NCBI GenBank assembly: GCA_030278955.1
Contig: JAOANR010000006.1
Location: 28,439,124-28,503,123 of the forward strand
Direction of reading: 5' to 3'
Source of the DNA: Hygrophila difformis
Taxonomy: Eukaryota > Streptophyta > Magnoliopsida > Lamiales > Acanthaceae
DNA: 64,000 nt
In this document: in pieces, positions 1-64,000 of the stretch
Position numbering within the stretch: position 1 is the first letter of the stretch
How the letters are laid out: every line of letters begins with the position of its first letter
The notes under the pieces: model-generated
Told to the model about the DNA's origin: nothing
The model's input: only the letters and a program-made list of their open reading frames with translations
The model's database searches: none
Translations under genes and position numbers: made by a program

Positions 1-1143
1 CCGAAAAACTTAAAACACGAAAGTTGTTCGTTGGGATGTTTTTGAGCTACTGTACAAATTTCAGAACAATCGCCTAAGAAATGGATTTTTAAACCAAAAA
101 GGCGCAAACTGTGACATCGATCGATTTTTGAAATCTTTTAAACAACGATCGAGACGTTGGAATTACGATAAAGCTATATTTTTGAAAAATCCCGTTACAC
201 CAAATAAAAACATTTTCTGTAAAAGAATTCTTTTGAAACATTGGGGACTTGTGACCAAGTTTGATATTATCAATATGATTCATGCGGGTTTGATTCCCTA
301 TGATATATTTGAGTTCTTGCGGGTTAGATTCCCCAAGGGCGATTGTATGTTTTCCTACGGGTTTGATTCCCTAGGATGTATTGAGTTCTTGCGGGTTAGA
401 TTCCCCAAGGGCGATTGTATGATTTCCTGCGGAAATATTGGTTATGAGGATTGCGGTCACAAGAGCCCTGGTGAATGGTGAACTATAAAAGAAACGAAAA
501 ATATTTTGAGAAGTGATATTTTTGAAATTGGCTGAGGCCGCCGGATCACCGGCTAAATGATACTTTTGATATTGGCTGCGGCCGCCGGATCACCGGCTAA
601 ATGATATATTGTTGAGATGATGGCGTAACGGGAAATATATTAAAAAGCTTAGATTTTATGAAATTGGCTGCGGCCGCCGGATTGCCGGCTAACCTAAACA
701 TTGTTGAGCAAGAAATGTTTTTTATAAAATTTAACTAAAGGCTTTGAAACCCCTAACCCATGCTATGTGTTAGCTTACTCAGCGCGTTTTTGCTGACCCA
801 AACCATATATCTCCTTTTTCTTACAGAGTACGAAGAATATGCATCGTCATATGCATACATGGGAACATTAAGGGAAATCTTTATTTTAAATCCCTGCGTT
901 TAATTACGACTTGCATGAACGGGCCTGTTTTACCCGTGTTTTGGCCATGTTGGCCCTATATTTAAATTCCGCTGCAACTTTGATGTATTATCTTTAAATA
1001 ATATATGAATGGGCTGTTTGAATATTTTAAATTCTGAAAAACCATAGCCTTGCATCTCTTTAGTGAGCTCGGAGAAACCGCGTCTTGCTAGGGAGGTGTG
1101 GCGGTGGCATCCCGGCCTGGGTTACCAAATCCGGGGTGTTACA
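1..1143 (+). repeat. 5' LTR (3' portion only)
   Basis: Matches 4063-5205. It holds a 72-bp direct repeat (GAGTTCTTGCGGGTTAGATT at 311 and again at 383) and three copies of a GCCGCCGGAT..CCGGCTAA motif between about 530 and 700. The reading frame across 128-481 follows these repeats and occurs identically in the 3' LTR, so I do not call it a gene. Confidence 0.9.
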
Positions 1144-1146
1144 ATG

Positions 1147-1158
1147 TGGTATCAGAGC
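1147..1158 (+). promoter_or_regulatory. Primer binding site, initiator tRNA-Met type
   Basis: TGGTATCAGAGC lies three bases after the LTR end. This is the standard complement of the 3' end of plant initiator Met tRNA used by many Ty3/gypsy and Copia elements. Confidence 0.9.
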
Positions 1159-1704
1159 CCGAAATATTTTAAAACTACTATTTTAAAGAGCCCGGAATAT
1201 TTTTAAACTATTATTTTCAAGTATTATTATTTTTAAAGTTATCATTTCTAAACTAGTAGTATATTTTAAAGAGCCCAATTATTATTTTGAAGTTAAAGCC
1301 CAAATTTTTAGCCCAAATTTTTTTTTAGAAGCCCAAGAAATTATCTTGGCCCAATAACTTTGTTTTTATTTAAAGCCCAAATAATTTATTTCTTTCGGCC
1401 CAATATAGTGGCCCAAACGTTTTATCCTTATTTTAACCTATCCATGGAATAAATTTATTTTTAAAACCCATGGATAAATAAATGCATGCATAAAATTTTT
1501 TTTGGGGGGAGATCACATATGCATATGCATACATAAATATTTACACTAACCTTTTTTTTATGTGAATTATCGGTGATAAGAAACACTCCTACCTTAGAAC
1601 TCGACATGATCTTGACTTAGGAGCGCTTGCTAAAGACTAACTTTGCCTTAGTCCTAGATCTTGATCACTTAGAAACTCATCTTCGCGTGCTTCTATATCA
1701 TAAA

Positions 1705-1746
1705 ATGGCACCTAGAAGAAAACTGAGGAAGGATCATATGCGATGA
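1705..1746 (+). pseudogene. Remnant gag start (13 codons)
   Basis: An ATG at 1705 opens MAPRRKLRKDHMR and then meets a stop. A basic MxPRR start is typical of Tekay-lineage Gag. The rest of gag-pol is missing: within about 60 bases the sequence becomes the purine-rich 3' end of an internal region. The call rests on a short match and on position between PBS and PPT, so it is moderate. Confidence 0.5.
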
Positions 1747-1803
1747 TACCCGAACCTGGTTGTGAATAATACATAGGCAGTTATGGGGACATAACTGTAA
1801 TCT

Positions 1804-2060
1804 TAAGGGGGGGAGGATGTAATACCCCGTAAGAATGCATAAGCATTTATTTCGAAACTCGAATATTTTGTATCCCAAATAAATTCTTTTTGAACTACGT
1901 AATGACTTGATCCCTTCACAGGGTACGTAGGCAACTTGGAAATTTCAATTCTGGGTTCAGTCAAACAATAATCAAACAACAAACAATCAACAATCGTACA
2001 ATAATTCAATAGCACAATATCGCAAAATAATATAGTAAACAAAAGGACCATAACTCTTAG
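1804..2060 (+). repeat. Extra polypurine tract plus foreign LTR-start fragment inside the element
   Basis: AAGGGGGGGAGGA at about 1805-1818 is followed at 1819 by TGTAATACCCC, the same 11-base LTR start as at 2119, but the next ~240 bases do not resemble this element's own LTR. It looks like the internal-region end and LTR start of a second family that was captured here. Its right edge near 2060 is approximate. Confidence 0.6.
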
Positions 2061-2102
2061 CGCGAGAAAAGCCGAAACACAACTTCGAGGACGAAGTTGA
2101 TT

Positions 2103-2118
2103 CTTAAGGGGGGTGGAG
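2103..2118 (+). other. Polypurine tract of the element
   Basis: CTTAAGGGGGGTGGAG lies directly before the 3' LTR. The sequence just upstream (TTCGAGGACGAAGTTGA) is the usual context before the PPT in Tekay-type elements. Confidence 0.8.
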
Positions 2119-5100
2119 TGTAATACCCCAGATTTTTATCAACGCCCAAAGGAATAAAATTTATTCCGATCAATGTCGAAATATTTCCGAGAAGAAGAAA
2201 ATAATTTATCACAATAAATTATTGCTCGGATATGAAACGCCGATAGATTTAAATTCAAAATGGAATAAAAGAGGGAAAGGAAGCCCGAAGACATTCCATG
2301 AATTGAGTCAAAATAATTGGGATTAAATTCAAGAAGGAAAAGAATTTTAATTCCAAGAACCCGTGAAGTCGGAAGAAATTTAATAAAACAAGTTATTGCA
2401 CGGGAATCAAAAGATGACGAATTGGAAGTCGACGAACCCGAGACCGACGGACTTAAGATCTCAAACATGAGATTCATTTGAGTCGAGATAAATTTAAGAT
2501 AAGAATTTATGACCCGAGGATGATCCGAAAAATCAAGCCCGAAAACGTAGGAGGACAGAAGTCCGAAAGAGAGGAGGAAAAGCACGACGGATCGCACGAC
2601 CCCGCCCGGACCGAAGTCCAGGCGAGAGTGGCGCGCACCCGGCGCGGGTTTTGGCTAAAAACCGCCCCAACCCCGCGCCGCCATGACAGCATCAGCCTTT
2701 GTCGCGTTTTGGCGACTTTCTCGCCAATTTTCGGGACCCAAGGGGGGAATCTCGATCTATCACGGGTGTGGCATCTTTTTGGACGTTATGTAATCAATCC
2801 CATCCCCATTGTCAGCCATTTTCATCAATCATTCACCCCAAACTCTCCCAAAACTCTCCCAAAGCCAAACACTCTTCCGACGAACTTCCGGCGACTTTCC
2901 GACGAGTTTCCGGCAACCAAATCCAACCAAGGAAGTGTGTAGATCAAGGATTGCAGGCTTTGGATTGTTGGTAAGATGTTAATCAAGTTTCCATATGGTT
3001 TTAAGATCATAAACATCATCCTAACTTACGAATCTTCGTATTCAAACACAAATCGGAGCCAAAGGAAGAATAAATCGGGTTGAAAAGATTCGTTCGTGAC
3101 ATCCCGTGGATTACGGACGACCCCGTGACTTCCTAGACATCATCCCCACTGTAAGTTAACCTTACTATGGTTTTGGGTGACTTAAAATGCAACCAAACAT
3201 AGAGATTCAACTCAAGAAAATTAATAAAAATATGTCAACAAGAGAAACCCTCAACGCAGCGTTTTCGTATGAATTTTTCAAACCTCTAAAGCTACTCAAA
3301 CAAGAAAACTCAAAACATGAAAAGTGTTGCTAAGGCTTTGATTTAGCTTCTGTAAAAAGTTCATAATTTTTCATGAGGTTTTGAAACCTGAAACCGACCC
3401 AAAACCGAAGATCATTAAATCTGGATTTTTGAACTTTGGCAGATTTCACTCTCAATCTTGTTAGCCATTTTGACCTTGGATCTAAGCCGATCTAGGATTG
3501 GTGTTGAACATAAGAATTGTAGATCTATGAGTTTAGAACATTACTGTAAGTTTTTAGAATTTTTCGTTGAGATTTGAGCCTCCGAATCTGAGACGATCCG
3601 ATCTGCGTTAGTACCAATGTCAAGAACCTTGACAAATTTCATAATCAAACCCGACGAGCAAAACTCTTACTTCGAGTGTTCAAACCTGAAAACTCAAAAC
3701 TAAGATTTTGATCCTAAGAGCTTAAGCTATATTGTGTAAAAAATTTCAAAGATTTTCATCGAGTTTTGATACCCCAAATCATGTCGGACATATTCTGCGT
3801 TTTTAGGAATTGTCAAAGGATGACAGATTTCATAACCGAACTTGAGGAGCTTATTCCTATCATTTCTAGTCCGAACTAATCTTTGTGATCTAAACAAAAG
3901 TTGTTGGAAATCAAGTCTAGTATGTCTCTGTAAAATTTCAGAATTTTTGAAGTCAATTTGATATGTCAAAAAGTCAAATCTTTTAACGTTGTCAAACCTG
4001 GATCCTGACAGCATACTATTTCTGTAGAAAACTTGATTTTTGACATACTTCCCATCGTTTTTCCGAAAAACTTAAAACACGAAAGTTGTTCGTTGGGATG
4101 TTTTTGAGCTACTGTACAAATTTCAGAACAATCGCCTAAGAAATGGATTTTTAAACCAAAAAGGCGCAAACTGTGACATCGATCGATTTTTGAAATCTTT
4201 TAAACAACGATCGAGACGTTGGAATTACGATAAAGCTATATTTTTGAAAAATCCCGTTACACCAAATAAAAACATTTTCTGTAAAAGAATTCTTTTGAAA
4301 CATTGGGGACTTGTGACCCAGTTTGATATTATCAATATGATTCATGCGGGTTTGATTCCCTATGATATATTTGAGTTCTTGCGGGTTAGATTCCCCAAGG
4401 GCGATTGTATGTTTTCCTACGGGTTTGATTCCCTAGGATGTATTGAGTTCTTGCGGGTTAGATTCCCCAAGGGCGATTGTATGATTTCCTGCGGAAATAT
4501 TGGTTATGAGGATTGCGGTCACAAGAGCCCTGGTGAATGGTGAACTATAAAAGAAACGAAAAATATTTTGAGAAGTGATATTTTTGAAATTGGCTGAGGC
4601 CGCCGGATCACCGGCTAAATGATACTTTTGATATTGGCTGCGGCCGCCGGATCACCGGCTAAATGATATATTGTTGAGATGATGGCGTAACGGGAAATAT
4701 ATTAAAAAGCTTAGATTTTATGAAATTGGCTGCGGCCGCCGGATTGCCGGCTAACCTAAACATTGTTGAGCAAGAAATGTTTTTTATAAAATTTAACTAA
4801 AGGCTTTGAAACCCCTAACCCATGCTATGTGTTAGCTTACTCAGCGCGTTTTTGCTGACCCAAACCATATATCTCCTTTTTCTTACAGAGTACGAAGAAT
4901 ATGCATCGTCATATGCATACATGGGAACATTAAGGGAAATCTTTATTTTAAATCCCTGCGTTTAATTACGACTTGCATGAACGGGCCTGTTTAACCCGTG
5001 TTTTGGCCATGTTGGCCCTATATTTAAATTCCGCTGCAACTTTGATGTATTATCTTTAAATTATATATGAATGGGCTGTTTGAATATTTTAAATTCTGAA

Positions 5101-5205
5101 AAACCATAGCCTTGCATCTCTTTAGTGAGCTCGGAGAAACCGTGTCTTGCTAGGGAGGTGTGGCGGTGGCATCCCGGCCTGGGTTACCAAATCCGGGGTG
5201 TTACA
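2119..5205 (+). repeat. 3' LTR, 3087 bp
   Basis: Starts TGTAATACCCCAGATTTT and ends GGGGTGTTACA. It carries a block at about 2565-2630 (CCGAAAGAGAGG...GACCGAAGTCCAGGCG) that recurs in the LTR fragments at 27116 and 63087. Between about 3250 and 4150 it holds diverged ~190-bp units. The last 1143 bp match window positions 1-1143. Confidence 0.9.
3250..4150 (+). repeat. Diverged ~190-bp tandem units within the LTR
   Basis: The phrase CTGTAAAA-TTTCAGAATTTTT and variants recur near 3351, 3545, 3733, 3928 and 4112, that is 184-195 bases apart, each with a similar upstream stretch (AGATTTCATAA..., AAACTCAAAAC...). Units are well diverged. Exact unit limits need a self-alignment. Confidence 0.55.
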
Positions 5206-5342
5206 TATATATGGAATTTATATTATTAAAAGATGCATTAATGAATATATAGAAAATATTTGTATATATTAGTTAATGTATATATAGGCCATGTTTTCAC
5301 AAAAATATGTCACTTCTCTTAAAAGTAATATACAATTATATA

Positions 5343-5602
5343 CTACCTCCGGTGTTTTTTAAATGCCACAGACCTATATTTCACGCAATCCAATACATAT
5401 TTTTAATCCTCAATAACTTAAATTGCATAAAAGTAAAAATTATAAAAATTTGATATTCTTAATCTATGCGATTAGACGAATCTAACAAGATCCCACTTGA
5501 CTATGTTTTATCTTATATAATTGTATTAAAAATTTGAATCAAAGTTACTCAATGAACAGTAACAAAACATCCAATGTGTCACTTATAAAAGAATGGAGGA
5601 AG
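5343..5602. mobile_element. Stowaway-like MITE
   Basis: Starts CTACCTCCGG and ends GAATGGAGGAAG, flanked by TA on both sides (5341-5342 and 5603-5604). Its middle (GACGAATCTAACAAGATC, then TTGACTATGTTTTATCTTAT) is shared with the MITE half at 17005-17161, so the two belong to one family. Confidence 0.7.
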
Positions 5603-5666
5603 TAGTTGCTAATCGTTAAAAAATATTTTTTATAATTATATCATTCTAATTGTATATAAATATATG

Positions 5667-5920
5667 CTCCCTCCGTCCCAGCTAACGTGTCATATTTGAC
5701 TTTTTGACACTGTTCATTGTTAAACTTTGACTCGATTTAATTGCAAGTATATATTTGGAATAAAATAATTGAGTTGGGTTTTGTTAGAATCGTATAATCA
5801 TGTAGTTTTAGAATATTATTTAACATACTTTTTGTTGTACATATTTTGAGATATTAACGGCTGAAAAAGTGCATCGGATTGTGTGCAAAAGTCAAACAAG
5901 ACAGGTTAAATGGGACGGAG
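5667..5920. mobile_element. Stowaway-like MITE
   Basis: Inverted ends CTCCCTCCGTCCCA and TGGGACGGAG with TA at the right border. The left border reads TG, one base off. Same family as the interrupted copy at 21192-22975 (shared AATCGTATAATCATGTAG and ACATATTTTGAGATATTAAC). An ORF crossing its right end is incidental. Confidence 0.8.
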
Positions 5921-6149
5921 TACTAAATAGAATAGATCTTATTTATGTTTTATTATATATAAAAAGAATTATAATTATTAAGAGAAGTGTGAAAATTCAC
6001 ATTCTATGGATAATTGATTTAGAAAAAATTAGTTATTTTCGTAAAGCATATTATAAATAAAAGAATCGGGTGTAAAAAAAAGTCATTGGGGTGCGAATTG
6101 TCCATCAGTAACTAAAGAATGAAAATTTATTTTTTTGTAAATCTATTTT
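5921..6149. other. Intergenic / Helitron flank, nothing recognised
   Basis: AT-rich sequence between the MITE and the first helicase match. No motif, repeat or coding pattern seen. Confidence 0.5.
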
Positions 6150-6727
6150 TTAAGAAATACGTCATTAATATATATTTTAACAGATTTGTAATTGACGGAA
6201 GAACAAATATAAATCTAGCTTTGTTAGAAATTGAAATGCTGATTGCTGCAAATTTTATAAATTGGAAAATTTTCTCTGAAATGGCGGTACTGAATGAAGT
6301 TTTAACGTCTAAAACAGACAATCTATTGATACTAGAAGAGAAATATTATAATAAGGAATAAATGAAGGCGTATCATGCTAAGCTATTACCTCTGTTGATT
6401 AATGAGTAGATGAGTGTTTATAATAAAATAATGTATGCAGTTGATAGTGATGAGGGTTGATTCTTTTTTCTTTACGTGGTGGAACTGAGAAGACACTTAT
6501 CGATAATTTATCTAGAAAACATTATGTTTAGCCCTTCGTAGGAGAAATGCTATTGTATTGCATGTAGTATCCAGTGGAATAGCATCATACTCCTTCCAAA
6601 AGGTAGGACTGCACATTATAGAATTGATATTCCACTAGATTGTGACGAGAATTCTACATACAAAAACTTATCCCATAAATTTTTTCAACCTTTCTTCTCA
6701 TTGAAACAAAGCTCAAGATTTGGGATG
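6150..6727 (+). pseudogene. Helitron helicase remnant, N-terminal part with Walker A region
   Basis: Translated in shifting frames this follows the order expected of the plant Helitron Pif1-like helicase: ALLEIEMLI, then a DNLLILEEKYYNKE-like stretch, then VYNKIMYAVDSDEG and FFFLYVVELRRHLS where the family has FFVYGYGGTGKT. Next comes a block resembling GRTAHSRF..PLDCDENSTC (here GRTAHYRIDIPLDCDENSTY). The Walker A glycines and lysine are lost and stops interrupt the frame, so the protein is dead. The family match comes from recognised motif order, not from an alignment. Confidence 0.65.
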
Positions 6728-7020
6728 AAAATTCTTGATTGGTAGAATGATTATGAGCCCGTCTGAATTAACCAAATTCCCTATTAGATTTCAGAGGAAA
6801 AAAGTCACACTCGCATTTTGTTTTACTATGACTATAAAAAAGTCAAAGTCATTTTTTAAAGAAGGTTGGACTCGATCTCCAAAAATTATTTTTTTACCTA
6901 TGTTAGTGATATGCTGTAATACCTCGTGTCACTGGAAAGAGGGGACTCGAAGTATTAATATGCAATTAAGATGGATTAACCCAAGATACTACAAGAAATG
7001 TTATTTATAATAAAAATTAT
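6728..7020 (+). pseudogene. Helitron helicase remnant, C-terminal segment, copy 1
   Basis: Reads LIGRMIMSPSELTKFPIRFQR then KKVTLAFCFTMTIKKSKS, where the family has an IPR....LPFKFKRRQFP...FAMTINKSQGQ pattern. It is followed, after frameshifts, by LEVLICN and a ...NVIYNK ending. It sits directly after the N-terminal segment, skipping the middle of the protein, and the same segment recurs at 7571-7755 + 16311-16400. So the helicase has been rearranged as well as mutated. Confidence 0.6.
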
Positions 7021-7029
7021 ATATGACAT

Positions 7030-7560
7030 AAATTTGCATAATGAATTCTTCATGTAGGTTATGGTAATTTGTAAATCTGGTATAGATCTTGAAGATGTAC
7101 AATTAGATGTGACATTTCCAGATTATAATTTTATAAATTCTACGTGAGATCCTATAGCGGCAATTGTTTAGAGTACTTATACACATATAAAATGCACCAC
7201 TTCAAATCCAGATATTTTTAAAGATATTGCTATACTATTCACTACCAACGAGATTGTTGATCGATCAATGATTAAATCATGGAACATATGTCTGTAAATA
7301 ACAATGTATATATATATCAGTTCTAATAATATTTGTCAAGATAATGAAATATAGATAATGCCAATAAATTATTTTTACTATAATATCTAAACATAATCAA
7401 TTGTTTTGGATTACCGAATCATGAAATAACGTTGAATTAGGGTTGCATAATCATGCTTATTAGGAATATAGATACATCAAATAAAGTATGCAATATAAGT
7501 AGGTTGATAGTAACCAAGATGCAGAACCATAGTATTGAGGTTAAACTAATTTTTGAAAAA
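7030..7560 (+). pseudogene. Helitron helicase remnant, middle segments
   Basis: First part (7070-7290): IDLEDVQLDVTFPD ... IAILFTTNEIVDRSM, resembling the family's AILAPTNEDVDxIN region. Second part (7300-7560): LPNHEIT, then IMLIRNID-like and a ...NKVCN...RLIVTKM stretch, resembling LPNHEIxLKxGxPIMLLRNID..GLCNGTRL. In an intact helicase these precede the C-terminal segment. Here one C-terminal segment lies before them and another after. Confidence 0.55.
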
Positions 7561-7570
7561 GCATGAAAGT

Positions 7571-7755
7571 AAATTCTTGATTGGTAAAATGATTATGAGC
7601 CTATCTGATTTAACCAAACTCCTGATTCGATTCAAATGAGAAAATTTCAACTTGTAGTTTATTTTGTTATGATTATAAACAAAAGTCAATGCCAATTTTT
7701 AAAGAATGTTGGACTTTATCTTCCAAAACCAGTTTTTGCCATGAATAGTTATGTT
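7571..7755 (+). pseudogene. Helitron helicase C-terminal segment, copy 2, left half
   Basis: Parallel to 6728-6905 (shared TTCTTGATTGGTA.AATGATTATGAGCC and later AAAGAA.GTTGGACT). It stops abruptly where the Tekay element begins and resumes at 16311. Joining the flanks and dropping one ATGTT gives a continuous match to the HGQLYVALSRVTS region of the family, which confirms the insertion site. Confidence 0.6.
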
Positions 7756-9177
7756 TGTAATGACCCGATTTAATTAAATTGGACTGTTTAAATAATTTGG
7801 TATTTGGATATTTTGCATTTCAGTCCGGTTGGGGTTCCTTTTGTGTAAATTGAGAGTGATGGGGCCTTTTTGCAAATTTTTAACTATGTAGAGTTAAATG
7901 GGGTCTTTTTATAATTTAGAAAGAAGAAAGAAGAAAGGGGGAAGAGAGAACCGATCGGTGGAAGAGGAAGAAAGGGGTGGAGAAGACATTCACCCGAATC
8001 ATCTTTAATTCTTGGAGATCGGTTAAACACTTGTTGGTAAATGATTCCTCTCGTTGCCCTCTTCGATTTGTTTGTATTATTGTTGGTTTTGGTGGTGATT
8101 TGAAGATGTTGATAAATTAGGGGTTTGGTGGATTTTGGTTGATTTGGAGGAATTGAGGCTTGGAATCAACGAATCGGTGCTCTAATCTTGTTGAAGATCA
8201 TAAGGCAAGGGATTTGTGTGCTTAAATTACGTGTTTGGGAGTATTGGGGGTGATTTACGGCAAGGGTTAATTTTACATTCTTGCTATTGATGTCGGTTAT
8301 GTATTTGTTTATCTGTAACTATGGATCCGCGGGGTGAAGAACCTGAAGGGGAATTATAGCAGTGCCTGTTCATATATATATTTGTGTGTGTTGAACTGGT
8401 AGTGAGTTTCCTTGGGATTTAATAACTAATTTCTTGCAACTGGATGTAATGGGAATAGATAGTAATTGGTTTCCACTGGTCCCGGGTAAGGATTTCGTTT
8501 CCCTGTGGCATGGCAGCGTTCACCTACTCTTTAAATATATATGTGTTTGAAGTAATTAATTTGTCCAGTAACATGAGGTGAAGCAAATAATAGTAAGTTG
8601 TATCCTGTGTTGACTCTGAAGCCTGGTAGTGTGGATTTAAAAAAATCAAATGCAATATAACTCATGTCATGCGCCACTGTTGCCTTATTCATTATGTTTT
8701 CACAATTAATTAAGCTTAATATGATGCTCTCGGCCACTTTCTTATTGATGAATTTGTCATGATATAGGACTTAAACTACCCTGTTTGGGGATATCAGAAA
8801 CAGTTAAGCAAGGTTGTGAGACATTGATGTGATATCATGATGACTTTGTTATACATTTGCTAGTTTGGGAGTGTTGTATGCAAGAGCATGGTTTGCCCTG
8901 GACGGGTTTGGAGTTGACATGGTCCTCGCCCGTGGGCAGTTTGGATATATTACCCTGGACAGGTTTGGAGTTGACGAGGTCCTCGCCTGTGGGTTTATAT
9001 CGCCCGGGTTTTTAGGTGCCGGCTAGGCATATTCATTGCATTTGCATATAGGTTAGATAGGTGTATGTTAGGCCATGCATCACGTGCATAAATTGTATGA
9101 TTGTGGTTGAAGCACCGGTATGGGACGGTGTGATGTTTATTTGCTTTTATTTTTATTCTGCTCTATTGTTCATGTTT

Positions 9178-9209
<32 letters not shown>

Positions 9210-9798
9210 TTTATTATATACTCTTGTTGCTCTGTTATCCTTTACTCCCCAACACGTAGCCTTGCTCAGTACGTTGTACTGACTCCCTTTGCTTTTGTCT
9301 GTTTTATAGATCCTGCTGGAGGCGCTGGAGCATGATTGGGGTTTGGGGATGAGAGATCACATAGATAGGATTTTCATGTTCTTCTTATTATGTTTATTTA
9401 TGTGGTACTCTGTTGATTGCCATTACTTGATACTTTGTTGACTAGTTGAGGCCTGTGAGCCCAGGATTTACATTCTGTCGGCCTGTGGCCTTATGTAATT
9501 TACTGCTTTGGGCTGGTAGCCCTGTTGAGATATTGGCATGCTGTCTTTGCTGTTATGTGGGGCTGGTAGCCTGGATGATTTGTTGGCAACGTTTTATGAT
9601 TATTGGTGAGACCATTTTGCTATGTGCCTATGTGTTTTCATTTATTTTAGCTTCCGCTCATAATTGGTTAATCAGATAATCACTTTAGGTTTGCTCAGCC
9701 TTGTACTAGCTGTTTTAAATTAGCTGGCCACTAGTTTAGGATAGTTAGTACGGCGGTAATGCTTGCGAAAATCAGGTTTGAATTTTCGGGACGTTACA
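7756..9798 (+). repeat. 5' LTR, 2043 bp
   Basis: Starts TGTAATGACCCGATT, ends CGGGACGTTACA. It contains a CCCTGGAC.GGTTTGGAGTTGAC pair (about 8896 and 8953) and a TTA/ATT microsatellite near 9178-9214. Short ORFs inside it recur identically in the 3' LTR and are not genes. Confidence 0.95.
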
Positions 9799-9801
9799 GA
9801 G

Positions 9802-9814
9802 TGGTATCAGAGCC
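9802..9814 (+). promoter_or_regulatory. Primer binding site, initiator tRNA-Met type
   Basis: TGGTATCAGAGCC begins three bases after the LTR end. Confidence 0.92.
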
Positions 9815-10144
9815 TGTGTGCTCTTTATTATATTAAAATTGGTGTAGACATAGGTGGTGAGATGTGTGTGGGATACATATAGTGTAGAATTGCATTCTTC
9901 TTATTTATTTTTGTTGAGTTTTGCGCATACCAGGTTGAGCCACAGTTAGGGAACTGTGGAAGAACAATGGTACTCCAGTCAGGATCCTTGAGACTTCACA
10001 GTCATTGAGGACTGCGAATTCATTGTTATTTATTTATTTTAATTGTTTTATTCTTTATTATGTCATCAGATTTTTGGGATATATGGTATGTGGGTGATTT
10101 CTGCTGACATGTTAGTTCATGTTGTGTCTGTTTTGCATATCAGA

Positions 10145-11347
10145 ATGGTTCCTTATCGCGCTAGAGGTGCTGGTCGACGAGGAAGGCCCCGCAGGAACCA
10201 GGGTCCACCCGTTGGGGATAGGGTAGGGGACTTTGCACCTGAGGAGATGGGAAATATGGATCCACCTGATGGAGTTGAACAAGGGAACGACGGACTACCT
10301 CCTCCTCCTCCACCCGCACCAGAGGTACCACCTGTGGCCCAGGTGCCTCTCGGGAATCCACCAGTAGGTGGTGCAGCTGCCTTCAATCCAATTGAGTTCG
10401 CCCGGCAGCTGGCACAGTTCTTCCAGTTGTTACCACAGCCTGTCGTGCAGCCTGCCCCTGCACCTGTTCCAGTCCATGTGGACTATGTAGACCTGTCCAC
10501 AAAGCACCGTCCACCAAAGTTTACAGGGGGTGCCAGTCCTTCTGATTTGGAGAACTGGAAGTATCAGTTGGGTCGGGTTCTTATTAATATCAACTGTCCT
10601 GAGGACCAGAAGGCCTATGTAGCTTCCCACTATCTGGAAGGGGAAGCACTGCATTGGTGGAGGACCCGCGAGCACGACCTACTCGCTCGACCCGGGTTCA
10701 ACTGGGAACAGTTTACAGAGGCTCTTAGTTCCCATTTCTATCCACCACATGTCTTGGAGGCGAAGAAAATGGAATTTCTGGGTTTGAGACAGACAGAAAG
10801 TATGAGCGTGACCGCTTATCACAGGAAGTTTGTGGAGCTCATGAGGTATGCTTCAGAAGTTATGCCCACTGGTAAGGACGAGGTTCGTCGTTTCATTTCG
10901 GGTCTTCGGGCAGGAATTAAGTCCTCTTTTGGCTATCGAGGTTATGATACATTGTCTGAGGCATTCGATCAGGCCTTATATGTGGAGGAGAGTCGGTCTG
11001 AAGAACGCCAACAGTGGCAGAGTAGAAAGAGGCAAAGGGACCGGGGCCGTGAGGGGCAGAGAGGCGGCGATCAGAGGGGCCAGCCTGCTGTTAGGGGTCG
11101 CCGTGATGGTGGCCGTGCTGATGTTGGCAGGGGTGGTGGTCGTGCACCGCTACCTGTTCGTGAGGTTGGACCCGATGGGCGTCCTGTATACCGTTGCTGG
11201 ACTTGCCACGAGGTGGGTCATCGCCGAGCGGATTGCCCACATGCTGGCAGGGGTAGACCGGTTCGGGCTGACAGGGGTGGCAGACTGAACGTCTTGGATC
11301 GTGCGGAGGCAGATCGTCGGGATGATATTCTTGCAGGTGTGTTTTAA
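10145..11347 (+). CDS. gag: Gag polyprotein of the Tekay element
   Basis: An open frame of about 400 codons. Gag is the structural protein that packages element RNA into cytoplasmic virus-like particles. I prefer the ATG at 10145 (MVPYRARGAGRRGRP), the usual basic Tekay start, over the upstream in-frame ATG at 10043, whose extra residues look like leader. Order: basic N-terminus, proline-rich linker (PPPPPPAPEVPP), the retrotransposon Gag core (about residues 120-270, including LEGEALHWWRTRE), an Arg/Gly-rich stretch, then a CCHC zinc knuckle CWTCHEVGHRRADC (nucleotides about 11200-11240). The frame is intact although pol is not, so this Gag may still be made. A stop separates it from the protease frame. 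Confidence 0.88.
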   Translation: MVPYRARGAGRRGRPRRNQGPPVGDRVGDFAPEEMGNMDPPDGVEQGNDGLPPPPPPAPEVPPVAQVPLGNPPVGGAAAFNPIEFARQLAQFFQLLPQPVVQPAPAPVPVHVDYVDLSTKHRPPKFTGGASPSDLENWKYQLGRVLININCPEDQKAYVASHYLEGEALHWWRTREHDLLARPGFNWEQFTEALSSHFYPPHVLEAKKMEFLGLRQTESMSVTAYHRKFVELMRYASEVMPTGKDEVRRFISGLRAGIKSSFGYRGYDTLSEAFDQALYVEESRSEERQQWQSRKRQRDRGREGQRGGDQRGQPAVRGRRDGGRADVGRGGGRAPLPVREVGPDGRPVYRCWTCHEVGHRRADCPHAGRGRPVRADRGGRLNVLDRAEADRRDDILAGVF

Positions 11348-14180
11348 ATTCCTGCAGTTTTCTATTTTCTTTTCATTGTGCTCTGTCTTTGTAAACTTTG
11401 TACCCCGTTTAGGTACTATTACTGTTGCGAATCATTCTGCCTTTGTATTGTTTGATTCGGGAGCCTCGTGTTCGTTCGTGGCTTTGCGATTTGTGCGGGA
11501 GCACGGAGTAGGACCGTTGGTGCCCTACCAGATGCTAGTTTCTTTACCTTCGGGTGATAGTAATCGAAGTGATCTTATAATGCAAGATGCAGTGTTAAGC
11601 ATCGAGAGTCGTGAATTCAGGGCTGACCTGGTGGTCTTTGGCGTGACTGATTTTGACTTACTATTGGGCATGGATTGGTTGTTTGCCATCATGTTGTGTT
11701 TGATTGTGTTGTTCCACGAATATCCTTTCAGTTTTCTTTGGGTAAGCCTGTTTCTTACCGACCTGTTTTGATTCCACCTGCTATTAGTGTGGTTTCGGTT
11801 GCTGCGTTGTGTGATTTGATGCGCAGGGGTTGTTCTCTTTCCCTGTGGCAAATGAGGGATCTTCGAGCAGAGGTTCCTACTGCTTCGAGTGTCCCTGTTG
11901 TCTCTGAGTTCGGGGATGTGTTTCCCGATGAAATTCCTGGTCTCCCACCTGCTCGGGAGATTGATTTTTCTATCGAACTGATGCCTGATGCAGCTCCTAT
12001 TTCTAAGGCTCCTTACCGAATGAGTCCTGTTGAACTGAAGGAGTTGAAAGATCAATTGACTGAGCTTTCTAGTAAGGGGTATATTCATCTGAGTAGCTCG
12101 CTTTGGGAGCTCCTGTTTTATTTGTTAAGAAGAAAGATGGATCGATGAGGGTGTGCCTCGACAGCAGGGGGTTTGAACTGAATCACGGTGAAGAACAAGT
12201 ATCCTCTACTTCAGATTGAGGATCTGTTTGATCAGTTGAGAGGGGCCAGTGTATTCAGTAAGATTGATGTGAGATCGGACTACCATCAGATAAGGGTGGC
12301 AGAGGCCGATAGGCCTAAGACAGCATTCAAAACTCGTTATGAACACTGTGAATTCACGGTCATACTTCTGGTTTGACTAACGCACCGGCGATCTTCATGG
12401 ATCTTAGGCATAGGGTATTCCATCCCTTGCTGGATGTGTGTGTGGTTGTGTTCATATACGATATTCTGGTCTATTCGCCGACTCGTGAGGCACATGCTGG
12501 CCATCTGAGGACAGTGTTAAACACATTGCGAGAGCATAAGCTATATGCTAAACTCTCTAAGTGTGAGTTCTGGTTGGAGAAGGTGTCGTTTCTGGGCCAC
12601 ATTGTTTCTGGTGAAGGTATTGCAGTTGACCCGGCTAAGGTGGAAGCGGTACTTAAGTGGCAAGCCTCGAAGAATGTGGGAGAGATTCGGAGTTTCCTGG
12701 GTCTTGTTGGCTACTACCGCAGATTCATTGAGGGGTTCTCTAGTATTGCTAGACCTCTGACCAGATTATTGAGGAAGGATGTCAGATTCAGATGGGATGA
12801 TGCTTGCGAGCAAGCATTCGAGTTGTTGAAGAAGAAAGTGACAGAGGCACCTGTTTTGGTACTACCTGATGATTCAGGCGAGTACAAAGTCTACACGGAT
12901 GCATCACTTAAGGGTTTAGGTTGTGTGTTGATGCAAAAGGGCAATGTGATTGCTTATGCATCTCGACAGCTTAAGCCACATGAGCAAAACTACCCGACTC
13001 ACGACTTGGAGATGGCAGCGGTAGTGCATGCTCTGAAGATCTGGAGACACTATTTGTATGGGGCAAAGTGTAGAATTTATTCAGATCATAAGAATCTGAA
13101 GTGTCTGTACACCTCAGACCACATGAGTGGCAGACAGAGGAGGTGGATGGAGTTATTGCAGGACTATGACGCGGATATTCAGTACATAGAGGGTAAGGCC
13201 CCGGGTTTCAGGATTGATGATAAGGGCGTGGTGAGACATGGAGTATGAGTCAGCTTACTCAGGCTTGTATTCAGCATGTTGTTAAAAGGTTTGGGATTCC
13301 CAAGGAGTTTGTCTTTGATCGGGGTTACATATTCCGGTTCAAGTTCGGAAGGATGTGCAGGCAGCGTTTGGCATACAGCTTAGCATGAGTACTGCATGGG
13401 ATCCTCAGTCAGATGGTCAGGCAGAGAGGACCATTAGGACTTTAGAGGATACGTTGAGAGCTTTTGCACTGGACTTTCAGGGTAATTGGGAGAATCACCT
13501 CAGTTTGGTGGAGTTCAGTTACAATAACAGTTATCATGCGAGTATTGGTATGGCTCCCTTCGAGGCATTGTATGGGAGGAAGTGTAGGAGTCCTTTATGT
13601 TGGAATGATCCAACAGATAAGGTGAATGTGGGTCCTGAGATGATTGAGCAGACAATTGAGTTGGTGAGGACCATCAGGGATCGAATGAAAAAGGCTCAGG
13701 ACAGACAGAAAAGCTATGCGTATTTAGCTCGTCGAGATGTGGAGTTTGAGGTTGGCGATTGGGTATTACTACGGGTATCGCCTATGAAAGGGGTACGCCG
13801 GTTTGGTAAGAAGGGCAAGTTGAGCCCGAGATACATTGGACCCTATGAGATTGTGGAGAGAGTTGGTAAGGTGGCTTATAGGTTGGCTTTACCAGCTGAG
13901 GTAGGTCGAGCTCATGATATTTTTCATGTTTCTCAACTCCGGAAGTTTGTTTCTGACCCATCTAGGATTATCCGGCCAGATGAGATTGAGTTGGATGCAA
14001 GTCTTGAGTATGAGGAGTATCCAGTTCGGTTCATTGATGCAAAGGAAATGGTCTTGAGGCACAAAACCATTCCGATGGTTAAGTGTTGTGGTCTAGGCAT
14101 GGGGCTGAAGATGCTACTTGGGAAACCGAGGAGCATATGAAGCTGAAGTACCCAGACTTGGGCTTGACTTCGTTGCCTTG
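11348..14180 (+). pseudogene. pol: Decayed pol: protease, RT, RNase H, partial integrase, chromodomain
   Basis: Pieces appear in family order but in different frames. Protease (about 11412-11690) keeps the active-site DSGAS and ends at LLGMDWL. RT starts near 11890 (DVFPDEIPGLPP), breaks near 12120-12190, resumes with [16 protein letters not shown] and breaks again near 12373. The catalytic motif reads FIYDILVYS: the first Asp of FIDD is Tyr (codon near 12457), so RT is dead. RNase H (about 12860-13200) keeps TDAS and the [16 protein letters not shown] region. Most of the integrase zinc finger and core is deleted after 13248; the frame resumes at 13355 with DPQSDGQAERTIRTLED. The chromodomain-like end (ATWETEEHMKLKYP) is reached only after a frameshift near 14085. 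This matches the Tekay chromovirus layout. Confidence 0.9.
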
Positions 14181-14254
14181 AGGTAACATTTCTCCCCTTG
14201 TTTTTAATTTTTGATCATGTTTTTGAATGTGCATTTCGGGGACGAAATGATCGT

Positions 14255-14267
14255 AAGGGGGGAGGAA
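14255..14267 (+). other. Polypurine tract
   Basis: AAGGGGGGAGGAA directly before the 3' LTR, preceded by TTCGGGGACGAAATGAT, the usual Tekay pre-PPT context. Confidence 0.85.
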
Positions 14268-15689
14268 TGTAATGACCCGATTTAATTAAATTGGACTGTT
14301 TAAATAATTTGGTATTTGGATATTTTGCATTTCAGTCCGGTTGGGGTTCCTTTTGTGTAAATTGAGAGTGATGGGGCCTTTTTGCAAATTTTTAACTATG
14401 TAGAGTTAAATGGGGTCTTTTTATAATTTAGAAAGAAGAAAGAAGAAAGGGGGAAGAGAGAACCGATCGGTGGAAGAGGAAGAAAGGGGTGGAGAAGACA
14501 TTCACCCGAATCATCTTTAATTCTTGGAGATCGGTTAAACACTTGTTGGTAAATGATTCCTCTCGTTGCCCTCTTCGATTTGTTTGTATTATTGTTGGTT
14601 TTGGTGGTGATTTGAAGATGTTGATAAATTAGGGGTTTGGTGGATTTTGGTTGATTTGGAGGAATTGAGGCTTGGAATCAACGAATCGGTGCTCTAATCT
14701 TGTTGAAGATCATAAGGCAAGGGATTTGTGTGCTTAAATTACGTGTTTGGGAGTATTGGGGGTGATTTACGGCAATGGTTAATTTTACATTCTTGCTATT
14801 GATGTCGGTTATGTATTTGTTTATCTGTAACTATGGATCCGCGGGGTGAAGAACCTGAAGGGGAATTATAGCAGTGCCTGTTCATATATATATTTGTGTG
14901 TGTTGAACTGGTAGTGAGTTTCCTTGGGATTTAATAACTAATTTCTTGCAACTGGATGTAATGGGAATAGATAGTAATTGGTTTCCACTGGTCCCGGGTA
15001 AGGATTTCGTTTCCCTGTGGCATGGCAGCGTTCACCTACTCTTTAAATATATATGTGTTTGAAGTAATTAATTTGTCCAGTAACATGAGGTGAAGCAAAT
15101 AATAGTAAGTTGTATCCTGTGTTGACTCTGAAGCCTGGTAGTGTGGATTTAAAAAAATCAAATGCAATATAACTCATGTCATGCGCCACTGTTGCCTTAT
15201 TCATTATGTTTTCACAATTAATTAAGCTTAATATGATGCTCTCGGCCACTTTCTTATTGATGAATTTGTCATGATATAGGACTTAAACTACCCTGTTTGG
15301 GGATATCAGAAACAGTTAAGCAAGGTTGTGAGACATTGATGTGATATCATGATGACTTTGTTATACATTTGCTAGTTTGGGAGTGTTGTATGCAAGAGCA
15401 TGGTTTGCCCTGGACGGGTTTGGAGTTGACATGGTCCTCGCCCGTGGGCAGTTTGGATATATTACCCTGGACAGGTTTGGAGTTGACGAGGTCCTCGCCT
15501 GTGGGTTTATATCGCCCGGGTTTTTAGGTGCCGGCTAGGCATATTCATTGCATTTGCATATAGGTTAGATAGGTGTATGTTAGGCCATGCATCACGTGCA
15601 TAAATTGTATGATTGTGGTTGAAGCACCGGTATGGGACGGTGTGATGTTTATTTGCTTTTATTTTTATTCTGCTCTATTGTTCATGTTT

Positions 15690-15721
<32 letters not shown>

Positions 15722-16310
15722 TTTATTATATACTCTTGTTGCTCTGTTATCCTTTACTCCCCAACACGTAGCCTTGCTCAGTACGTTGTACTGACTCCCT
15801 TTGCTTTTGTCTGTTTTATAGATCCTGCTGGAGGCGCTGGAGCATGATTGGGGTTTGGGGATGAGAGATCACATAGATAGGATTTTCATGTTCTTCTTAT
15901 TATGTTTATTTATGTGGTACTCTGTTGATTGCCATTACTTGATACTTTGTTGACTAGTTGAGGCCTGTGAGCCCAGGATTTACATTCTGTCGGCCTGTGG
16001 CCTTATGTAATTTACTGCTTTGGGCTGGTAGCCCTGTTGAGATATTGGCATGCTGTCTTTGCTGTTATGTGGGGCTGGTAGCCTGGATGATTTGTTGGCA
16101 ACGTTTTATGATTATTGGTGAGACCATTTTGCTATGTGCCTATGTGTTTTCATTTATTTTAGCTTCCGCTCATAATTGGTTAATCAGATAATCACTTTAG
16201 GTTTGCTCAGCCTTGTACTAGCTGTTTTAAATTAGCTGGCCACTAGTTTAGGATAGTTAGTACGGCGGTAATGCTTGCGAAAATCAGGTTTGAATTTTCG
16301 GGACGTTACA
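14268..16310 (+). repeat. 3' LTR, 2043 bp
   Basis: Same length and sequence as 7756-9798 (offset 6512 throughout), ending CGGGACGTTACA. Followed by the target duplication ATGTT. Confidence 0.95.
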
Positions 16311-16640
16311 ATGTTGCAATATTTCGCGTCACTAGCAAGATGTGGCTCAAAGTATTAATATGCAATTAAGAATGATTAACTCAAGATACCACAATAAATG
16401 TTGTTTACAATAAAATTTATATATGACAGAAAATTTGCGAAATGAATACTTAATTTAGGTGATGGTATGGCCGTATTGATTTTGAAGATCTACAATTAGA
16501 TGTGACATTTCCGGATGATGTTATTATAAATTTTACGGGTGATCATATAACGACAATTTTTAAGAGTACATATACAAATATAAACTGTACCACTTCAAAT
16601 TCAGACATTTTTAAGGATAGTACTATACTAGCCCCTACTA
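16311..16640 (+). pseudogene. Helitron helicase: C-terminal copy 2 right half, then a second middle-segment copy
   Basis: 16311-16400 continues the C-terminal segment (VAIFRVTSK.., LKVLICN) and matches 6910-7010. 16440-16640 matches 7060-7260 (shared TACAATTAGATGTGACATTTCC and ACCACTTCAAAT.CAGA). The middle region therefore follows the C-terminal region again, as in a tandem array of helicase segments. Confidence 0.6.
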
Positions 16641-16974
16641 ATTGATTTTCAGGAATGAAATTTTCAGCAAATTGTGAGGAAATTTTTCATATTATGCTTA
16701 ATACAAATATATAAATTTTGTTTTATTTTAATTTAAATTTCAAGTTAAACAAAATATTATTTTAATAATTATTCTTATTGATCTGCTAAGCCAAAGAAGC
16801 TAAAGAAGGTATAATATGATTTCTTAGTTAGTTTTAAAAATAATAAAATTATATTATCATGTATATCATCTTTCGAATAGATATAAAATCATTACACATT
16901 TTTATTACTCAAATATAATTTATGATTATTTTATACAATATAAGTATATATATTATATAAAATATATAATTATG
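16641..16974. other. Helitron 3' untranslated stretch, nothing recognised
   Basis: Very AT-rich. No coding pattern or repeat boundary seen before the terminal hairpin. Confidence 0.5.
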
Positions 16975-17004
16975 CCCGTCGAGTCTCGACGGGTTAATTA
17001 CTAG
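16975..17004 (+). other. Helitron 3' terminus: hairpin plus CTAG
   Basis: CCCGTCGAGTCTCGACGGG is a 9-bp perfect stem around a single T, followed by TTAATTACTAG and then T. A GC-rich hairpin about 7-10 bases before CTRR, with insertion before T, is the defining 3' end of Helitrons. It stands out in a very AT-rich neighbourhood. Confidence 0.85.
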
Positions 17005-17161
17005 TTTTATAAAATTTTAATATTATAAAACTACGTGATTGGACGAATCTAACAAGATCTCACTTGAGTATGTTTTATCTTATGTAATTGTGTTAAAGAG
17101 TCGAATCAAAGTACTCAATGAATAATGTTTACTATGCAAACGTTTAAAAAAACGGAGGGAG
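17005..17161. mobile_element. Right half of a Stowaway-like MITE, split by the Helitron
   Basis: GATTGGACGAATCTAACAAG..., AGTATGTTTTATCTTAT and ACTCAATGAA match the complete MITE at 5343-5602. It ends AAACGGAGGGAG followed by TA (17162-17163). It begins exactly at the Helitron CTAG|T junction, so the Helitron landed inside a MITE whose left half should lie beyond the Helitron's missing left end. Confidence 0.65.
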
Positions 17162-17163
17162 TA

Positions 17164-17593
17164 TAATTTTAAAAATATAATTTGCTATTTAGAGATAAAG
17201 ACATCGCCTAACCGTCATGTAGTTTCCCCACTTTCAACGTTTAGAGTGGAGTTTAACTCTCCATCCTCCATCCGGCACTCTTTATTTTATTGATTCCCAC
17301 CACCTATTTTCTAACCATTTGAGGGAAAAAAAAAAAAAAACTCACAATTTAGATAAGAAATTGTTTGGTGACAAATGCTTTTGGGAAGAAATTATATATG
17401 AAGTTTAATTTTAAATCTAGTATTTCTAATAAACTGCATTTGGTTGAACCCTCCTTGCCCCAATTTCTTCAACCCTTCCATGAGTCTCATGTATTCATCT
17501 CTTACTTAGGAGAGTTCTCCACCTATCATAGTCCAGTTATAATCTTCTTTTATGTCATCATAATGATTTCCTAGGTTTCTTGAGTTTCATATT
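17164..17593. other. Unassigned intergenic DNA
   Basis: Includes a run of 17 A near 17324. A 69-codon ORF at 17365-17574 has no recognisable motif. No repeat boundary seen. Confidence 0.4.
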
Positions 17594-17927
17594 GGTCTCG
17601 TTTGGTTCCCAACGAATTCTACAGCATATGGCCAATTAGCTGGTTTGACCCATCAATGTGCTATTTTCCTGTGTTTGGCAAGCAGTAAATTAGAAGAGCA
17701 TAATGGGCTTCATCTCCTCAAATCTCATCTGCTTCTTTCTGAAGCAGATTAACAAGCATATTGGACAATCACTAAAATACCTTCCTATATGCTAATCTAC
17801 CAAACACCTCCAATAAAATTTGCTATTACTATCTGCTACTCAAATCTACTCTTCATATCTGCTACTTAAATCAGCTAGTCAAATATGCTATCTGCTATTT
17901 TCAATCTGCTGTCTCCCAAACACGCCC
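17594..17927. mobile_element. MITE-like element with GTTTGG ends
   Basis: Starts GGTCTCGTTTGGTTC and ends CTCCCAAACACGCCC, imperfect inverted repeats, with ATT on each side (17591-17593, 17928-17930). Internally it repeats ATCTGCTA/AAATCTACT words. Superfamily uncertain; 3-bp duplications fit PIF/Harbinger. Confidence 0.5.
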
Positions 17928-18116
17928 ATTGTAGTGTTTAAAGACATCATTCATGTAGTGCAACTTTTGGCCTTTTTGAGATACAATTAACCTTCCAAGT
18001 TTTTTCACTTTTTGTCCTTTAGAATTTTTGGCGGTGATGCCATCAAATATGATGCAATCTATGATTTAATCTCCATCACACATTAGGGGTCTGTTTCACA
18101 ATGGCAACAAGAATAA

Positions 18117-18656
18117 GGCCCTCTCCAATGATGGGTATTTGGTAAGGTATTTGTTGACATGGACAAAACAAAATACCTAGAATGAGGAAGCAAGTCATTG
18201 GGAGCTGATGGGGTATTTAAAAAGGTAGCAAATTAGCTACCTGGGTTTTACCCTTGGAAGTCGTGCCAAGCTTGCTTTTTGCAGGCTTCCCCCCCTTTTT
18301 TTTCTTTTTTCTAACTCCTCCCTCAGTTATATACTCTCTCGGTTTATTTTTAGTTGTCTTTTTTAGCAAATATTATACAAACCAATAAATATAATTATTA
18401 CCACACAATTTTTCATTTCTACCCCTCTCACTTACCAAAAAATATACTTGGGGTAGAGAGAGAATGAACATCATTGGGGGAATAAAGGGATAATATTGGA
18501 AAACTTTCATAGAATGTGGGTCCCTTAAATACCTACTTTTTGGGTATTATTATTGGGAGAAGAATTTTATTTATAAGTAGAGATATTTAACTTTTGAAGT
18601 GGCGCTGATGTGACACCTAAATACCTGAAATTGGATAGCAACCATTGGAGAAGGCC
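18117..18656. mobile_element. Tourist-like MITE, 540 bp
   Basis: Starts GGCCCTCTCCAATGATG, ends ACCATTGGAGAAGGCC (inverted), with TAA on both sides (18114-18116, 18657-18659). TAA duplications and these ends fit PIF/Harbinger-derived MITEs. ORF-free. Confidence 0.7.
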
Positions 18657-18765
18657 TAAAAGGGAGGGAATGATGGGTTAACGCCACAGAGGAGATCATA
18701 CAGACAAGTTGGGGAAAAATGCTAGATTATAGGGTAGCACCGTAAATTAAGGAATTGACAACTAA

Positions 18766-19115
18766 GGGCATTTACATCCTACTCCAATTAATAACTCATT
18801 TTTATTACTATTTTATTGACACATCACTTTCCACTATCTCCAACATATTTCTAATTCATTCCAATTAATTCACACATTCCTCTACCAATTAATCTCCTAG
18901 TTATGGGACCCACAATATAATTATTTAAGATTATTTAAATACACAAATAAATTATTGGGAAAGTGAAAAACTTTTAGGACTGTGGGCCATACAATTAACT
19001 CATTCAATGCAATTGAATTCCAGGAGTGAGACCCATGAAACATTAACTGCTAAATTAGTCCTCAATTCAATTAATCTGACACAGTCCATAAGATTAATTG
19101 GGGATGTGGGTGCTC
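18766..19115. mobile_element. Tourist-like MITE, 350 bp
   Basis: Starts GGGCATTTACATCC, ends GGATGTGGGTGCTC, with TAA duplications (18763-18765, 19116-19118). It lies where copy 2 of the segmental duplication has a related MITE in the opposite orientation. Confidence 0.7.
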
Positions 19116-19805
19116 TAATAAACTATTTCAAAACACTCCCCTAGGAGCGCCTTTTTAATCAACTAGTCGATTGACATCAATCAACTTATCCAAATGTTTC
19201 ATTATGAAAAAACATAGTTGTAAACTGATTAGGTAAGTTATAAATTAGTCAAAATAACCTATTTGATAAATTCGAGATCAACTTTTTGCTAACAATAAGG
19301 TAAAATCCAAAATGCTGTTATTTGCAGCAATTTCAAATAGAGTTTGATATGTTTAAGTTATTTTGTTACTTTAAAAAAGTTATTTTTTCTTACATTGTCT
19401 CACAAATTTGCTGATTCGATTTAGTTATTTTACCGAATAGTTATTTCACTTGGCCAACTCAGTTCTTTTTAGAGCAATGGGTTCATTTATCATACAACTG
19501 TCTAAGGTCTCTCATTGAGGCAATTTTGGTTGCTCCTATTATAGTGTGGTAGAGATTTTTCAGCTTTGATTCACATTATATAGTTCTCTTTGAACAAGCA
19601 AGTGCTGTGCCAACCTTCGCCCTCTCCCTCTCTCAAATTCATTTCACAATTTTGGTTGCTCAGCTCCCGACGATATTTTTGTCCGGTATAGTCTCCATTA
19701 GCTCCTCAATATCTCGTTTCTGTTGTTGATGTTATTTTTATTTTTATTTTTTACCACCATTATTAATGAGTCTTCATTAATTGACTCATCATCCTTATTA
19801 GTAGA

Positions 19806-20985
19806 GCTGTAAACGAGCCGAACCAAGCAAAGCTTTGGGTATTTGAGCTCGGCTCATTAAGCATTCGAGCTCGGCTTATGAAAAAGTTCGCGAGCTCGAG
19901 CTCGAGTTCGGCTCGGCTCGTTTAGTTCAAACGAGCCAACTTACTCTTTTGTTCAGTTCGGCTCGTTTGAACTCGTTCGGCTCAATTAAATATTTACCAA
20001 AAGATTAGGAATCATTCATACAATTAGTAGAAAGCACACCGATGGATAAAATCATTACCCCAACGTAAGAGACATGTGGTTACACAAAACCTAACTCAAA
20101 TGTTGGTATTGTGAGGTGATTAGTGGTACCCCGAATATTATTCATTACCCAATTCACTAACTAATTCAACAAATTCACTTATTTTATACATTTAGGTACT
20201 AATAAATCTTATTCGGCTAATACATACCCACTCTAAATGGAGTAGTGATGTTGTGGGATGAACCCGGAGCAACGGCAACCTTAAGACACGCTTTAATACT
20301 TGACTGTAATAAAATGGCTTATAAAAGTATTGAAGTTACTTTTAAATATGATGAACTTGTATTTAAATGTACTGTAATATTTAAGAAATGTATCGTAAAT
20401 GAGTGCCAAATGAAAAAAATATTGAAAAATGAAAGATGTTTTGCGACCAAAATTTTGGTTGCTAATTCGGTCGCGATATTAGCAACCAAACCAATTCGGT
20501 CGCTAATTAGTTACTGAATGATTTTGGTCGCAAATTCGGCCGCTAACTAGCTACTAAATGATTTCGATCGCAAATTCGGTCGCTAACTAGCTAATGAATG
20601 GTTTTGGTTGCAAATTCCGGTCGCTATACTGAAAGTTTCTTGTAGTGTAAATTTTACAATAACTAGTCAAATATTTATATATCAAATTGAATTAAGTTTT
20701 TATGTCATAGTTCAAAAATTTAAAATCAACACACAAAAGTGTTTCTTTTAAAAAAAGAAAAAGCTCGAACTCGAGCTCGATGGTACTTGAGCTCGAGCTC
20801 GAGAAAATTTAAAAAAAAAAGAGTTTGAGCTACTCGAGCTCGAGCTCGAACTCGATGATACTCGAGTTCGAGCTCGAGTGATGCTACTCGACTCAAGCTC
20901 GAGCTCGGGTAGCTCAAAAGTACTGTCAAGTCAAGCTCGAGTATCCCACTCTCGAGCTCGAAGCGACTCGATATCACCCCTAGGT
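19806..20985. mobile_element. hAT-like element with GAGCTCGAGCTCG arrays
   Basis: Left end AGAGCTGTAAACGAGCCGAACC, right end CTCGATATCACCCCTA; the outer bases are loosely inverted. GAGCTCG/CTCGAGC repeats fill both subterminal zones (19850-19990, 20760-20965). In plants this pattern marks hAT-like non-autonomous elements. Candidate flanks TTAGTAG / TAGGTAGTAG are imperfect. A truncated copy starts near 24442. Confidence 0.45.
20430..20647. mobile_element. Orphan CACTA 3' end
   Basis: Ends TTTCTTGTAGTG, the complement of CACTACAAGAAA, and is preceded by subterminal repeats (GCGACCAAAATTTTGG, TTCGGTCGCTAA and variants). No matching CACTA start is visible to the left within 500 bases, so the element is truncated or its other end has decayed. 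Confidence 0.55.
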
Positions 20986-22073
20986 AGTAGCACTGTAAAT
21001 TAAGGAATTGACAAGAGCACCCACATCCCTCTAGTTAATTTCTGAAATGTCAGTATTGAATTGAACTGAATTGCAATGTGGGAATTAATACACAATGGGC
21101 CCCATGTTTGCAATTCATCTGTATGAATTGAGTTAATTGTAGTAAAATGTAATGAGTTGTGGGTCCCACTTTCAATACCTATTCTTTTATACTCCCACCG
21201 TCTCAGACAAGATGTCTGGTTTGACTTTTTGGCACTGTTCATTGTTTAACTTTGACTCAATATTAGTCCAAGTATATATTTGAAAAAAAAATAGACGAAT
21301 TGGGTCTTGTTAGAATCGTATAATCATGTAGTTTTATACTATATATTTTACATAATTTTTTGTTGTACATATTTTGAGATATTAACGATTGAAAAAGTGC
21401 ATTGGATTGTGTGCAGAAATGAAACAAGACATCTTAACACTACAAGAAAAAACCCAATTACCAACCCCAATTCCCGACCACCATAGTCCGGGTCGGATTT
21501 ACCGACCCCAAAATGGGGTCGGTAATATATAGCCGTTATTAGGACCCGGGTAATTCAACAACCAAAACACCGACCACAACAATTAATGTGGTCGGCGTTA
21601 CTGACCCCATTTGGGGTCGGTAATTGTTACCGACCCCAGTACCGACCCCAATTTGGGGTCTGTAGTTGTTTCAAATATTTTTTTTTGTTTTTCCCATTCT
21701 TTTATTATTTATATATATTATTATTAAATATTTATTTAATTATTAAAATAATTTAATTATTTATTTATTAGAACCAATTAATTAATTAATTATTTTTTCA
21801 AAAAATTAATTATTTATTTTATAACTATTTATTTATTTATTAATTTAATTGAATTCAATAATTTATTTAATTAATTTAATTTTTAATTTTTGACTCATAG
21901 TATTTTTTATTAAAAATAAATTTATGTTATTATTTACATTTACTTTAATTTTTGACCACAATTTTATTATTTTATTTAATTCGTTGATTTTAATTTTTTT
22001 ATTTAATTAATTTTATTTTATATTTCATTTAATTAATAAATTTTAGTTTATATTTTATATTTTAATTTAATTA

Positions 22074-22150
22074 ACTACAGGAAAAAGTTAATTTAGCAAC
22101 CAAAATTTGCGATCGAACATTTTGGGTCGCTATTACCGATCGAATTAGTG
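22074..22150. mobile_element. Possible start of a second CACTA family inside the first
   Basis: ACTACAGGAAAAAGTTAATT followed by AGCAACCAAAATTTGCGATCG and GGTCGCTATTACCGATCG. The subterminal words (GCGACC/GGTCGC, CCAAAAT) are those of the orphan CACTA end at 20430-20647, not those of the host CACTA. The first C of CACTA is not preserved. Confidence 0.4.
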
Positions 22151-22598
22151 ACTGAAATGATTCATATTAATTATTGAATTTTATTTTGCATATGTAATTT
22201 TTAATCTTTAATTATGGAATTTAATATTTTTATAAAGTTTTAAATTTAATTAATATTTAATTATATTCATTTCTGTTTTCTTAAATTTAATTACTGTTTT
22301 AATTATTTTTACCCATTTAATTTAATTTTATATTTTATCTAATTAATGACTTATTCTATTATTTATTTAATTAATATCAATTTTTATATTAATCATTAAT
22401 TTACTAATTTACACATTTATATATAAAAATATTATATATATTTAACAAATTGCATATGATAACATGAAAAGTTGTGTGTCCGAATGCCACGCGCGCGGGA
22501 GAGAAATTCACTTTACCTGGGTTCGAATCCCATCTTCAAGATTTGGGAAGGAATTAATATATATATGACACGTGGCGGCTTCCCATTGGTGGTGCAAA

Positions 22599-22670
22599 GG
22601 GGTAGCCCAGCTGGTTAGGGTGTGGCTAGGTGATGCCGAGGTTGTGGGTTCGAGTTCTTCTGGGCACAAT
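22599..22670 (+). other. tRNA-like (SINE-head-like) sequence
   Basis: GGGGTAGCCCAGCTGGTTAG resembles a Pol III A box, and GTGGGTTCGAGTTC about 45 bases later resembles a B box. A second B-box-like word, GGGTTCGAATCCCA, lies at about 22520-22534. The region between does not fold as an obvious functional tRNA, so I treat it as tRNA-derived sequence carried by the CACTA element. Confidence 0.4.
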
Positions 22671-23826
22671 TTATTTCATATAAGAGATTTACCGACCCCA
22701 AACGGGGTCGGTAACTTCGGGTCCCCGAGGTCCCTAGACCTCGCTTACCGACCCCAATGTTGGTCGGTAATGGGGTCGGTAACGTTACCGACCCACATGG
22801 GGTCGGTAATCTACCGACCCCAGAATTTTTGGTCGGCGCCAGATTACCTACCATCAAATTACCGACCCGCGATTGGGGTCAGTAAACCCCTGGACGACCC
22901 AAAAACCTAGTTACCGACCCCATTTTGGGGTCGGTAAAATAAAATTTTCTTGTAGTGTAAATGGGACAGAGGGAGTATTTATTTCACATATTTATCTTTA
23001 CAATTTGGTATTTTTTAAAATAATTATTTATAATATTTATACCCAAAAATTACTATCTAATCGGAGTAATATTTCAGAAAATATAATAAGTCATTTATAT
23101 ACTTGTTAAACTTTCTAGTTACTATTTTATTTTGTATAGTAAAATTAAATAATAAAAATATTTACAAACGTAAATATTTATAATTTTTATTCATTGAAAA
23201 AATCTTATATAATTAAAATAATGTGATATTTAAATTAATATAAAATTCAAATATTATTCAATTATTAGATTGTGGGACCCATAAAAGGAGTTATTAATTG
23301 ATAGAGGGATGTAAGAATTAAGTGAAATGAATTAAAGAGGTGTTGGAAATAGTGTAAACTAATGTGGCAGTGAGAGAATGATAAAAGTGAGTTATTAATT
23401 GTGGTGGGGATGTGGTTGCCCTAATAAGCTATTTCAAAACACTCCCCTAGGAGCGCCTTTTTAATCTGTTTGACATCAATCAACTTACCCAAATGTTTCA
23501 TAATGAAAAACATAGTTGTAAACTGATTGGATAAGTTATAAATTAGTCAAAATAATCCGTTTGATAAATTCGAGACCAACATTTTACTAACAATAAGGTA
23601 AAATCCAAAATGCTGCTATTTGCAGCAATTCCAAATAGAGTTTGATTGTGCAATGTTTAAGTTATTTTGTTACTTTAAAAAAGCTATTTTTTTCTTACAT
23701 TGTCTCACAAATTAGCTGATTCGATTTAGATATTTTACCGACTAGTTATTTCACTTGCCCAACTCAATTCTTTAAGTAATCAATTCTTTTTAGAGCAATG
23801 GGCTCTTTTATCATACAACCATCTAA

Positions 23827-24148
23827 GGCCATCTCCATCCAAGCTCTTTTAGCTCTCCTACTTTATCCTTCCACATCATATCATCTTTCCCCCACATCAT
23901 CAATCAACTTTATCCCATAAAAATATAATAAAACCCTTTTTAATTACTTTTTTTTTTATAGAATTACTTAAATATTTTTAATTATAATTATAATATTTTA
24001 AAATTTTACAAAAGAAAAAGAAAAAAAAAAGAAAAAAATACATAAGGTTGTCGGGCACAGTGTGCCCGACAGAGCTCCTCCATAATGGAGGAGCATGCGC
24101 CACGTCAGCGCATTGCTGACGTGGCGCAGGGCATGGATGGAGATGCTC
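23827..24148. mobile_element. Tourist-like MITE with a visible empty site
   Basis: GGCCATCTCCATCC...GGATGGAGATGCTC with TAA on both sides (23824-23826, 24149-24151). In copy 1 of the segmental duplication the same spot (about 19503) reads CTAAGGTCTCTCATTG with no insert. Contains a GC-rich hairpin around TGTCGGGCACAGTGTGCCCGACA near 24050. Confidence 0.85.
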
Positions 24149-24823
24149 TAAGTTCTCTCATTGAGGCAATTTTGGTTGCTCTTATTATAGTGTGTTAGAG
24201 ATTTTTCAGCTTTGATTCACATTATATAGTTCTCTTTGAACAAGCAAGTGTTGTGCCAACCTTCGCCCTCTCCCTCTCTCAAATTCAATTCACAATTTTG
24301 GTTGCTCAGCTCCTGACGATATTTTTGTCCAGTATAGTCTCCATTAGCTCCTTAATATCTCGTTTCCGTTGTGGATGTTATTTTTTTTTTTACCACCATT
24401 ATTACTAGTCTTCATCAATTGACTCATCCTCCTTGTTAGTAGAGCGGTAAACGAGCCGAACCAACCCAAGCTTTGGGTGTTTAAGCTCGGCTCGTTAAGC
24501 ATTCGAGCTCGGCTTATGAAAAAGTTCGCGAGTTCGAGTTCGAGTTCGACTCGGCTCGTTTAGTTCAAACGAGCCAACTTACTCTTTTGTTCAGTTCGGC
24601 TCGTTTGAGCTCGTTCGGCTCAATTAAAAATTTACCAAAAGATTAGGATTTATTCATACAATCAAGGGTTAGATATTTTTTCCCACAATATTGAAATTGT
24701 CAAACAAATATATACGAACATATAAAATTACAAAATTACCCTGTTAACAAATATATACAAACACTTTCAAGCTGTTCGCGAACAAAGTTCGTGTTCATGT
24801 TCGAGCTCGGATTGTTAAGCTTT

Positions 24824-25213
24824 TGTTATCCGTAAAAATATTTGGAAGATTTGGAATTGATTGAACGGAAGGAATTACTGATTGAAAGAACTGAAAGATT
24901 ACATGAATTGAACGAAAGCAGTAAAGAATTTAATTGCAGAAAGCGATAAATAATTGAAATGCAGAAAGCTGTAAAGGAAAGTGAAAAAATGAAGAAAATA
25001 AAGTGCGGCACTTTGAGAGTTGATTTGTGGTGTCCCAATTAGAAGCCATCCTCTGGTATTTATAAGCCGTCTTCGAAGGAGGCTGCAGAACTCCCCACCA
25101 TGGCACAATCTTCCTTGACTTCAACCGCTATTGAATACTTCTGGAACCGCCAGTCTTCTTTATTTTGGATGATGTGGATTGTGCCATGGACTCGAATATT
25201 TTTTGTGTCAACA
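24824..25213 (-). repeat. 3' LTR of the Tat-type element, 390 bp
   Basis: On the minus strand it starts TGTTGACACAAAAAATATTCG (edge 25213) and ends CGGATAACA (edge 24824); the ends are loosely inverted. The purine tract GCAAGGGGGCATC (minus strand, 25214-25226) lies immediately upstream, as expected for a PPT. Confidence 0.75.
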
Positions 25214-25339
25214 GATGCCCCCTTGCGCTTTTAGTCGATGGAACTGAGACTGAAAATGCACATATATTTTGTTAATGCCGCCGTCGGCAACTCTCTTTAT
25301 CTCTTTTTTTTTTTTCTTTTCTTTAGACACTTGCTGCCT

Positions 25340-26160
25340 TTAAAGCCTGCTCTGCCGCCCAAGTGCCTCTTTGCCGCCGTTCCGAGCTGCTACCCGGAGC
25401 TTTTCTTGCCAACACTCTAACAGGCCAGTCGCCACCTGCCTGGTCCCTAGCCGCCATCTGCCTTGTCCCAACCGCCATTTGCTGTTGTCCAGGCTGTGTC
25501 GGCTTGGTCTTACCTCGAGCAGCGAATCGTCAAGCTTCTGCCGCCATCCATCCTTTTCCAGCTGCCATTTTACCTTGCTCAAGCTGCTACCCGCCTTGTT
25601 CAGGCTGCTATCCGCCTTGCTCAGGCTATCGCCCGCCATACTCAGGCTGCTATCCCCCTTGCTCAGGCTGCTACGCCTTGCTCAGGTTGTTACCCGCCTA
25701 GCTCAGGCTGTCATCCACATAGCTCAGGATGTCATCCGCGTAGCTCAGGCTGTCATCCGCCTAGCTCAGGCTGCTCCAACACGTCTCCAGCCGCTACCAA
25801 GACCTCAAGGGTCGAACTTGCGCACGCCGGACCGCCACTCGTAGCCTCCCTGGCCGCCATCGCGTGTGTCCGGGCCGCCATTGACTTTTTTCCCGGGCCG
25901 CCACTCCAATCTACTTGAGCCGCCACAGCTAGGCCACCAGCCGCCACAGGACGCCTCCAGGCCGCCATTGAGAAGCCCCCGCGTGCCGCTGTTCGGCACT
26001 CAGCCGCCATCCGTCGCCAGCCGCCACAGCATCACCTTGGGCCGCCCGTTGCTTCGAGTTCCAGCTGCCATCAACACATCTCAGCCGCCACCTAAGCTCT
26101 CCCAGCCGCCACTGATCCTTAGCCAGCCGTCACTCAGTCCTTTCTAGCCGCCATTGGACA
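25340..26160. repeat. GC-rich short tandem repeats, CTCAGGCTG and CCGCCA types
   Basis: From about 25590 to 25780 a 21-24-base unit (GCTCAGGCTGCTATCCGCC and variants) recurs about ten times. From 25850 to 26150 CCGCCA/CAGCCGCC words dominate. Long overlapping ORFs exist in all frames because the repeats lack stops. They differ from frame to frame and have no family features, so I do not call coding. Confidence 0.75.
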
Positions 26161-26169
26161 AGCCCCGAC

Positions 26170-26480
26170 GAACGCTAGAGGCCAAGGTGGCCTCTTAAAG
26201 GTCTCAGATGCCATGGCGACCTCTTGGATACCTTAGAGGCCACGACGTCCTCTTGGAAGCCATAACGGCCTCTTGAAGGCCTTAGAAGCCATGACAGCCT
26301 CTTGGATGCCTTAGAGGCCATGTCAGCCTCTTGGAGGCCAAGGTGGCCTCTTGAAGGGTTAGAGGCCATGGCGACCTCTTATAGGCCTTAGAGGCCATGA
26401 TGGCCTCTTGGAAGCCAAGGGCCTCTTGAAGGCCAAGACGGCCTCTTGAAGGCCACGGAGGCCATGGCGGCCTCTTAGAA
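26170..26480. repeat. GAGGCCATGGCGGCCTCTTGGA tandem array
   Basis: A self-complementary unit (GAGGCCAT.ACGGCCTCTT) repeats about ten times at 24-48-base spacing. The left part of the gag frame runs into it and so ends in repeat-encoded residues. Confidence 0.75.
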
Positions 26481-26486
26481 TCTGTC

Positions 26487-27115
26487 GAAGGTGTTCTAGC
26501 CTGGGTTGTTCCCACCCAGGATCATCGCAGAAGCCACCCCCATTGGTTCGTTTTCCTTGTAGAGGTTGATGCTTATCTTCCTGTTCCTCAAGGAATTTTT
26601 CCAGTCGGGCCGCTCTCTCGACCAGCTGGGCAAGGTCAGTTGCATCCTGCACAATTAAATGCTCATTTAGTTTTGGCAACATGTTAGTCACTGCTATGTT
26701 GGCTATTTCCCTTTCAGGGACTGCCACCGTGCATCGACCCTTAAGCTGTTGTAACCTATTAATGAAAGTACTTGCCGTCTCATCGGCAAATTGTTTTGCA
26801 TTAGTTAAGTCTGCGAGGCTCACTTGTGATAGTGGTGTGTAGAACCTGTCATGGAAAGCTCGCTCCAGATTGGCCCAATTCTTGATTGAGTTAGGCCGCA
26901 GGGATGCATACCACACGAAAGCAGTTCCAGTGAGGGATGAGCTGAAGAGCCTCAGCTTCAACCAATCATTGGCCGCCACTTCACCACACTGTGCGGTGAA
27001 TCTGCCCACGTGCTCCACAGTGGACTTGCCATCGTCCCCTGAGAATGCGGTGAATTCGGGCATCTTGAAGCCCCGTGGGTATGGTTGCATAGTATCTACT
27101 CTAACAGCCGTAATT
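26487..27115 (-). pseudogene. gag: Gag fragment of the Tat-type element
   Basis: Minus-strand frame of about 200 codons. It carries the retrotransposon Gag core: FKMPEFTAFSGDDGKSTVEHVGRF near the start, LFSSSLTGTAFVWYASL, then LERAFHDRFY and ETASTFINRLQQLKGRC, ending with LAQLVERAARLEKFLEEQ. This style is typical of Tat/Ogre-group Gag. The N-terminus is cut by the LTR fragment junction near 27115 and the C-terminus runs into tandem repeats, so there is no zinc knuckle and no protease. The frame itself is open. Confidence 0.75.
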
Positions 27116-27892
27116 TTTATAAAAAGAAATGGAATTAAATTCGAAGAGTAAGACAATTTTAATTCCAAAAACCCGTGATGTCGGAAATGATTTAAATAAA
27201 TAAATCATTGCACGGGAGTCAAAAGACGACGAATTCAAAAGCCGACGAATCCATACGCGACGGACTCAAGAATTTGAATATGAAATCGATTTGAGATGAA
27301 ATAAATTTAAGATAGGAACCATAATCCGGGAATGACCCGAAAAATTGATCCCGATAACGTAGGAGGATAGAAGCCCGAAAGAGAGGAGAAAAGGCCCGAC
27401 GGATCGCACGGCCCGGCCCGGACCGCAGCCCAGCCGGGGCTCGCGCGGTTTGGGAAGATCCCGCGCTGCGGCCGCGTGCCTTGACATGCTGCGATCATCT
27501 TGCAATTTTCGACGATTTATTACCTTATTTTCGACCCCCGACTTTGGTAACTTGATCCCAGATGATGGAAGGAGTATATGGACGAATTGAGGCTGATCTT
27601 TGGCCATTCTCATCAGATTCCATTCACCCATTGTCTTCAAACTCTCTTCCAAGCTCTCCCAAAACCGAAAACCCCAAAGTTTCTTGTGTTCTTGAAATTC
27701 CGACGAAGAAATCCGAGCAAGGAGGCGTGTGGAGCAAGGCTTCAAGATTTCAGATTGTTGGTGAGTGTTTGTTTAGGTTTCCTACACCATTTCGAATCCA
27801 AAACTTCAATTTAACTATAGATTTTTACTTTCATTTCCGATTCGTGGCCAAAGGAGGAAGAAATCGTGTTGAGGAGATCCGTTCATAGCCAT
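27116..27892 (+). repeat. Truncated LTR fragment related to the LTR at 2119
   Basis: AGACAATTTTAATTCC.A.AACCCGTGA, CATTGCACGGGA, GACGACGAATTC and the CCCGAAAGAGAGGAGAA...GATCGCACGGCCCGGCCCGGACCG block follow 2325-2625 in order. The first ~200 bases of the LTR are missing. It stops at 27892 where the older Athila LTR begins, so that Athila inserted into this LTR. Confidence 0.75.
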
Positions 27893-29870
27893 TGATGGGT
27901 GATTTTCACTACTCATATTTTACCACAAGCGGATGGTTGTCATCAAGTAATAAAAACCGGTGAATACCAGGTCGAACCACAGGGAATTTCAGAATATTAT
28001 TTCATTCAGGAGAAGATTTTAATTGTTTTTAAGTTCATTAATTATATTTTATATATTTAAAAGATTTTGATTAATTCTAATGGTGATTAAATTAAAAATA
28101 GTGACATTAAATTTTAAAATAAAGCTAGTTAAAATTTTAATTAATAAAAATATAAATGGGAGATGCTTGTAATATTTTAAATATTGCCATCTTTATATAA
28201 AATAAAAATTGCATATTGATTTAGCATTTTCCAATGTCTAAAAAGATCAATTTCTTAAAATTAATTATTTTATAAAAATTAAAAATATTGTAATCTACTA
28301 ATAATCAAATTATGCTCAAACGGATTTCATGGAAGCTGATTAAATTATCTAACATTCTGCAATCATTATTCTAGGCCTAAATTTGAGTCTTTTCCAAGCA
28401 TACAAATTTTTCTATAGCAATTAAAAGGCACTTTTCATTTCCCAAATCATTGTGCACATGCCAGAATCCATTTATAATGTAATTTAGTCCCAATTCCGGT
28501 ACTAAAATATTAATTCTACTTTTTATCTCCCGATTTAGCAAAGCAGAAGTCACAGAATTGGATTCTAACATTTAATTATGCAGAACAGTGTAAATAATCT
28601 AACAATTATGGTAAAATAACAATTAAACATGGTAAAATGGATTAAATTACTAATTTTAAGATGTAGACAGATTAGGATTATTTCCAGATTACTAAAAATA
28701 GAAACTGCAGATTGATCGATCAATTTAAACCTAGCAGATTAAAATACAAAACATCAGATTGCTGCCCAGATAATTTTATCGATCAAATTTATGTAGCAGA
28801 TTACCAATCTTAATACAGATTCTAACATCTTTGCAGATTACTCCAAATTTAACACATGAAACATTGATAAATTATATTGCTTCCATAAAACATAAATTCA
28901 TACTTCAAAAGTGATTCTGAACTCCCGTTCTAGATCACTCTTAACACGAACAATACAGAAATCCGTCTACAAATTCGAAACATAATAGCAGATTACATTT
29001 AGAGGCAAATTAAATTCATTACAAAGCAAGAAAAAGAAAGGCAACACCTAGAATAGGAAGAACACGCCCAGAACAGCGTTCCTGATGCATTCCTCCGGGC
29101 ATGATTATGTGTTTCTGGCCTTCTTCTCTCATTAGCAAATATTTCCAGAGAGTTTCTGTCGAAAATTCTGAGTCTGTGTATGAAGAAATGATGAAAAACG
29201 GTGTTTAAAACCGAGCTCGGGAGGTTAGAAAACTGTACAACCGCGACTGTGGCGCAAAAAGTGGCGCTCGGAAGAGGTTTTCGGCGCCACCAAAGAGAGC
29301 TGGCGCATCCTGACATTTTCCAAATTTTCTTCTGCGGCGCAAAAAATGGCGCTCCAAGGTGCTTTTCGGCGCCGCCAAGAAGGTGCGGTGCATTCTGACA
29401 ATTTCCTAAAATTCAGCCCGCGGCGCAAAAAGTGGCGCCTGGAGGGCATTTTATGCGCCACCAAGAAGGTGCGACGCATCCTGAAGCTTTTTCCAATCCG
29501 AAAATTTTCCTAAGTGTTGATGCGGCGCCTGAGCATGATTTTAGGCGCCGCCATGCCTATGTGGCGCATTCTGGAGCTTTTCCAGTGTTGAAAATTCCGA
29601 ATTTGACATCCTTTGTCCTCCGAACATCTTCTTTCATCATTTTAATGCCTGAAACATCATTGCAATGTATTAGAATTGCCAAAGTCTTATTATTAAGCAT
29701 AAAACAAGGTAAATGGGACTCGGATAAGCTCAATTTAACCGGTCTTATTAATATTTACAAATCACATGAAAATAAGCTAAAAAGTAGTAAAACAGGGTCA
29801 CATGCATGCAATTTAGGTTCATTTTAACACAATTTAAGTTCATTTAAATGTGGTTTCACAGGGTGCATCA
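27893..29870 (-). repeat. 3' LTR of the outer Athila, 1978 bp
   Basis: Minus strand: starts TGATGCACCCTGTGAAACC (edge 29870) directly after the purine tract TAAGTGTGAGGATGT, and ends AAAATCACCCATCA (edge 27893). TG..CA ends, PPT adjacency and the GGCGCC array support the call. No second copy is in the window. Confidence 0.7.
29240..29575. repeat. GGCGCC array in the outer LTR
   Basis: About four units of 86-90 bases, each GGCGCAAAAA.TGGCGC ... ~20 ... GGCGCC ... ~12 ... GGCGCATCCTG (anchors near 29247, 29332, 29420, 29518). The two halves are partly self-complementary. The same unit occurs at 33047-33385 and 56885-57135. In element sense it lies upstream of a weak TATA-like TTTTAAACA near 29206. 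Confidence 0.8.
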
Positions 29871-29887
29871 ACATCCTCACACTTAAA
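29871..29887 (-). other. Polypurine tract of the outer Athila
   Basis: Minus strand TAAGTGTGAGGATGT directly before the LTR start TGATGCACC. The inner Athila has the near-identical TAAATGTGAGGATGT in the same place. Confidence 0.7.
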
Positions 29888-31483
29888 TATTGCTCGTCCC
29901 TTGAGCAATGAGATCAATTAACACATCAACTTGCCAATCAAGATAATAAAGATAAAGTCTCTATAGTTCTACCAAATCATAGATTTCAACAACAAAATGA
30001 GCTAAGAGGGTTCAAAGTTTAATGTACTAGAACTAGGCAAATTGATATGCATCAGCTATTAGAACTAGATACCCAAAGCACTTACAATACAGAAAACAGA
30101 TTAATTATGCATAGCACTCAATATGGGAAAGTGGATAATGTAAATATGCTTTTCTATTCCAGTCTTTAAATATGCTCAATCCATGGCTAGGTTTCACTAT
30201 ATTCTAGACACTTTGGCTGAGTTGTAGACGGTTGAATTCCAAAAGCTACTCATGTCACAGAATATGTGCCAGTCATCCAGTCAAGAGTTTATGAATTTTT
30301 ATTGAATCCCCTTCTCTCCTTATTTTTTTTTGATCTTGCATTCTTCAATATTTTTTTCTTCTTTTTCTGTTTGCAAGATTTGAGTACCATTTTTTCATAT
30401 ATTTTTTTCTCGAATATAGGGGTTTCACTCTGACTTTATTTTAATTAAGCATTTAAAAAGACTTGGAACGAGCATATTTATTTCTAAATAATGATAACTC
30501 TCCACATTTTAAATAACTAGTCTAATTAATCAAATAGTTTTCTGCAAGGTAAATAGAATTGTCACCAATAACTCAAACAACTTGCATAACAATTTGACAA
30601 AGTCTAGGACTTTAAACTAAGAAACCTAATACTCATTAAGTTTTAAAATCAGATTAAAGCAGAACATTTAGACTTATTTAGATTTTCTCCAGATTGGCAA
30701 TGATGTGATAATCTCTAAATAATAGCACCACTGGGAAAACATTTAAATTTAAAAATAATTAATCATGCACGTACCATTTTATTCAAAGCATAATAAACAG
30801 TAAAATAAAATTAAATCAAGCTCTTACCACACACTTCATGCAAATTGATAACATATAACATGAAAAGATCACACCTGAAATGTTTAGATCTTAGAAATTC
30901 TTTCACCATCTTGGATGTCCCCTTATGCTTGCTTCTTCATGGCATATCCTGCTTCTTTATATATTTATATGGTATTTGTTCATACAAAAGATAATCGTTA
31001 GAACACATGGTAATTTATGAATTAAAACAATTAAATTCCATCCATAATTTATTTAAATTCAGATTTTTATTATTTTAAATTTTAAATTTCAGATTTTTAA
31101 TTTTTATTAACTCTTTTCATGAATTAAATAAAAATGGACAGATTTAAATAAAATATTAAATTTCATAAACTTACCAAAAGCAAAATACCACAAGTTCTAG
31201 CACCTATTACATAAAGATGCTAATTAAATAAGCAAAATAGTACCAAAATTATTCTAACTATTACAAATTAAACCAAAAAGGGAGCAATCCTATCTAATAA
31301 AAAATCTAGATTTCTAAAGATCTATCCGAATCATCTACTTCATCTTCCCTAGGACCATCATCACTATCTTTAGAGCTCGAATCAGTAGGAGGAGCATATC
31401 GATCACTAAACTTTCAGACATGAAATACTCAAGTCTGGAAGAAAGTTGTGCAAACTGTGTCCGTGTACTATCCTTCTTCCTCT
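29888..31483. other. 3' untranslated region of the outer Athila
   Basis: AT-rich, with pyrimidine runs near 30300-30410. No ORF of note and no internal repeat seen. It separates accessory ORF 2 from the PPT. Confidence 0.5.
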
Positions 31484-32757
31484 TCATCTCGCTCTAAGCT
31501 GATGAATCTCATAGATCATCCTATTAATTGCAATCTCTGCAGGCTCTGCCCTAGTACCGGATGTACTAGGTATATCAGGATGACGAGTGGGTGCCTCACA
31601 GGGTGCAGTAGGGTAAGCAAGCTCTGCACATCTTACTCCAGGCTTATTATAGTAATTCTTGAAAGAGATAGGAGGCTTTGGTTTCAAATCATGAGCATAG
31701 GCCGTCATGTCCACTCCAGCTCTCTCACAAAGTGTCTAGATAAGTGCAGGGAATCCAAGTACAGTCCTCGCAGCATCAGATGCAATGCCATCCAGCTCAT
31801 GTGTTATCAGCTCACCAACATCAATAGGCAACCCATTCTTCACACAGTACACAAAATACAACTCTTCTACACCAGGCTGAGAAGTGTGTGAAGTAGGAAA
31901 AACCTTATGCTTATACAGCAAATAGAGCTGATATAGCGGTGCATCCATCAAAGTGGCAACAACTCTCTCTTTCTTCTCCCCTACGTAGGCAACTTTCTTT
32001 TGATTCTCAAACATCTCCTTTAAGATCCTCTTCTCCAATTCTGGTCCTCCTTCCTCCTCATAAATAGGCTCATGGAAATTTTTCTTCTTTGTAGCCGGAC
32101 AAGAGACATCCTTAGTTCCATAAATCTCATTAATTATGGCGGACCATATGGTACGGGCACTCCCCTAATCCATGAAGTAAAATGCTCATATCGGGAATTG
32201 CATAAGAACTGTCTGGTAAGCTCCCAGGAATAAATTCCGGTAGGATGCTCAGCAAACTTCATCCATCCTCGACTCATCAAAGCATCATGAACCAGAACTC
32301 GATCCATATCATCTTCAGTAAATCCCTTATCTTGGATAATCCATCTTTTCACCATTCTTTGATAGTAAGAATAGGCCTCCTGATTTATAAAGATCGCCGG
32401 ATTGAAATTGTCTCCGGTTAGTTCTTCTAGAGGAGGTGTATCATCCTTTCTATTATGACTCTTCCTCTTGGTTTTAGAACCACGTGGACCCTCCGGTGAA
32501 ATTTCCTCCGGAGATTCAGCATCATCCTCCTCTTGCTGTAGATCATCCTCAGATGGTTGAGCAGAATTGAATGAAGTTTCGTTTCCATCCAATGAATCAG
32601 GAGCCACCAAATCATTCACAAACAAATCTTCAGCACCCACAGCAGCCGGCTCCGGATCAGGTTCTCTACTAACATGTGGCTGTGATGGGGCAGGCTCTGT
32701 GGCTTTCTGTTTCTTTCCACCATTGTTTCTCGGGTTGTTCTTTCTCTTTGGTCTCAT
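31484..32757 (-). pseudogene. Accessory ORF 2 of the outer Athila, broken
   Basis: ATG at 32757 opens MRPKRKNNPRNNGGKKQK, a basic N-terminus, then an acidic linker, then a domain at about residues 110-205 (EAYSYYQRMVKRWIIQDKGF..ALMSRGWMKFAEHPTGIYSWELTRQF). This resembles the plant-specific 'putative plant transposon protein' domain found in Athila/Tat-type elements. A frameshift or stop near 32134 and an in-frame TAG near 31736, where accessory ORF 1 has Trp, break it; matching sequence continues in other frames (DAPLYQLYLLYKHKVFPTSH; RAGVDMTAYAHDLKPKPPIS). It is a diverged paralogue of accessory ORF 1, the two lying head-to-tail. Function unknown. Confidence 0.65.
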
Positions 32758-32867
32758 GATGGTAGAATTTGGGAAGACGGAATTGAGACTAGAAAGCTAA
32801 TTAAACTGGAAGAGAAGAGAATTGACAGATTTGGTAATGTGAGAGTGATGACCGATCGGTCCCCTCC

Positions 32868-32875
32868 TTTTAAAG
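32868..32875 (-). promoter_or_regulatory. TATA-like box upstream of accessory ORF 2
   Basis: Minus strand CTTTAAAAGG about 115 bases before the ATG at 32757 and about 170 bases after the GGCGCC array. A pyrimidine-rich leader (TTCTCTTCTCTTCC) follows. Suggestive only. Confidence 0.4.
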
Positions 32876-33046
32876 ATGGTGAAGTCTTGATTTTGTTGAG
32901 ATATGGAGTGATTGATTTAATCTAGATCCAAATATACACTAAACATATGATTTGGAGTCAGTATAATGCTGTTTAGGATCCCAAAAATCGATTAGATATG
33001 ATTTGAATCTTTTGGATTCGCGGATTTTTCAAAAATTCGCGTCGGT

Positions 33047-33385
33047 GACGCAAAAAGTGGCACTCCGAAGCCAATTTAGGCGCCACACAGTGAAAGTGGC
33101 GCATTTTTAGAATAAAATAAAATTTAAAAATAATCCGCGGCGCCAAAAGTGGCGCTCAAGGGGGGTTTTAGGCGCCGCACAGTTGATGCGGCGCATCCTG
33201 AAGTAAACTTGGAAAAATTCCTATTTTGCGGCGCCAAAAGTGGCGCTCCAGAGTGATTTTATGCGCCACTAAGCACATGCGGTGCATTTTGGAAAAACTT
33301 AGAAAAATTTCTAAGTTTTGCGGCGCATAAAGTGGCGCTGGAAGGCGTTTTAAGGCGCCACACTGCACATGTGGCGCATTCTGTG
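33047..33385. repeat. GGCGCC array upstream of accessory ORF 2
   Basis: Four ~90-base units (anchors near 33047, 33137, 33228, 33318): GCGGCGCCAAAAGTGGCGCT ... TTTTA.GCGCCAC ... TG.GGCGCAT. Same unit as in the LTR. In element sense two units contain TTTTGGCGCC, an exact match to the E2F consensus TTTSSCGC. Confidence 0.8.
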
Positions 33386-33812
33386 CCAAATTCGGGCAGA
33401 ATGTATTTTTCCTAAGTTCATCTCCATGATGTCCAACATTTCCAAATCACTCAACAATACCAATCTCACTTCTTCCACACCTCAATCAAGTCCAAATACA
33501 CTTCTTTGATCTTTTCAACAGTTCAAAACAACTCAATCTAATATGTTATTGGTAAGAGCTACTTTATTGAATTTAAAAACAACTAAAAACCTTATAAGCT
33601 AAATAACAACTATCTAGTGCTTCTTAAAACCAAAATAACTAAAGCAATGTAAATGCCATATATAGAATAGCAAAATAATAGAAATAGAATTTAGGACAAT
33701 ACAATCTACATGAATAATAATTAGAATGTAGCAAAACATAATCCATCGATATACATTGGCTTACTGATACATGAAACCTATCAAGATCAAAGCCTATCGA
33801 TATCCCTCCGAA
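33386..33812. other. Spacer between the two accessory ORFs
   Basis: AT-rich, no coding pattern or repeat recognised. In element sense it is the 3' flank of accessory ORF 1. Confidence 0.45.
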
Positions 33813-35391
33813 TCAGTCAGAGTCATCCTCAGAATCGTCATTGTCTCCTACTTCCTCAGATCCATCTCCAGCATCAGCATCCTCAGCATCATCATCTCCA
33901 TCCTCGCTACCATCTCTAGAGCCTACATAGTCCTCATCATCATCGTCCTCCGAAGGTGTCTGAGGAGCAACATATCTCTGTCCTAAGCTCTGGGACATGA
34001 AGAACTCCAGTCGGGCTGCGTGGTAAGCCTGGGCTCGAGCATTCTTTGCAATCTGATCGCTCAAAAAGTGTTGCCTCTGAGCTACCAACCTCATCCGCTC
34101 ATCCATGGTGTTCATCCAATTTTGCTGGTTGGTCATCATTGTCTGCTGGTCAATCCGTAATGCCCTAGCCCAATCAGGCTCTCCCTGATACTGCTGTGAC
34201 TGCTGTGGCTGAGCTCTGCCTCGCCCTCTACCTCTGCCTCTGCCACCTCGTGTACCTCGGGTGGACTGTGAAGGAGCCTCAGAATGCTCCTGGCTTCCCT
34301 GTGATGGTGCAGGTGGTGACTGCCTAGGCAACTCTCTGGGAAGTATCATAGGTTGGCATCTTATGCCAGACAACTTGAAGTTCTTCTTCCCAAATGGAAT
34401 CGGGGGCCTCATTCTCCAATCTCTATCAAACTGCCCCATGTTCACTCCTGCCTGAGCACAAAGTTGCCATATCAAACTAGGGAACGTAAGAGCTGACCTC
34501 TTAGACACCCCCGGTGTCTGTCTCAGCTCAAGCGATACAAGCTCCCCCATGTTGATCGGGCTCCCCACCTTGATGCAATATGGAACATACATATCCAGGG
34601 CAGTGGGTCCAGAGGTGTGAGTCGAATGACTCAATCTCGATCGGTAAAACATGAGAAGCTGGTACATAGGAGCATCCATATCAGGCCCATGTAGCCTACT
34701 CATGCCATCATCATCATATGTGAGGACGTCCTCCTGACCCTCAAACATAGACATCAGCACAAGTTTCTTAAAATCTTCCCTGTCATCAGCTCTCATTACC
34801 GGCTCCCAGAAGTCTCTACCATAGGGCACATCTACTACTCCAAAAATCTGATTAATGTGCTGAGGAGTAATGGGCACTCTGACCCCAAAAATCCAAGAAT
34901 CATCCTCCTCAGCATTGGCTAGAAATAGCCTAGTCAGCTCCCGTGAATATGATCCAGCTGGGTATCTCACAAATCTCTCCCAACCCCTGGATCTAATAGC
35001 ATCTCGAAGCAAAGGGTGCTGCAAGTCTTTCTCTAAAAAACCCCTATCTGCAATGATCCTCTTTTTGTGGAATCTTTTGTACAGCTCATATGCCCTGGCA
35101 CTCCTGAATACAGTGGCATCGAATATGCCCTCCTTGATATACAACAGCTCAGGGACATAGGCTCTGGGATCTTGCCTTTTCGGTCCTCCCCTTGCCGGCT
35201 GCTCCTCTTGCTCCTCCTGATCAACCTCATCATCATCTTCCTCCCCTCCCACAGCCTCAGGGACAGGCTCATGAATAACTAATGCAGCAGATCTCCCTCT
35301 CCTAGGTCGAGAGGAAGTGAAACTCGTGGCGGGTGCCTTCCCCCGAGAGGCTCTAGAGGGGGCCTGTGAATGGTCAGATCCCTCAGGCTGC
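33813..35391 (-). CDS. Accessory ORF 1 of the outer Athila, C-terminal part (split by insertion)
   Basis: About 525 codons open up to the inner Athila edge. The first upstream M in this frame (35477) is inside the inserted LTR and is an artefact; the true N-terminus is at 55682-55406. Order: basic/Ser-rich segment, acidic stretch (EEDDDEVDQEEQEEQ), then the 'putative plant transposon protein'-like domain (RAYELYKRFHKKRIIADRGF, SRGWERFVRYPAG, SRELTRLFLANAE, HINQIFGVVDVPYG). Next come DMDAPMYQLLMFYRSRLSHS, an RG-rich linker (GGRGRGRGRGRAQPQ) and a strongly acidic tail. This part has no stops. Such ORFs sit where Athila elements carry their third or env-like ORF, but I see no signal peptide or membrane anchor. 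Function unknown. Confidence 0.65.
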
Positions 35392-38292
35392 TGAAACTTT
35401 TGACAAATTTCCGTCCCACGAGCTTTTTCTAAAATATACCAGGTTAGATTTATTACAAGAAAAGAGTTACGATTCACGGGAAAGGGTTTAGGGATACATA
35501 TATGTTAAGCTTAACTGTCTTTTTATTACTCAAGTATGGTGCGTTGGTTTCAAATGGCGCTGTGGTCCTCTCTGTCATGGAATGTTGACAAATCTCATGG
35601 CACAGCCGGGATAGGTTGACCTTCAGCCTGTCACACTGAGGATCCCCGGCAGATATGCCATGATACTTCTCATCAATTCTTGCCATAAGAGTTCCTGCCA
35701 TGAAACTTTTTGACAGATTCCCACTACATGAGTATTTTCCAAAAAAATCATGATCCTGGTTTAGGTTCTATTTAATGAAACCAATTTATGATGGCGGTGT
35801 TGTGATTAGGGATATATTTATACGTAGTCATGTTTTTATTGCTCGTAGTTAAGAAACTGTGCCCCCGAAAGCGCACGGTGTCAAAAATTGCAGTAATTTA
35901 TAGTAAGACCGGATCGTTCACTGGAGGATGTGCGATAGAAGCAGGGCCCACGTCGTTTTACTAGATTTTCCATTCGTATTGCTCAATAGGTTTGAAAGAT
36001 GATTAATATCTACTGACGGGAATTTAAACTAGATCTTGAAAGCAGTTAAATTAATCTACAAAGCAAATAAATCTATTCTAGAAAGCGGATAAGAATTATT
36101 CTAGGAATGCAGTAAACATTAAAGCAGGAAAAATTACATTGTGCCAACCGTGAAGCTGAATCACAATGTAGACAGAAGGGACAGGAAGAAAAGAATGAAA
36201 ATTGGACAAGAGTGAGATACAGCAATATTAAACTTCCATTTTCATACGCAGATCTTTGTTTGGGATAATTCTATCAGATAGCTAATTCTCATGCTCTCAA
36301 TAAGGCTTTCCCTTTAACAGACAGGTACTTGCAATATGAGTTTACATGTTCTTAAGACCGCAAATTCTAAGATACCACAGATTCGTAACTGCCCTGGCCT
36401 GGGTGTGTTACTTCATCTGTGGTGGAAAAGCAACACCCGACACATCATTTATTGAAATGTCAAGTACCACTATCATTCTCCCATGTCACACCCAAAGATT
36501 TGAATTCAGCCCTAAACTATCCCTTAACTGTCAATCCTAGTAGCAGTTACACAACTCTCAATACAACCGAGTGACCTCTAATGAAAGCGGTTAAAAGAAA
36601 GCGGTAAAGAAAGCATTTAAACCTATCACTCGGAGGTTTTGAAAATCTGACCCTGGTAGTAAAAGACAGCTCCCCATCAGAATGAAGGAGTATGGATCAA
36701 GAATTCCCGGCTCTCAGTGAACCACTAGTGTGTTCACTTCCTTCCGGGTGATTATGAGATACAAACTAATGAAACGAACTAATAAATTAGTTCGTTCCGG
36801 ATGCACTCACTCAGGACTCAAAAGTAGGCTTTGGCAGAAGAGGATAGCAGTTGAAAGAAAACTCAACCCTATCTTGGAAAATAACCAAGGCCTGGATGAT
36901 GTTCCTCTAAGATTATTTACTACACTGTATTTGAATCCAAGTGGACCCCATCTCGGTGTAGCACTTAATCTTACATTTCCATCAACCAGCAATTTTGGAA
37001 AATAATGGATTTGAAAATCATTCCCTGTCAGGTACTAGACTCTCAGTTAAAACACAGACCCTTTCAGTCTAGGCGAGACCTAATCGCTGAATCTGCTTCT
37101 AATTTCCCAAAATACAACCATTGACAGAATATGAATTAGTCATAACTGAAGAATTTATCCCTTACTCAGATCCGGATTTTATAAAGAGGTTTTTGTTGGA
37201 AATTTATAAAGCAATATCTGTTTAAGATCTAGACTTCTATTGTCCAAGGGAAGGATCCCAAAATAAGTACAGACCACAATAGTATATAATATTATCATGC
37301 ATAAAGATATATGGAAGTGTAAAATTAATTGACCCAAAATATAAATGCGGGTCTAAACAGAAGGTGAAACACAGAATGAAGTGGTCAAGGGACCAAAGTA
37401 ATGGCAGAGTAATCGGGTGGACTGTAAACATCTACTGTCCAATTTCCCAATCACTCGGATGGAGCGAATTTAGACAGCTTAGACCCTATAATGGTGGTGT
37501 CAACACCAGTTGGGCCTCCACTGTCTGTGAATTCGGATAAAAACCTACATGCTTCCCTTCTATAATGATCATCAGTTGGCATTGACTGATGCCAACTGAC
37601 TCCCAGTACGGATGGGGATTCAGGTTTGGAAAATAAGATAATAAAAATAAAACTGTATCTGGATGGGAGTCAGCCGAGCAGCTATTATAACCCCGGATGG
37701 GCGAACTGCCAAGGCTTCCACTGACAGCCATCCAGACCATGCAAAATAACAATTAGTAACTAATACCCAGAATACGAGCTAGTTATCCATGAGGGAGTAC
37801 CCGCCAACATTAGTCTGATGTATTCTTTACTAATGGTTCCACACAACACACGAAGACAAAATAAATAATAAATAAAAGAAGATCCCTTGTATGAGAGACA
37901 TTGGTTTCTCATGCAAGGTTGTGGATTGGGTCCACAATTGATGGTCTTAAATAATCCTTCCTACCATAATTAATTACAGTCCAGATTATCTGTTTAAGCC
38001 ATCGAGATTTTGTTTATACAAGAATGTTTTAATGGCAATTGAACAAAGGTCCTTTAGTCATGATGATTATTGAAGTTTGATTATTGCTAATCTCAATCTT
38101 TAATCATTAATGAGTCAAGGGTTCAATCAGTTAAGTGATGCAAATGGAGAATCAAAATTTGGGCAGCATAACACCCTATATTGCAATTCCAGAATGTTAC
38201 ATCCTAACCCGTGGGGCTATGATGTGAGTGTTGCAATATAAAATAGGGAGAGAATGAAGTTTGTTTGAGATTAAATAGAGGGAGAGGAACCC

Positions 38293-38825
38293 TTGTCGCG
38301 TTATCATAAATTTTGTCGCGGACCGAGATCCGCGACATGGACATCCCGACAAGTTTTTAGAATTTTTGGCAGCATAACGCTTCTTTGTCGCTATGCAAGA
38401 TTTTGTCGCGGAACGTGGTTCCGCGACAAGAGTGACATCGCGACAAAGTGTTTTCATAAAATTCCTAAAGCATTTGAACCCTTGTCGCTATGCATGGAAA
38501 TTTTGTCGCGGAACGTGGTTCCGCGACAAGGTGTTCCGCGACAAGGTGTTCAAAGATCAAGGAACATGGCATAATTTTTCTGTCTCAGAATGGGATTTTG
38601 TCGCGGAACGTGGCTCCGCGACAAGATGATTCCGCGACAAAAAGCCATGAAGACAAAATGCAAGAGTTTGGCTCCTTTGTCGCTATGCATGGACAGTTTT
38701 GTCGCGGAACGTGGCTCCGCGACAAGGTATTCCGCGACAAAGGGTTTTAAATTATGGAGACAAATGTCTTGAAACACCTTGGTCGCATAACAGCCATCTT
38801 GTCGCGGAACGTGGTTCCGCGCCAG
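38293..38825. repeat. Palindrome array 1 in the LTR (TTGTCGCGGAAC/GTTCCGCGACAA)
   Basis: Five main ~100-base units (near 38401, 38502, 38596, 38697, 38799), each with a near-perfect palindrome TTGTCGCGGAACGTGGTTCC continuing GCGACAAG. Spacers include GCTATGCATGG. Duplicated at 53591-54123 in the other LTR. It lies in the transcribed part of the LTR by TATA position. Confidence 0.9.
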
Positions 38826-39478
38826 AAGGCGGTTGGCGCCCAAGGTGGTTCAGGACAAAAGTCAGAAAAAGCAGAAATGAACAGTGGCATGCAAACAGCG
38901 TGATCTCACCCTATTTCAGATCAAAAAGCTATTCTAAGCTAAAAATAAGCAAGAAACATTCAAAATAAAGAAGAACATGCTTAAACAAAAATAACAAGGA
39001 TGGGCAGAATATTAAAATAAAGCAGGAGTCCTAATCTAGGGTTTGATCACACATCCACACAACATTATCCATAATATGCCAACAGTAAACATAAAAATAA
39101 CAAAATGGGGGTCAAATGACCCCAAAATGAAAAAGAAAGCATAAATCCATGGGGTGTGAGACCCATTTCATGATTTGGGACACAAATGATGAATGTTTTC
39201 CCATATTATTGAAGAGGTATTGTTAATACCCATGATTTGGGTATTACAAACCCTAAAACAAGAGTTTAGAAACCAAAACATGGTATAAAAATGGCTATCT
39301 AAGCAACTGTGAACAGTAAAACACTAAACTAAGCTAAACTAAGAGCAAAAATTAAATAATACATGAAAATAAACCTAAACTACTCTACCTAAGGAAGAAC
39401 TCCTAAGCTTGCCTGCAAGAGCTCTATAACAATTTCAATCTCTCTACTGGCCAACCCTTAGCTCATGGGAGACACCTC

Positions 39479-39488
39479 ATATTTATAG
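39479..39488 (-). promoter_or_regulatory. LTR TATA box, 3' LTR copy
   Basis: Minus strand TTCTATAAATATGAGG, a good plant TATA box. The palindrome array at 39580-39812 lies about 90 bases upstream in element sense. Same in the other LTR near 54778-54786. Confidence 0.75.
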
Positions 39489-39579
39489 AAGTGTAACCCT
39501 AAGCCCATGGGCCTTGATTCTAGCCCATTGTGTCTTAAGACATCACACACATCACAGCTTTGTCTCGGAGCATCAAGTT

Positions 39580-39812
39580 GGTCGCGGAACACACTGCATG
39601 TGGCAAGGCTTCTCGACTGGGTCTTGTGTCTCTATTTGTGCATCTTGGTCGCGGAACATGCCTTTGTCGCGGAGCATGCCATCGCGACAAAGGTCATCGC
39701 GCCAAGGGGCTTGGCTGGTCTCCTCTTCATCTGGGCCACTTGGTCGCGGAACATGCCTTTGTCGCGGAACACTGCATCGCGCCAAGGGGCTTCCGCGACA
39801 AAGGTCTTCCTG
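39580..39812. repeat. Palindrome array 2, LTR U3, upstream of TATA
   Basis: TGGTCGCGGAACA, TTGTCGCGGAGCATG, CATCGCGACAAAGG, GCGCCAAGGGGCTT and TTCCGCGACAAAGG in mixed orientation. Shorter spacing than array 1. Copy in the other LTR at 54878-55110. Confidence 0.85.
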
Positions 39813-40107
39813 GGCCTGCTGGATTGGGCCAGATGGGCCGAAAATATTCTTTTTGTGGGCTTTTCTATCTTTTTCCCATCTTTTTGTTTCCTTTTCTTTT
39901 TCTCATGTTTTTGGATTTTTCTAACATAACTATGTAATAAAATTACATATTTATGCCTTTTTCACACCAGCTTATTATTTTTACAATTATGCATAAATTA
40001 GTCCAATTCGACTGCTTTCTTACTTAATGTAAGACCGGAATGCGATCAAATGCCCATTTAAGACACGGAAATGGATTGAAAATAATGGTCATTTTTGGCC
40101 ATTATCA

Positions 40108-40123
40108 ACATCCTCACATTTAA
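40108..40123 (-). other. Polypurine tract of the inner Athila
   Basis: Minus strand TTAAATGTGAGGATGTT then TGATAATGG (LTR start). The same motif recurs internally at 42516-42535 and 44423-44444. Confidence 0.75.
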
Positions 40124-41787
40124 TACTGATCGTCCCCGAGCAGTCAGAGTCAATGTTCGTAAGAACACGGACTCTACATATTCAATTCATTTTCGTGGCT
40201 TCATAAATCACATCCTTTTTGGATTGGGATAAGACAATCAAAAATTACAAGTATTGAATTCCCTTGATTGCAGTGTTTAATGAAATGATACTCGCTCACT
40301 ACATCGGGCCTACAAATCAAACATTATTATCAACCTTTCATGAATATCATGTTTGAAAAATGCAAAGATTAGGGATGAGAATTAGAGGATGACATGAACA
40401 TGTGTAATAAGACAAAGCCTCACATATAAGAGAATCGGAAAAATTCACTCACTCTCAATTGGGGTTTAATCATAAACGCTCAAAATCACATTTAATTAAA
40501 TTATCCCATAAGCTTGCAATCAGACCAACTCGCCACCGGCTCATTTCTTCAAATCGAGATCACGAGGTCTTATTTGAGGGTTATAACGGGGCGTACGGTT
40601 GTAACATTAGGTAGGAAAGGAAAATTATTGGGCTAGAAGTGGCAAAGATTTATTCTATCATAACTTGGCATATTTATTTAAAATTTATGATCATCAGTAT
40701 TCCTTTCTTCTTTCTTTTGCTTTTCTTATTGCATGACATTAGACTATGTCTAATTTGCTTTGTCATTTGCAATTTATTTGTGTTGAATGACATTCAACTC
40801 TCTTTTTTTTTTTTTTTTTTGATGAATCAGTTTATAGAGTACCGATTTATGGTTTTCATTGATGATCAAAAATTGTAATGCCTTGATAGAATTCATCCTT
40901 GCACACTTGGGTTTGAATTTCTTGGTCTTTTTGTAAGGCTAGGAATAATATAAAGGGCTTCAAAGAAAAATTAGGCTTATAGGCTCAAATTGGTTAATCC
41001 TAAAGGGAAAATGTTTTTGGGTTTGGATTTCAAAAGAAGGCCAAAAATTTTGGGTTTTCTAGGTGCCTCGATCATATGCTCGATTTCGGGAATATGGCAT
41101 GGTCTTGGATCGGTCACAATTGCAAGTTCTAGTTTCCTTTAATCAAAATGATTCACACATCAAAGAAAATGAATGAGTAAAAGTGACTCATGGCTCAAAT
41201 CTCACAAGGTTGGGTTGATTCATGTCATACAATATTCTCAAATTTAATCCAAGCTTAGTTCTAACAACTTATTCAATCGAGATCTCTAACATGCAGATTT
41301 ATTACCCAATAAGCTGATCGCATCATTAAATTTTTATAGCTCAAAACCTCAGGAATTCATTTCATGCATGTCTTCAATTATATTATCCCAATTTGAAAGT
41401 CTGAAAATTTAATCATAAGCCTAAATTCAACCTGTGAATTTAGAGCAAGTTTATGCATATTTTTGCTGGTTATTTAATTGAAAGCAGTAAAGAGGCACTG
41501 CTGACATACTGAGTATGTCAACAGCATATTTTTGGCCTGACAGTCACTTATTCATCTCGGACTGTGCAGACATCTTTTCAAAGGAAAGCAGTAAAGAATT
41601 GTTCAGTGGTCTCAAAAGCTGAGTTCCAATTTAGGGAAAGCAAATAAATACAACCGAGGCAAGGGATTCTCGTGCAGTTAATACAAACCTGCACACACAA
41701 AAGGAGGATTCCCTTGCAGATTACTACTACTAGAATGGAAATGAAATAAAGCCAGGTAAAGTGGAACTAGGATTCTTCCTTTCTTCT
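40124..41787. other. 3' untranslated region of the inner Athila
   Basis: AT-rich. Contains a 20-base T run near 40802 and AAAGCAGTAAAG words. No ORF with recognisable features. Includes polyadenylation-like AT stretches but no clear signal I can fix. Confidence 0.5.
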
Positions 41788-42448
41788 TCAGGGCATGTAT
41801 CGGAGCCAGAGGACACAGCTGGAAAGCTCACAACGCAGGCACCAATCGCGGTTTCTCAGAGGTGCATGCCATCTTGGGCAGTAGACTCTGACTCCTTGGC
41901 CTGCCCACAGTTGTGGGTTGTCTGGGTTGTCTGTTATCCAAGCGAGGACGTTGGTGGAAGTGTACCGAAAAACTGATCGATCTGTCACCATCCTGTCGAT
42001 CATTCTGATCCCCTGCTCAACTTGGCTTTCATCCGTCTTACTCATAAGCATCAATCCGCGGGTGAAGATTGACGTCTTATGGTTGTCCTCAAGTCCCGGG
42101 CGTAGCAGTTCAAAAGCGCGCTCCTCATTCCCCTCTGCAAATGCCCTGAGTGCTGGGATGAGCTGAAGATTGAAGTTTCCTGCCGCTGTGCATATTCGCA
42201 GGAATCTCTCCTTCTGCCGACGGATCCTTACTTGCCATCTCTTCACAGTGGAGGTGTTAACCTCGCATCGCTTGTACACGATAGTAAGGTTTCCAGCATC
42301 CCTGAGCTTCTTGCATACACGTTGCGCGGCAAACACCTCCCTGATTTCATCCTCTCCTATCCGGGAGAGGATTTCACCAAGGAGTTCTAGCGGTAAGTCC
42401 AGCAACTTAGTTCCCTCTGGAGCAGGGTCTGGAATGGGAGGATTACCC
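41788..42448 (-). CDS. F-box protein, exon 2 (captured gene in the inner Athila)
   Basis: About 219 codons. Near the start LDLPLELLGEILSRIGEDEI followed by VFAAQRVCKKLRDAGN is a clear F-box (LPxELLxxILSR..VCKxLR), the motif that binds SKP1 in SCF ubiquitin ligases. Then KERFLRICTAAGN and an alpha-helical stretch with AFAEGNEERAFELLRPG follow, the layout of plant At2g35280-like F-box proteins, whose middle holds Sel1-like helices. It ends with a Cys/Trp/His-rich tail (CPRWHAPLRNRDWCLRCE, CVLW). The frame has no ATG before the F-box; a good 3' splice site (CTTATCTTTTCAG) at 42449 supplies the N-terminus from exon 1. It occupies the slot where the outer Athila has accessory ORFs. The substrate is unknown. 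Confidence 0.72.
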
Positions 42449-43512
42449 CTGAAAAGATAAGAAGTGATGAATCCAATTTTTATGTAATTTTCGGGAATTA
42501 TTCAAGTTCAGAAACCAACATCCTCACATTTAGAGCTTTGCTCTAGATGTGAGATTATTAAATTTCTGACTTGAATTTTTAATTTAAAGCACATGCAAAC
42601 AATATTTGGTTTTAAATGGGCTAAAGAGCCCAAAATAAAATAAAATTGGCCATTGGGCCCAAAATCTTTTTAATGGGCCATTGGGCCCAAAAGTTTTCAG
42701 TTTTATTAAACAAGTCCGAGACACTTGTTGGAAGTGGAATGAGATGGATAGATGGAAATGGAATGCTCGAATATTGGAATGTGCAATGGAGACGTGGCGG
42801 AACGGATCTGCTGTTTCTGGATAGCTTGGACTGTTTGGACAGTTAAAGCATCCAAAAATTTGCAAACACTGTTTTTAATTTTAAAAATGGTTGACTTGTT
42901 TTATTTAACAAAGGTGGGATGTGAGTGGTCCCATTTTGGATTTTTGAAAAGGATAGCAGTTGGGTGACAAAAGTACTGCTATCTTACTCACACTAGTGTT
43001 CCATTGGGAACAAAAGACTCAAGTCAAACATTAAACAAAAATGACTCTTTTTGTCTTTTTCTAAAAGTTGCTTTTATTAAAAGTGGAAGCTTCCTATTGG
43101 GTGTTTGTACTATGTTTCCATAAACAAACAAACATTTATTCCCATGAGATTTCTAACATGGGGACAAATGTGCCCAAAGAGATCTTACCTCTTTTATTAC
43201 ACCAACTCAACACTGTGCACATCACATCAGGATCAATCAAACCAACAACATCAAGATATTCAAAACAATACCCAAATGTTCATCAGTTTGTTCTTTCCCG
43301 TTTTAAACCTTCAAAAACTTATCCATTACCAGTTTCAAAATGGGGTTTCAGGCGTTTCAAAATGATGCTCATAACCGAGAGCACTTTGAAAACTTCCAAA
43401 AATCTAAAGTTAAATGCACACATTAACCACACCACACCAAGAACACAACAAAATAAAAAACAAAATAAAGGGTCCGAATGGGTGCTATGAACATGGCGAA
43501 AACAGGGTTTAC
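42449..43512 (-). other. Predicted intron of the F-box gene, 1064 bp
   Basis: GT at 43512 (GAGAGG|GTAAAC) and AG at 42449 (TTTTCAG|GGG), with a pyrimidine-rich acceptor. Splicing joins exon 1 (two bases of a codon left over) to exon 2 (first base completes it) in frame. The intron holds a PPT-like motif at 42516-42535. A plus-strand ORF across 43068-43490 has no recognisable features. Confidence 0.55.
42516..42535 (-). repeat. Internal PPT-like motif near the F-box acceptor
   Basis: Minus strand CTCTAAATGTGAGGATGTTG, nearly the PPT plus LTR junction at 40108-40123, about 68 bases upstream of exon 2. Confidence 0.65.
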
Positions 43513-43580
43513 CCTCTCCTCCTTGGCTCGGGTCTAGGCACGGGTCCAAGGTTTGGGAGGAGTCCATGAAATCGGTCCAT
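43513..43580 (-). CDS. F-box gene, exon 1 (predicted)
   Basis: ATG at 43580 opens 22 codons, MDRFHGLLPNLGPVPRP and on, ending in Arg-rich residues just before the donor. Without splicing the frame meets TAA within two codons. The ATG lies about 150 bases downstream of a TATA-like box. Proline/arginine-rich, no domain. Supported by reading-frame continuity and splice sites only. Confidence 0.5.
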
Positions 43581-43728
43581 AGTTTCCCCTTGGAAATGGA
43601 GTGCAAGAGTGCGAAGAACACGTGGTGTTCGTTCGGATGAGAGAAAAATGGGGGAAAAGAAGATGAAGAAGTTGGGGGAAGTTGAAATGACAAGAGAAAG
43701 TGAAAAGAAACTGGAGGGGGTGGGGGGG

Positions 43729-43736
43729 TATAAATA
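43729..43736 (-). promoter_or_regulatory. TATA-like box of the F-box gene
   Basis: Minus strand AAGTATTTATACCCCCC. It lies between the palindrome array (43743-44060) and exon 1, the same order (array, TATA, start) as in the LTR. Confidence 0.55.
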
Positions 43737-43742
43737 CTTGAA

Positions 43743-44060
43743 CTTTTGTCGCGGAATCCGAGACTTTGTCGCGGAACCAGGTTCCGCGACAAGGCATAGC
43801 GACATCAGAGAGGTCGCGGAGTTGAGGGTTGGTCGCGGAGTCATGCTCCGCGACAAGGCTACCGCGACAAAGTTCAGTATGGAGACAAAGTCAACGCAGA
43901 TCATGTCGCGGAGCAGGGCTTGGTCGCGGAGTCATGCTCCGCGACAAGGTGCATCGCGACAATCACCGGAGAAGGGTTAAGAAGGAAAAGGGAGTTTGTC
44001 GCGGAACAGGGCCTGGTCGCGATGTATGACATCGCGACAAAGGACCTTCCGCGACAAAGA
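43743..44060. repeat. Palindrome array 3, upstream of the F-box gene
   Basis: TTGTCGCGGAACCAGGTTCC GCGACAAGG, GGTCGCGGAGTCATGCTCCG CGACAAGG (twice), TTGTCGCGGAACAGG and TTCCGCGACAAAG, in the same style as the two LTR arrays but with different spacers. Bounded by a T23 run at 44063-44085. Confidence 0.85.
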
Positions 44061-44567
44061 ATTTTTTTTTTTTTTTTTTTTTTGAATTTTCAAATTTTCT
44101 TGGACTGGGCCCGAGTGTGATGTGGGCCTGAGTCCATTTTATTTGATTTGGGCTGAATAAATTCAGTCCAAGTAAATTCAAAATGCTGGGCTGAAAATTA
44201 AACAATCCACTTGCATAAAATTAGGTTGGGTTAGTTCCATTTATCTGTGAATTTTGTTTCGGGTATTGAATCTCTTCAAATTCCGAAAACGTTTTCTTAG
44301 ACTTATGGAACTAATCCAACCAAGAACCTGGTTTTCCATGTTACTCTTATCTGCTCCTCTTTTTTGGGGGTTCCGAACTTCTGCAAGATAGATGAATGAA
44401 ATGCATTAGATTTTCTCCAAATATCAACATCCTCACATTTAGAGTCTTAGTACTCTAAATGTTTAATTGATCTTTGGGTACTTGCTCGTCATGAAATAAG
44501 TACTGTAAATATATACTATATATATATATATATAAACTAAAATTTTTGTGTTTTTAAATGCTGTTTC
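44061..44567. other. Spacer between pol and the F-box promoter region
   Basis: Holds a poly-T run (44063-44085), a PPT-like motif followed by TGATA (44423-44444) and a TA microsatellite (44510-44534). No coding pattern. Confidence 0.5.
44423..44444 (-). repeat. Internal PPT-like motif with LTR-start-like TGATA
   Basis: Minus strand CTCTAAATGTGAGGATGTTG then ATATTTGG. It copies the PPT and the first LTR bases (TGATA), just downstream of pol. Confidence 0.7.
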
Positions 44568-47500
44568 TTATTGAGTGTAGGCCGGGTCTGCCACTGCTTG
44601 GCTTTCTTTCTCCGGATCGAACTGTCCAAGGTACTCTTTTAATCGTTGTCCATTCACCACTATATCGCCCCTATCAGTTCGGATCCTGACAGCTCCATTT
44701 TTGAACACCTCTAGTACTTCATGTGGTCCTTCCCATCTAGATTTGAGCTTTCCGGGGAACAGCTTCAACCTAGTATTGAACAATAACACATGTTGACCAA
44801 CATAAAAATACTTAGGTTTGATCCGGCGATCGTGCAACTTCTGGGTCCGCTCCTTGTAAATTCGAGAGCTTTCATAAGCTTGCGCTCGTATTTCCTCAAT
44901 TTCATTGAGGTCCAACTTACGTTTGCTCTGAGCAACTTTCGGATCGAAGTTAAGCGTTTAACGGCCCAGTAAGCTTTATGCTCTAGCTCTACGGGTAAAT
45001 GACAGGCTTTTCCGAAGACCAGCCTATATGGAGACATCCCGATGGGAGTCTTATATGCTGTGCGGTATGCCCATAGAGCATCATTGAGCTTACGTGCCCA
45101 ATCCTTACGGGTTATCCCGACAGTGGCTTCGAGTATGTGTTTGATTTCGCGATTGGATACTTCGACTTGACCACTAGTCTGAGGATGGTAAGGCGTGCCT
45201 ATCTTATGGAGGATCCCATTTTTACTCATTAAAGTTTCAAAACCTTTATTAATAAAGTGTGTTCCTCCATCAGATATCACCACCCTAGGTACGCCAAATC
45301 GACTGAAAATGTTGTTCTTGAGGAACTTGATGACTTGGCTACCATCATTGGTCGGTAATGCGACAGCCTCGACCCATTTGGATACGTAATCGACAGCTAC
45401 CAAGATATAGTAGTTTCCACCAGATGGTGGAAACGGTCCCATGAAGTCAATGCCCCATACATCAAAGATCTCAAGTGTGAGAATCCCCTTTTGAGGCATC
45501 TCATCCCTCTTGGAGATGTTTCCTAATCTTTGGCATCTGTCACAGCCCTTAACAAATGTCCTGCAATCCTCATAGATGTGAGGCCAATAAAATCCACATT
45601 CGAGGACCTTGTGGGCCATTCGAGCGGGACCATGGTGACCTCCATATTCTGATTCATGGCATTTTCTGACAATTTGATAAGCTTCATGCTCGGTCACACA
45701 TCGCCTGATTATTAAATCAGGGCAGTGTTTGAAGAGATAAGGTTCTTCCCAGAAGTAACTTAATACATCTCGTTTGAACTTATTCCTCTGATGATAGTTC
45801 GAAAACTGTGGGGTTACTCCGCATGCCAAGAAGTTAGCGATGTCGGAAAACCATGGGCAAGCTTGATTATGCAGATGCAACGCGAACAACTGTTCGTCCG
45901 GGAAATCTTCATTGACGGCTTTTTCCTTTTTATCATTATCTAATCGAGATAAGTGGTCAGCAGCACCATTATCTCGACCTCGCCTATCTTTTATTATGAT
46001 GTCGAATTCTTGCAACAGAAGTACCCACCTGATTAATCGAGGTTTTGCATCTTGTTTGCTAAACAAGTATCTCAATGCTGTATGATCAGTGTATACTATG
46101 GTCTTTGTACCTATCAGGTACTGTCTGAACTTGTCAAACGCGAAGACTACAGCATACATCTCTTTCTCCGTTGTGGTGTAGTTAACTTGGGCTTCATTCA
46201 GGGCGTGACTCGCGTAATGAATTACGCAGTGTCTCCCATCCTTATGTTGTCCAAGAACTGCGCCTACGGCGAGACCACTAGCATCGCACATTACCTCGAA
46301 AGGCAGTGACCAATCGGGTGGTTGCACTATCGGTGCAGAAACCAACATCTTCTTGAGCGTGTCAAAGGCTTGGACACACGCTTCATTTATTAAGAAAGGA
46401 TTTTCTTTACAAAGCAGATTAGTGAGCGGCTTGGCAATTTTAGAGAAATCCTTAATGAATCGCCGGTAAAAACCGGCATGCCCTAAGAAGCTCCTAACTG
46501 ATTTGATCGAGTTAGGAAGAGGGAGATTGGAGATGATGGAAACTTTGGCTGGATCAACTTCAATGCCTACACGAGAAATGCGATGACCTAACACTATGCC
46601 CTCAGTGACCATAAAATGGCACTTTTCCCAATTTAAAACCAAGTTAGTGTCCTCACACCTCTTTAAAATCTTAGCAAGATTGGTCAAACAATCTTCGAAC
46701 GTATCTCCATATACAGAGAAGTCATCCATGAAGACCTCAATGCATTTTTCGATAAATTCAGAGAAAATAGACATCATGCATCTTTGAAAAGTAGCAGGTG
46801 CATTGCACAAACCAAAAGGCATCCGTCGATAGGCAAAAGTGCCGTACGGGCAAGTAAAAGTGGTTTTCTCATGGTCTTCACTAGAGATAACAATCTGATT
46901 ATAACCAGAATAACCATCCAAAAAGCAATAAAACTCTCTCCCTGCCAACCTCTCAAGCATCTGATCAATGAATGGCAATGGAAAATGGTCCTTGCGTGTG
47001 GCCTCGTTCAGCTTCCGGTAGTCGATACAAACTCTCCATCCGGTCACTGGCCTGGTTGCAACCTCTTCTCCTTGCTCATTCTTGGTTATGCACATCCCTC
47101 CTCGTTTGGGTACGACCTGCACCGGGCTAACCCATTTGCTATCAGAGATAGGATAGATTATACCAGCATCTAAGAGCTTGATAACTTCTTTCCTCACCAC
47201 TTCCTGCATAAGGGGGTTCAATCGCCTCTGAGGTTGACGGGAGGGTTTAAACTCTTCTTCCATTAGAATCCTGTGCATGCAAATAGAAGGGCTTATTCCT
47301 TTTATATCAGAAATGGTCCAACCTATTGCATGTACATGTTTCTTAAGAACGTCCACCAGAGCGTTTTCTTGCTCTTGGGAGAGCTTAGCCGAAACAATCA
47401 CGGGTAACTTTTTATGTTCTGCGAGAAACGCGTACTTGAGATGATCGGGTAGTGTTTTAAGTTCAAGCTCTGGTGGACATTCAACGGAAGGGAGTAGTTT

Positions 47501-50500
47501 GCGAGAATTGGGTAGTGGGAGAACAGATTTACCTTCGGGATCCTGCATCAGTACAGGATCCTCTTCCTCCTCTTGGTTGGCGTCATCATGGAAGTCGATG
47601 CCGTCAAATTCCTCCAAATCCCCTGTTTCGGGATCGGCAAAGTGAACGGCTTTGCATCCTTTGTGCTCCACGCCAGCAGGCTTCAGTACCTGCTTTGATA
47701 GTTCATCCAGCATCATTTCACAATCAAGTTCAGAGTCTGGCTCTTCCCTAACTATTACATTTTCAAATGAGAAACAAGAACTGTCATTCGGAAATTTCTG
47801 CAATTTCTCCATATCAAAGATGATCTCCTCGCCATCGACCCTTAAGGTGACTTTTCCGGATTTAGCGTCAATCAGTGCACCACCAGTGGCTAGAAATGGG
47901 CGTCCAAGGATAAGCGGCATTTCAGAATCCTCTTCAATGTCGAGGACGATGAAGTCGACCGGGAAAAGAACCTGCCCGGTTTTGACCACAACATCCTTGA
48001 GGATTCCTACGGGCTGAGTGATCGATCTGTCTGCAAGTTGCAGTCTCATCTTGACCGGTTGAATTTCTCCAAGCTTAAGGCGAACAGCCATAGCTAGTGG
48101 CATCACATTGATGCTTGATCCTAAATCACAAAGCCCCATACTCACTTTGGCCTTTCCGAATTGTACTGGAAGTGTGCAACATCCGGGGTCCTCTTTCTTT
48201 TCAGGCATTCTCCTCTGAACGATGGCACTACATGTGCTGTTGAGAATAATTACCTCTTCCTGCTCAACCTGCCTTTTTCCTGAAATCAATTCTTTCAAGA
48301 ACTTAGCATAGATGGGCATTTCGGAAATCATTTCTGTGAGAGGAATGGTTATCTCTACAGACTTTAATCGTTGCAGAAATTTCTTGAATTTAAGATCATG
48401 TTCTTTATTTTTAAGCCGCGCAGGATAAGGAATCCTGGGCATGTACTTGTTATTAGCAATTTTTGGTGATGAAGGGAAGGAAGTTGTACCTTCACCTGTA
48501 CCCTTATCTGTTTCAGCCATTTCAGGCGCAGCTTCAGTCTGCAATTCGGCTGTCTCTTTTTCCGCTTTATTCCCATTATCAGCTTCCTTACCAGCATTGT
48601 CAACAATATCATCTTCTTCAAATTCCGCTCCAGTATCTGCTCCCTTTGGTCCAGCTAGTACTCTTCCAGATTTCAAGGTTATTGCCTTGCATTGCGGGTT
48701 CTTTTCCGCAGTACTAGGCAATGTTCCTTTGTCCCTTTTCTGCATCTCGTTAGCCATCTGTGTAACTTGGGTCTCCACATTTCTGATGGAGGCCTGCAGT
48801 TGATTGTTGATCTCTTTCTGACTAGTGATGAAATCAGTCATCAGATTCTCAAGCCTTGAAGGAGGCTTTTGATTCTGATTCTGATTTTGATGCTGATTCT
48901 GATTCCACTGGCCTTGGTTTGGGACAAACTGAGGCTGGAAACTCTGATTGGGCTGAAAGTTCTGGAAATTCTGAGGCGGCCTCTGCTGGATCTGAGGTTG
49001 GAAACCTAGATTCTGAAAATGTTGGCCCCTGTTCTGATTGAATCCTTGGTTCTGCTGAGGGTTGAACTGTTGTTGCTGTGGCTTGTTCAAGAGATGTGAG
49101 TTTAAGGCGTTGTTGTTTGAATAAGACAAATTCGGGTGTCTATTTGGAAAAGCTCCTGCATAGTTACAGCTCTCAGCTGTGACTTGCTCGCATGTGTCAG
49201 TTGCATGAGCACCTTGACACAGTCCACAGATCACATCAGTTTGCTGTCCCTGCGCAGAACTTCCAACTCCTTGATTTACAGACAACGCTGCCACTTGCTC
49301 TTGAAGCTTTTCAATGTCTGACTTCTCTACTATACCTACAGCACATAAACTACGAGGGGGAGTGAGATTACCATCATCAGTTAGAACAGAACGGTTGACA
49401 CTCATGGCTTCAATCTTTGCCCAGGCTTGGTCCATAGGTATGTAGAGCAAATATTGACCACCAGCAGCATCAAGCATGGATTTCCATGCTGGGGTCAGAC
49501 CACTGTAGAACTTTCTCAGTCTCTCCCAGTCATGGAAGCCATGTTGAGGACACTTCCTGAGCAGGTTGAAGAATCTTTCCTTTGCATCATACAAGGACTC
49601 GTCTGGTTTCATCTTGAATTCCGCAATTTTGGAGCGGCATTCATCCACCTTGGACTCCGGGAAGTATTTTGCTAGGAAGTTTCTGATCACATCTTCCCAT
49701 GTAGACTTCTGATTTACGGGCAGTGACTTGTACCATGTTCGTGCTCCGCTTGTCAGAGAGAAGGGGAATAGCCTTAGTCGAATAGTGTTTGCGGGTACAT
49801 CACGATTCTTGATCGTGTCACACAATTCTAGGAAGGTTTGCAGGTGATCATGGGGATCTTCATGACTTGCTCCGGCAAACTGGTTGCTCTGGACTAGATT
49901 GATTAGGGCCGGTTTCAGTTCGAAATTCCTGGCCAAGAATGGAGCTTGTCCAGGAATGTTCAGATATGGCTCTAAAATCGGCTGCATGTAATCAGCAGCA
50001 GCTGCTGCTTGATGATTGTTCTCAGGCCCGCCTTGGTACTGCTGTGGGTAGTAGTTCTGAGGCATGAAATAGTTCCTCGGATCATTGAAATCATTCGGAT
50101 TCGGGGGATTCTGATGGGGGTTATGGTATTGCTGATTCTGTTGGTTTGGGAAATTTTGCTGATTTGGTTGGTTTTGGTTGTTTGGTGGGTTTTGGTTCGG
50201 GTTGGGAGGGGGTGCCTCGAAGTGCTGCTGCTCCATGTTTGGTGGATTCCCACCTCCTTGTATGATCTGGGGAGGGGGATCATCCAAATCATCATGATCA
50301 GCGTCTTCGGGGTCTTCCTCAATGTTGTGAAGTGGGGGATTGGGTTGAATGATTGGTGGGATGTCAGGGTTTGCCATTTCGGAAATATCGTTGCTGGTGC
50401 TTGGCGAAAGTAATGCATGTCGTTCCCGTTCCCTTCTTCGTTTAGTCTCCGCCCTAAGACGTCGAGCTGTCTTTTCTATCTCTGAATTAAACGGGATCTC

Positions 50501-50527
50501 GGCTGGCGTATGCTTCCTCCTTTGCAT
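44568..50527 (-). CDS. gag-pol: Gag-Pol polyprotein of the inner Athila (one late frameshift)
   Basis: A single frame of 1920 codons from the ATG at 50527 ([14 protein letters not shown]). Rough residues: Pro/Asn/Gln-rich N-terminal part; Gag core about 190-370 ([16 protein letters not shown]); CX2CX3HX4C knuckle [13 protein letters not shown]; protease about 800 with [11 protein letters not shown] (the Athila form of the DSG site) and [10 protein letters not shown] about 1090-1290 with intact FMDDFS near 1266; RNase H; integrase with an HHCC finger (CDRCQR) and the D-D-E residues (GIDFMGPFP near 1690, ISDGGTHF near 1750, REIKHILE near 1796). A one-base loss near 44953 (about residue 1858) shifts the integrase C-terminus into another frame, where it continues to 44568 ([21 protein letters not shown]). 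Everything else looks functional. Encodes particle, copying and integration functions. Confidence 0.92.
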
Positions 50528-50671
50528 AGAACAACGACTTCAATAATGACAGTACCTGTACAATCCCCAGGTTAGAAGTGGTTCTGAAGGTGAATATTTA
50601 TAATTATATGTATAGGCTACTCTAGGAGCAATGAGGAATGTAATTCTCTAAATAAAACGGCGCTGCATCCT

Positions 50672-50688
50672 CCCCGGCAACGGCGCCA
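50672..50688 (-). promoter_or_regulatory. Primer binding site, tRNA-Asp type
   Basis: Minus strand TGGCGCCGTTGCCGGGG starts immediately at the LTR end, the usual Athila/Tat primer site. Confidence 0.9.
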
Positions 50689-53600
50689 TGAAACTTTTGA
50701 CAAATTTCCGTCCCACGAGCTTTTTCTAAAATATACCAGGTTAGATTTATTACAAGAAAAGAGTTATGATTCACGGGAAAAGGGTTTAGGGATACATATA
50801 TGTTAAGCTTAACTGTCTTTTTATTACTCAAGTATGGTGCGTTGGTTTCAAATGGCGCTGTGGTCCTCTCTGTCATGGAATGTTGACAAATCTCATGGCA
50901 CAGCCGGGATAGGTTGACCTTCAGCCTGTCACACTGAGGATCCCCGGCAGATATGCCATGATACTTCTCATCAATTCTTGCCATAAGAGTTCCTGCCATG
51001 AAACTTTTAGACAGATTCCCACTACATGAGTATTTTCCAAAAAAATCATGATCCTGGTTTAGGTTCTATTTAATGAAACCAATTTATGATGGCGGTGTTG
51101 TGATTAGGGATATATTTATACGTAGTCATGTTTTTATTGCTCGTAGTTAAGAAACTGTGCCCCCGAAAGCGCACGGTGTCAAAAATTGCAGTAATTTATA
51201 GTAAGACCGGATCGTTCACTGGAGGATGTGCGATAGAAGCAGGGCCCACTTCGTTTTACTATATTTTCCATTCGTATTGCTCAATAGGTTTGAAAGATGA
51301 TTAATATCTACTGACGGGAATTTAAACTAGATCTTGAAAGCAGTTAAATTAATCTACAAAGCAAATAAATCTATTCTAGAAAGCGGATAAGAATTATTCT
51401 AGGAATGCAGTAAACATTAAAGCAGGAAAAATTACATTGTGCCAACCGTGAAGCTGAATCACAATGTAGACAGAAGGGACAGGAAGAAAAGAATGAAAAT
51501 TGGACAAGAGTGAGATACAGCAATATTAAACTTCCATTTTCATACGCAGATCTTTGTTTGGGATAATTCTATCAGATAGCTAATTCTCATGCTCTCAATA
51601 AGGCTTTCCCTTTAACAGACAGGTACTTGCAATATGAGTTTACATGTTCTTAAGACCGCAAATTCTAAGATACCACAGATTCGTAACTGCCCTGGCCTGG
51701 GTGTGTTACTTCATCTGTGGTGGAAAAGCAACACCCGACACATCATTTATTGAAATGTCAAGTACCACTATCATTCTCCCATGTCACACCCAAAGATTTG
51801 AATTCAGCCCTAAACTATCCCTTAACTGTCAATCCTAGTAGCAGTTACACAACTCTCAATACAACCGAGTGACCTCTAATGAAAGCGGTTAAAAGAAAGC
51901 GGTAAAGAAAGCATTTAAACCTATCACTCGGAGGTTTTGAAAATCTGACCCTGGTAGTAAAAGACAGCTCCCCATCAGAATGAAAGAGTATGGATCAAGA
52001 ATTCCCGGCTCTCAGTGAACCACTAGTGTGTTCACTTCCTTCCGGGTGATTATGAGATACAAACTAATGAAACGAACTAATAAATTAGTTCGTTCCGGAT
52101 GCACTCACTCAGGACTCAAAAGTAGGCTTTGGCAGAAGAGGATAGCAGTTGAAAGAAAACTCAACCCTATCTTGGAAAATAACCAAGGCCTGGATGATGT
52201 TCCTCTAAGATTATTTACTACACTGTATTTGAATCCAAGTGGACCCCATCTCGGTGTAGCACTTAATCTTACATTTCCATCAACCAGCAATTTTGGAAAA
52301 TAATGGATTTGAAAATCATTCCCTGTCAGGTACTAGACTCTCAGTTAAAACACAGACCCTTTCAGTCTAGGCGAGACCTAATCGCTGAATCTGCTTCTAA
52401 TTTCCCAAAATACAACCATTGACAGAATATGAATTAGTCATAACTGAAGAATTTATCCCTTACTCAGATCCGGATTTTATAAAGAGGTTTTTGTTGGAAA
52501 TTTATAAAGCAATATCTGTTTAAGATCTAGACTTCTATTGTCCAAGGGAAGGATCCCAAAATAAGTACAGACCACAATAGTATATAATATTATCATGCAT
52601 AAAGATATATGGAAGTGTAAAATTAATTGACCCAAAATATAAATGCGGGTCTAAACAGAAGGTGAAACACAGAATGAAGTGGTCAAGGGACCAAAGTAAT
52701 GGCAGAGTAATCAGGTGGACTGTAAACATCTACTGTCCAATTTCCCAATCACTCGGATGGAGCGAATTTAGACAGCTTAGACCCTATAATGGTGGTGTCA
52801 ACACCAGTTGGGCCTCCACTGTCTGTGAATTCGGATAAAAACCTACATGCTTCCCTTCTATAATGATCATCAGTTGGCATTGACTGATGCCAACTGACTC
52901 CCAGTACGGATGGGGATTCAGGTTTGGAAATTAAGATAATAAAAATAAAACTGTATCTGGATGGGAGTCAGCCGAGCAGCTATTATAACCCCGGATGGGC
53001 GAACTGCCAAGGCTTCCACTGACAGCCATCCAGACCATGCAAAATAACAATTAGTAACTAATACCCAGAATACGAGCTAGTTATCCATGAGGGAGTACCC
53101 GCCAACATTAGTCTGATGTATTCTTTACTAATGGTTCCACACAACACACGAAGACAAAATAAATAATAAATAAAAGAAGATCCCTTGTATGAGAGACATT
53201 GGTTTCTCATGCAAGGTTGTGGATTGGGTCCACAATTGATGGTCTTAAATAATCCTTCCTACCATAATTAATTACAGTCCAGATTATCTGTTTAAGCCAT
53301 CGAGATTTTGTTTATACAAGAATGTTTTAATGGCAATTGAACAAAGGTCCTTTAGTCATGATGATTATTGAAGTTTGATTATTGCTAATCTCAATCTTTA
53401 ATCATTAATGAGTCAAGGGTTCAATCAGTTAAGTGATGCAAATGGAGAATCAAAATTTGGGCAGCATAACACCCTATATTGCAATTCCAGAATGTTACAT
53501 CCTAACCCGTGGGGCTATGATGTGAGTGTTGCAATATAAAATAGGGAGAGAATGAAGTTTGTTTGAGATTAAATAGAGGGAGAGGAACCCTTGTCGCGTT

Positions 53601-55405
53601 ATCATAAATTTTGTCGCGGACCGAGATCCGCGACATGGACATCCCGACAAGTTTTTAGAATTTTTGGCAGCATAACGCTTCTTTGTCGCTATGCAAGATT
53701 TTGTCGCGGAACGTGGTTCCGCGACAAGAGTGACATCGCGACAAAGTGTTTTCATAAAATTCCTAAAGCATTTGAACCCTTGTCGCTATGCATGGAAATT
53801 TTGTCGCGGAACGTGGTTCCGCGACAAGGTGTTCCGCGACAAGGTGTTCAAAGATCAAGGAAAATGGCATAATTTTTCTGTCTCAGAATGGGATTTTGTC
53901 GCGGAACGTGGCTCCGCGACAAGATGATTCCGCGACAAAAAGCCATGAAGACAAAATGCAAGAGTTTGGCTCCTTTGTCGCTATGCATGGACAGTTTTGT
54001 CGCGGAACGTGGCTCCGCGACAAGGTATTCCGCGACAAAGGGTTTTAAATTATGGAGACAAATGTCTTGAAACACCTTGGTCGCGTAACAGCCATCTTGT
54101 CGCGGAACGTGGTTCCGCGCCAGAAGGCGGTTGGCGCCCAAGGTGGTTCAGGACAAAAGTCAGAAAAAGCAGAAATGAACAATGGCATGCAAACAGCGTG
54201 ATCTCACCCTATTTCAGATCAAAAAGCTATTCTAAGCTAAAAATAAGCAAGAAACATTCAAAATAAAGAAGAACATGCTTAAACAAAAATAACAAGGATT
54301 GGCAGAATATTAAAATAAAGCAGGAGTCCTAATCTAGGGTTTGATCACACATCCACACAACATTATCCATAATATGCCAACAGTAAACATAAAAATAACA
54401 AAATGGGGGTCAAATGACCCCAAAATGAAAAAGAAAGCATAAATCCATGGGGTGTGAGACCCATTTCATGATTTGGGACACAAATGATGAATGTTTTCCC
54501 ATATTATTGAAGAGGTATTGTTAATACCCATGATTTGGGTATTACAAACCCTAAAACAAGAGTTTAGAAACCAAAACATGGTATAAAAATGGCTATCTAA
54601 GCAACTGTGAACAGTAAAACACTAAACTAAGCTAAACTAAGAGCAAAAATTAAATAATACATGAAAATAAACCTAAACTACTCTACCTAAGGAAGAACTC
54701 CTAAGCTTGCCTGCAAGAGCTCTACAACAATTTCAATCTCTCTACTGGCCAACCCTTAGCTCATGGGAGACACCTCATATTTATAGAAGTGTAACCCTAA
54801 GCCCATGGGCCTTGATTCTAGCCCATTGTGTCTTAAGACATCACACACATCACAGCTTTGTCTCGGAGCATCAAGTTGGTCGCGGAACACACTGCATGTG
54901 GCAAGGCTTCTCGACTGGGTCTTGTGTCTCTATTTGTGCATCTTGGTCGCGGAACATGCCTTTGTCGCGGAGCATGCCATCGCGACAAAGGTCATCGCGC
55001 CAAGGGGCTTGGCTGGTCTCCTCTTCATCTGGGCCACTTGGTCGCGGAACATGCCTTTGTCGCGGAACACTGCATCGCGCCAAGGGGCTTCCGCGACAAA
55101 GGTCTTCCTGGGCCTGCTGGATTGGGCCAGATGGGCCGAAAATATTCTTTTTGTGGGCTTTTCTATCTTTTTCCCATCTTTTTGTTTCCTTTTCTTTTTC
55201 TCATGTTTTTGGATTTTTCTAACATAACTATGTAATAAAATTACATATTTATGCCTTTTTCACACCAGCTTATTATTTTTACAATTATGCATAAATTAGT
55301 CCAATTCGACTGCTTTCTTACTTAATGTAAGACCGGAATGCGATCAAATGCCCGTTTAAGACACGGAAATGGATTGAAAATAATGGTCATTTTTGACCAT
55401 TATCA
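50689..55405 (-). repeat. 5' LTR of the inner Athila, 4717 bp
   Basis: Minus strand TGATAATGG...GTTTCA. Same arrays and TATA box as the 3' LTR. The PBS begins at the next base, with no spacer. Confidence 0.95.
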
Positions 55406-55682
55406 AAGGCTGAATGGGCTGGTAAGGCTGATTGACCTCCTGCTGGTCATCAGCGGGTGCAGTAATATGCCTCGAAGAAGCACCACTCTTGGACTTACTC
55501 TTTCTGAAATAAGAAAAAAGTCCCTTAGACTTGGAAGCACCTCTCGAGCCCTGTGGTGGATCCATCTGTATAAAATTTTTCGTACGGAGTCTGCGATGTT
55601 CAAAAATATGCTCATCAGGAATAGGAGTAGGAATGCTATCCGGTGACTGTGGATCATAAATCCCCATCCTTCCCTCGGGCAT
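55406..55682 (-). CDS. Accessory ORF 1 of the outer Athila, N-terminal part
   Basis: ATG at 55682 (MPEGRMGIYDPQSPDSIP) after an in-frame TAG. About 92 codons with a basic/Ser-rich stretch (SKSKGLFSYFRKSKSKSG), cut at the inner Athila edge in ...NQPYQPIQP. The frame continues at 35391 (QPEGSDHSQ) once the insertion and its target repeat are discounted, so this was one ORF of about 620 codons before the insertion. No domain in this part. Confidence 0.6.
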
Positions 55683-56880
55683 GGGTATATATACCTATAA
55701 CCCGATTTCTTAGGGAGATTTGGAGGATTATACATTATTTCAGTACCTGGTTGTACAAAAACTCTGGGTTAGTATCATATATATGCATTGCCTCACATCC
55801 TCACACTTAAGTTTAAACCAAAGGTTTAACTTAAGTGTTAAGTATAAAGCAAACATATACATCAACCTAGAATGTGGGATTTAAATGACTCAATGACCAA
55901 AATGTTGTATTTTAAAAGTTATGAATCCTAACTTTGTTTAAACATATCATCCATTTTATTCTAGAGTTTAAGATTCATGTTAGAGCATGCTTTTTTCAAT
56001 AAAAACTCCTCATTTTATTAAATTCCCAGATTTAATAAATAAAATAACCTAAAATAATAAACTAGTGCATTAAAAATGGTTTAAATTAATATTTAAATCC
56101 ATTCCAATTTATTCATATGATAAATTAACCTATTTTAATTAACTAAGTTATAAATAAAAGAGTTTTTATCAAAATATGCTCCAATTAACTCATATTATGA
56201 AGAACATGGAATTTTTGACATAAAAATAACTTTATATTTTTAATATAACTAAAATGACATGTTCTAGTGATTTTTCATCCATTTAATTAATCAAAAATGC
56301 CATTTTAATTAGTTTTAAAGCAATTTCCAGATTTTAATTTTCAAAAATCCCAAATTTTTAAATGTAATCAAAAAATTTTCATATTATGCAAGAAATTCAT
56401 GTTCTACAACACTTGTTCATGTTTAAACTAAGATTTAGACAATTAAAAACAAGTTTAATCCCACATTCTAACAATACCCAAAATTTGAGTAACTACACAA
56501 ATACCACAATTAATGCATTCCAAAGCACTAGAATATGATAAAATTTGAATTGGGATAGCTATTCTTACCTAAATTGAAGGATTGGAGCACTTTGAAGAGG
56601 ATTCCCCAAAGTTGGAAGAACTAGGGTTCTTGAGCCCTAATTTGATTAAACAAACAAAATTTGGGGTTTTTGGAATGAGAATTGACAATGTAGATGAGAA
56701 TTGATAGGAAGAAACAAGAATTGGAAGAATTTTTACCGGAATGGCGCAAGTGTGTCGCTTGGGGGGAGATGTGGCGCTCGGTTGTGTGTTGGGAGGAAGG
56801 AGGAAGTCTCTTCGGTCGAATGGAATGGAAAAGAATGAGATTTTGGGGTTAAATCCGATTCTGGTCCGGGTCAAGGACTG
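55683..56880. other. Leader/intron-like region upstream of accessory ORF 1
   Basis: In element sense it has a pyrimidine-rich leader and CTTCAATTTAG|GTAAGAAT near 56573, a strong 5' splice-site look-alike. It ends with TTGTACAACCAG near 55750, an acceptor-like site, and a PPT-like GTGAGGATGTGAGG at 55791-55811. No coding pattern; an intron-containing leader is inferred. Confidence 0.45.
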
Positions 56881-56884
56881 TTGA

Positions 56885-57135
56885 CCCGCGGGTCGGCGCC
56901 GTTTGTGGCGCATCAAGGCCAATTTCGGCGCCGCACAGGCTGTGCGGCGCATTTTCGGATCAAGAATTTTTCTAAGTCCTCGAGTGGCGCAATAATTGGC
57001 GCTTAAATGAGATTTTATGCGCCACAAAGAAGATGTGGCGCCTGAACTGAGTGAAAAAATTCCTAAGTCCCAAAATGGCGCATTATGTGGCGCTCGGGAG
57101 CAATTTTATGCGCCACCATGAAGGTGTGGCGCTTA
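56885..57135. repeat. GGCGCC array upstream of accessory ORF 1
   Basis: About three ~90-base units (anchors near 56894, 56982, 57075): GGCGC..TT.GTGGCGC, TTTTATGCGCCAC, TGTGGCGC. Same unit as in the LTR and upstream of accessory ORF 2. Confidence 0.8.
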
Positions 57136-57654
57136 ATCTGAGTCTATGACACTCAAATTTCAGCTCCAATTCAACCACAATGATAGTCAATTCACTCCTT
57201 AAGATTAGCAAGTCAGATCTAGCATATATAGCCTCCTTAAATCCTCCCGGGTCATAGTTCTCCTCAATTAAACCAATTAGTTCATATAGATTCTTCTCCT
57301 CAATTCATCACCGAGTCAAAATACGCATGTGAAGTTCAATAACTAAGCACACCCAGTTCTACCATTTCTCAGCATTTTGCTACTTATTCCAATTCATAGG
57401 CAATGTCCTACTCAATTTATTCAAATACATGCAATTAACATAGCATAAAATTCAAACAACATAATTAAACTAAAAAATAACATTTAAATTACATTAAAGC
57501 AAGAACAATAAAGCAGATAAAAGTACATAAACAATAAAATGTAAAATATTTTTGTCTTTTTCTTTCATTTATAATTTTTATTGGTTTTTATAGTTTTACT
57601 TAATAAAAACTCAACATAATTAAAAATGCAATGCAATTACTTCAATAAGCAGAT
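57136..57654. other. Spacer after outer pol
   Basis: AT-rich, no motif recognised. Confidence 0.45.
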
Positions 57655-60600
57655 TTAAATAACCAAAGGCTTAACATTAATTTGTTCGATGAATTTAACT
57701 TCATCTCCAAAATAATGTTTAAGTCTTTGACTATTTACAGTGAATTCCCTTTCATCTTCAGCTTTTAAAACTACTGCACCACTATCCAACACTTTAACAA
57801 TCCGAAAAGGCCCTGACCACTTTGTCTTCAATTTACCAGGAAACACCTTAAATCTAGAATTATATAAAAGCACTAACTGTCCAGCTTCAAACACCTTAGG
57901 CCTAAGCATTTTATCAAGATAAAGCTTTGTTCTTTTCTTATAAATTAGAGCATTATCATACGCTTGACGTCTAATTTCTTCTAATTCAGTAAAATCTACC
58001 TTCCTTTTTTCTTAAGCCTCTTTAAATTCAAAATTCAACTTTTTCATAGCCCAAAGTGATTTAAACTCAAGTTCAAAAGGTAAGTGAAAAGCTTTACCAT
58101 AAACCAATTTAAAAGGAGTCATACCTATAGGTGTTTTAAATGCTGTCCTATAAGCCCACAGTGCTTCATCTAACTTAAAAGCCCAATCTTTTCTAGATTT
58201 TCCTACAGTGGCTTCCAAAATCTTTTTAATCTCACGATTAGTGACTTCTACCTGACCATTGGCTTGAGGATGATAGGGTGTTGTTATCCTGTGATGAACA
58301 TGAAATCTAGATAACAATTTATTAACAGCCCTATTGACAAAATGAGATCCACCATCACTAATGATTGCTTTAGGCACACCAAAACGAGTAAAGATTGCTT
58401 TTTCAAAAATTTAATCACTTGTTTAGCATCATTTAAAGCACATGATTCAGCTTCTACCCATTTTGATACATATTCTGCAGCAACAAGAATATACAATTTC
58501 CCATTAGATGGTGGAAATGGACCCATAAAATCAATTCCCCACAAATCAAACAACTCAACAGGCATAATTCCTTTTAGTGGCATTTCATCTCTCTTAGTGA
58601 TATTACCAGCTCTTTGACATACATCACATTTTTGCACAAATGATCTAGCATCACGATAAATATTAGGCCAATATAAACCACCTTCGAGTACCTTATGAGC
58701 TGTCATATTCGGTCCAACATGTCCTCCTCCAAGTCCTTCGTGGCAAGCCTTTAAACTTTTTCAAAATCCTCGTCAGGGATGCATCTCCTTATGATTTGAT
58801 CTGAACACAGTCTAAACAAATAAGGTTCATCCCAAATAAAATATTTAGCATCAGTTTTAAATTTTTGCTTTTGGCTATGCCATTTTAAATGATCAGGAAT
58901 TACACCACATGCTAAATAATTTACAAAATCAGCAAACCACGGATCAGAGGAAGTGTTATTTATTAAATACAAATTTTCATCAGGAAATGTATCATTAATT
59001 AATCTTTCTTCCCCTTTTTCATGCTCCAATCTAGATAAATGATCAGCTACAGGATTTTCATCTCCTTTTCTATCTTTAATTTCTAAATCAAATTCCTGTA
59101 ACAACAATACCCATCTAATTAACCGTGGTTTAGCATCTTTCTTTACAAATAGATATTTAATAGCAGCATGATCAGTGTAAACTACAGTCTTAGAGCCAAT
59201 CAGATACGGTCTAAACTTCTCACATGCATACACAACAGATAAAAGTTCTTTTTCAGTGGTGGCATAATTTCTTTGTGCAGAATTTAAAGCCTGACTAGCA
59301 TAATAAATAACATAAAGCTTCTTATCCTTTCGTTGACCCAGTACTGCTCCAACAGCAAAGTCACTAGCATCGCTCATGATCTCAAATGGTAAACTCCAGT
59401 CAGGTGGCTGAATAATTGGTGTTGTCACCAATGCTTCCTTGATCCTATTGAACGCCTCAATACACTCGTCAGTAAAATCAAACTCGACATCTTTACACAG
59501 CAGCTTAAATAGAGGCAACGCAATTTTAGAAAAATCTTTTATAAACCTTCGATAGAATCCAGCATGTCCCAGAAAACTTCTCAAAGTTTTTAAATTATTA
59601 GGAGGTGGAATTTTTGCAATTACTTCTACTTTAGCCCTATCAATTTCAATGCCATTTTTAGAAATCCTATGTCCTAAGACAATACCTTCATTAACCATAA
59701 AATGACATTTTTCCCAATTAAGAACTAAATTTGACTCCTCACATCTAATCAGAACTTTTTCCAAGTTAATTAAACATTTCTCAAAGTCAGACCCGAATAC
59801 AGAAAAATCATCCATAAATACCTCAATGCATGTCTCAATTAAATTAGAAAATATGGACATCATGCATCTCTGAAATGTAGCTGGAGCATTACACAAACCA
59901 AATGGCATTATCCTATATGCAAATGTACCATAAGGACATGTAAATGTAGTTTTATCTTGATCCTCAGGTGCAATTGGAACTTGATTATAACCAGAATAGT
60001 CATCTAAGAAGCAATAAAACTCATGACCAGCTAAACGCTCTAGCATTTGATCAATAAAAGGCAATGGAAAATGATCTTTCCTAGTCTTATCATTCAATCT
60101 CCTATAATCAATGCATACACGCCATCCAGTAGTAGGTCTAGTAGGTACTAATTCACCATTTTCATTTCTAATCACAGCCATATCTCCCTTTTTAGGCACT
60201 ACTTGAACTGGACTCACCCACTTACTATCAGAGATAGGATAGATAATACCTGCATCGAGTAGTTTAATCACCTCTGCTCTTACAGCTTCTTGTAGATGTG
60301 GATTCAGTCTCCTTTGGGGCTGTCTCACTGGCTTGTCATCCTCCTCCATATAAATCCGGTGTGTACACAATGCTGGACTCAGTCCCTTGATGTCAGCTAT
60401 CGTCCAACCTATTGCTCTAACATGCTTACTCAACACTTGGGTTAATGCATTTAATTGATCATCATTTAATTTATTACTTGCAATAACAGGTAAAGTGTCA
60501 TTCTCACCAAGAAAAACACACCTCAAATGTGATGGCAGCTCCTTCAATGTCAATGTAGGTGGCTTTTCAACAGACGGGACTAACTTAGACTCTTCTATCG

Positions 60601-63067
60601 CACATGCTACTTGCACAGGTAATCCTCCCTCACACTTACTTTCAGCTAAGTCCTCACAACTCTCCACTAACTGCTCAAATTTCCTGTAGGGATCATGTCT
60701 AGCAAAGAACTCTCTCTCAATCACCTCATCCTCCTGATAGATAGCTGTAACTCTATTACACGGGTAGGTGTCAGAACTAGCGTGTTGTGTTTTAGTTGTC
60801 TTAGAAATGTCAAACGACACTTGTTCATTACCTACTTTCAGTGTAATTTTACCATCATCCATATCAACCATAGCCCTCCCAGTTTGCAGAAATGGTCTAC
60901 CTAAACTCAGAGGAATATCAATGTCTTTTTCCATATCAAGAACAACAAAGTCGACAGGGAAGATGAAGCTCTCTACTTGAACAGGAACGTCTTCTACAAT
61001 GCCTAAAGGAGTCCTAATTGACCTGTCAGCAAGCTGTAGCTGCATCCTAGTAGGCTTTACAACTCCTACCCCTAGTTCTCTAAAGACATGTAAAGGCATC
61101 AGATTAATACTAGACCCGAGATCACACAGAGCTTTATTAAATTCTTTAGTGCCAATAATGCACGGAATAGTATTTCTCCCAGGATCTTTTTGTTTAATAG
61201 GTTGCCTTCTTTGTAAGATTGCACTACATTCCCCTGTCAGTGTCACTTTCTCTTCATCATCAACACTCCTATTTTTTGATAGAATTTCTTTTAAGAACTT
61301 AGCATACACGGGCATTTGTGCAATGGCATCAGAAAAAGGAATATCAATTCTTAAATTCTTAAAGACTTCTAAGAATTTAGCATAATCTTTATCTTCCTTA
61401 GCCTTTTTAAGACGCTGTGGATATGGAATAGCTGGCTGGTATGGCTTGAGTGGGACAGTAGACTTTCCCTTATCCTGTTCATCCCTAAGTTTCTTACTCT
61501 CCTTAGGCTCATCAGTGTTTTTATGCTGGCTTTCTTTCTCTATATCCTCACTTTGATCATCTACAGTATCAGCTAAAACCTCTGGATCATCTAAGGTAGG
61601 GTAAGGATTAGGCAGTTCCTTTTTATTCCTTAAAGTGATTGCTTTACATTGCTCTTTTGGATTAGGATCAGGCATGCTTGGTAGTGTTCCTTGCTGTCTA
61701 TTTGAGGTATCCCTAGCAATTTGACCAACTTGAACTTCTAAATTTCTCATTGAGGCTTGCATTTGCTGAATTGTTTATTGTTGAGACACGATTGTGTTCA
61801 TTAACTCTTTTAAATTGACCTCATCACCTCCTTTGTTTTGTTGCAGCTGTTGTTGAGGTTGAAAGTTCCTAGACTGTTGGTTAGGGTAAAAAGGTTGATT
61901 TTGATTTCTGTTCTGATTAAAGTTTTGGTTCTGATTCTGGTTTTGAAAATTTTGATTTTTATTTTGATTTGGGTAATTCTGATTTTGGTTTTGAGGGTAA
62001 GGTTGACGGTTGTTTTGTGGTTAGGTGTTTTGTTGAAATTGAGAATTTTGGTTTGGATAGAAGTTTTGGTTTTGAGGACGGTTTTGGTTGTAGTTTTGCT
62101 GCCTATTTCCCATGTAGTTCACATCTTCCACTTGCTCCCCAGTCCCTTCACACTGCATAGTCTCTTGAAGTCCTTGATCGAGCAGGTGACAGGCTGATGA
62201 CTCGTGAGGTCCATGACAAATACCGCATCTCACAACTTTAGCTTGACCTTTCTTAAGCGTAGAAACCTCCCTCATCAAAGCATCTAACATAGAATCTATA
62301 GCAACTGCCTTTTCTACCTCATAGATTCCTCCTTTTGTTTTGTTTCTATCATTTTTCTTACTAGGAAATTTTTTCATGTTAGAAATCTTTTTCTCTATGA
62401 TTTCCTTAGCTCTAGAAGGTCCTACAGATAGAAAAGAATTTCCAGCTGCTGCATCCAACAAATTCCTCCAATGATCAATTAACCCATTGTAAAAGAAGTG
62501 CATCTGCTGCCAATCTTCAAAGCCATGATTCGGACATCTCGCCAATAAAGTGTTGTATCTATCCCATACTTCAAGTAGAGTTTCACCCTCATCTTGCACA
62601 AATTCTTTAATTTTTTCTTGCAATTCTAAAACTTTGGATGGTGGGAAGAACTGTTCTAAGAAGGCTTCTAACATTTTATCCCAAGTAGTAACATCCCTTA
62701 ATTGAAGTGAATTATACCAAGTTTTAGCTTTATCTCTGAGTGAAAATGAGAACAATCTCAACTTAATTTCATCACTGGTAACACCATTTATTTTCATTGT
62801 GTCACAATAGTCCAGAAAGTTTCTTATGTGTTCTACAGCATCATTAGTAGGTGCTCCATTATATTGATTAGCTTGAACCATTGTGATTAGTGCAGGCTGA
62901 AGGGTAAAGCTTAAAGCATCTACATCTGGCCTTGGAGTTCTATTAAGCAGATTCCCACTAGTTCCTTGTAAGTGTTTTTCAATGGTCATTTCAGCTTGAT
63001 CATCGTGCTCCAAATCACCACCATTACCTCCATTATTACCATGATTATCATTGTTGTTTGCTGCCAT
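57655..63067 (-). pseudogene. gag-pol: Gag-pol of the outer Athila, broken
   Basis: ATG at 63067 (MAANNNDNHGNNGGNGG). Gag core 62920-62350 (LFSFSLRDKAKTWYNSLQL), CX2CX3HX4C knuckle CGICHGPHESSAC near 62215. Stops at 62021 and about 61778 interrupt the Gln/Asn-rich linker. Protease-RT-RNase H are then open from 61762 to 58751: [40 protein letters not shown] and FMDDFSVF, RNase H TTEKELLSVVYACEKF. A frameshift near 58751 precedes the integrase, which lies in three frames (58706-58284, 58377-58012, 57909-57655) and ends with LLYNSRFKVFPGKLKTKWSGP. It is related to, but clearly diverged from, the inner Athila. Confidence 0.9.
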
Positions 63068-63086
63068 GTTTAGCCTATTGAACTGA

Positions 63087-64000
63087 TGTAATACCCGAGA
63101 ATTTCCCAACATAAAATAAAACAATAATTAAATAAATAAATAATAAATAAAATAAATACTATAAATAAATAAACAAATCCAGCAAATAAAAGAAACAAAT
63201 AAAGATAAGGAAATGAGAAATGAGATTTTTACTTAGAAAGGAATTAAAGGAATTTAATTCAATATAAGGATGGATAAATGGTACACCAAAACCCGACATT
63301 AATGAACTCGAGTATTCGAGTCCAAAACATCCAATTAGACTGAGAATAAAATTAGAAAGAAAGTATGAACCCGAATATACCCCGAAAATCGGAATTCGGG
63401 AGCATAGAGGGATAGAAACCCGAAAGAGAGGCGGAAAAGCACGACAGATCGCACGACCCGCCCGGACCGAAGTCCAGGCGAAGTCGGCGCGGTGGCCGCG
63501 CGGTGAAGTGGCTTTAGCGCGCCACGACCGCGCCACCCCACAGATTCGTTTGTTGCGTGAATCTCTCGCCCGAACGCGGATTTTTCGACTTTCGGTTGAA
63601 CATCTCTCGACTCCAGACTTTTAGGTCGGTTGTGGACGCCCTAGGGATTAAGAATTCTATAAATAAGCCCCTTGGGAGCCCCAGACAAGTTTACAAAACC
63701 CTACAATCTTCTATACGTTCGAAACCCTAAATTCGGAGTCGACGGAAAGCACCAAACGGAGGCAGCAGCTTGGACGAAAATACAAGGTCTCCAAACGTTG
63801 TGGTAAGCTCTAGTCCAATAAATCTTTTCACGTTTCAATCCGAAAACGGATTCTAACTTCGGTTCTTTTCTTTCTACACCCCGTATCGAATCTAGATCGT
63901 AGAACCCGACGAACGGAGAGGAGAAACGGTGATCTGGAAGCCACGCCTCCGAACTAGACATCCCCGACGTTCATAGACACTGTAAGTTAACCTTACATGG
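63087..64000 (+). repeat. LTR start of another Ty3/gypsy element, runs past window end
   Basis: Starts TGTAATACCCGAGAATTTCC inside the outer Athila leader, 20 bases before its gag ATG. It contains the shared block CCCGAAAGAGAGGCGGAA...CGGACCGAAGTCCAGGCG (63419-63480) and near its visible end CACTGTAAGTTAACCTTAC, both in the LTR at 2119 in the same order. No PPT precedes it, so it is a 5' LTR or a solo LTR on the plus strand. Confidence 0.75.

Follow-up and report, generated by a model that had tools for sequence, protein, structure and literature searches.

Evidence for a selected F-box gene between pol and the 3' LTR of an Athila-type retrotransposon family in Hygrophila difformis

Results and discussion

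An F-box gene within a young Athila-type element

The window, by which we mean the whole stretch of DNA that was analysed, covers 64,000 nt of the forward strand of Hygrophila difformis (assembly GCA_030278955.1, contig JAOANR010000006.1:28,439,124-28,503,123) and holds an LTR retrotransposon that carries a two-exon F-box gene (Table 1). By its long gag-pol frame and its layout this element, from here on the focal element, is classed as Athila-type. It sits within another Athila-type element, referred to as the outer element. Its two LTRs, paired by a self-BLAST of the window, are 99.68% identical (14 mismatches and 1 gap in 4718 columns), and its primer binding site TGGCGCCGTTGCCGGGGA is presumably of the tRNA-Asp type. 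The target duplication is not clean: read by eye, CAGCCT (element orientation) is found at both outer ends with an offset of 1 base.

RT, RNase H, integrase and gag lie in one long frame, in which six gag/pol Pfam families scored over their cut-offs and the protease match remained under its own (21.8 bits, cut-off 24.3). In the focal copy the pol frame (50539-44765) stops short of the integrase C-terminus, the remainder of which is found in the frame 44957-44568. Among 20 other copies of the element, described below, 13 have a pol frame that runs uninterrupted to the usual end (10 of these over the whole visible stretch); measured from exon 2, the frame of the focal copy breaks off about 115-220 nt sooner than in those 13.

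Table 1. Positions in the window of the F-box gene, its carrier element and the third ORF of the outer element
Feature	Position	Strand	Basis or remark
Whole Athila-type LTR retrotransposon with F-box gene	35392..55406	-	20.0 kb; LTR pair from window self-BLAST
5' LTR, 4.7 kb	50689..55406	-	Window self-BLAST
Primer binding site TGGCGCCGTTGCCGGGGA, adjoining 5' LTR	50671..50688	-	18-nt site read
gag-pol frame, 1924 codons (gag, protease-like, RT, RNase H, integrase)	44765..50539	-	ORF list and Pfam
Integrase C-terminal part, other frame	44568..44957	-	pol interrupted in focal copy
First hairpin, then PPT-like AAATGTGAGGATGTTG, directly after pol	44425..44475	-	z -4.4
Palindromic repeat block (TCGCGGAAC...GTTCCGCGA)	43738..44065	-	Also held by the LTRs
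TATA-like box TATTTATA, 156 nt 5' of exon-1 ATG	43729..43736	-	In 20/21 copies
Exon 1 of F-box gene, with ATG at 43580	43513..43580	-	ATG and donor GT in 21/21 copies
Intron of F-box gene, 1064 nt in focal copy	42449..43512	-	GT...AG in 21/21 copies
Second hairpin and PPT-like motif, 80 nt 5' of exon 2	42516..42560	-	z -6.0
Exon 2 of F-box gene, stop codon included	41788..42448	-	ORF, Pfam, copy survey
F-box domain PF00646	42295..42405	-	22.3 bits, cut-off 20.5
TPR-like body TPR_27, PF23310	41974..42228	-	31.8 bits, cut-off 27
Cys-containing tail YCP...WCLRCEL	41824..41883	-	Invariant columns, 25 aligned copies
Polypurine tract AAATGTGAGGATG at 3' LTR	40109..40121	-	Sequence read
3' LTR, 4.7 kb	35392..40108	-	Window self-BLAST
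Transposase_32 (PF20167) third ORF of outer element	33813..35391	-	78.8 bits (stretch 34000-35504), cut-off 45

The F-box gene lies between pol on its 5' side and the 3' LTR on its 3' side, and its predicted product has 242 residues. Exon 1 has 68 nt and, joined to exon 2 across a GT-AG intron (43512-42449), gives 242 codons and a stop; in the unspliced exon-2 frame there is no ATG upstream of the F-box. In the focal and 20 other copies the ATG, the donor GT and the acceptor AG are all kept (21/21), and the splice signals are invariant despite an intron length that ranges from 1057 to 1157 nt. The core string of the second hairpin is likewise identical in 21/21 copies. Exon 1 itself, with a pN/pS of 1.18, shows no constraint at the protein level.

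Two Pfam domains were identified in the third-ORF product, an F-box and TPR_27. A profile search of the frame 41788-42448 matched PF00646 with 22.3 bits against a curated cut-off of 20.5. Scores for type A, one of three protein types distinguished below and that of the focal copy, are just over this cut-off (22.3-22.6 bits for the focal protein, 22.7 for copy L051), and the one type-B protein that was scanned (L054) scored under it, with 19.0 bits. Against a cut-off of 27, the TPR_27 match reached 31.8-34.8 bits in the three proteins scanned from types A and B. In the tail, the YCP and WCLRCEL columns do not vary among 25 aligned copies of the three types. Structure models were too poor for use (mean pLDDT 36.9 and 44.4). 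The original prediction, made from the sequence of this locus, described a young Athila element, its LTRs differing by about 0.3%, with a spliced F-box gene of about 242 residues in the place of a third ORF, and the gene position, the domain match, the exon structure and the LTR identity all agree with it.

The gene is carried by other copies of the family

We searched the genome of H. difformis itself (915 Mb, 246 contigs) with the F-box protein as query, which gave 6097 first-look candidates, unverified as copies. The 150 of these that were scored, the focal one included, are all 94-100% identical and 141 have no internal stop; since these matches were ranked by protein, they are a biased sample. 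From this sample we read 10 kb of each of 20 copies taken from across the ranks, including two that were chosen for having a stop. All 20 have pol 5' and the 3' LTR 3' of the F-box gene (the LTR match being short in L022) and share the order pol, repeat block, exon 1, intron, exon 2 and LTR, and exon 2 is intact in 18. A host gene with its own intron, nested in the focal copy alone, was considered and rejected, the gene order being the same in these 20 copies.

Ranking by protein would lower dN in itself, so copies were chosen anew by the neighbouring non-coding DNA, with the sequence 3' of the gene (40300-41700) as query. The best 40 of 4950 candidates, again unverified, are the focal element and 39 others, 92-97% identical in this non-coding DNA; six of the 39 are also within the 20 protein-ranked copies. 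Every one of the 39 holds F-box exon-2 sequence (L057 its 3' half only) and in 34 the frame is intact, the five broken copies (L045, L047, L055, L057 and L075) being excluded from the dN/dS ratios that follow. As the 39 are the best-scored of 4950, young copies are favoured and decayed old ones under-represented, and 34/39 is not a family-wide rate. It does exclude a frame that is open by chance, because these copies were picked by DNA outside the gene. In most of the other copies examined the ORF is kept, in agreement with the original prediction. The Athila-type family that carries the gene is large and has been active recently. In L057, the sequence 5' of the half exon translates like part of the LTR repeat region.

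Purifying selection on the F-box gene

In the copies chosen by non-coding DNA the pooled dN/dS was 0.127 within type A (23 rows, focal included) and 0.213 within type B (10 rows, the mosaics L044 and L064 being placed here by their tails); it was 0.263 between types A and B and 0.239 over all 35 intact rows. Values of 0.13-0.26 in copies that were not chosen by protein are evidence of purifying selection (dN/dS < 1), for which the original prediction had proposed a check of this ORF, and the persistence of the signal in such copies led us to reject an artefact of protein ranking as its source. For the protein-ranked set (21 rows), the pairwise dN/dS was 0.12 (dN 0.0138, dS 0.112). The compared part of pol gave 0.128 in the protein-ranked copies, from 14 indel-free rows (3 of them carrying stops) out of 21.

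Further evidence came from the age of the changes. Taking the focal copy as reference, we compared 11 indel-free type-A copies from the first 20 places, among them L047 in spite of its stop. Changes common to at least two copies comprised 12 nonsynonymous and 30 synonymous ones, where 29.6 nonsynonymous were expected, and none of 5000 nulls was as low; changes found in a single copy comprised 24 nonsynonymous or stop and 21 synonymous ones, with 32.1 expected and 36 of 5000 nulls as low. Old changes were therefore strongly filtered and young ones weakly, as would be expected of a gene that is selected while the element transposes and decays once it has inserted. Taken together, intact frames, low dN/dS and the preserved start, splice sites and hairpin make the gene a selected part of the element, and we are confident that the F-box gene is real, under selection and a regular constituent of a large family of Athila-type elements.

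Protein types and mosaic copies

Three protein types were found, A (the focal copy), B (e.g. L037 and L054) and C (L067), which differ mostly C-terminal of the F-box and whose identity falls as low as 69%. Type C has 69% amino acid identity to the focal protein, with a pS of 0.53 and a dN/dS of 0.23. Between A and B, in the first 20 places, pS reached 0.64 over the last 50 residues and 0.18 in the F-box, and over 35 rows the invariant columns number 32/47 in the F-box, 53/110 in the middle and 19/50 in the tail. Some copies are mosaic. In L066 the front resembles A and the back C, and in L064 the front resembles A and the back B; L044 is a further mosaic.

The types differ by a pS of 0.3-0.5 in exon 2 despite a match of 92-97% in the neighbouring non-coding DNA. 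In the protein-ranked copies, too, the synonymous divergence of exon 2 (0.112) is above that of pol (0.040) and above the divergence of the intron (0.037) and of the 3' non-coding DNA (0.051), so the exon has a recombination history of its own. Mosaicism explains this excess of synonymous divergence, with capture of several host alleles as another possible source, and recombination among elements would be the simplest reading of types and mosaics alike. Recombination between Athila families is on record for Arabidopsis (PMC2410132).

The third-ORF slot of the outer element

The outer element carries a Transposase_32 frame as its third ORF. Transposase_32 is called a putative transposon protein, and we know of no role for it. 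An open frame, 55407-55694, lies on the far flank of the insertion. Read by eye, the outer element runs from pol through a GCGCCAC-type palindromic block, a GTAAG donor, a hairpin with GTGAGGATG and an AG acceptor to the third ORF. The focal and outer hairpins differ in stem sequence and are alike in design (z -6.0 and -7.4, respectively). From this like order and hairpin design in one outer element, the module for third-ORF expression appears to be older than its F-box content. The slot taken by the F-box gene is the one that Transposase_32 fills in the outer element. On its 5' side come, in turn, pol, a repeat block and an intron, and ahead of the 3' splice site there is a hairpin accompanied by a PPT-like motif.

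The combination of a hairpin and GTGAGGATG, which resembles the polypurine tract at 40109-40121, was seen at 44425-44475 and 42516-42560 in the focal element and at 55790-55850, before the third ORF, in the outer one; it is possibly an internal plus-strand priming or a splice signal. The palindromic units TCGCGGAAC...GTTCCGCGA of the focal element are found in its LTR (38287-38824 and 39627-39803) as well as in the internal leader region (43738-44065). Another palindrome family (GCGGCGC/GCGCCAC) is present in the outer element, at seemingly matching places.

Comparison with known systems

Searches outside this genome gave no relatives of the F-box protein: there was none at E <= 0.01 in the protein collection (340 candidates), none in viral contigs (41 pattern stretches) or genome contigs (79 pattern stretches), nothing in the PDB matched by sequence at E below 0.05, and the two F-box proteins scanned against NCBIfam had no match. 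In a search of openly licensed literature we recognised no plant LTR element with an F-box gene as its third ORF. A review of additional ORFs (PMC7264820) does not contain the word F-box, and a survey of Retand (PMC11963269) contains neither F-box nor ubiquitin.

The focal element resembles Athila/Calypso elements in its single long gag-pol (1924 codons, against 1892 for Diaspora, PMC1142308) and in having one more ORF, in sense orientation, 3' of pol and ahead of the 3' LTR. If its primer site is indeed of the tRNA-Asp type, it shares this as well with Diaspora and Calypso, for which such a site is reported (PMC1142308). It differs from them in that its third ORF is F-box/TPR-like and not env-like or Transposase_32, in LTRs of 4.7 kb, which set it apart from the elements compared, and in a primer site directly at the LTR, against 5 bp away in Diaspora. 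Purifying selection is described for the gag and env frames of Arabidopsis Athila (PMC2410132).

Extra ORFs are common in plant retrotransposons and, to our knowledge, their roles are mostly unknown. The F-box ORF is like such additional ORFs in its position, sense orientation and many copies, and its predicted splicing can be compared with that of Bagy2, in which splicing is reported to give access to an extra ORF (PMC7264820). With plant F-box proteins that have a PF23310 body and a Cys-containing tail, the putative At2g35280-like group of the original prediction, it shares the order of F-box and then TPR_27, the difference being that its gene belongs to a retrotransposon and is present in many copies. 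A meeting of F-box genes with transposable elements is also reported from Caenorhabditis, where host F-box genes took up transposon domains (PMC12062965); in the nematodes it is the host gene that acquired a transposase domain, and here an element carries an F-box gene. A parasite with an F-box protein of its own has an analogue outside transposable elements. The P0 protein of poleroviruses is an F-box silencing suppressor, and the likeness would consist in an F-box protein encoded by a parasite, P0 being the protein of an RNA virus.

Proposed role of the F-box gene and alternatives

We consider it probable, judging from sequence evidence, that the third gene of this family encodes an F-box protein under purifying selection which serves the element as an SCF receptor for a host protein. 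Transcription would start at the internal TATA-like box, or else at the 5' LTR, the RNA would be spliced across the intron, and the 242-residue protein would bind host SKP1 through its F-box. The helical body and the Cys-containing tail would hold a target protein, which the SCF ligase would mark for destruction. The likeliest targets would be host proteins that limit the element, e.g. silencing factors, and the next choice would be Gag or integrase of the element itself. A silencing or restriction factor as the target is put forward tentatively. Equally tentative is a fuller version in which an element-encoded SCF receptor, kept over a time that sufficed for three lineages to form, destroys a host restriction or silencing factor, with an F-box half that stays constant and target-binding halves that diverge and are shuffled. 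If a silencing factor is indeed removed, this would be a case of transposon counter-defence through protein turnover. The known chemistry of the F-box, the selection and the many near-identical copies make this role of a third ORF directly testable.

Other readings have to be weighed against this one; they are partly compatible with each other, so that their probabilities need not add up to one. Purifying selection shows a function and not its kind, and the element could keep the gene for a purpose without SCF action, the F-box fold and helical body forming a binding platform, e.g. one that helps Gag or integrase to assemble or is chaperone-like to them, or serving in env-like trafficking. The type-B protein under the F-box cut-off and the filling of the same slot next door by another third ORF, Transposase_32, are both in line with such a platform. 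We nevertheless regard it as unlikely, as the F-box is the most conserved part across the types (32/47 columns), in keeping with a constant partner, e.g. SKP1. Somewhat less credit goes to an F-box protein that acts on the element's own proteins and not on those of the host, timing the removal of Gag or integrase: this would fit all of the sequence evidence, but it is less economical, since host SCF receptors could presumably do the same without a gene of the element.

The divergence of exon 2 among the types, set against the close match of the neighbouring non-coding DNA, could also mean that each of the types A, B and C was taken up independently from host F-box paralogues, or renewed from them by gene conversion, in which case the dN/dS between types would reflect selection in the host; such a history may coexist with the proposed receptor role. 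Several observations make it improbable. In the first 20 places, all 20 copies have the AG acceptor preceded by nearly the same 30 bases (TAG in L049 and L052, CAG in the rest), the ratio within type A is as low as 0.127 (23 rows) with few nonsynonymous changes among shared variants, and the mosaics L044, L064 and L066 suggest exchange among elements. Lastly, simple capture without function, which the original prediction had kept as its alternative, with a host gene fragment caught once and spread as a passenger of the element, can draw on the known capture of genes by plant LTR elements, mostly in one or few copies (PMC7264820), but it is contradicted by 34/39 intact frames, a dN/dS of 0.13-0.26, the test of shared and single-copy changes and invariant splice signals around an intron of variable length, and we hold it to be very improbable.

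Other repeats in the window

The outer element seems to have a second, decayed Transposase_32 ORF at 31300-32796 (16.2 bits, cut-off 45), which is preceded by a repeat block. The self-BLAST of the window gave further long pairs of direct repeats at 1-5205, 7756-16310 and 19099-24662, with identities of 99.7%, 99.95% and 90-93%, which are probably more LTR elements.
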